Notes under the pieces: generated by a model
The model's database searches: none
What the model saw: the letters and a program-made list of their open reading frames with translations, nothing else
What the model was told of the DNA's origin: nothing
Program-made: the position numbers and the translations under genes
NCBI GenBank assembly: GCA_020861185.1
Contig: JAJBSV010000001.1
Span: 1 to 36,012 of the forward strand
Length of the DNA stretch: 36,012 nt
DNA from: Ruminococcus sp.
Lineage (GTDB): Bacteria; Bacillota; Clostridia; Oscillospirales; Ruminococcaceae
Direction: 5' to 3'
In this document: positions 1-36,012 of the stretch, one piece after another
How positions within the stretch are numbered: the stretch's first letter is position 1
Layout: each line of letters opens with the position of its first letter

Positions 1-3
1 AAC

Positions 4-1191
4 TCAGGCACATAAGCTATCGCCAAATTGTATTAAAAGTTGAGTGGGGATTTCGAGGAACTTAAGGCTTGCCAGCTTGTTCTGGAAGGCTTGCAGAGCG
101 GCAACCCGCTTCTTCTCGACAGTCAGGGTGCAGATTTCGGCAAACTCTTTCTTTAAATCGTCTAAAAACAACGGGTCGATGACTTTATGAATATTCTCAA
201 TTGATGTGTAGTGCATGCCGCCCGAACGCCTTGTCTCGGGGTTTAAGGTGCTCTCGAAAACGGCGCCGAAGATGGTCGGGCTGATTTCCTTCCAGTTAAA
301 GCCTGAGCTCGCTTTCTCAAGGAGGAGGTCTCTTATCTCGTCGGTGAAGTTCGGAATCTCGATGTCCTCGTCCGAGAATAAGCCGCCGTTGACATATGGG
401 AAAGCGGCAAGCTCGGGCTCGAGGTATCTGTCTCTCTTGTCCTCGGGGGTGTCGAGCACCTTGAAAAGCTCGATAAGGGCGGAGCGCATTCTCTTTGTTT
501 CAAAGCTCGCCATGTAGTCGTGGAACATGCCGTATCTGTCAAAGATTCCGGCATTTTCGGCATAGAGGCAGAAAACGAGACGGACGCAAAGGACGTTGAG
601 GGAGTGCATGGCGGACTTGCTTGTCGGGTCGACATATTCCTTTGAGAAGGCGTCATAAAGAAGCCCGACAATCTCGCCTGCGGCGATGGAGATTTCCATC
701 TCACGCTTGATGTGGTCGCTCCCGGTGTCAACGAGGAAGTTAAGGCGATAGTATTCCTTCGGCAGGTCTTCGAGCTTGATGATTTCCGGTTCGCCGTTCG
801 GCTTGTTCATGTCGTAAACCCAGAACTCGCCGAAGTTGCAGGTGATGACCCACCTTGGGTGCCTGTCAACGGGGAGCTCGACGATGTAGCGCTTTGCCTG
901 CTGGAACGGGGTAAGATAAGTCCCGTCCGACTGCTTTATAGCTTTCTTAAGGTCTTTCCCCAAGCCCTTCTGCTCGATAAGTACTTTTGTAGAAGGAATA
1001 TAGCCGTCGATAAAGCTCGTGTGGTCAAGGTGCACCTGATCCTCAAAGCTTATAAATTCCGAGATGTTTTTCACCCCATAGACGTGCTCAAGGAGGTCAA
1101 TCCAGAATTTCTGCGATTCACCCTTTTCATATCCCTTGCCCTTCCAATACTCCGCAAATTTCTTCGCTTCCACAGCCTGTAAGTCAGTCAT
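4..1191 (-). CDS. Type IIL restriction-modification protein (MmeI-like), N-terminal part only
   Basis: MmeI-type enzymes combine endonuclease, helical spacer, adenine methyltransferase and target recognition in one chain of about 900 residues. These 395 residues match the nuclease and helical part: a FIDGYIPSTKVLIEQK block near residues 60-75, QSDGTYLTPFQQAKRY near 87-102, and NPETRRSGGMHYTS near 317-330. Family members then continue into the SAM-binding motif DPACGSGN. Here the reading frame reaches K-F-L and departs at about position 52 into unrelated AT-rich DNA, stopping after 17 more residues. The whole methyltransferase and specificity part is missing, so the product should neither modify nor recognise DNA. 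The start is the ATG at 1191 behind a GGGAG site and a consensus promoter. The window edge hides what was joined at the break. Confidence 0.85.
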   Translation of the reverse strand: MTDLQAVEAKKFAEYWKGKGYEKGESQKFWIDLLEHVYGVKNISEFISFEDQVHLDHTSFIDGYIPSTKVLIEQKGLGKDLKKAIKQSDGTYLTPFQQAKRYIVELPVDRHPRWVITCNFGEFWVYDMNKPNGEPEIIKLEDLPKEYYRLNFLVDTGSDHIKREMEISIAAGEIVGLLYDAFSKEYVDPTSKSAMHSLNVLCVRLVFCLYAENAGIFDRYGMFHDYMASFETKRMRSALIELFKVLDTPEDKRDRYLEPELAAFPYVNGGLFSDEDIEIPNFTDEIRDLLLEKASSGFNWKEISPTIFGAVFESTLNPETRRSGGMHYTSIENIHKVIDPLFLDDLKKEFAEICTLTVEKKRVAALQAFQNKLASLKFLEIPTQLLIQFGDSLCA

Positions 1192-1223
1192 AATGCTCCC
1201 GCCTTTCCCTGAGTTATACTCCC

Positions 1224-1252
1224 ATTATAATTAAATTTCCCCCATCTGTCAA
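1224..1252 (-). promoter_or_regulatory. Sigma-A promoter of the MmeI-like gene
   Basis: On the minus strand a perfect TTGACA is followed by 17 bases and a perfect TATAAT, about 32 bases upstream of the ATG at 1191. This is full consensus for vegetative sigma-A. Confidence 0.8.
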
Positions 1253-1279
1253 TAAACAATCGCACTCCGAAAAGCCTTC

Positions 1280-1308
1280 TTGCTTTCCCTGCGCTGTTGT
1301 TGTATAAT
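1280..1308 (+). promoter_or_regulatory. Sigma-A promoter of the macrodomain gene
   Basis: TTGCTT, a 17-base spacer and TATAAT lie about 40 bases before the start codon at 1350. The TTGCTTT -35 region recurs before the NUDIX gene and the SWIM gene. This promoter and that of the MmeI-like gene diverge from the same 160-base intergenic region. Confidence 0.75.
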
Positions 1309-1349
1309 ATTATCATACTACCACGCAGAAAGGGCGACGAGGTGAGGGT

Positions 1350-2366
1350 ATGCCATTACGGATAATCCGCAACGATATTACTAAGATGAAGGTTGACGCC
1401 ATTGTCAACGCGGCGAAGAGCTCCCTTTTGGGAGGAGGCGGCGTGGACGGGGCGATTCACGAAGCCGCTGGTCCGGGGCTGTTGGAGGAGTGCAAAGCGC
1501 TCGGCGGGTGCGAGACCGGCGGGGCGAAGATTACGGGGGCTTATAGCCTCCCGTGCAAGCACGTCATCCACACGGTGGGACCGGTCTATCGGGACGGAAA
1601 GCACGGCGAGCCGGAGCTCCTCGGGTCCTGCTATCGGGAATCGCTTCGGTTGGCGAAGGAGGCAGGGTGCGAGTCGGTCGCGTTCCCGCTCATTTCCTCG
1701 GGAGTCTATGGATACCCCAAGGCGGAAGCCCTGCGGATAGCGGTCGACACCATCGGCGAATTTCTTGAGGATAACGACACGACCGTCTACATAGTCATCT
1801 TCGACAGGACGGCTTACCGCATCGGCGAGAAGCTCTATTCGGACATCGAGGCGTATATCGACGACAAATACGTCGACGAGCACTCGGACGGTTTTGCAGA
1901 GCGCCACAGAAGGATGCTTTTTGCCCGTCGGGATGAGATTGAAGAGGACAGCGTCTGCGCGTGCATGCCGATGTCTGCGCCGAAGATGGCGGCTCCGATG
2001 TCGCTCGAGGACGCCGTCGGGCAGATTGACGAGAGCTTTTCGGATATGCTTCTTCGGAAGATTGACGAGTCGGGAATGACCGACGCACAGGTCTATAAGA
2101 AGGCAAACATAGACCGCAAGCTCTTCTCGAAAATCCGCAGTGCCAAGAACTACAAGCCGAGCAAGCCGACGGCTCTGGCGTTTGCAATCGCCCTCGAGCT
2201 ATCGCTTGATGAAACCAAAGATTTGCTGATGAAGGCGGGCTTTGCGCTCTCCCACTCGAGCAAGTCGGACATCATAATCGAGTATTTCATCAGCCACGGA
2301 AACTACAACATCTTCGAGATAAACGAGGCGCTGTTCGCCTTCGACCAAAGTCTTCTCGGCGCATAA
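1350..2366 (+). CDS. Macrodomain ADP-ribose hydrolase with C-terminal helical domain
   Basis: Residues 1-170 form a MacroD/YmdB-class macrodomain with the ADP-ribose-binding segments [20 protein letters not shown] (residues 16-35) and [12 protein letters not shown] (near 116-127). Members of this class remove acetyl from O-acetyl-ADP-ribose or mono-ADP-ribose from proteins in the cytosol. Residues from about 205 to 338 form an extra domain that resembles a compact HTH-like bundle ([20 protein letters not shown]), which suggests a regulatory or nucleic-acid-binding role. The start is set by GAGGTGAG seven bases upstream. It heads a set with a vWA gene and an ADP-ribosylglycohydrolase. The fold is certain; the substrate is not. 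Confidence 0.88.
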
Positions 2367-2489
2367 ATGCCCGTGCGGGCACAAAATGTCGCCCGGCAAG
2401 CGACCTTTTGAACAGAACAATCCGTTATAATATGATTGCAAAGCAAAGAAAAGCCGAGCAGTCATATTTTTATTACGGAGGAAATTATC

Positions 2490-3137
2490 ATGAGAAAAAA
2501 TTTAACCGAAATCGTATTTATCTTGGACAGAAGCGGCTCGATGAGCGGGCTCGAGGAGGACACCATCGGCGGCTTCAACTCGATGATTGACAAGCAGAAG
2601 AGAACCGAGGGCGAGGCTCTTATCTCCACCGTCCTCTTCGACAACCGGAGCGAGGTCATCCACGACAGAGTGAACCTTCGTGACATCAAGCCGATGACCC
2701 GGGAGGATTACTATGTCAGGGGTTGCACGGCTCTCCTCGACGCCATCGGCGATGCGATTCACCACATCGGGAATGTCCACAAATACGCCCGTGCCGAGGA
2801 CGTCCCCGAGCACACCCTTTTCGTCATCACCACCGACGGCATGGAGAACGCCAGTCGCCGCTATGACGCCGACAAAGTCAGAAGGATGATTGAGCGGCAG
2901 AAGGAAAAGTACGGCTGGGAGTTCCTCTTCCTCGGCGCAAACATCGACGCCGTCGCCACTGCAAAAAGCTTCGGCATCAACGAAAACCGCGCCGTCAACT
3001 ACCACAGCGACCATGAAGGCACTAAGCTCAACTACGAAGTCCTCAGCGAAGCAATCTCAAGCGTGCGGTGCTGTAAGAAGCTTGATGAAGGCTGGAAGGA
3101 GCGAATCGAGGAGGATTATAAAAAGAGGAAGAAGTGA
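2490..3137 (+). CDS. von Willebrand factor A (vWA) domain protein
   Basis: A 215-residue single-domain vWA protein. The metal-ion-dependent adhesion site is visible as DRSGSMSG near residues 11-18, with the supporting Thr and Asp in the Rossmann-like fold (VITTDGMENA near 110-119). No signal peptide or membrane helix is seen, so it is probably cytosolic and acts as a protein-interaction module. An ATG with an ACGGAGGAAAT ribosome site fixes the start at 2490, although the frame is open 18 codons further upstream. A TATAAT at about 2426 lies between this gene and the macrodomain gene, so it may have its own promoter. The partner and process are unknown; the context suggests ADP-ribose turnover. 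Confidence 0.85.
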   Translation: MRKNLTEIVFILDRSGSMSGLEEDTIGGFNSMIDKQKRTEGEALISTVLFDNRSEVIHDRVNLRDIKPMTREDYYVRGCTALLDAIGDAIHHIGNVHKYARAEDVPEHTLFVITTDGMENASRRYDADKVRRMIERQKEKYGWEFLFLGANIDAVATAKSFGINENRAVNYHSDHEGTKLNYEVLSEAISSVRCCKKLDEGWKERIEEDYKKRKK

Positions 3138-3143
3138 CGGATG

Positions 3144-3172
3144 TTGTCTTTTGGCGGGGAATGTGGTATAAT
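3144..3172 (+). promoter_or_regulatory. Sigma-A promoter before the DUF262 gene
   Basis: TTGTCT, a 17-base spacer and TATAAT lie about 115 bases before the start codon. The hexamers sit in GC-rich DNA just after the vWA stop, while the leader that follows is AT-rich. The promoter may therefore be backbone sequence, with the AT-rich gene inserted behind it. Confidence 0.65.
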
Positions 3173-3286
3173 TGTTGGTAAGATAAGTCTATACAGCTCT
3201 GAATGACAAGTTTAGATGTGAGTTGCTCATATCAAGGAGACTTAACTTCAGGGTGAAATTCAAATCTATATTCAGGAGGATGCCAT

Positions 3287-5902
3287 ATGGCTCAATATGA
3301 TGTAAATAACTATACGGTTGGTACAATACTCTCAAACATAAAATCAGGAAGCATTGCTATTCCGGAAATGCAACGTCCGTTTGTATGGGACAGTACCAAA
3401 GTCAGGGATTTGATAGATTCTCTTTACCAAGGGTTTCCTATCGGCTACATTATAGTATGGCAAAATCCGAGTGTTAAATTAAAAGATGGTACTAAAGCTA
3501 TTGGCAAAAAAGTGCTGATTGACGGTCAGCAACGTATCACTGCTATGTCTGCCGCTATTGTAGGGCAGAAAGTTCTTGACGCACATTACAAATGGCAACG
3601 TATTTCTATCGCGTTCAATCCTCTTGAAGAAAAATTTGAAGTAGCCAACAGTGCAAACTCTAAAAGTAATAAGTGGATTCCGGATATTGCTCCCGTTATG
3701 GAACCGGCTTTCGATTCTTTTAATTTCGTTCTTGATTATTGTAAGAAAAATGGTATTGAAGACCAGATGTCAAGAATCAATAGTGTGATAAATAACCTTC
3801 GTGGGATTCAAAACAACAGCCTTGGTGTTATTTCTTTGGCGGCGGATTTGGACATAGATAGCGTTACAGAAATCTTTATCCGTATTAACTCCAAAGGGGT
3901 TGTACTTTCACAAGCTGATTTTGCAATGTCAAAAATCTCGTCAAACGAAGAATATGGTGGAAATGTTATCCGAAAGACGATTGATTACTTTTGTCACCTT
4001 CTTGAGTCTCCTGAAGATTTAGCAGAAATAAAGAAAAACGATTCATCATTTGACTTCTCGGCAATCGAATGGGCTACAAAAAAGAGCAACGCCGTTTACA
4101 AGACTTCATACAGCGACATTCTCCATGTTGCGTTTACATACAAGTTCAAACGCGGTCGCTTGTCTGACTTGGTTAGCTTATTGTCTGGTCGTGATTTCGA
4201 AACGAGAGAATTCCGAGCTGAAATTGAGGCAGATTCCTTTGACCAGCTTCATAAAGCTGTACTTGAAACGGTGAACAAAACAAACTACGAGAGATTCCTT
4301 ATGATAGTAGAGTCTACGGGTATTGTTCGCAGTTCGTTAATTCGCTCTCAAAACGTGCTGAATTTCGGATATGCACTTTATCTTGCACTGAAGGAAAGAA
4401 AAATCGACAGCAACGAGATTGAACAAATTGTCCGTCGCTGGTTAGTATTAAGCATCCTTACAAGCCGTTATTCCAGTTCGCCGGAATCTGCTTTTGATTT
4501 CGACATAAAACGCTTCTTTGCTTATGACGACCCGATGGAATATCTCAAGCTGATGGAAGCAGGAGAGCTGTCCGATGCGTTCTGGAATGTTACTCTTGTA
4601 CAGCGTCTGAATACTTCTGTGGCAAGTAGTCCGTACTTCAATCTCTATCTTATGGCGCAGGCAAAGAGCCATGATAAAGGATTTTTGTCTGACCATATCG
4701 AAGTAGGAACAATGCTTGAAAATCGCGGTGATATTCATCACCTGTTCCCGAAGAATTATTTAATAAAGAACAATATACCCCAATCGCAATATAACCAAAT
4801 CGCTAATTATGCTTTTATTCAACAAGAGATTAACATTAAGATTCGTGATGACGCCCCTTGTGAATATATGAAAACCGTCTTTGAACAGTGCCAGACAAAG
4901 AAGGCTGTTTACGGCGGTATTGTGGATGAGGAACAGTTGCGCACGAACTTAAAGCGAAATTGCATTCCCGAAGGTTTTGAGGACATGGATATTTCTGACT
5001 ATGACGCTTTCCTTGAATCCAGAAGAAAGCTAATGGCAGAAAAAAATCCGTCAATATTACTTTTCACTTTAAAGGAGACCCAAAAAATGCTCGGCGCAAT
5101 AATCGGCGACATCGTGGGCTCGGTCTACGAGTTCAATAACATAAAAACAAAATCCTTTCCCCTGTTCCGCCCGGACTGCTTCTTCACCGACGACACGGTC
5201 ATGACAATCGCGGTGGCGGAGGCTATCATGAACGGCGGGGCGAGGGACGACTTCATCGACTCTATGAAGAAATACGGGAGGATGTACCCCGACGCCGGCT
5301 ACGGCGGGAAATTCAGAATGTGGCTTCGCACCGACACCCGGAAGCCCTACGGAAGCTTCGGGAACGGCTCTGCGATGCGGGTTTCGCCCTGCGGGTGGAT
5401 GCCGGAGATTGATGAGTGTAGGCGACTCGCTCGGATCTCGGCGGAGGTCACGCACAATCATCCCGAAGGAATCAAAGGCGCGCTTGCGACCGCCGACGCC
5501 ATATTCCTCTGCCGTCAGAATATTGCGAACGGCGGCAGTCCCGAGGAGTGCCGGGCTCTCGTCAAAAAGCATATCGAGAAAGAGTACGGCTACGACCTGA
5601 GCCGTAACTGCAACGAAATTCGCCCTGCATATGAGTTCAACGAAACCTGCCAGGAGACCGTTCCGCAGGCGGTTGTCGCCTTCCTTGACAGCACGGACTT
5701 TGAGGACGCCATCCGCAATGCTATCTCCCTCGGTGGCGACAGCGACACCCTTGCCGCAATCACCGGCAGTATTGCCGAGGCGGCGTATGGGATTCCCGAA
5801 TGGATTCGGGAGAGGGCGCTCGGGTATCTGGATGGGACGTTGCTCGGCGTTTTCGGGAGATGGGAGAAGTATTTGGCAGAGAGAAAGGACGTATCAATAT
5901 GA
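3287..5902 (+). CDS. GmrSD-like DUF262 protein read through into an ADP-ribosylglycohydrolase
   Basis: As written, one 871-residue frame. Residues 1-590 are a DUF262 protein of the GmrS/GmrD type IV restriction superfamily: the nucleotide-binding motif IDGQQRIT lies near 78-85 and an HNH-like DIHHLFPKNYL near 480-490. GmrSD enzymes cut glucosylated phage DNA using NTP. Residues 601-871 are a complete ADP-ribosylglycohydrolase (separate entry). The join looks like an accident: removing one A from the A7 run at 5040-5046 gives the natural ending KIRQYYFSL and a TAA at 5070-5072, immediately before the hydrolase ribosome site. The DUF262 part is AT-rich and the hydrolase GC-rich, so the former appears inserted by transfer. 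Its start has CAGGAGGATG upstream. Confidence 0.82.
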   Translation: MAQYDVNNYTVGTILSNIKSGSIAIPEMQRPFVWDSTKVRDLIDSLYQGFPIGYIIVWQNPSVKLKDGTKAIGKKVLIDGQQRITAMSAAIVGQKVLDAHYKWQRISIAFNPLEEKFEVANSANSKSNKWIPDIAPVMEPAFDSFNFVLDYCKKNGIEDQMSRINSVINNLRGIQNNSLGVISLAADLDIDSVTEIFIRINSKGVVLSQADFAMSKISSNEEYGGNVIRKTIDYFCHLLESPEDLAEIKKNDSSFDFSAIEWATKKSNAVYKTSYSDILHVAFTYKFKRGRLSDLVSLLSGRDFETREFRAEIEADSFDQLHKAVLETVNKTNYERFLMIVESTGIVRSSLIRSQNVLNFGYALYLALKERKIDSNEIEQIVRRWLVLSILTSRYSSSPESAFDFDIKRFFAYDDPMEYLKLMEAGELSDAFWNVTLVQRLNTSVASSPYFNLYLMAQAKSHDKGFLSDHIEVGTMLENRGDIHHLFPKNYLIKNNIPQSQYNQIANYAFIQQEINIKIRDDAPCEYMKTVFEQCQTKKAVYGGIVDEEQLRTNLKRNCIPEGFEDMDISDYDAFLESRRKLMAEKNPSILLFTLKETQKMLGAIIGDIVGSVYEFNNIKTKSFPLFRPDCFFTDDTVMTIAVAEAIMNGGARDDFIDSMKKYGRMYPDAGYGGKFRMWLRTDTRKPYGSFGNGSAMRVSPCGWMPEIDECRRLARISAEVTHNHPEGIKGALATADAIFLCRQNIANGGSPEECRALVKKHIEKEYGYDLSRNCNEIRPAYEFNETCQETVPQAVVAFLDSTDFEDAIRNAISLGGDSDTLAAITGSIAEAAYGIPEWIRERALGYLDGTLLGVFGRWEKYLAERKDVSI
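5087..5902 (+). CDS. ADP-ribosylglycohydrolase (DraG/ARH family)
   Basis: This 271-residue protein removes ADP-ribose from modified targets using two magnesium ions. The metal-binding residues are visible in FFTDDTVMT (near residues 33-41) and GGDSDTLAAITG (near 225-236). The start MLGAIIGDIVGS is typical of the family, and an AAAGGAGACC ribosome site sits just upstream of this ATG. It should therefore be translated on its own even though the preceding frame is fused to it as written. The GC-rich codon use matches the macrodomain and vWA genes, pointing to an original macrodomain-vWA-DraG operon. The stop overlaps the next start as ATGA. Confidence 0.85.
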   Translation: MLGAIIGDIVGSVYEFNNIKTKSFPLFRPDCFFTDDTVMTIAVAEAIMNGGARDDFIDSMKKYGRMYPDAGYGGKFRMWLRTDTRKPYGSFGNGSAMRVSPCGWMPEIDECRRLARISAEVTHNHPEGIKGALATADAIFLCRQNIANGGSPEECRALVKKHIEKEYGYDLSRNCNEIRPAYEFNETCQETVPQAVVAFLDSTDFEDAIRNAISLGGDSDTLAAITGSIAEAAYGIPEWIRERALGYLDGTLLGVFGRWEKYLAERKDVSI

Positions 5903-6360
5903 CAGAACCGGAAATCAGACGCCTGCTTGAAAAGTGGACAGAAATCCTGCGAATCAGAAATAATTGGGATGTGAGACTTGATTTGCGCTCCGACCCGTCG
6001 TTTCCGAAGACCGGCGACATCAGAATCGACTGCGACGACCGCAAGGCAATCCTCATCCTGAACCAAGCAGGTCCGAACTGTGGCAACCCAGAGGAGACCA
6101 TCTGCCACGAGCTTCTGCACCTTAAAATGTATCCGCTCGACCAGTTCACCGAGTCGATGATAACATCCACCTTCGAGGACGGCACCGCCGCGTCGAACCT
6201 CGCCTACACCAACTTCTTTCTAAATCTTGAGATAACGGTCGAAGAGCTCACCAAGTGCTTCCTCACCGCCTTCGGAGAGGACAAAACTCTGTCATTCGGC
6301 AGATGCGAGAGCAAGAAGTCGTTTGAGGAACTGTTTGAGGGGTTGAATAATCTTGGATAA
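5899..6360 (+). CDS. Small HExxH metallopeptidase-like protein
   Basis: A 153-residue protein with the zinc-protease signature ICHELLHLKMYPLD near residues 73-86 (His-Glu-Leu-Leu-His). It has no signal peptide, so any activity would be cytosolic. The ATG at 5899 overlaps the stop of the ADP-ribosylglycohydrolase (ATGA) and has AAAGGAC upstream, so the two are translationally coupled. The frame is open 33 codons further upstream, but that would overlap the hydrolase. Single-domain HExxH proteins of this size occur in phages and clostridial islands; the substrate here is unknown. Confidence 0.7.
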   Translation: MTEPEIRRLLEKWTEILRIRNNWDVRLDLRSDPSFPKTGDIRIDCDDRKAILILNQAGPNCGNPEETICHELLHLKMYPLDQFTESMITSTFEDGTAASNLAYTNFFLNLEITVEELTKCFLTAFGEDKTLSFGRCESKKSFEELFEGLNNLG

Positions 6361-6362
6361 TG

Positions 6363-6384
6363 GAGTGCCCCGTCGCTCTTTTTT
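6363..6384 (+). terminator. Probable weak Rho-independent terminator
   Basis: A short GAGTG/CGCTC hairpin followed by six T residues, just after the metallopeptidase-like gene. It appears to be a degenerate copy of the GAGCGAC/GTCGCTC terminators found after the NUDIX and GNAT genes. Confidence 0.5.
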
Positions 6385-6395
6385 GTGTCTGACCC

Positions 6396-6424
6396 TTGCT
6401 TTTCTCACCCCGACATGGTATACT
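6396..6424 (+). promoter_or_regulatory. Sigma-A promoter of the NUDIX gene
   Basis: TTGCTT, a 17-base spacer and TATACT. The element TTGCTTTTCTCA with TATACT is nearly repeated before the SWIM gene at 32191-32219. Confidence 0.7.
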
Positions 6425-6458
6425 AAACGCAAATCAATATTCGCAGGAGGGGATAGCT

Positions 6459-6904
6459 TTGAGAACAGAAAATGTTGAGCTTACGGTATTGTGTCTGATA
6501 CACAGGGGCGATGAGCTTCTGCTACAGGACAGGCTGGCGGAGGATTGGAAGGGCTATACCTTGCCTGGAGACACATCGACCCGGGCGAGTCCATTGTCAA
6601 TGCAGTCGTAAGGGAGATGAAGGAAGAAACCGGACTTGTCATCACGAATCCACACCTATGCGGTGTCAAGCAGTTCCCGATTGAGAATGGCAGGTACATA
6701 GTTTTTCTCTTTGAAACTGAGCTTTTCAGCGGGCAACTGAAAAGCTCGGATGAGGGTGCTATGCACTGGATTCGCAGAGAAAAGCTGCACGAAGTGAAGC
6801 TTGTGGATGATTTTGACGAGTTTCTGAAAGTGATGCTCGACGACAACCTGACCGAGTTCCAGTATGTGGTTGATGAAAACGAGTGGAAGGTTGTAATAAA
6901 ATAG
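6459..6904 (+). pseudogene. NUDIX hydrolase interrupted by a one-base frameshift
   Basis: NUDIX enzymes hydrolyse nucleoside diphosphates linked to another group, such as oxidised dGTP or ADP-ribose. Translation starts at the TTG at 6459, six bases after AGGAGGGG, and reads NVELTVLCLIHRGDELLLQD. At about 6567-6571 the frame breaks inside the expected L-P-G-G-H-I-D-P-G-E entry to the NUDIX box. Adding one G to TGGAGACAC restores it. The second frame carries the catalytic helix residues (VVREMKEETGL, near 6605-6637) and continues to 6904. As written, the first frame stops at 6611 and the catalytic part has no good start of its own. Either a mutation or a consensus error. Confidence 0.8.
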
Positions 6905-6910
6905 TTTCTC

Positions 6911-6934
6911 AGAGCGACCCCGTCGCTCTTTTTT
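6911..6934 (+). terminator. Rho-independent terminator after the NUDIX gene
   Basis: Perfect 8-bp stem AGAGCGAC/GTCGCTCT with a CCC loop and a run of T. A close relative follows the GNAT gene, also just upstream of a sigK copy. Confidence 0.85.
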
Positions 6935-6992
6935 ATACCCTCCGCCCCTCATCATCCCCATCCCGCCCGAATATACTTAACGGGGTGATGTT

Positions 6993-7340
6993 ATGTTTTT
7001 AAAACTACTATCGAATATATTTAGCCGCTTGCTCTGGTTCGCCCTCCACATCGAGGACAAGAGCTCGTTTCCGAAGCCATTGAGTCCTGCCGAGGAGGAA
7101 CGGCTTTTCAAGGCTTTTTCGGAGGGAGACACCGCCGCGCGGGACGCGCTTATCCTCCACAATCTTCGGCTCGTGGCGCACATCGTGAAGAAGCACTACG
7201 TCACCGCCGACGAGCAGGAGGAGCTCATCTCCATCGGCACGGTCGGGCTCATCAAGGCGGTAAATTCGTTCGACCCGACGAAGGGCAACCGGTTTGCGGC
7301 GTTCGGGGCAAGGTGTATTGAAAATGCTATCAGTACATAA
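6993..7340 (+). pseudogene. sigK: 5' fragment of the sporulation sigma-K gene
   Basis: The first 111 codons match the intact sigK at 33167: 35 codons differ but only four change the amino acid, so both copies were once under selection. The match includes the leader with CGAATATA and GGGGTGAT and the terminator further upstream. After the Asn codon in C-I-E-N the sequence departs and stops four codons later. Region 2 is thus cut and regions 3-4 are missing, so no sigma activity is expected. In Bacillus subtilis and some Clostridia, skin prophages interrupt sigK in this same stretch. The break may therefore be an old integration site, but the matching 3' half is not directly on the other side. 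Confidence 0.85.
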
Positions 7341-7459
7341 CGGAATCAATATCTGAAAATGACTATCAAAATCATATTTTCGGCTCGATTTGGAAGCCTT
7401 TTTGGCATGTAAGAGACCATGGTTATATAGTTGCTTCAAATATAACAGGGCGGATTACA

Positions 7460-7936
7460 GTGGCACCGCTGATGGTTTTGCATCTCCCTCTGCTGTCCAT
7501 GAAGAAGTATAATGACGCCGTGAAGTTCAATCTCCAGTTCACATCTCTTGAAGAAATTGAGAGTATGCCGGACAAGCTCCGTTGGCACCGTTATCACAAA
7601 GGGCTGTATCAATTTGAGGTCGCCGAGTACCTGGGTGTCGAGCGGCAGACCTATAGCGGCTATGAAGAACCTGACCGTGACTTCTGCCCGCCAGAGCATA
7701 TCGCCAAGCTCGCAGAACTTTACGGAGTTCCTGCTGAGGATTTGACAGATGAATATAATCTGTTCATCTATCAAGGACAGGGCAAGCAGGTAATCGCAAA
7801 GCGTAAGGAGCTGGGACTGACCCGCGAAGAATACGCTGCACGCCTCGGCACATCGTCCGGCAATCTCAAGAAGTGGGAGAAGGATGAGGTAAGGATGGTT
7901 AAGAGGACTTGGGAGAGGTATTTTAAAGAGATATGA
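7460..7936 (+). CDS. Helix-turn-helix protein, probably 5'-truncated at the sigK junction
   Basis: A 158-residue protein with two Cro/C1-type segments, one near residues 45-75 (YQFEVAEYLGVERQTYSGYE) and one near 110-145 (LTREEYAARLGTSSGNLKKW). It looks like a DNA-binding regulator. The GTG at 7460 is the first usable start and has a weak AGGGCGG upstream. However, the same frame stays open and protein-like back to 7322 (for example GSIWKPFWHVRDHGYIVASN), directly at the sigK break, with no ATG. The native N-terminus was therefore probably lost in the same event that cut sigK. Confidence 0.7.
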   Translation: MAPLMVLHLPLLSMKKYNDAVKFNLQFTSLEEIESMPDKLRWHRYHKGLYQFEVAEYLGVERQTYSGYEEPDRDFCPPEHIAKLAELYGVPAEDLTDEYNLFIYQGQGKQVIAKRKELGLTREEYAARLGTSSGNLKKWEKDEVRMVKRTWERYFKEI

Positions 7937-7954
7937 ATAATCGCAAGTTTTCTC

Positions 7955-7983
7955 TTGCAATTCATCTAAAACTATGCTACAAT
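7955..7983 (+). promoter_or_regulatory. Promoter of the abiE pair
   Basis: TTGCAA, a 17-base spacer and TACAAT, about 65 bases before the AbiEi start. The leader at 7988-8040 is imperfectly repeated at 12187-12241, where no abiE genes follow. AbiEi proteins of this class repress their own promoter, so the shared leader may hold their operator. Confidence 0.65.
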
Positions 7984-8049
7984 ACTTGTAACAAAGTCTA
8001 CAAATTCAAAAAAGATTTTTAAGAGTTTAGAACGCAAGGGATGATATCC

Positions 8050-8643
8050 ATGTCTTCAAATATAAAAACGCTTTTTGAGCAATACGGCGGTGTCATGCGG
8101 ACAAAGGAACTGAACGAGCATGGCTTTTACGACCGAAAAATAAAGTCCCTTATTTCTGAGGGGCTTATAGAGAATATCCGACGTGGTTATTACCAGTATG
8201 TCGGCGATGAAGATTTTGCCGAAATGGCGGTTGTCAAAAAGCTGTTTCCCGACGGAATTATTTGCATGGAAAGCGCACTTGACTATTACGGATATACAGA
8301 TAGGGTTCCTTCGGCATGGCATATCGCTGTTGATAATAAGAGTTCACGGGAACGGTTTTCTATAGAATACCCTATCGTCAAGCCGCACTATACATGCTCT
8401 CAGAAGCTGAACATTGGCTTGTCCGAAGGATTGATTGATGGCGTTACCGTGAGGGTTTACGACCGTGAGAGAGCCATCTGCGATTGCATGAGAAATCGCA
8501 ACAAAATGGATGCCGAAGTGTTCAGCGATGCGATTCAGGGTTATCTGAAAGATCCGAACAGAAACACTGCAAATCTCGGCAAGTATGCCACACTTCTTCA
8601 TGTAGAGAAAAAGGTCAGGGAGGTAATAGGTATATGGCTGTGA
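8050..8643 (+). CDS. abiEi: Type IV toxin-antitoxin antitoxin, AbiEi family
   Basis: A 197-residue protein with an N-terminal winged-helix segment (IKTLFEQYGGVMRTKELNEH, residues 5-24, then RRGYYQYV), followed by the AbiEi C-terminal part with RERAICDCMR near residue 140. AbiEi binds its own promoter and neutralises AbiEii without a stable complex. The ATG at 8050 is preferred over the one at 8041 because AAGGGATG then sits eight bases upstream. It overlaps the toxin gene by 10 bases, the usual arrangement. AbiE pairs act in phage exclusion or plasmid stability. Confidence 0.85.
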   Translation: MSSNIKTLFEQYGGVMRTKELNEHGFYDRKIKSLISEGLIENIRRGYYQYVGDEDFAEMAVVKKLFPDGIICMESALDYYGYTDRVPSAWHIAVDNKSSRERFSIEYPIVKPHYTCSQKLNIGLSEGLIDGVTVRVYDRERAICDCMRNRNKMDAEVFSDAIQGYLKDPNRNTANLGKYATLLHVEKKVREVIGIWL

Positions 8644-9533
8644 AGAATGTTACAGCTTCGGTTCTGGCGAGGCTTAGAAACCAAGCAAAAGCTGAAGGCA
8701 TTACACATCAGATGGGACTTCAACTGTTCTTCCAAGAAGAATTTTTGAGAAAGTTATCTCATTCACAATATCGTGAAAACATGATTCTGAAAGGCGGAAT
8801 GTTCATCTATACACTTACGGACTTTGACAGTCGTCCCACGAGAGACATGGATTTCATGATTCGAAGAATGTCAAGTGATATGCAGAATATGCGTAGCACC
8901 ATGCAACAAATATGCGAGACAGATACCGACAATGACTATATAACAATAGAAGTTTCTGAGACGGAGCAAATCTCTTTAGAAAAGAAGTATCCCGGTGTCA
9001 GAGTAAAGTTGATCGGTAGAATTAGCAACGTCCGTGTGCCTTTCTCCATTGATATTGGAATTGATGATGTGATTGTTCCAGAACCTGTTCCAAGAAAAAT
9101 AAACACCCGTCTTGACGGGTTTGAAGCTCCCGAAATATATACATATTCATTAGAGAGTACGATTGCGGAGAAGCTTGATGTTATTCTCGACAGAATGGAA
9201 AATACTACAAGGATGAAAGACTTTTTTGACATCTACTACATCTCAAGTATCTTTGATTTTGATGGAACTACTCTCTGCACTGCAATCAATTCTACCCTTA
9301 ATCATAGAAACAGGAATCCTGATGACGATATTTTTGAACGAATAAAAGATTTTTCGAACAAAGCGTTTTTCGTAACACAGTGGAGTATCTTTCAACCCGC
9401 AAAAGAATCCGGAGTAGAGTTTTCTGTGGTAATCAACCGGCTAATAGACTTTCTCGAACCGGTTTATGTTAGCTTAAAGCGAGAAGAGGCTTTTGACAAG
9501 ACTTGGAAGTGTGAAAAGAAAAAGTGGCTATGA
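8634..9533 (+). CDS. abiEii: Type IV toxin, AbiEii nucleotidyltransferase
   Basis: A 299-residue DUF1814/AbiEii protein of the polymerase-beta nucleotidyltransferase fold. The active-site signature is present: LKGGMFIYTL followed by TRDMDFM (near residues 49-80), a second motif KLIGRISNVRVPFSIDIG (near 127-144), and the KDFFDIYYI helix near 200. Related toxins add nucleotides to tRNA acceptor ends and block translation. The ATG at 8634 overlaps the antitoxin end. A perfect hairpin follows 8 bases after the stop. All visible key residues are intact, so the pair is probably functional. Confidence 0.85.
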   Translation: MAVKNVTASVLARLRNQAKAEGITHQMGLQLFFQEEFLRKLSHSQYRENMILKGGMFIYTLTDFDSRPTRDMDFMIRRMSSDMQNMRSTMQQICETDTDNDYITIEVSETEQISLEKKYPGVRVKLIGRISNVRVPFSIDIGIDDVIVPEPVPRKINTRLDGFEAPEIYTYSLESTIAEKLDVILDRMENTTRMKDFFDIYYISSIFDFDGTTLCTAINSTLNHRNRNPDDDIFERIKDFSNKAFFVTQWSIFQPAKESGVEFSVVINRLIDFLEPVYVSLKREEAFDKTWKCEKKKWL

Positions 9534-9540
9534 ACAGGTC

Positions 9541-9580
9541 AACCACATCGGCAAAAAATTAAAAATTTGCCGATGTGGTT
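9541..9580 (+). terminator. Hairpin terminator after the abiE pair
   Basis: Perfect 15-bp inverted repeat AACCACATCGGCAAA/TTTGCCGATGTGGTT around a 10-base A/T loop. It lacks a long T tail, so an attenuator or protein site is also possible. Confidence 0.65.
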
Positions 9581-9592
9581 AGAGGTGATTGC

Positions 9593-9739
9593 ATGAATGT
9601 AAAGCTAATTGAAAAAAGTCTTGAACCCGGTGTTGAGATGACTTGCCAGGACATTTGCAACATTGCAAAAAGTGTGGATGATACTTTTCGGGAGACCTAT
9701 GCTATAATGTCTACATACAAAAATACACGCAAATTTTAA
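9593..9739 (+). CDS. Small hypothetical protein, possibly the start of a broken gene
   Basis: A 48-residue frame with a good AGAGGTGAT ribosome site. I do not recognise it. The DNA that follows still looks coding to the TAA at 9863-9865: one T fewer near 9734-9737 extends the frame, and a second shift near 9772-9776 leads into VAIVESYGHELLREDYHTFM. The intact product would be about 90 residues. This agrees with the other indels in the window, but is weaker here because the family is unknown. Confidence 0.4.
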   Translation: MNVKLIEKSLEPGVEMTCQDICNIAKSVDDTFRETYAIMSTYKNTRKF

Positions 9740-9838
9740 TTATAAAGATGATGAGCGTGATGGAGGTGGTTCTCTGTTGCTATTGTTGAAAGCTATGGTC
9801 ATGAGCTTTTGCGTGAGGATTATCACACTTTTATGTGG

Positions 9839-9866
9839 TTGACTTTTGCCTTGAGAATAGTATAAT
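9839..9866 (+). promoter_or_regulatory. Sigma-A promoter of the AlbA-domain gene
   Basis: TTGACT, a 16-base spacer and TATAAT, 63 bases before the next start codon. Confidence 0.75.
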
Positions 9867-9928
9867 ATTTATAGGAGACGGAGAAAAATAAGAATGAACC
9901 ACAGGTACGGGAACGAGGTGTTCACAAT

Positions 9929-11398
9929 ATGAAGCTATCCGATTTTATAGGCGAAACCACAGAATATGACAAGAAAGAAATGCTTGAAGAACGCAAGCCA
10001 AAAAGTTGGCTTAAAAGTGTAAGTGCGTTTGCAAACGGTATTGGCGGCGCTTTGATTTTCGGAGTGTCTGATGATGAAACGCTCGTCGGTCTGGACGATG
10101 CCAAGGATGCTTCCGAAAAGATAAGCGAAGCCATCAAGACCAAGATGGATCCAATACCGGATATTGTTTTGAAAATCCATAAAGAGGATGGCAAGGAGTT
10201 TGTCGTTTTAGATGTTAAATCGGGAATGGAAACGCCTTATTACTACATTGGCGACGGAGGTCACATAGCCTTTGTAAGAGTTGGAAATGAAAGCATCCCC
10301 GCCGATGCCATTGCGCTGAAAAGACTTGTTATGAAAGGCAGTAACATAACCTTTGACAGCATTTCAACAAGATATAACTTTAACGGATTTGCCTTTACAA
10401 AACTCAGATCGGTTTATCGTCAACGAACAAAAAAGGAACTTTCTGAATCAGACTTTGCTTCCTTTGGATTAGTTGATGAGGACGGTATGCTTACAAATGC
10501 AGGTGCGTTGCTTGCAGATGAATCTCCCATACGGCACTCTCGGCTATTCTGCACCCGTTGGTATGGGTTGGATAAAGCCTCCGGTATTATGGAAGCTCTT
10601 GACGATAGAGAAGTCAGCGGAAGCCTTATCACGCTTTTGCAGGCGGGTGAGGAATTTGTCAATAACAACACAAAGAAGCGTTGGAAAAAGACAGGCAACG
10701 GTCGGATTGAAATGCCCGAATATCCCGAACGTGCGGTATTGGAATGTATCGTAAACGCTTTAATTCACCGTGATTATTTGATACTCGGTAGCGAGGTTCA
10801 TATTGATATTTTTGACGACAGAATAGAAATTACGTCTCCCGGCGGTATGCCTGACGGCTCAGCTGTTCAAAACCTGGACACCGACAATGTTATTTCCAAA
10901 CGACGCAATCCCGTGATTGCCGACGTGTTCAGCCGGATGAACTACATGGAGCGCCGTGGTAGCGGTTTCAAGAAAATCAAGGACGATTATCACTTTGCCG
11001 TTAATTATCGTCCCGAATTAGAGCCAAAGTTTTATTCCGATATTTCTACATTCAAGGTCACACTGTATAACCTCAATTACAATGTTCCGGTTGAAAAAGT
11101 AGGCGTTTCAGATGAAAAACAGGCTTTCGATGAAGAAAAAACAGACCTTCAAGACAAAAAACAGGTCTTTGAAGAACTGCTTTTGGCATTTGATTTTACT
11201 ACACCAACAAAAAGCAATATCCTAAAAGTGTTTACACAGGTTGGTACTGAAACAGCTTTTGCACGAGCTGATGTTATGGAGTTCACGGGGCTTACAGCAA
11301 CGCCGGCGACAGAGTTAATGCGAAAGATGAGGGCTAACAATTTAATTAAGGCTACAGCAAAAAGAGGAAAGTATAAATTCGTCATACCAAAAGAATAA
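9929..11398 (+). CDS. AlbA_2/Schlafen-type ATP-binding protein with GHKL-like domain and winged helix
   Basis: A 489-residue protein. Residues 1-125 form the AlbA_2 (Schlafen-like) domain, with SVSAFANGIGGALIFGVSDD at 31-50. Residues 260-360 resemble the GHKL/HATPase_c_4 domain that follows AlbA_2 in this family (ECIVNALIHRDY, then PGGMPDG and RRGSGFKKI). The end, about 430-489, looks like a winged helix. Family members are annotated as transcriptional regulators or putative DNA-binding ATPases and are frequent in defence islands. It has its own promoter and GAGGTG before the ATG, and ends at a hairpin shared with the convergent XRE gene. Its role here is unknown. Confidence 0.8.
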   Translation: MKLSDFIGETTEYDKKEMLEERKPKSWLKSVSAFANGIGGALIFGVSDDETLVGLDDAKDASEKISEAIKTKMDPIPDIVLKIHKEDGKEFVVLDVKSGMETPYYYIGDGGHIAFVRVGNESIPADAIALKRLVMKGSNITFDSISTRYNFNGFAFTKLRSVYRQRTKKELSESDFASFGLVDEDGMLTNAGALLADESPIRHSRLFCTRWYGLDKASGIMEALDDREVSGSLITLLQAGEEFVNNNTKKRWKKTGNGRIEMPEYPERAVLECIVNALIHRDYLILGSEVHIDIFDDRIEITSPGGMPDGSAVQNLDTDNVISKRRNPVIADVFSRMNYMERRGSGFKKIKDDYHFAVNYRPELEPKFYSDISTFKVTLYNLNYNVPVEKVGVSDEKQAFDEEKTDLQDKKQVFEELLLAFDFTTPTKSNILKVFTQVGTETAFARADVMEFTGLTATPATELMRKMRANNLIKATAKRGKYKFVIPKE

Positions 11399-11403
11399 CG
11401 TTT

Positions 11404-11439
11404 ATGCCCGTCATCAGCCATCAAGCCGATAACGGGCAT
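11404..11439. terminator. Bidirectional hairpin between convergent genes
   Basis: ATGCCCGT and ACGGGCAT form an 8-bp stem between the stops of the AlbA-domain gene and the convergent XRE gene. There is no strong T run on either side, so termination is inferred from position. Confidence 0.45.
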
Positions 11440-11441
11440 CT

Positions 11442-12080
11442 TCACTTCTCCACCAAATCCTCAACCGTACACCCAAACACCTTCGCAAGCCTGCGAACCG
11501 TGTCAACGCTCGCCTTGTTTATGTCCTTCTGTCGCTGTTCATACATCTGAATTGATCGCAGGCTGACGCCGGAGAGCTTTGAAAGCTCGCTTTGGGAGCA
11601 ACCGTACAACGCGCGAAAACGTTTCAGGTTGGTTTCGGGGAACGTTTTGCGGACTATCTCATCCATAATATCGGCAAACTTGGTGACATCGGCTTCGTGC
11701 AGGGTCGGGTACATTCGGAGCAAATCATCGAATGAGACCGCCCTGAAAATCTCGCTGTACTTTCTTGAAGAGTACCACTGGTAGTAGGCAACAGCCCATC
11801 CGCACCAGTATTCCGGGGAGCGGTCATAATGAGCTTGAGGCTCGATGGTAAGCTCTTTCCCTGTCGTGTCTTTCACACATTCACGGGCAATCTCAATCCC
11901 GCTTTTTCCGGCAAGATATGCCGGCTCGCCGTTTTCAATCCTACTGCTAACCGGACTCACGATAAGCAGTTTAACGAAGTCGCCACCGGGAATTTTGCAG
12001 TCGTTTACGGCATAATCGAAAGCCTCCCCCATCGAGGACATTGCGCTACTGAGGTAGATTTCTTGGTATGCGTGGAGCAA
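11442..12080 (-). CDS. XRE-family transcriptional regulator with an N-terminal sensor-like domain
   Basis: A 212-residue protein. The C-terminal 65 residues form a Cro/C1-type HTH (FRALYGCSQSELSKLSGVSL, then IQMYEQRQKDINKAS). The N-terminal 130 residues have no domain I can name, with WCGWAVAYYQWYSSR in the middle, and probably sense a ligand or partner. Translation appears to start at the TTG at 12080, with AAGGAAGTGAT about eight bases upstream. A perfect palindrome overlaps its promoter, which suggests that it represses itself. Confidence 0.78.
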   Translation of the reverse strand: MLHAYQEIYLSSAMSSMGEAFDYAVNDCKIPGGDFVKLLIVSPVSSRIENGEPAYLAGKSGIEIARECVKDTTGKELTIEPQAHYDRSPEYWCGWAVAYYQWYSSRKYSEIFRAVSFDDLLRMYPTLHEADVTKFADIMDEIVRKTFPETNLKRFRALYGCSQSELSKLSGVSLRSIQMYEQRQKDINKASVDTVRRLAKVFGCTVEDLVEK

Positions 12081-12110
12081 TTTTGTATCACTTCCTTAGG
12101 TTATGTTTAT

Positions 12111-12139
12111 ACTGTATCACTACAGTGAAATAATGTCAA
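12111..12139 (-). promoter_or_regulatory. Promoter and palindromic operator of the XRE gene
   Basis: On the minus strand TTGACA is followed by 17 bases and TACAGT. The perfect inverted repeat ACTGTA-GTGA-TACAGT (12111-12126) covers the end of the spacer and the -10. Binding there would block RNA polymerase, as expected for XRE autorepression. A second -10 (TATAAA) lies slightly downstream. Confidence 0.65.
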
Positions 12140-12533
12140 GAGAAAGCTCCCCACACCAAGCGGAGAGCTTTTTTGATGGCGATGGCTGCAACAAACTCTA
12201 CAAAATCAAATACGTTTTTTAAGAGTTTAGGACAAAGAGGTGTTCAAAGGAAGAACTTGAGCGAAGTTTAGTTGTTCGCTTTTTCCGAACAACTGATTTT
12301 GACTTCAAAAATACCTTTTCGGCAATAACCGCATCCTATTGCCGAAAAGGCAAATTTATATCTCTGCAATTATAGTCTCAAAATAAAAGTCAACCCTATT
12401 GACACTCACGGAGCAACCACTATGAGGCGGATTAATTTCTATGTATGATCATATTAACCGCAGTAATGAATTACTCATCACTGCGGTTTGCTCTTTGCAT
12501 ATTATGCCAATTAGGCTACCAACAAAAAAGATA
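12128..12533. other. Non-coding stretch with hairpins between the XRE gene and darG
   Basis: I see no gene here. It contains a terminator-like AAGCTC/GGAGAGCTTTTTT hairpin near 12147-12175 and a copy of the abiE leader at 12187-12241. There are also two strong hairpins: 12314-12350 (14-bp perfect stem CCTTTTCGGCAATA, 9-base loop) and 12456-12488 (stem AACCGCAGT/ACTGCGGTT, extendable inwards). Confidence 0.6.
12187..12241 (+). repeat. Imperfect copy of the abiE leader
   Basis: Matches 7987-8040 with shared blocks CTACAAA, TCAAA and TTTTTAAGAGTTTAG. The copy before abiEi lies between promoter and start codon, whereas this one is followed by no abiE genes. It is probably the remnant of a second, deleted abiE-like locus or an extra operator. 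The arms AAACTC and GAGTTT can pair. Confidence 0.5.
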
Positions 12534-12625
12534 TTAAGCATAAAGTGCATCATCAGCAGAAGCTAATTCTCCGGTGTAAATGGGATTCATCCAACCCAAC
12601 GACGACAGACTGAGGATTGTGTCGC

Positions 12626-13642
12626 TTATTTCATCTTTTTTTGATTCTTCCAACGAGGCTTCCATTTCAGAATATGATTAAAAACATCGACATCTTTAGG
12701 ATTGCTTCCTTGCTTGAGAAGCTCATCAAACGAGAAAAGTACGGTTGCAACCATTTCTGCTTGGTCGGTGCTTCTGATTCTGCTCAGAAGGTCAAATGCT
12801 TGGTCTGCATTTTTTATGTCCTGTTCCGTGAACTGATCCTCTTGCAATTTAAAATCAGGAGAGACAACGGTTTCAACCATTTTTCCGAGTTGACGTTCCG
12901 ACATCAGATTGGCATTGGACAATACCATAACAGCGTCTTTGACTTCCTTTGAATATGGTCCGTAACTGCCTTCGACAAAGTTGAAGCCAGTAGGCACACC
13001 GGTTCTGGTAAGGATGTAGCACACTTTCTGGAAAATAGTCCTTCCAACGTTCAAAGAGTACCTGTCGTTGTTCAATTTCTGGACAACGTAAAGAATCAGA
13101 AGCCAATATTTATTGAAAGGCAAACTCTGATTTCCGATTACATCCTCAGCAGAATGAATGATGTTTTTGGACAGGAAGCTCTCCGTAAGCTCTTCCGGTT
13201 TCGTTCCATAGGGAGCATAAATTTCAACGTCAATAGGAAGGTCATGCAGTTTTTCGTACATTACTGGTCCAACAACAGTCCATGGCAGACTGCCATTTCC
13301 ACACCCCAACGGCGGAAATGCGATGGATGTAATGCCGAGGTTATGATAATTATCTCTGAACCAATTTAGCCCATCAATGATATAAGAAAGCTTGGATGGC
13401 GAACGCCAATGATTTTTAGTCGGGAAATTGATAATCGAAGTGCCTGATAAATCAGAATAATAGTATGGAACTCCCGGCTTGACTTTTTCTGATTTGCACA
13501 GCTCAACGTATTCGCTGAACATAGCGGGGTACTTGTTCTTGAAATCAAGCGCAATGCCCTTGCCCATAACGCCCACACAATTAACTGTGTTGACGAGGGT
13601 TTGCGCCGAGCTTTCAAATATATTGCCTATTTTTACAATCAT
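12626..13642 (-). CDS. darG: DarG-like macrodomain antitoxin, C-terminus frameshifted
   Basis: DarG removes the ADP-ribose that DarT places on thymidines of DNA and also binds the toxin. Residues 1-150 are the DNA-type macrodomain (NTVNCVGVMGKGIALDFK near 16-33; FPPLGCGNGSLPW near 108-120). Residues 175-335 form the DarT-binding C-terminal domain (FQKVCYILTRTGVPTGFNF). The ATG at 13642 has GGCGGTGA upstream. As written the frame ends KKMK at 12626. Lengthening the seven-base T/A run at 12636-12642 by one restores a continuation, DEISDTILSLSSLGWMNPIY and onward, to a stop at 12534. About 31 residues are therefore displaced. The frame of the matching toxin is reduced to a remnant. Confidence 0.78.
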   Translation of the reverse strand: MIVKIGNIFESSAQTLVNTVNCVGVMGKGIALDFKNKYPAMFSEYVELCKSEKVKPGVPYYYSDLSGTSIINFPTKNHWRSPSKLSYIIDGLNWFRDNYHNLGITSIAFPPLGCGNGSLPWTVVGPVMYEKLHDLPIDVEIYAPYGTKPEELTESFLSKNIIHSAEDVIGNQSLPFNKYWLLILYVVQKLNNDRYSLNVGRTIFQKVCYILTRTGVPTGFNFVEGSYGPYSKEVKDAVMVLSNANLMSERQLGKMVETVVSPDFKLQEDQFTEQDIKNADQAFDLLSRIRSTDQAEMVATVLFSFDELLKQGSNPKDVDVFNHILKWKPRWKNQKKMK

Positions 13643-13656
13643 CAAATTCACCGCCT

Positions 13657-13785
13657 TTACCTGTAGAAAACTTCTGAACTTACTGCTATTCTTTTATTGA
13701 AACCAAGATCCACCATCTCTTGCTTCGCTGATTTAGATACGACATTAGCGCCGCAATATGCCACAACACATATTTTCCAATTTAA
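13657..13785 (-). pseudogene. Possible C-terminal remnant of a DarT toxin
   Basis: A 42-residue open frame without a start codon ends 15 bases before darG. It reads like the end of a protein (NVVSKSAKQEMVDLGFNKRI, then a terminal VFYR). DarT ends in a similar hydrophobic strand with a terminal aromatic residue and normally lies just upstream of darG. The catalytic ADP-ribosyltransferase part is absent. The family assignment rests mainly on position and is tentative. Confidence 0.35.
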
Positions 13786-13840
13786 TTATACATGAGTTTG
13801 AACCGGATTTCAACAAGAATAAGCGCTTTACGGAGATTTT

Positions 13841-14032
13841 TTATGTACCCTCGCCTTTCGCCTGCTGTCTTGCATCTTTCACGACCGCATCCAGTAGCTT
13901 CAGCTTCTGCTCCGTCGGGCAGGGCAGCTTGCGGAGGATTTCTACTGCGTGTTCGGCGTGGAAATGGGCGAGCTCCCCAGCAAGCTCAGCTTTGCCTTTT
14001 TCGGTTTTGGGTAAGTGCAGGAATACTTCCAT
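13841..14032 (-). CDS. Small hypothetical protein of a rep/mob module
   Basis: A 63-residue mostly helical protein (AELAGELAHFHAEHAVEILR). The ATG at 14032 has GAGAGGAGGAC upstream and lies 23 bases after the RepA-like stop, in the same orientation, so they probably form one transcript. I do not recognise the family. Confidence 0.55.
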   Translation of the reverse strand: MEVFLHLPKTEKGKAELAGELAHFHAEHAVEILRKLPCPTEQKLKLLDAVVKDARQQAKGEGT

Positions 14033-14054
14033 CAGCTGTCCTCCTCTCGACAAA

Positions 14055-14471
14055 TCATATGCACTCCGGCTTGTCCCGTATTTCGGGGACGATGTCAGTC
14101 TCGGCGTGTCTGACGATTATTTTTGCATCTGCCGGATAGTTCAGGCTGATTGATGCAGGTCTCCCCAAACCTTGCTTTTTACGGACGATAAGTTTGCAGG
14201 ACTCCAGCTCTTTGAAGGTTCTTGTGGTACACTGTTTGCTTCGGTGAAGCTTTTTCGCCGCAGATTCGACGGTGAAGTACAGTCGGATAGTTCCGTCTGG
14301 CTCAACGTATCCGTTGAACTTGGAGATGCTTGCACGATCCAGCAAGAGAGCATACAGGACTTTTGCATCGTTTGACAGATCTTTCAGAGTCTCATCTGTC
14401 AGCAAAAACCTCGGCAAAGGTATGTATGAAGTTGCGGGGCTGTCTGTTTTAAATTTATAGAATTCTTTCAT
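14055..14471 (-). CDS. Replication initiator A family (RepA_N) protein, short
   Basis: A 138-residue protein matching the RepA_N winged-helix domain of low-GC plasmids and integrative elements (PLPRFLLTDETLKDLSNDAK near 18-37, then LYALLLDRASIS and KKQGLGRPASI near 118-128). Full initiators are longer, so this is a minimal or truncated form with the DNA-binding domain only. The ATG at 14471 has GGAGAAGAT upstream. Next to mobC it marks the remains of a mobile element. Independent replication seems unlikely without the C-terminal part. Confidence 0.72.
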   Translation of the reverse strand: MKEFYKFKTDSPATSYIPLPRFLLTDETLKDLSNDAKVLYALLLDRASISKFNGYVEPDGTIRLYFTVESAAKKLHRSKQCTTRTFKELESCKLIVRKKQGLGRPASISLNYPADAKIIVRHAETDIVPEIRDKPECI

Positions 14472-14688
14472 ATCTTCTCCGTTCTATCCATCCCATCAGG
14501 TCAGCTACTGATTGATAGGATTGATGATGACTATCTTGAGAGTTAGTTTTATTCTTATTGATTAGGGGATGAATTTCATCCGCCCAGAAGGTCAGGAAAA
14601 CCATCGTCCAGAAATCCGGTTATGGAATGCTCTGGAGCATCAGGTTATCCGTGATCTGAAAAACCGTCGCTGGAAAATCCCGTTGCGG
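14472..14688. other. Spacer between mobC and repA without a gene
   Basis: I find no coding frame. There is a short perfect hairpin GGATGAA-T-TTCATCC at 14567-14581 and an imperfect AACCG/CGGTT hairpin near 14661-14690. In related modules a relaxase gene normally follows mobC; here it is missing. Confidence 0.45.
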
Positions 14689-15018
14689 TTACATTTGCTT
14701 TTTCATGTAATCCTTCAGAAGCTTCCAGATTTCTTCTTGGCGGGCTTTCAGGTCGGCGATGTCGTCATCATAGAAATGCCCGGTCTGGTTGATGCGTTTG
14801 CAGAGATGGTTGACGTTCGAGGCGACATTACTGACCGCCGCCGCAAGCTTCTTTTGCTCTGTGTAATCAAGCTTGATGATGTACCCGTCAATCGCCATTT
14901 TGCGGAGATAGGCACTGAGATTGTGGGTGCCAATCTGTTGCATCTTTTGCCGGATTGACTGATGCTCATGCTCGTCAACGTAAAACTCTAATCTGATTGG
15001 TCGTGTGCGGTTTGTCAT
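14689..15018 (-). CDS. mobC: MobC-like mobilisation (relaxosome) protein
   Basis: A 109-residue protein with an N-terminal ribbon-helix-helix segment (RPIRLEFYVDEHEHQSIRQK, residues 6-25). The MobC-type block GTHNLSAYLRKMAIDGYII and the region VSNVASNVNHLCKRINQTG follow. MobC binds oriT and helps the relaxase open the DNA. The ATG at 15018 is chosen for its AAAGGAGAATT site, which is itself part of repeat unit 1 upstream. No relaxase follows, so the element cannot mobilise itself. Confidence 0.8.
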   Translation of the reverse strand: MTNRTRPIRLEFYVDEHEHQSIRQKMQQIGTHNLSAYLRKMAIDGYIIKLDYTEQKKLAAAVSNVASNVNHLCKRINQTGHFYDDDIADLKARQEEIWKLLKDYMKKQM

Positions 15019-15024
15019 AGAAAT

Positions 15025-15400
15025 TCTCCTTTCACTATACAACGGACGCTTTTTCTGGAAAGTGTCCCATCAAATTTGAAAATAATTTTGCCGTTAGAAA
15101 ACTCCTCCTACTTTACAACGGACAATTTTTCAGCGTTTGTTGGGGTATGCACAGAAAAATTTTTTCTGAATGTGATTTGTGAAAACTCCCTCTACTTTAC
15201 AACGGACATAATTTTGTGGAGATGTTGCATCAATTTCGAAAAGTTTTTGCAGTGCGTGTTGCGTCGAAAAAAACTCTCTCAATTTACAACGGACAAATTT
15301 TCCGAAAAGTGTCCCACCAAATCCGAAATTTTTTCTTATGTGCGGCGCGTCGAAAAAAATCCCTTCTACTTTACAACGGACATTTTTTAGCGAAAAATTG
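15025..15400. repeat. Five direct repeats upstream of mobC (iteron-like)
   Basis: The core TTTACAACGGAC (first copy CTATACAACGGAC) with a preceding CTCC-rich stretch and a following A/T-rich tract occurs five times. The ACAACGGAC cores start at 15039, 15115, 15199, 15286 and 15373, spaced 76, 84, 87 and 87 bases. The flanks are partly shared (AAAGTGTCCCA(T/C)CAAAT after copies 1 and 4; AAAAATTTTTTCTG near copies 3 and 5). On the minus strand copy 1 gives the mobC ribosome site. The period and location suit replication iterons or a mobilisation/transfer site. The spacers are too irregular and similar to be CRISPR. Confidence 0.75.
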
Positions 15401-15704
15401 ATACCTCAGCAAAGAAAAATTTTTTCTGCAACGACTTTTTGGAAGAATAAAAATTTAAAAGCGCAAAAAAGAAACGCCCCGAATCGTGCAATAATTAGAA
15501 ACGTCGGGACGAGGGACGAATGAGATTTTTGAGAATAGCAAGCACAGCCGCTGTCCGGACAAACGGCGATTTTCGATTAAGGAAACCCTCCCCTTAATCT
15601 TTAATTTTGCTTGTTGGGATAGTCCCAAACCCTTATAGTAGCAAAGCAATGGGATATTTTTTGGACTTATCCGTCGGATATATAGGTAATTTTGATAAAA
15701 CGCA
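15401..15704. other. Non-coding stretch with hairpins; candidate oriT region
   Basis: There is no gene I can support. It holds a hairpin at 15575-15599 (GATTAAGG/CCTTAATC) and a short perfect hairpin at 15614-15628 (TTGGGA-TAG-TCCCAA). Nested hairpins upstream of mobC are typical of transfer origins, but no nick site can be named. Confidence 0.35.
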
Positions 15705-15733
15705 TTGCAATTCTGCTCACACAATGCTATAAT
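15705..15733 (+). promoter_or_regulatory. Sigma-A promoter of the phosphorothioation-type operon
   Basis: TTGCAA, a 17-base spacer and TATAAT, about 80 bases before the first start codon. No other strong promoter is seen until the sigma-factor gene, so it may drive the whole 13-kb operon. The hexamers resemble those of the abiE promoter. Confidence 0.7.
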
Positions 15734-15814
15734 ATGATAAATAGATACTTTGAATGTGCCAAAATGACAAAAAAAGCATAAGGCATATTCGCTTTGAAAA
15801 TGAGGGAGAAAGTC

Positions 15815-16141
15815 ATGTGGTGTAGTAAATGTAACATCGAAACAAATGAGAGCATATGCCCTATTTGCGGTGAAACCACTGTTGAAGATCTCCCTGTGGA
15901 AATATATTGGTGCAGTGAATGTAATGCACCGGTAATCCAAGTATCTGCTCAAGTTGACAAGGGCATATGCCCAATTTGCAAGAATAGGACAACATATTTG
16001 GCTTCAGATCTTCGCCCTGTTTTTCCTGAAGAAAGGCTCCTTTTGGAATTGTTGCTCGAAAAAAAGCCTAATGAATTTTTGGAGAAATCAGTATGGGCAA
16101 GCAATAACCGCGTTACTACATTGATGGCAAATCTATTCTGA
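15815..16141 (+). CDS. N-terminal zinc-ribbon part of the DndC-like protein (split by frameshift)
   Basis: These 108 residues carry two zinc ribbons: WCSKCN with CPICG near residues 2-20, and WCSECN with CPICK near 31-55. A segment SDLRPVFPEERLLLELLLE follows. This is the usual N-terminus of the large PAPS-reductase-like proteins of clostridial DNA-modification loci. At about 16109-16114 the frame breaks after W-A-S-N-N-R. The other frame continues Y-Y-I-D-G-K directly into the sulfurtransferase domain. One extra base (or two fewer) would restore a single protein of about 570 residues. The ATG at 15815 has GAGGGAGAAAG upstream. Confidence 0.75.
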   Translation: MWCSKCNIETNESICPICGETTVEDLPVEIYWCSECNAPVIQVSAQVDKGICPICKNRTTYLASDLRPVFPEERLLLELLLEKKPNEFLEKSVWASNNRVTTLMANLF

Positions 16142-16170
16142 TTTCTAATAGTCTCTATCAGGATGTAGAT

Positions 16171-17532
16171 GTGGATAAAATTATAGGTCTGCTACAGCAA
16201 AACAAAAGCACAAACTCGTATGAATTTTTCAATAATTATATGGCGAGCTTTGTTGTGGCAAATCAGACTCGTTTGAATTATCTCATAGATGAGGCTCATT
16301 CTTTTATTCAGAATGCAGCGTCGAAGTTTCCTGAAGAAAGAATTGTCGTATCTTTTTCCGGAGGAAAAGACTCAACTGTTACAGCCGACTTAGCAGCAAA
16401 AGCACTAAGCAATCCTTCGCTCGTACATATATTCGGTGACACGACATTAGAATTTCCGAGTACGATTGAATACGCTCATCGTTTCAGAGACGCACATCCT
16501 GAAGCTATATTTCAGATTGCAAAAAACGACGAACAGAATTTTTATGATGTTTGTGAAGATATAGGTCCACCGGCCCGAATGATGCGGTGGTGTTGTTCTA
16601 TGTTTAAGACGGGACCGATAACGAGAATAATCAATAGTTTGTATCGAAGTCAGCAAATATTAACTTTCTATGGGATTAGAAAATCGGAGTCTGTAAGTCG
16701 CAGTAAATACAATCGCATTGAGGATAATGCGGAAGCGGTGAAGATTCAGCAACAAACTGTCGCCTCTCCTATATTCTTTTGGAAAGATATTGACATTTGG
16801 CTATATCTCATCGCTGAAAAAGTTGACTTTAATGACGCATATCGTTTGGGCTACGATAGAGTTGGGTGTTGGTGTTGCCCAAATAATACTCTTAGGGCAC
16901 AATTTTTGTCAAAGATATATATGCCTGAGCAGTCAAAAAAGTGGCGTGAGTTTTTGATTGATTTCGCAAAGAAAATCGGAAAGCCAGATCCAGAAGTGTA
17001 TGTCGATACTGGAAAATGGAAGGCTCGTCAAGGCGGTAATGGGCTTCCTTCAGCAAGCGACGTAAAGATAAAATTTACTAATTGCACAGCCGAAGATCAT
17101 GCTAAAATTTATCGGTTAGTAAGACCATTTGATGATGAGTTGATAGGGATGTTTGTCCCATTTGGAAGAATTGCTCCCGAACTCGGAAGAAAGTTATTAC
17201 GAGAGGTAATTGTTCTTGACCATAAGACAAACGTACCTATACTTTCTCTTCAACCCTTTAATCAAGATGGCTATGATTATGCTGTCAAGGTGAGGACAAT
17301 GAATGTTGCAGATCATGATGATTTACAGCGAATGGTTGGTTACCAAATTCGCAAATTTAATGCTTGCAGAAAATGTTTGAAGTGTGAATCGCTTTGTAGA
17401 GCTGGCGCAATTTCGATTAGTAATTACGGTTACTATATCGATCCGCAAAAGTGTGTTCACTGTAAGTCCTGTATAACAGCAAAATATCTTGATGGTGGCT
17501 GTATGATGGACAAGTACCTAAGGACGAAATAA
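16171..17532 (+). CDS. dndC: PAPS reductase-like sulfurtransferase with ferredoxin domain (DndC-like)
   Basis: The PP-loop SFSGGKDSTV (residues 61-70) binds ATP and activates a substrate by adenylation. WRCCS-like MRWCCSMFKTGP (near 137-148) and RVGCWCCPNN (near 230-239) carry the cysteines expected for Fe-S or sulfur transfer. The C-terminus has a 4Fe-4S ferredoxin module (CRKCLKCESLC, then CVHCKSC near 431-437). In phosphorothioation systems DndC takes sulfur from the cysteine desulfurase and passes it to the DNA backbone with DndD and DndE. The GTG at 16171 is only the first start after a frameshift; the true N-terminus is the preceding zinc-ribbon part. The DUF4007 gene follows after 17 bases. 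Confidence 0.85.
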   Translation: MDKIIGLLQQNKSTNSYEFFNNYMASFVVANQTRLNYLIDEAHSFIQNAASKFPEERIVVSFSGGKDSTVTADLAAKALSNPSLVHIFGDTTLEFPSTIEYAHRFRDAHPEAIFQIAKNDEQNFYDVCEDIGPPARMMRWCCSMFKTGPITRIINSLYRSQQILTFYGIRKSESVSRSKYNRIEDNAEAVKIQQQTVASPIFFWKDIDIWLYLIAEKVDFNDAYRLGYDRVGCWCCPNNTLRAQFLSKIYMPEQSKKWREFLIDFAKKIGKPDPEVYVDTGKWKARQGGNGLPSASDVKIKFTNCTAEDHAKIYRLVRPFDDELIGMFVPFGRIAPELGRKLLREVIVLDHKTNVPILSLQPFNQDGYDYAVKVRTMNVADHDDLQRMVGYQIRKFNACRKCLKCESLCRAGAISISNYGYYIDPQKCVHCKSCITAKYLDGGCMMDKYLRTK

Positions 17533-17549
17533 GTAGTGGAGGTTGTCGT

Positions 17550-18446
17550 ATGGCGATGAAATTTCGTGCTCATGATACGTTTTTTATAAGAAAAGGTTGG
17601 CTTAGTAAAGGCATGAAGTATGTCGAGAAGAAGCCGGATGTGTTTGTTTCCAAAGATGAAAATCCAATGGATGTGCTTGGCATAGGTGCAAACATGGTTA
17701 AAGCTTTGCGTTACTGGCTCCAAGTGGTTGGTTTAACGCAAGAGCCAACAGCGGGAAAAAGAATACAAAGCTTTACCGACCTTGGAAAAAGTGTTTTTGC
17801 TAATGACAGGTATATTGAAGAGTTGGGAACCCTTTATCTTTTGCATTATCGTTTAGCATCAAATAGAGAAGAAGCAACAGCGTGGTATTTCTTTTTCAAT
17901 GAGTTCAATGTGACAGAGTTTTCTCGTAATGACTTTGTAGATTCTTTACAACGTCACATTTGCATGGAAGATGATGGTGAGGATGTCGCCATTCGTTCTT
18001 TGAATGATGATTTTAATTGCATAATTAGTACTTACTTACCCAGAAATAAATCGAACGCAAGCCGTATTGAACCTGAAAATAATATCGATTGTCCTTTTGG
18101 AGAATTGGGATTGGTTGATATTTTAAGCAAGGATAAAAAAACATACAGAAAAGGTATTCCTGTAGCAAATACAATCAATCCTTGGGTGGCGCTTGCTGTA
18201 ATAGTGGAACAAGCAAAAGGTGTGAAAGAGATTAGTCTAAATGAGCTATTAACTGCTCCATGTAACATTGGAAAAACTTTTAATTTAGATGCCATTACGA
18301 TGCTTGATGTTTTGTATCAGGTGGAACGCATTGGAAAGATTAAAATTAACAGAACCGCCGGTTTGGATGTTATACATATTTTAGATGAGCTTACATTTCA
18401 AGATTGTGTTGATGCTTATTACAATAGCATTGGCGGGCAGCAATAG
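17550..18446 (+). CDS. DUF4007 family protein
   Basis: A 298-residue cytosolic protein that begins with the family hallmark FRAHDTFFIRKGWLSKGM (residues 5-22) and continues NPMDVLGIGANMVKALRYW. DUF4007 genes are found almost always beside phosphorothioation-type genes in bacteria and archaea, and I recall them as part of the Pbe restriction module. The biochemical role is not established. The C-terminal third looks like tandem winged helices (LLTAPCNIGKTFNLDAITML). GTGGAGGTT precedes the ATG, and 11 bases separate it from the large ATPase gene. Confidence 0.85.
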   Translation: MAMKFRAHDTFFIRKGWLSKGMKYVEKKPDVFVSKDENPMDVLGIGANMVKALRYWLQVVGLTQEPTAGKRIQSFTDLGKSVFANDRYIEELGTLYLLHYRLASNREEATAWYFFFNEFNVTEFSRNDFVDSLQRHICMEDDGEDVAIRSLNDDFNCIISTYLPRNKSNASRIEPENNIDCPFGELGLVDILSKDKKTYRKGIPVANTINPWVALAVIVEQAKGVKEISLNELLTAPCNIGKTFNLDAITMLDVLYQVERIGKIKINRTAGLDVIHILDELTFQDCVDAYYNSIGGQQ

Positions 18447-18457
18447 GAGATTAAACT

Positions 18458-21400
18458 ATGAGTAATATGATTTCGGTTGCGTCAGGCTTTCAATATTCAG
18501 TCAATATTGCTTTTGACCTAGGTAACGATGAAAAACTCAAGAATTTTATACCCACAAGATCTTCGCTGAGCCTTCTTGAGGAAGTTTTACTCAGCACTGC
18601 AAAGACGTCTACAGAACGCTCACGCATTCTGATTGGTGCATACGGCAAGGGCAAGTCTCATATCGTTTTGACAATTCTCTCAATTTTGATGAAGCGGGAT
18701 TTGAAGTTATTTGAAAAAATGCTTCCAAAGTTAGAGGAAAATCCAAGAATCAAACAATGTGTTCTCAATTATTACGACAGCGATAACAGAATTCTTCCGG
18801 TTGTAATAAGCGGAAGTAACACAAGTTTACCTCAGGCATTTCTTCTTGCACTTCAGAGAACACTTTCCGATAATGATCTTTTGGATATTATGCCTGAAAC
18901 TAACTATAAGGCTGCTATATCCGTTATCGAACGGTGGCAAAATGAGTTTCCTGAAACATTTTCAGCTTTTCAGTTGGCTATTGGTGTACCTGTGACTAAG
19001 TTCGTTGACAGGCTTTCTTCGTATGACATTACTGCATATGAAGAGTTTGAACGCATCTATCCCACACTTACGGCTGGTAGCGTTTTTAATCCGTTCCTAG
19101 GATTTGATGTAGTTGAGCTATATGAAAGCGTAGCCGTTAGTTTGAAGCAAAAGGGGTATACGGGGATTTATGTGGTCTATGACGAGTTTAGCAAATATCT
19201 TGAAGCTAACATTACCGAAGCGTCGGTAAGTGATACAAAAATGCTTCAGGATTTTGCTGAAAAATGCAATCGGAGTGGAGAGACCCAACTTCACCTTATG
19301 CTGATTTCTCATAAAGAGATTGCAAATTACATCGATAAGTTGCCAAAGCAAAAGGTTGATGGTTGGCGTGGAGTTTCTGAACGATTTAAGCACATACACT
19401 TGAACAATAACTTCTCGCAGACGTATGAGATTATTTCTTCAGTTATTCAGAAAGAACCTATTTTGTGGAATCAATTTCAGATTGACCACAAGAGTGATTT
19501 TGAAGATATAACCCGTCGTTATATTTCACATCCGCTCTTTTCTGAGAATAAAGATGAATTGAAGACAGCTTTATATGGCTGTTATCCGTTGCATCCGGTG
19601 TCTACTTTTATTCTTCCCAGACTTTCGGAACGCATTGCTCAAAATGAGCGTACGCTGTTTACTTTCCTTTCAGCGTCTGGATATTCAACACTTCCCTCTT
19701 ATCTGGAACGCTCTAATGATGCGTTTGCATTTGTTACTCCTGACGTAATCTTTGATTATTTCGAACCGCTGTTCAAGAAAGAGGTATATGCAGGCGAGAT
19801 TCACGAGAATTATGTTTTAACAGCTAACATTCTTTCTCGAATTGAGTTTGATTCTTTGGAAGCAAAAATAGTAAAAACCATTTCGTTGTTCTATACTCTT
19901 GGACAATTTGAAAGATTAAAGCCTACTAAGGATGAAATAGTCGGTGTCTTTTCATCTGCATATGCCGCATCTGAAATCACTACAGCGATAGATAATCTTA
20001 TCGAGCGTGACTTCGTTATTTATCTTAAGAGAAGCAATAACTTTTTGAAGCTCAAGCAAACATCAGGAATAGATATTAAGCAAAAGATAAGTGATTATGC
20101 GGAATTTCACTCAAAGAAAGTATCGGTAAAAGAAATTCTTAACGCTTCTAATTTTGATAATTATATGTATCCGTCTCGATATAACGATGATCGAGAAATG
20201 ACTCGGTTCTTTGCTTTCATGTTTATTGATGAATCCGAAGTAAGAGCAGACACGGATTGGGACATTAAAAGTGAATCCATAGAAGCGGATGGCATTATTT
20301 ACGCTATCATTCCGCATAGTGAAGAATCTATTTCGCAGTTAAAAGAAACTATCCTCGAAACAAGTAAAGGTTGTAAAAGTCAGATATTTATCATACCTAA
20401 TCATTACACGAACATTGATGATATAGCACATGAATACGAGGCTGTAACTTTTCTTCGTGCCGAAGCGATAGATGATCCTGTTTTGCTTGATGAATATGAT
20501 GTGGTGTATGAGGATTTGCGTGAAGTGATTAGTGACTTCATATCAATCTATGCTCAACCTGAAAAATTCAAAGCGAGTTACATTTTCGATGGTGAGCAAA
20601 AAAATGTATGCAGAAAAGCCGCCTTAACTGAATTGATGTCAGATATTTGTGATCAAGTTTTTTCTCGTACTCCTGTTATCAGTAACGAAGCTGTAAATAG
20701 AAATGTAATAACAAGTATTGCAAGCAATAGCAGAAATAAGATTATAGCTGCTTTGCTTCGTAATCAACTTGAACCGAATCTGGGACTTTCCGGCACAGGG
20801 CAAGACGTGTCCATTATGCGAAGCACACTGCTTAGAACAGGAGTTTTTTCTAGCCAAGACGGTTTGCCCTCTCTTAATCTCCGCCCGGATGATTCTAATA
20901 TTGCAAATATGTTGGAGACGATAGAGGACTTCGTACTAAGCGCAAAGCGAAACGAAAGAATTGGATTCGATGTCTTATATGGTATTCTCACCCTTCCTGA
21001 ATATCACATTGGTCTTCGTAAGGGACTAATTCCGATCTATTTGGCAGTTGTCCTTCATGAATACAAGCAACAAGTAATCATACTTGACCGATTTGGACAA
21101 GTTCCCATATCAGCAGATGCTCTTCTTCAGATAAACGCCAATCCATCTGCCTTCTCTTTGTCATATCTTGACTGGGATTCTGAAAAGGAGAGTTTCATTG
21201 AGCAGCTTTCGGCTGTTTATTTTGAATACATAATCGAGGCTGAAAAGGGCGCAAACGCATATGACTTTGTTGTAAATGCGATGAAACGTTGGGCTATGTC
21301 ACTGTCTAAGTATGCAAAGGAAATTAAGATACAGCCGAATGGTAAGAAAATTGATAATAGGCATCTATCGTTGCTCAAGCTTTTGAAACAGAATACTAGT

Positions 21401-22066
21401 AGTTATGAGCTGTTGTTTGAAAAGCTACCAAAGGCATATGGCTATGCTGATAAATTCTCTGCGGGTTTAGTAGACAATATCAGTGTATCTAAGAGTTACT
21501 TTGATGGGCTTGTTGACGATTTGAAAATGGTGCTTATATCTGAGACTAAGCGGATTTTCATGCTCCCGCAGAATGATGCTTTTGTCTCAAAGATGTCTTT
21601 GACTTCTACTATCAAAGAATGGTGTGACTCTGTTAGTCCTTCTGCTTTTAGTCATATCTTCCCTGATGGTACCGATAAATGTCTTTCTCTTTTCAAAACT
21701 GTTACAAACGATGAAAATGCATTTATCGTTCGTTTGGCAAAAACTGCTACCGGTTTGCGTGTCGAAGATTGGGACGATGGAACTGTCGAAGCTTTCAAAA
21801 ATAGACTCATTCAGTACAAAGAAACAGCAGAAAGCTATCACGAAGAAGTCTATAACGAACAATCAGATTGCACATCAAATTACAGAGTTACATTTGTGGA
21901 ACCGGATGGCACTTCTACAACAAAGAGTTTTGAAAGAGTGGCTTATAGCAACCGTGGGAAGTTGCTATTCAATCAGATAACACAATCTTTGGATTCCATG
22001 GGACACGCTATTACTGAACAAGAAAAGCGGCAAATTATTATGGAGATACTTGAAAAATTATGTTAA
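18458..22066 (+). CDS. Large P-loop ATPase of the defence operon (BrxC/PglY-like)
   Basis: A 1202-residue protein. Walker A is GAYGKGKS at residues 60-67 and a Walker B-type segment YVVYDEFSKYLEA lies at 238-250. That DEF-x-K-Y/F-L-E arrangement is like the BREX ATPase BrxC/PglY. The remaining 900 residues are mostly helical and unassigned, with a C-terminal domain rich in charged residues. In related loci a giant ATPase sits between DUF4007 and the helicase and is thought to power recognition or restriction of unmodified DNA. There is no signal peptide or membrane segment. The frame is intact over 3.6 kb, in contrast to its neighbours. The exact family name is uncertain. Confidence 0.78.
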   Translation: MSNMISVASGFQYSVNIAFDLGNDEKLKNFIPTRSSLSLLEEVLLSTAKTSTERSRILIGAYGKGKSHIVLTILSILMKRDLKLFEKMLPKLEENPRIKQCVLNYYDSDNRILPVVISGSNTSLPQAFLLALQRTLSDNDLLDIMPETNYKAAISVIERWQNEFPETFSAFQLAIGVPVTKFVDRLSSYDITAYEEFERIYPTLTAGSVFNPFLGFDVVELYESVAVSLKQKGYTGIYVVYDEFSKYLEANITEASVSDTKMLQDFAEKCNRSGETQLHLMLISHKEIANYIDKLPKQKVDGWRGVSERFKHIHLNNNFSQTYEIISSVIQKEPILWNQFQIDHKSDFEDITRRYISHPLFSENKDELKTALYGCYPLHPVSTFILPRLSERIAQNERTLFTFLSASGYSTLPSYLERSNDAFAFVTPDVIFDYFEPLFKKEVYAGEIHENYVLTANILSRIEFDSLEAKIVKTISLFYTLGQFERLKPTKDEIVGVFSSAYAASEITTAIDNLIERDFVIYLKRSNNFLKLKQTSGIDIKQKISDYAEFHSKKVSVKEILNASNFDNYMYPSRYNDDREMTRFFAFMFIDESEVRADTDWDIKSESIEADGIIYAIIPHSEESISQLKETILETSKGCKSQIFIIPNHYTNIDDIAHEYEAVTFLRAEAIDDPVLLDEYDVVYEDLREVISDFISIYAQPEKFKASYIFDGEQKNVCRKAALTELMSDICDQVFSRTPVISNEAVNRNVITSIASNSRNKIIAALLRNQLEPNLGLSGTGQDVSIMRSTLLRTGVFSSQDGLPSLNLRPDDSNIANMLETIEDFVLSAKRNERIGFDVLYGILTLPEYHIGLRKGLIPIYLAVVLHEYKQQVIILDRFGQVPISADALLQINANPSAFSLSYLDWDSEKESFIEQLSAVYFEYIIEAEKGANAYDFVVNAMKRWAMSLSKYAKEIKIQPNGKKIDNRHLSLLKLLKQNTSSYELLFEKLPKAYGYADKFSAGLVDNISVSKSYFDGLVDDLKMVLISETKRIFMLPQNDAFVSKMSLTSTIKEWCDSVSPSAFSHIFPDGTDKCLSLFKTVTNDENAFIVRLAKTATGLRVEDWDDGTVEAFKNRLIQYKETAESYHEEVYNEQSDCTSNYRVTFVEPDGTSTTKSFERVAYSNRGKLLFNQITQSLDSMGHAITEQEKRQIIMEILEKLC

Positions 22067-22078
22067 AAAGGTGATTAA

Positions 22079-23224
22079 ATGGCTTACTTTGATAATGCGG
22101 CGACTACATATCCCAAACCTGAAATCGTCTATCAGAGTATGGATCAATTTCAGAGACACACAGGAGGCAGCTTTGGGCGTGGAAATTATGAGTTTTCCAA
22201 TTCCGCTAAAGGCTTGGTTGATGATACCCGCTTGGCAATAAGCGAAATACTACATTGTCCGTCTAAGCAAGTCATCTTTGAACCGTCTGCAACTATTGCG
22301 CTAAACATTATTATTCAGGGCATCTTATCAAGAGGATTGAGAACTGTTTACATTAGTCCATTTGAGCATAATGCCGTGACGAGGACTTTACATTTTTACG
22401 AAAAACGAGGTATCATCAAGGTAATTGAGCTTTGTGTCAATCAGGATTTGATTTATGATCTTCAGCGTATTCGCTTTCAGTTTGATAGTGAATCACCGGA
22501 CTTGGTGATTGTTAGTCATGCCAGTAATGTAATAGGCTTAGTAGCACCAGTAGAGGAAATTTTCTTATTAGCAAAAGAATATAACGCTGTAACTCTATTG
22601 GATATGTCTCAGACAGCGGGTCTTGTAGATTGTAATGTTGGGAATGATGTGTTTGACTTTGCTGTATTTGCAGGACACAAAACTTTGTTGGGACCAACGG
22701 GCATTTCGGGGTTTGTTATGAAGCCTGATTTAGACCTTAATCCAGTGTTCTTCGGCGGTACAGGCTTTGACTCGGCTAATCAAGATATGCCTGATTCGTT
22801 ACCGGAAAGATTTGAGTTTGGCACAATGAATTCTGTCGGTATTGCAGGGCTAAACGCTTCGACGAGATGGATTATTAATCAGGGAATAGCTACGCTCGCT
22901 ACTGCTGAAGAAATTAATCGGGATCGACTTTTGAAAATCTTGCAATCATACGACTTTCTTTCTATTGTTGGGAATGTAAATGGAAGAAAATATGTGGGCA
23001 TTGTGTCGTGCTTAATTGATGGGATAAGTAGTGATACAGCAGGTCAGCTTTTTAGTGATAGGAACATTTCTGTACGAACCGGTTTGCATTGCACTCCATT
23101 GGCACACAAATTCCTTAAAACCTACCCTGCCGGCACTATCCGTTTCAGCGTCAACAGTTTTACATCTGAATCGGATTTTGCAGAATTGAAAGATGCTCTC
23201 GATGATATAAGTGACAATTTGTAG
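22079..23224 (+). CDS. dndA: Cysteine desulfurase (DndA-like)
   Basis: A 381-residue class V aminotransferase that uses PLP to take sulfur from cysteine. The PLP lysine is K201 in FAGHKTLLGPTG and the catalytic cysteine is C338 in VRTGLHCTPLAHK. The N-terminus YFDNAATTYPKP is typical of IscS/SufS-like enzymes. Within this operon it should load sulfur onto the DndC-like protein, giving the system its own sulfur source. The start lies 12 bases after the ATPase stop, with AAAAGGTG upstream. It is complete and should be active. Confidence 0.88.
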   Translation: MAYFDNAATTYPKPEIVYQSMDQFQRHTGGSFGRGNYEFSNSAKGLVDDTRLAISEILHCPSKQVIFEPSATIALNIIIQGILSRGLRTVYISPFEHNAVTRTLHFYEKRGIIKVIELCVNQDLIYDLQRIRFQFDSESPDLVIVSHASNVIGLVAPVEEIFLLAKEYNAVTLLDMSQTAGLVDCNVGNDVFDFAVFAGHKTLLGPTGISGFVMKPDLDLNPVFFGGTGFDSANQDMPDSLPERFEFGTMNSVGIAGLNASTRWIINQGIATLATAEEINRDRLLKILQSYDFLSIVGNVNGRKYVGIVSCLIDGISSDTAGQLFSDRNISVRTGLHCTPLAHKFLKTYPAGTIRFSVNSFTSESDFAELKDALDDISDNL

Positions 23225-23236
23225 GGAGATAGTGAT

Positions 23237-25459
23237 ATGAATCTTCAAGAAGTTAGTATAAAGAAAGAATATCGATCTCTCATTGACAATGTTGTTCAGG
23301 AGTTTTATATCCCACTTCTTCAAAGAGCTACTGTGTATAAGAGAGCCGTAGGATTCTTTTCGTCATCATCGCTTGTGGAACTAACTAAGGGAATCGCAAC
23401 AATGGCTGCAAATGGAGGGAAAATTCAAATTGTTGCGTCACCATATCTTTCGGAAGAAGATATTGAGGCAATACGGAAGGGATATGCTGAAAGAAATAGT
23501 GTAATCGAACGGGCTGTCTTGCGGCAGATAACAGGTGAGACGGTAGACTACTACTCAATGCAACGCCTTAACCTTCTTGCGAACTTAATTGCCAATGGTG
23601 TACTGGACATTCGAATTGCGTATACCGAGGAAAATGGCGGAATCGGTATGTACCATGAGAAGATGGGTATCATCGAAGATTGCGAAGGTAATGCTGTAGC
23701 GTTTTCTGGGTCTATGAATGAATCTGCAACTTCGATGTCTATAAACTATGAGGCAATAGATGTTTATCGTAGTTGGGGAGATAAAGATGAAGTAGATCGT
23801 GTTCGCTTAAAGCAGAATGCTTTCTGCTCGATATGGAATGATAGTGAACCGAATATCAAAGTTTTGGAGTTTCCAAGCATCTCTCAAGCACTAATTGACA
23901 AATACAAGAAGACTTCTCCGAATTTCGATATTGATAAGGAGCAATTTCCTCCAAAAGAGAAACATACCCGTTTATACAAAGAGGGTAATGTTGAGATTCG
24001 CACAGGTGCCGCAGGTCCACGCATACCTGAGAGCATTTCGCTACATGACTATCAAGTAGAAGCGATTGTAGCTTGGGTTGGAGAGAATTACCGTGGAATT
24101 TTTGATATGGCGACCGGTACAGGCAAAACCTTTACTGGATTGGGCGCAATCTCAAAATTATCTGAAGATTTAAACGATAGATTAGCTGTCATCATTGTTT
24201 GCCCCTATCAACATCTTGTTGAACAATGGGTAGAGGACATTGTTCGGTTTAACATGAAACCGATTATCGGATATAGCAGTTCACCGCAAAAAGATTGGAA
24301 ACAGCGATTGTCTAAAGCTGTGTTAGATCAGAAGATACGAGCGGACAGAAGCTTCTTTTGCTTTGTTTGTACTAACGCTACATTTGCAAGTAAGTATGTG
24401 CAAGAGCAGATAGGAAAGATAAATTCACCAATCTTACTCGTGGTCGATGAAGCGCATAACTTTGGAGCGGCTTCATATGCGAAATTACTAGATGACCGTT
24501 TTACATATAGGCTGGCGTTATCTGCTACACTTGAAAGACATCGTGACGAAGAAGGAACAGCGTTTCTTTATAATTTCTTCGGGAAAAAGTGCATTGAATA
24601 TCCTTTGGAGCGTGCTATTCGCGAAGACAAATTAACGCCTTACAAGTATTATCCTGTCGTTGTGTATCTTAGCGAAGATGAACTTGCCAATTATGAGCAG
24701 GTTTCTTATGAGATGTCTAAGTGCATCATTAAGGGAAAAGACGGAAAGTACAAGTTGAATAAGCATGGTGAGATATTGGCTCTTCAGCGAGCAAGAATCG
24801 TAGCAGGTGCTTCTGAAAAACTTGTTGCATTGCGCGAAGAAATTAAGCCATATATTCATGACAATAACATCCTTGTATATTGCGGTGCAACCAACGTTAT
24901 AGACGAGAAGTCTGATACTTCTTCCTTTGATGAAGGAGATATTCGCCAAATTAAAGCAGTAACTCGAATACTTGGAAATGAGCTTGGGATGAGTGTGGCA
25001 CAGTTTACGTCTCAGGAAAACATGGAGACTCGCACCACTATCAAGGAGCAATTCCAAAAGGGAGATAGGTTGCAAGCAATCGTAGCAATTAAGTGTTTGG
25101 ATGAAGGCGTGAATATTCCGGGAATAAAGACTGCTTTCATTTTGGCAAGTACAACAAATCCAAAAGAGTATATACAGCGGCGTGGTCGTGTTCTGAGAAA
25201 AGCACCCAATAAGCCATTTGCGGTTATATATGATTTTGTAACCTTACCAAGACCGCTTGATTCGGTACCATCGTTGACAGCTGATCAAGCAAAACGAGAT
25301 TTGTCACTCGTAAAAAATGAAGTAGCAAGACTTAAGGAGTTCGGTCGTTTGGCTATGAATCCAATGGATTCAAATGAATTGATATGGAATATACAAGATA
25401 CATATCACATAACCGATGAAGAATCGGGCGAAAGGAGTTTCGATTATGGAGAAAATTAA
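23237..25459 (+). CDS. PLD-domain superfamily II helicase of the DNA-modification operon
   Basis: A 740-residue protein. The N-terminus holds a phospholipase-D-type half-site, MYHEKMG (H140, K142) with SGSMNES at 157-163, seen in nucleases that act as dimers. The helicase core follows: ATGTGKT at 292-298, DEAH at 404-407, SAT at 429-431, and an arginine motif IQRRGRVLR near 620. Such fusions are annotated elsewhere as phosphorothioation-associated restriction enzymes. The likely role is translocation on and cutting of DNA lacking the modification. It starts 12 bases after the desulfurase gene, and its end overlaps the start of the 54-aa gene. All motifs are intact. Confidence 0.85.
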   Translation: MNLQEVSIKKEYRSLIDNVVQEFYIPLLQRATVYKRAVGFFSSSSLVELTKGIATMAANGGKIQIVASPYLSEEDIEAIRKGYAERNSVIERAVLRQITGETVDYYSMQRLNLLANLIANGVLDIRIAYTEENGGIGMYHEKMGIIEDCEGNAVAFSGSMNESATSMSINYEAIDVYRSWGDKDEVDRVRLKQNAFCSIWNDSEPNIKVLEFPSISQALIDKYKKTSPNFDIDKEQFPPKEKHTRLYKEGNVEIRTGAAGPRIPESISLHDYQVEAIVAWVGENYRGIFDMATGTGKTFTGLGAISKLSEDLNDRLAVIIVCPYQHLVEQWVEDIVRFNMKPIIGYSSSPQKDWKQRLSKAVLDQKIRADRSFFCFVCTNATFASKYVQEQIGKINSPILLVVDEAHNFGAASYAKLLDDRFTYRLALSATLERHRDEEGTAFLYNFFGKKCIEYPLERAIREDKLTPYKYYPVVVYLSEDELANYEQVSYEMSKCIIKGKDGKYKLNKHGEILALQRARIVAGASEKLVALREEIKPYIHDNNILVYCGATNVIDEKSDTSSFDEGDIRQIKAVTRILGNELGMSVAQFTSQENMETRTTIKEQFQKGDRLQAIVAIKCLDEGVNIPGIKTAFILASTTNPKEYIQRRGRVLRKAPNKPFAVIYDFVTLPRPLDSVPSLTADQAKRDLSLVKNEVARLKEFGRLAMNPMDSNELIWNIQDTYHITDEESGERSFDYGEN

Positions 25460-25610
25460 TGTCGATGAGAAGGCTGTTGAACGCCTGAAGCGCAAAATAA
25501 TTATTCAGGAAAATCAGAATTTGAAGACGCGAACTATGAATGATCAGCAAATGGTCGGGTGGATTAAGAAGCAAATTGAGGAGGAAGCACAATGTTACTT
25601 GAATCAATAA
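25446..25610 (+). CDS. Small DNA-modification-associated protein
   Basis: A 54-residue highly charged helical protein (VDEKAVERLKRKIIIQENQN). The start overlaps the helicase end by 14 bases and the stop overlaps the dndD-like start by 19 bases, so expression is coupled to both. GAAAGGAG precedes the ATG. Similar tiny proteins occur directly before DndD-like genes in other loci. A DndE-like or adaptor role is possible but not shown by any motif. Confidence 0.65.
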   Translation: MEKINVDEKAVERLKRKIIIQENQNLKTRTMNDQQMVGWIKKQIEEEAQCYLNQ

Positions 25611-27436
25611 CACTTGAAAACTTCAGACAGTTCCGTCATGAATCCATTGATTTTGCTCAGGGTGATAACGGCAAAAATGTCACAATCATCATCGGCGAAA
25701 ATGGTACAGGTAAGACTACTTTCGCTCAGGCTTTCTTCTGGTGTATGTATGGCGAAACTGAGTTCTCTGACAAAAATATGCTCAACAAGCTTGTTGCAAA
25801 TGAAATGAAACCGGGGCAAGAGGAAAAAGTTCAAGTAACTTTGAAGCTACGCCATGGTGATGTTAATTATACCCTCATGCGTGAGCAGACATATCGCAAA
25901 GATTACTCTAACCATGTGAAAGGCGATAATACGATTTTTGACATTGCTAAAAAGGACGCTGACGGTAACACTTCCTATGTAAAGAAAACTCAGTGTGAGA
26001 GCGAAGTCAAAAGTATTCTCCCGAAAGAATTATCTAAATACTTCTTCTTTGATGGAGAACGTATTGAAAGAATGAGTAAAGATATTTCTGCCGGAAAGAA
26101 AGCCACCGATTTTGCTGATGCTGTTAAGGGATTGCTTGGCTTAAATGCAATGTATAGTGCTATCCAACATTTCAATCCCAGATCTAAGGTTGGTGTTATC
26201 GGAAGTTACGAAAGTAGTTATGACGCTCACAGCAATTCTAAAATTCAGGAATACACGAGCACTATTGAACGTTGTAAGTCGAAGATTGCAGAGATTGATG
26301 CAAGACTTGAAGATTTGGAATCTCAAGTAGAGCAAGCCAGAGCACGAAAAGCAGATAAAGCGGAGGAAATCAAACAGTATGCAGAAGGCGAAGAATTACA
26401 ACGTCAGAAAGAGAAGCTTATACAAAAAATAAAAACAACTAGTAGCTCCAAATCAAATGTTGTTAAGAATATGTGCAAAGATTTCAATAGTGGCATGAGT
26501 TCATTTTTCTCTACAGCACTCATAGAGCGTTCCCTCAAATTCTTGTCTGATAAAGACTTCACAGGAAAAGATATTCCTTTTATGCACACCAAAACTATTG
26601 AATACCTATTAAACCAAAAGGTTTGCATATGTGGAACCCATTTGGATGAAGGTTCTGTTCCTTATGAAAAAGTTAAGGAACTTATTGACTTTCTCCCTCC
26701 TCAGTCTATTAGTACAACCGTTAGCGATTTCAAAAAAGAGTCTAAACATCGTGTCAATGCACAACGCGATTTGCTTGCCGATATTAGTGACAACATTGAA
26801 ATCATCAGCCGACAAGACGAAGAAATAGGTGAGCTTCAGGATGAGTTACATCGTATTGAGGTAAAGCTTAGCGGTGATGATGTTAGGGCAAAAGTGCGTA
26901 CGATTAATAACGAAATTCAGATTTGTGATAAAATTATTAGAGACAGCAATAGTGAAAGAGAACGTCTTCTAAGGGGCAAAGGTGCCTACGAGAACGAGGC
27001 TGAACGTGCAGATACTGAACGCAGAAACCTCACTTTGCTGGATGAAAAGAACAAGAAAATTGAAGTTTATAAAGCATATGCAGAACGCATTTATGAAGAA
27101 CTTCAGAGTGTGTATGTCACAAGTGAAGCAGAAATACGCAGTAAGTTAGAAACAACTATCAATGATATTTTCAAGAGCATTTACGAAGGCGGCTTATCTT
27201 TGACCATTGATGAGAAATATCATATTTCCGTATATGCAGATGAGTATGACGGTGATGTTGAGACATCAACTGCACAGAGTATTTCTGTTATCTTCGCATT
27301 TATCACGGGCATTATTAAGATGGCTCGTGATAATAGAAATGCAACTGATGAAGATGCGAAGCTACTGTCTTCAGAACCCTATCCGTTAGTGATGGATGCT
27401 CCGCTGTCAGCATTTGATAAACCCGAGCATAGCTGA
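25592..27436 (+). CDS. dndD: DndD-like SMC/Rad50-type ATPase, C-terminus disrupted
   Basis: DndD is the ATPase that nicks or opens DNA for sulfur insertion. Visible parts are Walker A IIGENGTGKT (residues 33-42), KYFFFDGERIERM near 148-160, two coiled-coil arms (about 205-300 and 385-500), a CICG hook-like pair near 345, and the Walker B/D-loop VMDAPLSAFDK at the end. In the family the D-loop is followed by a helix of ten or more residues and then a strand. Here the frame leaves after K and stops four codons later, while the strand and tail appear in another frame (27423-27557). A deletion of some 30 bases is inferred. Nucleotide cycling would probably be impaired. Confidence 0.82.
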   Translation: MLLESITLENFRQFRHESIDFAQGDNGKNVTIIIGENGTGKTTFAQAFFWCMYGETEFSDKNMLNKLVANEMKPGQEEKVQVTLKLRHGDVNYTLMREQTYRKDYSNHVKGDNTIFDIAKKDADGNTSYVKKTQCESEVKSILPKELSKYFFFDGERIERMSKDISAGKKATDFADAVKGLLGLNAMYSAIQHFNPRSKVGVIGSYESSYDAHSNSKIQEYTSTIERCKSKIAEIDARLEDLESQVEQARARKADKAEEIKQYAEGEELQRQKEKLIQKIKTTSSSKSNVVKNMCKDFNSGMSSFFSTALIERSLKFLSDKDFTGKDIPFMHTKTIEYLLNQKVCICGTHLDEGSVPYEKVKELIDFLPPQSISTTVSDFKKESKHRVNAQRDLLADISDNIEIISRQDEEIGELQDELHRIEVKLSGDDVRAKVRTINNEIQICDKIIRDSNSERERLLRGKGAYENEAERADTERRNLTLLDEKNKKIEVYKAYAERIYEELQSVYVTSEAEIRSKLETTINDIFKSIYEGGLSLTIDEKYHISVYADEYDGDVETSTAQSISVIFAFITGIIKMARDNRNATDEDAKLLSSEPYPLVMDAPLSAFDKPEHS

Positions 27437-27557
27437 GCAGGTTGTCATCTTTATTAAAGATACCGATGGCGAGCTTGCAGAAGAATACATGGGTGATAAA
27501 ATTGGCAGTCGTCATTACTTTGATAAAAAGAATGAATTTGAAACTGTACTAGTGTAA
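27423..27557 (+). pseudogene. Out-of-frame C-terminal tail of the dndD-like gene
   Basis: Reads P-S-I-A-E-Q-V-V-I-F-I-K-D-T-D-G and continues to a valine-rich end before TAA at 27555-27557. This is the expected last strand and tail of DndD after the D-loop helix. It has no start codon. The next gene starts 13 bases later with its ribosome site in between, confirming that this is where the intact gene would end. Confidence 0.75.
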
Positions 27558-27569
27558 GGAGGAAGACTA

Positions 27570-28103
27570 ATGTTTGATAAACAATACCGTTTTCATGGTA
27601 GACACGCAGTGCGTGTTGATGCTTTGACAAGTGTTTTTGACAGTGACAGCAAGGCAAAGCTATTTGAACGAAATGTTGATGTATATACAAATGCACCATT
27701 GGTCGGATTCCTCTATGGCAGAACGGCTGAAGTAGACGATACTCGTAATCCTGAGACAAATCAAGTTTACAATCAGAATGTCATGGGCGATAGAGTGATC
27801 TATTCGCAAGAAGAGCTTCTTTTCAATTTCCGGTTGATTATGCTTCTTGATAAGTCATACGAGCCGGATGAAAATGTTCGGATCGATAAGGCATTTCGTC
27901 ATATGGGAGAAGATTCTGCTGACGAAGCACGCTTCGATAGTTATGTTCGTGGAGGTGTTGATGTTCTTTACGAGAAATTGATAGATGGGGCTTCTTCTCC
28001 CGATGAGTATGTAACACGGCTCTATGAGTTCGTTGAAGAGTTTCATGAAAAGTTTAATAGTGAGGTATCAGGAGAAGATATTTTGAAGTTATGTTCTAAG
28101 TAA
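27570..28103 (+). CDS. Hypothetical protein of the defence operon
   Basis: A 177-residue soluble protein with GTAAGGAGGAAG before the ATG. No motif is recognised. It begins FDKQYRFHGRHAVRVDALTS, contains a conserved-looking APLVGFLYGR near 42-51, and ends acidic and helical (YEFVEEFHEKFNSEVSG). It occupies the slot after dndD where dndE is usually found, but it is longer than DndE and lacks the DndE sequence I would expect. It could be a system-specific DndE substitute or a Pbe-type component. Confidence 0.7.
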   Translation: MFDKQYRFHGRHAVRVDALTSVFDSDSKAKLFERNVDVYTNAPLVGFLYGRTAEVDDTRNPETNQVYNQNVMGDRVIYSQEELLFNFRLIMLLDKSYEPDENVRIDKAFRHMGEDSADEARFDSYVRGGVDVLYEKLIDGASSPDEYVTRLYEFVEEFHEKFNSEVSGEDILKLCSK

Positions 28104-28119
28104 GGAAGAGGCGAGAGCT

Positions 28120-29256
28120 TTGGAAAGGGATAATCGTCAAATCGCATATGAGAACCTAATAGCCCTTGCAGAGATACAAGGGTATGTAACGTTCGATAAT
28201 ATTATGGACTGTGCAGACGAGTGTTCCCTTTCAATCCAAGACTTTGATTGGCTGAGTAGTTCGATTATAACCAGAGGTATTTTAGTGTATAGCGAGCCGT
28301 CATCTCAAGCTAATGCATCCTCAACCGAAGTAGATTTCTATGATTATGCACAGAGTGATTATGATGATGTCTTTGAACGTATAATCAAGCTTGACTCTTC
28401 TTTAGAACCTCTTGTATCAGCAGTAAGGAATATCATTCCGCCGCAAAGAGGAGAGATTGGTAGACTCAAATATCAGGTTGTCGAAGGGAATTCATACGCT
28501 CGTAAGCGCATGATTGAAATGCACTTGAGACTAGCATTGAAAGTGGCACTTCAAAGAGCTGAGACATATGACATTGACATTGAGGATGCTGTAGGATATG
28601 CCTTCATTGGATTAGTTACCGCCGTCGAAAAGTATGATCCCGACACCAATGATGCCTTTTCATCGTATGCGACCCTATGGATGTTGCAGAATATATCCAG
28701 AGAGCAGGAAACAAGGCGTCCATCAATCTATTATCCTGTTCATGTCAAAGAAAAATGTTTTGCCGCCTATCCGTTGCTAAAACAGTATGGGTGTACTGAG
28801 TGTGAAGAACTTGGGAAGTGTTCAGAATCTGTACAGTTAATAAGCAAAGAACTTGAGTGTTCTTACGAAGAAGCAGAGTTTATAAAGTCAACGGTAGTGC
28901 CTGATATAAGTATGGGCGAATTGCTGTACGATGCCGATAGCGAAGAAGGTATGGACGGCTTTATTTTAAGTAGCTTTCCTGCTAATAGTATTTTGTGTGA
29001 GGAAGATATGTATTTGCTCATTAGGTCTGGACTTGTAAGCGAAGAAATTTCGAAAATCTTGGAAGTTCTAACTCAAAAAGAAAGGGAGATTGTCAATCTT
29101 CGTTTTGGACTCAATGGCAGACCTCATACCCTAGATGAAATTGGACATATGCGGAATCTAACACGGGAAAGAATTAGGCAAATAGAAAAGAACGCCTTAC
29201 GAAAGCTGAAAAGACAAGCAAAACGTACGAGCCTGGCGGAACTGTATTTTGATTAG
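28120..29256 (+). CDS. Sigma-70 family RNA polymerase sigma factor in the defence operon
   Basis: A 378-residue sigma factor. Region 2 is visible near residues 125-200 (DAVGYAFIGLVTAVEKYDPD, then YATLWMLQNISREQETRRPS). Region 4 lies near 312-368 (LTQKEREIVNLRFGLNGRPH, then TRERIRQIEKNALRKLKRQ). The N-terminal 90 residues are unrelated to housekeeping region 1 and may sense a signal. Region 3 is replaced by a cysteine-containing insert (GCTECEELGKC). It starts at the TTG at 28120, 17 bases after the previous stop, with AAGGAAGAG upstream, so it belongs to the operon. It could direct polymerase to the defence genes or take over a phage-like promoter class. The promoter it recognises is unknown. 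Confidence 0.82.
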   Translation: MERDNRQIAYENLIALAEIQGYVTFDNIMDCADECSLSIQDFDWLSSSIITRGILVYSEPSSQANASSTEVDFYDYAQSDYDDVFERIIKLDSSLEPLVSAVRNIIPPQRGEIGRLKYQVVEGNSYARKRMIEMHLRLALKVALQRAETYDIDIEDAVGYAFIGLVTAVEKYDPDTNDAFSSYATLWMLQNISREQETRRPSIYYPVHVKEKCFAAYPLLKQYGCTECEELGKCSESVQLISKELECSYEEAEFIKSTVVPDISMGELLYDADSEEGMDGFILSSFPANSILCEEDMYLLIRSGLVSEEISKILEVLTQKEREIVNLRFGLNGRPHTLDEIGHMRNLTRERIRQIEKNALRKLKRQAKRTSLAELYFD

Positions 29257-29290
29257 CAAAGCATAAAGGAAGTGTGAACAATAGCAGTGA

Positions 29291-29794
29291 ATGCAGTACT
29301 TGATTTTTTTTAATAACGCGAATGGCGTTTTAACCTTTTTTGCGACTCTGTTTTCTGGAATTTCTTTAATTTCCGTTATAGTAGTAATTGCAGAATGGAA
29401 AGATACCCATCGTCCTCACCTCCAAGCAACATTTGATTTAGTGAGGGGCAGTCAGGCTTGCATCGTCATCAAAAATGTTGGAAATGTGCCAGCGTATTTG
29501 ACTTCTCTTTCATTCAATAGAGACTTTGTAGAACAACTGGATTGTGGTGGACAGGAGCATTTAAAGGATCGTGGCAATCTTCAAATGACATTATTTCCTC
29601 AGCAGCAATGGATATTACCTTTGACAACGACTACTAGTAAGATATTTGAATTTAGCAGTCGCACATTAGTTGTTTCTATGATATACTCATACAGCGATGT
29701 GAAGTGGTGGCAATTAAGAAGAAAAAAGCCGTTTAAAGAAACTAGTATTATTAATTTTGATGATTATGCGTATTTTTTTGGAATACATATCTGA
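29291..29794 (+). CDS. Hypothetical membrane-anchored protein, both ends displaced by T-run shifts
   Basis: A 167-residue protein with one N-terminal transmembrane helix (TLFSGISLISVIVVIAEW, near residues 19-36) and a soluble remainder resembling a beta-sandwich. I do not recognise the family. There is no ribosome site close to the ATG at 29291. Shortening the T8 run at 29304-29311 by one links it to a GTG at 29287 (V-N-A-V-L-D-F-F). Shortening the T7 run at 29773-29779 by one links its end to the 47-residue frame that follows. The intact product would have about 210 residues. Confidence 0.55.
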   Translation: MQYLIFFNNANGVLTFFATLFSGISLISVIVVIAEWKDTHRPHLQATFDLVRGSQACIVIKNVGNVPAYLTSLSFNRDFVEQLDCGGQEHLKDRGNLQMTLFPQQQWILPLTTTTSKIFEFSSRTLVVSMIYSYSDVKWWQLRRKKPFKETSIINFDDYAYFFGIHI

Positions 29795-29909
29795 TACAGA
29801 TGAATTAAGAAAAGTCTTAAAAGAAACGAACAAGGAATTGTCTGGCATTAAGAAAGCGATTCAGAGGATAGGGAGTAATAACTCAGAAAGAGAATCGCAA
29901 AACACATAG
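29766..29909 (+). CDS. Short frame, probably the C-terminus of the preceding membrane protein
   Basis: Forty-seven residues, charged and helical (DTDELRKVLKETNKELSGIK), overlapping the previous gene by 29 bases. It has an ATG but no ribosome site. It is best explained as the tail of the membrane protein separated by one extra T at 29773-29779. Alternatively it is a coupled small gene. Confidence 0.45.
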   Translation: MRIFLEYISDTDELRKVLKETNKELSGIKKAIQRIGSNNSERESQNT

Positions 29910-29962
29910 GGCTAAGCTACAAACGGTTATAGTTTGACTGGGCTGAGAGGAGAAGTCATAAA

Positions 29963-30811
29963 ATGAGTTCTGTTGTTGATTTTTCTGGTAGAGATATTTG
30001 TGAGCAAACAATGAAGGATACATGGGAAGAATTTAAGCAAAAACTACAGAATAAAGAATTTGCATATAACGAAGTATCCATCGCTTTGCAAGCAGGTTTT
30101 CTGAAAACATTTGATAATGCCTTTCGTACTGTAGGCTATCACCTCAATAGGCTGGTCGGAGATGTGTTATCAGATGATATTTGTGTTATGAGAGCTGCAA
30201 GGATAAAGGCAGGAGATCCAGAGCCGAATTATGAGCGATTTATCCCCAATGCTGCGTTTATGACTGAACATAATCGATTTAGTCCACCAGGTGTTGAATG
30301 GCTTTACTTGTCGCTTTCAGATAAGAATAAGTATGACGGTGATTTTTTAGTCGTAGAAAAATGTGCATTGAAAGAATGCAGAGCAACCGAAGCTGATACT
30401 TTTGCTTTATGCGAATTTCATCTTAAAAGAAACTACCAGCAGAAAAAGATTGTAGATTTAACTATTGCTAATGATGTGAAGTATGATGACATTAACTCTA
30501 AATTGATGTGCATCGGAGAGAGGTTATGCTCTAAAGGCGAAGTAGAGGCAATAATTAAAGAATGGGTCGTTTATACATATGCTAAACTAATGTCTGAGCA
30601 ACTCTTTGTGCGATTGAAAGGAGATAAAAGCATAGAGTACGCTCCTTTTCAGTGCCTTGCTCAGTATTTCTTGTCTAAAGGATTTTGCGGCATAGTCTAC
30701 CCTAGTACAGTTTATAAAAATGGCAAAAACGTTGTCCTATTCGATAAGAATTATGCTACTCCTGTTGGAAAGATAAATAAGTTTAAAGTGTCAAAAGAAA
30801 TGGCTGATTAG
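29963..30811 (+). CDS. RES-domain protein (probable NAD-degrading toxin)
   Basis: A 282-residue protein whose middle and end match the RES fold: HNRFSPPGVEWLYLS near 103-117 (the conserved Arg and SPPG-like turn), an acidic residue in KECRATEADTFALCEF near 136-151, and FQCLAQYFLSKGFCGIVYPS with VVLFD near 232-267. RES toxins of RES-Xre pairs destroy NAD and are related to ADP-ribosyltransferases. The N-terminal 80 residues are extra. GAGAGGAGAAG precedes the ATG. No Xre antitoxin adjoins it, so it may be an effector of the defence island rather than half of a TA pair. Confidence 0.65.
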   Translation: MSSVVDFSGRDICEQTMKDTWEEFKQKLQNKEFAYNEVSIALQAGFLKTFDNAFRTVGYHLNRLVGDVLSDDICVMRAARIKAGDPEPNYERFIPNAAFMTEHNRFSPPGVEWLYLSLSDKNKYDGDFLVVEKCALKECRATEADTFALCEFHLKRNYQQKKIVDLTIANDVKYDDINSKLMCIGERLCSKGEVEAIIKEWVVYTYAKLMSEQLFVRLKGDKSIEYAPFQCLAQYFLSKGFCGIVYPSTVYKNGKNVVLFDKNYATPVGKINKFKVSKEMAD

Positions 30812-31052
30812 GATCACTGTGATGGGAAGACTATGACTAAACAACTTCATTATCTTTGATCGGATCTTCAAGCTCAACGTTCCCGTCTGGATGATGCAGA
30901 GCGTTTTTCGAATCTTAAAGAAAAATTCAGTTATTGCAATTTTTGCAACAACTGCGTGCAGATAGTTACCATAAAAGCAAATAAAGCAATAATTGAACCT
31001 GTCGGAATTGCCGACAAGTTAGGGAGATATTACCTAAGAAACGGAGCCATTC
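30812..31052. other. Spacer between island and backbone; possible decayed small gene
   Basis: No intact gene. A frame from ATG 30834 reads MTKQLHYL, meets TGA, then stays open as AQRSRLDDAERFSNLKEKFS followed by a CNFCNNC cysteine cluster. This may be a decayed small zinc-binding protein. AT-rich sequence ends about 31040 and GC-rich backbone begins at 31053. Confidence 0.35.
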
Positions 31053-31949
31053 ATGACCAAATACATCGATTTTTCATCCAAACACGACATCCTCATTGCC
31101 AACGGTGACGGGACTTATTCCCGCATGGACGAGCCGTATTTCAGGAGCGAGCTTATTGCCCCGAACACTTGGAAGGTTCTTTCGAGCGGCGACTACAGCT
31201 ATCTCGTGGTGGGCGACGGTGTCGGAATTTCAATCGACTGTGGGTATGGTGCCGGAAACATCCGGGAGTATCTCGAATCGCTCTGCGGCGTGCCGGTTCC
31301 TTATGTCACAAACACTCATGACCACTTCGACCATTCGGCGAACAACGCCTATTTCGACATGGCGTTTCTGAACGAAAAAGCGAAGGAGTTCGGGGCGATT
31401 CCTTATGCGAGCTTTGCGGGGATAGACTTTCCGAGAGATTATCCCGTCACAATCATCCACGACGGCGATTTCATTCCTCTCAAAGGTCGTGAGCTTCAAG
31501 CGTTCTCAATTCCCGACCACGCACCGAGTTCGATGATGTATCTCGACCGTAAGGAACGAATTTTCTTTTCCGGAGACGAAATCATGCCAATGGGCAAGTC
31601 GCTGAACGGCGGTCTGAAGAGCTGGATTGAGAACCTCGAAAAGATTGATAAATATCGTGACGAGTTCGACGTGCTATATGGCGGCGGTGGACGGCTTGAG
31701 AAGAAGCTTTTTGACGCTTCCTTGAATGCGCCCGTTACGCTTGGGATCACGAGGGAGAACTCCTCCCGCCTCCGACTCCGAGAAAGCCAAGATTTGCTCA
31801 TGAAGACCCGGAAGGACTCGGTCGCACCGTCTACGATCGCAGAATGCCCCACCCCGGAGACAGCGCAAACTATCCTGATGAGCCGGAGACACTCCGGGAA
31901 AACCTCCGCAGGGTTGAGTATGCTGGGACGAGCATTGTGTACGATTTAA
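31053..31949 (+). CDS. MBL-fold metallo-hydrolase, C-terminus frameshifted
   Basis: A metallo-beta-lactamase-fold hydrolase with the zinc motif THDHFDHSAN (near residues 88-97), further ligands in SIPDHAPSS and FFSGDEIMP (near 152-180), and no signal peptide, so it is cytosolic. At about 31727-31732 the frame breaks. With one more G/C the chain continues A-R-Y-A-W-D-H-E-G-E-L-L-P and runs through YAGTSIVYDLSRKFE to TAA at 31964-31966, directly before a strong terminator. As written, the last 75 residues are out of frame and the protein ends at 31949. The codon use is that of the GC-rich backbone. The substrate is unknown. Confidence 0.8.
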   Translation: MTKYIDFSSKHDILIANGDGTYSRMDEPYFRSELIAPNTWKVLSSGDYSYLVVGDGVGISIDCGYGAGNIREYLESLCGVPVPYVTNTHDHFDHSANNAYFDMAFLNEKAKEFGAIPYASFAGIDFPRDYPVTIIHDGDFIPLKGRELQAFSIPDHAPSSMMYLDRKERIFFSGDEIMPMGKSLNGGLKSWIENLEKIDKYRDEFDVLYGGGGRLEKKLFDASLNAPVTLGITRENSSRLRLRESQDLLMKTRKDSVAPSTIAECPTPETAQTILMSRRHSGKTSAGLSMLGRALCTI

Positions 31950-31970
31950 GCAGGAAGTTTGAATAAGTCG

Positions 31971-32012
31971 AGCCTCAGTTGATACCCGTTCGGGTGTCGG
32001 CTGAGGCTTTTT
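31971..32012 (+). terminator. Rho-independent terminator after the MBL gene
   Basis: A long hairpin: AGCCTCAG pairs with CTGAGGCT and, inside it, GATACCCG with CGGGTGTC; five T follow. Its place five bases after the restored MBL stop at 31966 supports that stop as the true gene end. Confidence 0.88.
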
Positions 32013-32036
32013 CACATATACACCAAGTCCTACAGC

Positions 32037-32056
32037 TATATCACCACAGTGATATA
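32037..32056. promoter_or_regulatory. Palindrome, possible operator
   Basis: Perfect inverted repeat TATATCAC-CACA-GTGATATA in the 240-base gap between the MBL terminator and the SWIM promoter. A regulator site is a guess from symmetry. Nothing else is seen in this gap. Confidence 0.35.
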
Positions 32057-32190
32057 TCTCCAAAACTCGCTTCTCAAAACTGCTCGAAAATTGCGCTATT
32101 TCGCATGATGCTTTTATGTGGCAAGCTATACGGAAACATCTCGCTTCGTGGCTCTGAGGAGTAAAAAATCGCAAATATGCCTTTGCTGTC

Positions 32191-32219
32191 TTGCTTTTCT
32201 CATGCTGATATGATATACT
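32191..32219 (+). promoter_or_regulatory. Sigma-A promoter of the SWIM gene
   Basis: TTGCTT, a 17-base spacer and TATACT. The hexamers and the TTCTCA start of the spacer match the NUDIX promoter at 6396-6424. Confidence 0.7.
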
Positions 32220-32254
32220 GATTAAAATCGATAGTAATCGGGAGGGACATCAAA

Positions 32255-32540
32255 ATGGGCTTGATAGAGTGTGCAAGCGGCGCATCTGCATGACGGGGAT
32301 ACGACTACTACAGAGAAAAGAAAGTGCTTAGAATCATAAGCGTTGGCGATGGTGTATTTGCAGCCGCTGTTGCAGGTGGTTCAAAAGAGCCTTATAATGT
32401 TACAATTGATGTGAATCATCCCAGAAAATCCAAATGCAACTGCCCTCATGCTGATGGAAAAAATCGTTTGCAAGCACATGATTGCCGCCTATTTTGCAGC
32501 TTTTCCCGAGAAAGCAGACGAGTTCTATGAAGATTACTAA
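32255..32540 (+). pseudogene. Small SWIM zinc-finger protein with a nonsense codon and a frameshift
   Basis: Translation starts at the ATG at 32255 behind GGGAGGGAC and reads MGLIECASGASA, then TGA at 32291 where a TGG (W-R-G-Y-D-Y-Y) would be expected. The frame reopens and reaches the SWIM motif CNCPHADGK. One A missing from the A6 run at 32458-32463 then shifts it. In the other frame the motif completes as IVCKHMIAAYFAAFPEKADE and ends at 32540. The intact protein would be about 95 residues with the C-x-C...C-x-H zinc site used for DNA or protein binding. Two lesions suggest real decay or poor consensus. Confidence 0.7.
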
Positions 32541-32590
32541 CTGTTGGTGAAAGCACAAATCAGAACTTGAAGAGAAGGGATTAAACTACT

Positions 32591-33040
32591 GTGGAAATAA
32601 AAAAAGCAGAAATCAAGGACTTGAATATTGTAGTAAAAATGAAAATGGATATGTTCAGAGAAGTGGGTTCCATCGTTTTACTACAGGATAATGCTGAGGA
32701 AAAGATATACGAAAAATATAAGGAATTATACCAAGAAGAGAAGCTTTGCCATTACCTCATATACGAAGATGATAACGTGGTTGCTTGTGGCGGTGCAATA
32801 ATTAAAGAAGATGTGCCGTTTTGTTTCTTCAAAACACCAATGTACGGATATATCATGGATGTATATTGTGTTCCCGCAAAAAGAAGAAACGGTTATGCAT
32901 CAAGAATCATGGAAAAGTTAATTGGTTGGTTACAAGGCAAGGGCATACGCAATATAAAGTTAAAGCCCTCTGCAATAGGAAGAGAAATGTATGAGAAGTT
33001 TGGCTTTGGCGATTCAGGCGAAATGGAATTGTGGTTATGA
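32591..33040 (+). CDS. GNAT-family N-acetyltransferase
   Basis: A 149-residue acetyltransferase. The acetyl-CoA site is visible as VYCVPAKRRNGYASRIMEKL near residues 97-116 (the R/Q-x-x-G-x-G/A motif), followed by NIKLKPSAIGREMYEKFGF. The GTG at 32591 has AGAAGGGATT upstream. It is cytosolic and the substrate is unknown. It is more AT-rich than the sigK that follows, and a strong terminator separates the two. Confidence 0.82.
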   Translation: MEIKKAEIKDLNIVVKMKMDMFREVGSIVLLQDNAEEKIYEKYKELYQEEKLCHYLIYEDDNVVACGGAIIKEDVPFCFFKTPMYGYIMDVYCVPAKRRNGYASRIMEKLIGWLQGKGIRNIKLKPSAIGREMYEKFGFGDSGEMELWL

Positions 33041-33082
33041 AATTCCAGTTTGTCGAGCTGAACTAAACACATTTTATATCTA

Positions 33083-33108
33083 AGAGCGCCCCTCGTCGCT
33101 CTTTTTTT
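33083..33108 (+). terminator. Rho-independent terminator after the GNAT gene
   Basis: Stem AGAGCG/CGCTCT with seven T. Together with the downstream leader and sigK 5' end it corresponds to the NUDIX terminator and sigK fragment at 6911-7325. Confidence 0.82.
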
Positions 33109-33166
33109 GCACCTTCAACCCCTCATCAATCCCACTCCACCCGAATATAATTAACGGGGTGATAAC

Positions 33167-33856
33167 ATGTTTTTCAAGCTATTATCAAATATATTCAGCC
33201 GCCTGCTCTGGTTCGCCCTCCACATCGAGGACAAAAGCTCGTTCCCGAAGCCACTCAGTCCCGCAGAGGAGGAGCGGCTTTTCAAGGCTTTTGCGGAGGG
33301 AGACACCGCCGCACGGGACGCGCTCATCTTCCACAATCTGAGGCTGGTCGCCCACATCGTGAAGAAGTACTACGTCACCGCCGACGAGCAGGAGGAGCTG
33401 ATTTCAATCGGCACAGTCGGGCTCATCAAGGCAGTCAACTCGTTCGACCCGACGAAGGGAAATCGTTTTGCGGCGTTCGGGGCGAGGTGTATCGAAAACG
33501 AAGTGCTGATGCACTTCCGCTCCGTGAAGAAAACCGCGCAGGACGTCCACTTTGACGAGCCGATCGACACCGACAAGGACGGGAACCAGCTGACTCTCAT
33601 GGACATCATCGCCGTGGACGGCGACATCGGCGAGGAGGTCGACCTGCGGCTCAACTCCCAGAGGCTCTACCAAGCCATCGGTGTCCTCGATGACCGCGAG
33701 CGCGAAATCGTCATCCTTCGCTACGGGCTCTTCGGCAGACAGCCGCTCACGCAGAGGGAAGCCGCCAGCCTCCTCGGCATCTCCCACAGCTACGTCTCGC
33801 GAATTGAGAAGCGAGCGATTGAGAAACTCAGAGGGGAGTTTGGAATAAATGGGTGA
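33167..33856 (+). CDS. sigK: RNA polymerase sporulation sigma factor sigma-K
   Basis: A complete 229-residue sigma-K, which drives late mother-cell genes for spore coat and cortex. It has the short N-terminal membrane-associated pro-sequence (LLSNIFSRLLWFALHI), which SpoIVFB removes in Bacillus, then region 2 (LRLVAHIVKKYYVTADEQEE; SIGTVGLIKAVNSFDP) and the linker FRSVKKTAQDVHFDEPIDTD. Region 4 follows (LDDREREIVILRYGLFGRQP; REAASLLGISHSYVSRIEK). It is not interrupted at the C-I-E-N-E site where skin elements insert. The GGGGTGAT ribosome site and leader match the fragment at 6993. A hairpin terminator overlaps the stop. Confidence 0.92.
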   Translation: MFFKLLSNIFSRLLWFALHIEDKSSFPKPLSPAEEERLFKAFAEGDTAARDALIFHNLRLVAHIVKKYYVTADEQEELISIGTVGLIKAVNSFDPTKGNRFAAFGARCIENEVLMHFRSVKKTAQDVHFDEPIDTDKDGNQLTLMDIIAVDGDIGEEVDLRLNSQRLYQAIGVLDDREREIVILRYGLFGRQPLTQREAASLLGISHSYVSRIEKRAIEKLRGEFGING

Positions 33857-33883
33857 AAAAGAGCGACCGAAGCCGCTCTTTTT
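33856..33883. terminator. Bidirectional terminator between sigK and a convergent small gene
   Basis: Stem AAAAAGAGCG/CGCTCTTTTT with an 8-base loop. The A and T ends make it work on both strands. It overlaps the stops of both genes. Confidence 0.85.
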
Positions 33884-33984
33884 CACTCCTGCTTGTCTTC
33901 CCTAATCAGCATCACAACGCTGATTACGAGCTTGACGATGCCGATAGCGAAGAAATACAAGCTTAAAAATCTCAACGGTCTCAT
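33883..33984 (-). CDS. 33-residue single-helix membrane peptide
   Basis: The peptide is basic at the start (MRPLRF), then one hydrophobic segment (LYFFAIGIVKLVISVVMLI), then a charged tail (REDKQE). GAAAGGAGGCAG lies four bases before the ATG, so it is well placed for translation. The family is unknown; the shape is that of a small inner-membrane peptide. It ends at the shared terminator. Confidence 0.6.
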   Translation of the reverse strand: MRPLRFLSLYFFAIGIVKLVISVVMLIREDKQE

Positions 33985-34017
33985 GTCTGCCTCCTTTCTG
34001 CAATAGTCCGTACACTA

Positions 34018-34632
34018 CTACGGCTTCTTTCTCTCGAACAGCTCGGGCAGAATCCGGGGCTCATAGGTCTGAGTCTCAACCTCTTCGAAAACCTTGTCGA
34101 CATCGCCGGCAATGATTTGCTTGTAGCTCATGCTCAGAACTGCGTTTGCCTTGCGGAGGTCATCCTTGATTCCCCTGCGCCTGACACGGCGATCGTGAAG
34201 CATCTTGTACATCTTATAGCCGTCACTGGCGTTGTAGTTGAAGAACTCGATGGCGTGCTCAATATCGCAGAGTTCCGCCTCTACCTTGGCTAATTCTTTC
34301 TGGAGATATTCTCTGTAATCACGAATGCCTCGATAAGAGCCCATGATATTGTTGATATAGTTGTCCCAATGAAACTCTGCGTCCGATTCCGAAAAATCCA
34401 AATCCGCTCGGAATCTCTGCGTCGAATCCTTTGGTGGGTTCACCTCTGCGGTGACTACAATCCACTCATCCCGCTTCTTCTTTGGTATCTGGTTGCCAAG
34501 AAAGTTGTAGGCTTTCGTTATGTCAAAGAAAAACTCGGCTTGGTTGACGTCCGTCGTCACCGATATCCTGCGGCAGTCGTCGAAGTATATGTACCTGTCA
34601 CGGGTCAGGCTTGTCAGAACAAAGCATTCCAT
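34018..34632 (-). CDS. Hypothetical protein, helical, 204 residues
   Basis: I do not recognise it. The N-terminal half looks like a beta-rich domain (RDRYIYFDDCRRISVTTDVN, then KKRDEWIVVTAEVNPP). The second half is strongly helical and charged (YREYLQKELAKVEAELCDIE). The ATG at 34632 with AAGGAGTGTGAT is preferred over a longer frame that would overlap the upstream gene. No signal peptide. It is probably co-transcribed with the 54-residue gene 37 bases upstream. Confidence 0.65.
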   Translation of the reverse strand: MECFVLTSLTRDRYIYFDDCRRISVTTDVNQAEFFFDITKAYNFLGNQIPKKKRDEWIVVTAEVNPPKDSTQRFRADLDFSESDAEFHWDNYINNIMGSYRGIRDYREYLQKELAKVEAELCDIEHAIEFFNYNASDGYKMYKMLHDRRVRRRGIKDDLRKANAVLSMSYKQIIAGDVDKVFEEVETQTYEPRILPELFERKKP

Positions 34633-34669
34633 AATATCACACTCCTTCGTTAAGGTTGTTCTGAGAGAT

Positions 34670-34834
34670 TTACGCGCCCGCTTTCTCGTCGAGCAGAGCT
34701 CTGACTTTTGCCTTCGCCTCGTCGAGATCTTTGCAGTCGTCCAGCAAGGCGAGAACCTTCCGCAACTGATTCTCCTCGGTGATCTTGACCAGCAATTCTC
34801 CGACGCCACTTTCTTCGTCCATAAATTCGTTCAT
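34670..34834 (-). CDS. Small acidic hypothetical protein, 54 residues
   Basis: An acidic helical protein (LLVKITEENQLRKVLALLDD). The ATG at 34834 with AAAGGAGCTTT upstream is chosen over the one at 34855, which lacks a site. It is the first gene of a two-gene minus-strand unit behind a perfect palindrome. The function is unknown. Confidence 0.6.
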   Translation of the reverse strand: MNEFMDEESGVGELLVKITEENQLRKVLALLDDCKDLDEAKAKVRALLDEKAGA

Positions 34835-34868
34835 GATAAAGCTCCTTTCCGTCATATGGTAACATTAA

Positions 34869-34896
34869 ATTCTTGAAGATTTTTATCTTCAAGAAT
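34869..34896. promoter_or_regulatory. Perfect palindrome upstream of the minus-strand unit, possible operator
   Basis: ATTCTTGAAGAT-TTTT-ATCTTCAAGAAT, a 12-bp inverted repeat 35 bases before the 54-residue gene. It contains a TTGAAG that could serve as a -35 on the minus strand, so a repressor site overlapping a promoter is plausible. Confidence 0.5.
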
Positions 34897-34945
34897 ATTG
34901 TACCACCGAAGCCTCAGAAGTCAATCAAAGTTGGTACAAAAAAGA

Positions 34946-34987
34946 GGACTAACTCATGCTTAATAGCAAAAGCTAGTCCGATTTTTT
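34946..34987. terminator. Bidirectional terminator at the trailer end of the CRISPR array
   Basis: GGACTA/TAGTCC arms with partial inner pairing. Six T follow on the plus strand, and TCTTTTTT follows on the minus strand. It would end the minus-strand array transcript just after the last, degenerate repeat. Confidence 0.7.
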
Positions 34988-36012
34988 GTTCTCCGCAGGG
35001 AGTGAGACCTGAGAGGGGTATATTATCGCCGTCTACATGAAATTTCAATCCACTCCCTCCGTGAGGAGGGAGACACGTTATACTTGCTATCGGATAATCA
35101 CGATGAGATTTCAATCCACTCCCTCCGTGAGGAGGGAGACCGAAATCAGCAAGGTTGACTTGACCGACGGCAAGATTTCAATCCACTCCCTCCGTGAGGA
35201 GGGAGACTGAGCTTTGCTTCTTCTCCGACTTTAAGCGTAGATTTCAATCCACTCCCTCCGTGAGGAGGGAGACGCACTTGTGGGGCGATATTCTGCAATT
35301 CTTGTTCGATTTCAATCCACTCCCTCCGTGAGGAAGGAGACTGGAAACGCAAAAGAGCGAATGGCAAACAAAGCTATTTCAATCCACTCCCTCCGTGAGG
35401 AGGGAGACTTTAATTCGAGAGTTAGAAAAGAGGGGTGGACGGGTATTTCAATCCACTCCCTCCGTGAGGAGGGAGACACACACAACAACTGATTATCTGT
35501 ACACTGGCGAGATTTCAATCCACTCCCTCCGTGAGGAGGGAGACGACCGTCAGGGCAACACACAGCAGAGACTTATCTGTATTTCAATCCACTCCCTCCG
35601 TGAGGAGGGAGACATGTCAGCGTGGACATGCAGACTTGAAGCCGATATTTCAATCCACTCCCTCCGTGAGGAGGGAGACGGTTTTCCCGTGCGGGCTCGT
35701 CCGCGGTAACTTATTTCAATCCACTCCCTCCGTGAGGAGGGAGACGGCAATCGCCGGTTATCTCGGTGTTGCAGTCAAATTTCAATCCACTCCCTCCGTG
35801 AGGAGGGAGACTCGAAGCGGTCGAGGGCACTCAGCGCGAAATCGCCATTTCAATCCACTCCCTCCGTGAGGAGGGAGACGCAAACGTCACAGAAAGAAAC
35901 ACATAGGCGGAATATTTCAATCCACTCCCTCCGTGAGGAGGGAGACCCAGTGCCGTGATTCTCTTAGCCTGCTCTTTTTATTTCAATCCACTCCCTCCGC
36001 GAGGAGGGAGAC
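34981..36012 (-). CRISPR. Type I-C-like CRISPR array, 15 full repeats plus a degenerate terminal one
   Basis: Full 33-bp repeats begin at 35042, 35108, 35175, 35241, 35309, 35376, 35445, 35512, 35581, 35647, 35713, 35779, 35847, 35914 and 35980. Each begins ATTTCAATCCAC and ends GAGGGAGAC, with a CTCCCTCC/GGAGGGAG hairpin. The 14 spacers are 33-36 bases. A shortened repeat at 34981-35008 (ending GTGAGAC) and a 33-base spacer precede them. The minus-strand form, starting GTCTCCCTCC and ending GTGGATTGAAAT, is the I-C type. Transcription is therefore to the left, with the degenerate repeat and terminator at the trailer and the leader beyond the window. The repeat at 35309 has one G-to-A change and the one at 35980 a T-to-C change. 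No cas genes are present here. Confidence 0.97.

Follow-up and report, generated by a model that had tools for sequence, protein, structure and literature searches.

A probable phosphorothioation defence operon of Ruminococcus combining an Ssp/BREX-4-type writer, PbeABCD and a sigma factor

We have studied an operon of a Ruminococcus sp. (Ruminococcaceae) that probably encodes a composite phosphorothioate (PT) defence system, made up of a BREX-4/Ssp-type writer, PbeABCD and a sigma factor that is an accessory of one Pbe branch. The window, i.e., the whole stretch of DNA analyzed, comprises 36,012 nt (assembly GCA_020861185.1, contig JAJBSV010000001.1, positions 1-36,012, forward strand). A sequence-only reading had proposed a PT-type defence operon with an unusual sigma factor, matching no described system. 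The analysis supports the first proposal; the second holds only for the combination of Ssp/BREX-4-type writer, Pbe and sigma factor. The operon and its motifs were borne out, and revision was required at a split first gene, a truncated PbeC and the supposed lack of a clear DndE.

Many relatives carry this gene set too. In 54 of 80 SspC-anchored loci the genes run PAPSr-SspB-SspC-CysD-PbeA-PbeC-PbeD on a single strand, a sample that leans to near kin because the best 80 of 428 relatives were kept. Scattered homologues would have spoken against an operon, and this neighbourhood check did not refute it. One further locus, L060, has the genes in another order and lies outside the 54. The full gene set is present in 60 loci, 48 of them from Bacillota.

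All the genes of the operon in the window lie on the + strand, beginning with the predicted writer. The BrxP/SspD-like PAPS reductase gene is present as an N-terminal zinc-ribbon piece (15,815-16,141) and a piece carrying the PAPS-reductase domain and a 4Fe-4S ferredoxin (16,171-17,532). These are followed by SspB (DUF4007; 17,550-18,446), a 1202 aa ATPase of SspC/BrxC type (18,458-22,066) and a cysteine desulfurase of SspA/DndA type (22,079-23,224), so that homologues of SspA, SspB and SspC are all found in the operon by HMM. The PADLOC E values of the writer proteins (SspC 3.3e-128, BrxP 2.8e-73 and SspB 1.1e-59) are far beyond chance, and the Pfam DUF4007 model gave E = 1.4e-85. The best PADLOC match of the reductase is BrxP, at 245 bits vs 52 bits for SspD. 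The motifs named from the sequence (SGGKDS in the reductase, K201 and C338 in the desulfurase) are all present; across the loci SGGKDS occurs in 78/78 reductases, the desulfurase cysteine in 80/81 and the SspC Walker A motif in 86/86. The DUF4007 protein and giant ATPase had been assigned to a Pbe module. By HMM they are instead SspB and SspC, a pair reported as shared with BREX type 4 (PMC12839542).

The Pbe module begins with PbeA (23,237-25,459), in which a PLD (HKD) domain is joined to an SF2 helicase with Walker A and DEAH motifs. It scored 818 bits in PADLOC (E = 1.8e-246), and 492 bits against TIGR04095, below the cut-off of 600. A 54 aa protein (25,446-25,610) occupies the PbeB position; it gave no HMM match, and is placed by its location and by alignment with three homologues. 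A small protein lies between PbeA and PbeC in 49 of the 54 ordered loci. PbeC (25,592-27,436) is an ABC ATPase of DndD/CxC type with its CxC at residue 345 (HMM; PADLOC 346 bits, E = 9.7e-104). PbeD (27,570-28,103; 177 aa) has the DndE fold; Foldseek against the PDB gave no match at E under 0.001, and its profile, searched against PDB sequences, at best aligned 29 residues with a designed protein (E = 0.002). The helicase, regarded earlier as an extra part, is thus PbeA, the ATPase called DndD-like is PbeC, the 54 aa protein fills the PbeB position and the 177 aa protein is PbeD. The HKD motif is found in 63/63 PbeA sequences, a count that includes L089, where the helicase is part of another effector type. 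All 59 PbeC sequences have a CxC near residue 340-400 and a Walker-type GK[ST]; a strict Walker A pattern missed 25/59, and the 24 missed by a looser one show the variant GxNTxGK. The last gene (28,120-29,256) encodes a sigma-70-type factor, matched by HMM in regions 2 and 4 and weakly, below Pfam's cut-off, in region 1.1.

The nine genes had been described as lying head to tail with gaps of 11-17 nt or overlaps. This is correct for seven junctions (17, 11, 12, 12, -14, -19 and 16 nt), and the exceptions correspond to two lesions. The zinc-ribbon and PAPS-reductase/ferredoxin pieces are both present as described, but in different frames rather than one open frame; in relatives they are fused, and one protein matches both pieces in 72/72 reductases of at least 500 aa (loci L018-L097). 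The PbeC frame ends prematurely at 27,436, leaving 133 nt to the start of PbeD, with a remnant in another frame extending to 27,557, and DNA alignment with L018 reveals a short frame-shifting deletion. In the assembly as read, the operon copy of this genome is probably inactive. Judged by gene length, three cultured strains, Pseudobacteroides cellulosolvens ATCC 35603, Catenisphaera adipataccumulans DSM 25799 and Acetobacterium bakii DSM 8239, carry the genes at full length. Scanning the window for Rfam families and tRNAs gave no matches, nor did a search of plasmids with the operon DNA; searches of viral contigs for the ATPase, one starting from a single sequence and another from an alignment, gave no result.

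With DndCDEA-PbeABCD (Xiong 2019, PMC6459918) and CxC-DndE (Rakesh 2024, PMC10853773) the operon shares the A-B-C-D order, the CxC hook and a DndE-fold PbeD, but it has a writer other than DndCDE and a sigma factor after PbeD. The resemblance to DndCDEA-PbeABCD noted earlier stands for all four Pbe places, and not for the writer, which is of Ssp/BREX-4 type. A genome search with the DndD model TIGR03185 matched only PbeC itself, below the cut-off, and two models for DndFGH gave no matches, the controls being equally silent. SspA-, SspB- and SspC-like writer genes are shared with SspABCD (-SspE, -SspFGH), whereas the reductase is nearer BrxP and the adjoining effector is Pbe; among the matches listed there is no SspE or SspFGH directly beside the writer, where PbeA-D stand instead. 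Ten flanking proteins were scanned, and one of them, located 10 kb upstream, matches SspE weakly and in part (E = 1e-4). BREX type 4 (brxPCZL), which has been counted among the PT-making families (PMC11931770), likewise has a BrxP-like reductase with ferredoxin, DUF4007, a BrxC/SspC ATPase and a cysteine desulfurase. However, here DUF4007 is a separate protein, the effector is Pbe and PglZ is missing, with 0 matches in the whole genome (the control matched in 2/14), and membership of BREX type 4 was rejected on that ground. MZA also carries a sigma-70 family protein (MzaA) inside a defence operon. MzaA is the only PADLOC match of the window sigma protein (P0008), the NCBIfam MzaA model gives 134 bits where its cut-off is 800, and for the 20 ORFs of the window that were scanned MzaB-E are not among the matches listed.

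These identities suggest how an intact system might work. Sulfur would pass from the cysteine desulfurase to the BrxP-like PAPS reductase, and SspB and the SspC ATPase are predicted to guide its insertion into the host DNA backbone at a short motif. PbeABCD would then separate host from phage DNA by the sulfur mark and block the latter, with PbeA as putative nuclease-helicase, PbeC and PbeD as a scanning pair and PbeB as a small regulator. The sigma factor, as accessory of one Pbe branch, most likely ties the system to RNA polymerase, either as regulator or as sensor or decoy.

The sigma gene directly follows PbeD in 23 of 53 loci, window included, after removal of near copies more than 97% alike in SspC (L025, L070, L081 and others; L009 and L081 look like the same contig fetched twice); among these 53, L049 is counted as a sigma locus despite a shorter sigma-like frame in between. 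The near copies were likewise removed before the sigma distances, the palindrome count and the locus-pair comparison given below. Sigma also follows PbeD in 25 of the 54 strictly ordered loci. Elsewhere alpha-CTD-sigma4 proteins occupy the sigma position, a class to which L056 was assigned by hand. These show no match to sigma region 2, and therefore promoter melting is not expected of them; the model of the L028 protein is poor from about residue 340 to about 744 (mean pLDDT 57). Neither type follows PbeD in 24/53 loci, among them L054, where sigma is the first gene of the operon. A third family after PbeD was aligned from 12 loci; Pfam scans of 7 of these gave no match at E of 0.01 or better. 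The scans of tail proteins covered 30 chosen representatives. Sigma distances track those of PbeC with r = 0.94, the partial correlation being 0.83 once SspC is given, vs 0.24 for SspC given PbeC, and sigma presence requires 4 changes on the PbeC tree vs 19.8 in shuffles. Given these data and its position after PbeD, a chance neighbour was rejected.

It is conceivable, and we hold it tentatively, that sigma is a dedicated activator replacing sigma-A at the operon's own promoter. Its position within the operon, including first place in L054, is consistent with this, as is the frequency of sigma-A-like promoters scoring above 95% of shuffles, found in 5/27 sigma loci vs 16/46 loci with neither tail type. 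That difference is however not significant (Fisher p = 0.18), and a sigma-specific promoter was rejected for this reason. Moreover, the window operon has a clean sigma-A-type promoter, TTGCAA-17-TATAAT (15,705-15,733, + strand), whose score was matched in 0/100 shuffles of the upstream stretch; its -35 box is the position 15,705 at which the operon had been taken to start. A palindrome, GTCCGTTTTNNGGAC, also lies close to the operon start in loci both with and without sigma, with at least 12 of its 14 positions matching in 13/76 loci vs 0.13% of shuffles. It is a lead, because it was spotted by eye and then counted in one and the same sequence set.

Alternatively, sigma could be a sensor, guard or decoy, a putative binder of RNA polymerase or promoter DNA that would report or block phage takeover of transcription and trigger Pbe; this we regard as possible, on the unlikely side. 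In 9/9 independent locus pairs sigma changes faster than any other of the seven or eight genes in the comparison, which left out PbeB; its dN/dS is 0.06-0.13 in the two pairs allowing an estimate (0.02-0.13 across genes where dS is estimable). Within its -35-reading stretch RERIRQ, 26-27 of 27 proteins retain the R, E, R, R and Q, and elsewhere the alpha-CTD-sigma4 proteins substitute for it. Fast change could also reflect relaxed constraint, of which the region-3 linker, at a mean identity of 22%, is an example. A broader suggestion, itself doubtful, is that a large Pbe branch has, as the fastest-evolving of the parts compared, a transcription-derived component (sigma or alpha-CTD-sigma4) that couples PT immunity to RNA polymerase, perhaps as bait for polymerase-seizing phage proteins or as a guide taking Pbe to phage promoters.

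The composite reading supposes that Pbe responds to this writer. It is improbable that the two are independent systems in a shared operon, with Pbe blind to the mark. When every locus is included, writer distances correlate only weakly with Pbe distances (r = 0.30-0.39), and therefore the pairs have often been exchanged; the window reductase was left out of this test because it is split, and the truncated PbeC was kept as is. A second sample, anchored on PbeA in the window's phylum, comprised 22 loci of at least 360 bits, of which 20 were fetched, leaving out the window's own and that of G421. SspB-SspC adjoin Pbe in 10 of the 20, and an Ssp-type writer is absent from the stretch fetched at the other 10. 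In some sister loci a HerA-type trio replaces Pbe, and the writer is also found with other effectors. Against independence stand the single order on one strand, a correlation of 0.68-0.93 inside the 24 sigma loci, and the report that Pbe activity in archaea is PT-dependent (PMC6459918).

PAPS-reductase and PP-loop families perform many reactions, and models of the PRK13795 group named "hypothetical protein" also match the reductase. A sulfur modification other than DNA phosphorothioation nevertheless seems distinctly unlikely, as each of the four writer genes is matched by a model for a PT-linked system and 10 loci have a DndB family protein (PF14072) next to or inside the operon, where it comes after sigma in 9. 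That sigma is a passenger adjoining the operon, as the many loci lacking it might suggest, is highly improbable in view of its post-PbeD position, its few tree changes and its tracking of PbeC.

Pbe was originally described together with Dnd writers, and "solitary" Pbe genes were reported in 2019; the Ssp/BREX-4-type writer beside Pbe in half of the PbeA-anchored loci may explain part of these. The composite system would also place RNA-polymerase parts (sigma, alpha-CTD) within DNA-modification defence, largely in Bacillota, and offers a way to test how sulfur marks in the backbone, transcription and immunity are linked. Upstream of the operon in the window lie five imperfect 33-nt direct repeats (15,022-15,388, no strand assigned) at a spacing of 76-87, with the core TTTACAACGGACA in four repeats and TATACAACGGACG in one.

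We have identified the genes of the operon by hmmscan against PADLOC, Pfam and NCBIfam. The operon, whose genes are all on the + strand, begins with a sigma-A-type promoter (15,705-15,733) and ends at 29,256. It encodes a BrxP-like PAPS reductase preceded by a detached zinc-ribbon piece, SspB (DUF4007), a 1202-aa SspC that also matches BrxC, a cysteine desulfurase recognized by the SspA and DndA models, PbeA, PbeC and a sigma-70 factor whose sole PADLOC match is MzaA. The 54-aa protein in the place of PbeB and the 177-aa protein corresponding to PbeD gave no family match in these three collections. Neighbouring genes overlap or are spaced by 11-17 nt, apart from the gap that follows the truncated PbeC. 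This copy of the operon has two damaged genes: that for the reductase is split across two frames, and PbeC has lost its last part through a short frame-shifting deletion. Intact versions of both are present in relatives. These may be either true lesions or errors in the assembly, which comprises 16 contigs and 1.97 Mb.

Relatives conserve the gene set. When GTDB contigs were scanned with an alignment of the SspC ATPase, 428 relatives emerged; in 54 of the best 80 the seven large genes share a strand and keep their order, intervening genes being allowed, and PbeB was found in 49 of those 54. Several of the remaining loci reach a contig edge. In at least nine loci a different effector lies 3′ of the desulfurase, namely a HerA-type protein accompanied by two more (L023, L039, L041, L047, L058) or else proteins of helicase, HATPase and PLD type (L051, L088, L089, L095), as classed by Pfam scan for L023 and L051 and by size and order for the other loci. 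An independent sample was anchored on PbeA (TIGR04095, at least 360 bits) in 398 genomes of the phylum, giving 22 loci of which 20 were fetched. SspB and SspC adjoin the Pbe genes in 10 of the 20.

The distances between proteins indicate that the operon consists of two units. Pairwise over all loci, distances correlate at 0.87-0.95 among the genes of the writer (desulfurase, reductase, SspB and SspC) and at 0.92-0.96 among PbeA, C and D, whereas the correlation between the two sets is just 0.30-0.39 (Mantel p 0.001-0.002). We therefore deduce that writer and Pbe have changed partners on longer time scales. When the 24 sigma loci are taken alone, the correlation of writer and Pbe genes rises to 0.68-0.93, so the pairing is stable in this branch. 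There, sigma distances follow those of PbeC (r 0.94), with a partial correlation of 0.83 when SspC is fixed, against 0.24 for sigma and SspC when PbeC is fixed. On the PbeC tree, which was built quickly and has several long branches, sigma requires 4 changes compared with 19.8 in shuffles. Sigma therefore belongs with the Pbe unit.

Residues 123-373 of sigma match SigA structures. In what we take from sigma-70 work to be the −35-reading stretch, RERIRQ, the R, E, R, R and Q are kept in 26-27 of 27 copies and the I in 18; in the presumed −10-reading helix Q is found in 26/27 and R in 27/27. The first of the two tryptophans assumed to act in melting is mostly Leu (W in 3/27). Sigma was the fastest-changing gene in all nine independent pairs, seven or eight genes being compared. 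Compared with L018, the relative nearest to the window, sigma has a dN of 0.36 and eight other genes have 0.07-0.17, with the reductase represented by its larger piece and dS mostly saturated; the two pairs with estimable dS gave dN/dS of 0.06 and 0.13 for sigma. This pattern would fit an arms-race partner that keeps its polymerase and DNA contacts while changing quickly elsewhere. Relaxed constraint in the linker is a simpler alternative explanation of the quick change. Some 4 kb 3′ of the operon, at 33167-33856 (+), lies a gene for another sigma-70 protein, which has 229 aa and contains regions 2 and 4.

Sigma is one of several genes that may follow PbeD. Among 53 deduplicated loci with room 3′ of PbeD, the window included, the next gene encodes a full sigma in 23, an alpha-CTD-sigma4 protein of 905-1019 aa (alpha-CTD domains plus sigma region 4) in 6, and something else in 24. 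The other genes include those for GmrSD-type proteins (L017, L038, L066) and for a PC4 protein (L071), besides a third family that has no name. This third family is variable and uncharacterized, with a C-terminal part that is acidic in most members, and was observed at sigma's place in L043, L036, L037, L040, L030, L034, L044, L079, L081, L085, L091 and L054. In L054 (F. prausnitzii) sigma heads the operon, and in L062 an alpha-CTD-sigma4 protein lies between the desulfurase and PbeA. In the PbeA-anchored sample a full sigma is 3′ of PbeD in two of 20 loci, L131 and L133, the latter with no writer within the fetched stretch. Four more (L139, L141, L142, L146), Pbe loci without an Ssp-type writer, have a large sigma-region-4 protein (958-1320 aa) immediately 5′ of PbeA; those of L141 and L142 also contain alpha-CTD, the L141 matches falling under the Pfam cut-offs.

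DndB is a known partner of Dnd, and its family occurs at these loci, which supports the link to phosphorothioate (PT). It is encoded 3′ of sigma in nine loci, including two near-identical pairs and a 220-aa fragment in L027, and between SspC and the desulfurase in a tenth, L077; none was seen in the window. A protein of six loci weakly matches GIY-YIG, by Pfam in L024 and by similarity in the others. Most likely, the desulfurase and reductase would place sulfur marks on host DNA, positioned by SspB and SspC, and PbeABCD would most likely use the mark to discriminate self from phage. In published work, BREX-4 genes are reported to make PT (PMC11931770) and Pbe to halt virus replication in a PT-dependent manner (PMC6459918). 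DNA cutting by Pbe is disputed (PMC6459918 versus PMC10853773).

Searching the literature, mostly at the level of titles and summaries, we found no paper describing an Ssp-type writer with Pbe in one system, or a sigma within a Pbe operon. DUF4007 and desulfurase in BREX 4 are covered by PMC12839542, and 'PbeA' has no occurrence in its main text. The operon thus appears to be a variant in which known parts, an Ssp-type writer, Pbe and sigma, form a so far undescribed combination.

Upstream, 26 of 78 loci have a small XRE-type helix-turn-helix gene immediately 5′ of the reductase (e.g., L065:147-389, L031:5847-6038), and 13 of 76 have the palindrome GTCCGTTTTNNGGAC close to the start. Either can occur whether or not a locus has sigma. 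A sigma-A promoter was seen in 5/27 loci with sigma and in 16/46 with neither sigma nor alpha-CTD-sigma4, a difference short of significance (p 0.18). Five 33-nt repeats (15022-15388, spacing 76-87 nt, core ACAACGGAC) lie in the stretch that separates the operon from a RepA_N-type gene (14,055-14,471, −); they might be iterons belonging to a mobile element, or half-sites of an operator.

Elsewhere in the window, a 395-aa protein (4-1191, −) matches no more than the initial portion of type IIG (MmeI-like) restriction enzymes, which exceed 900 aa, and it may continue past the window or be truncated. A macro-domain protein (1350-2366) lies upstream of a gene fusing GmrSD_N to an ADP-ribosylglycohydrolase (3287-5902, +). 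There are also an AbiEi/AbiEii toxin-antitoxin pair (8041-9533, +) and a DarG-type macro-domain antitoxin (12626-13651, −; PADLOC 289 bits).
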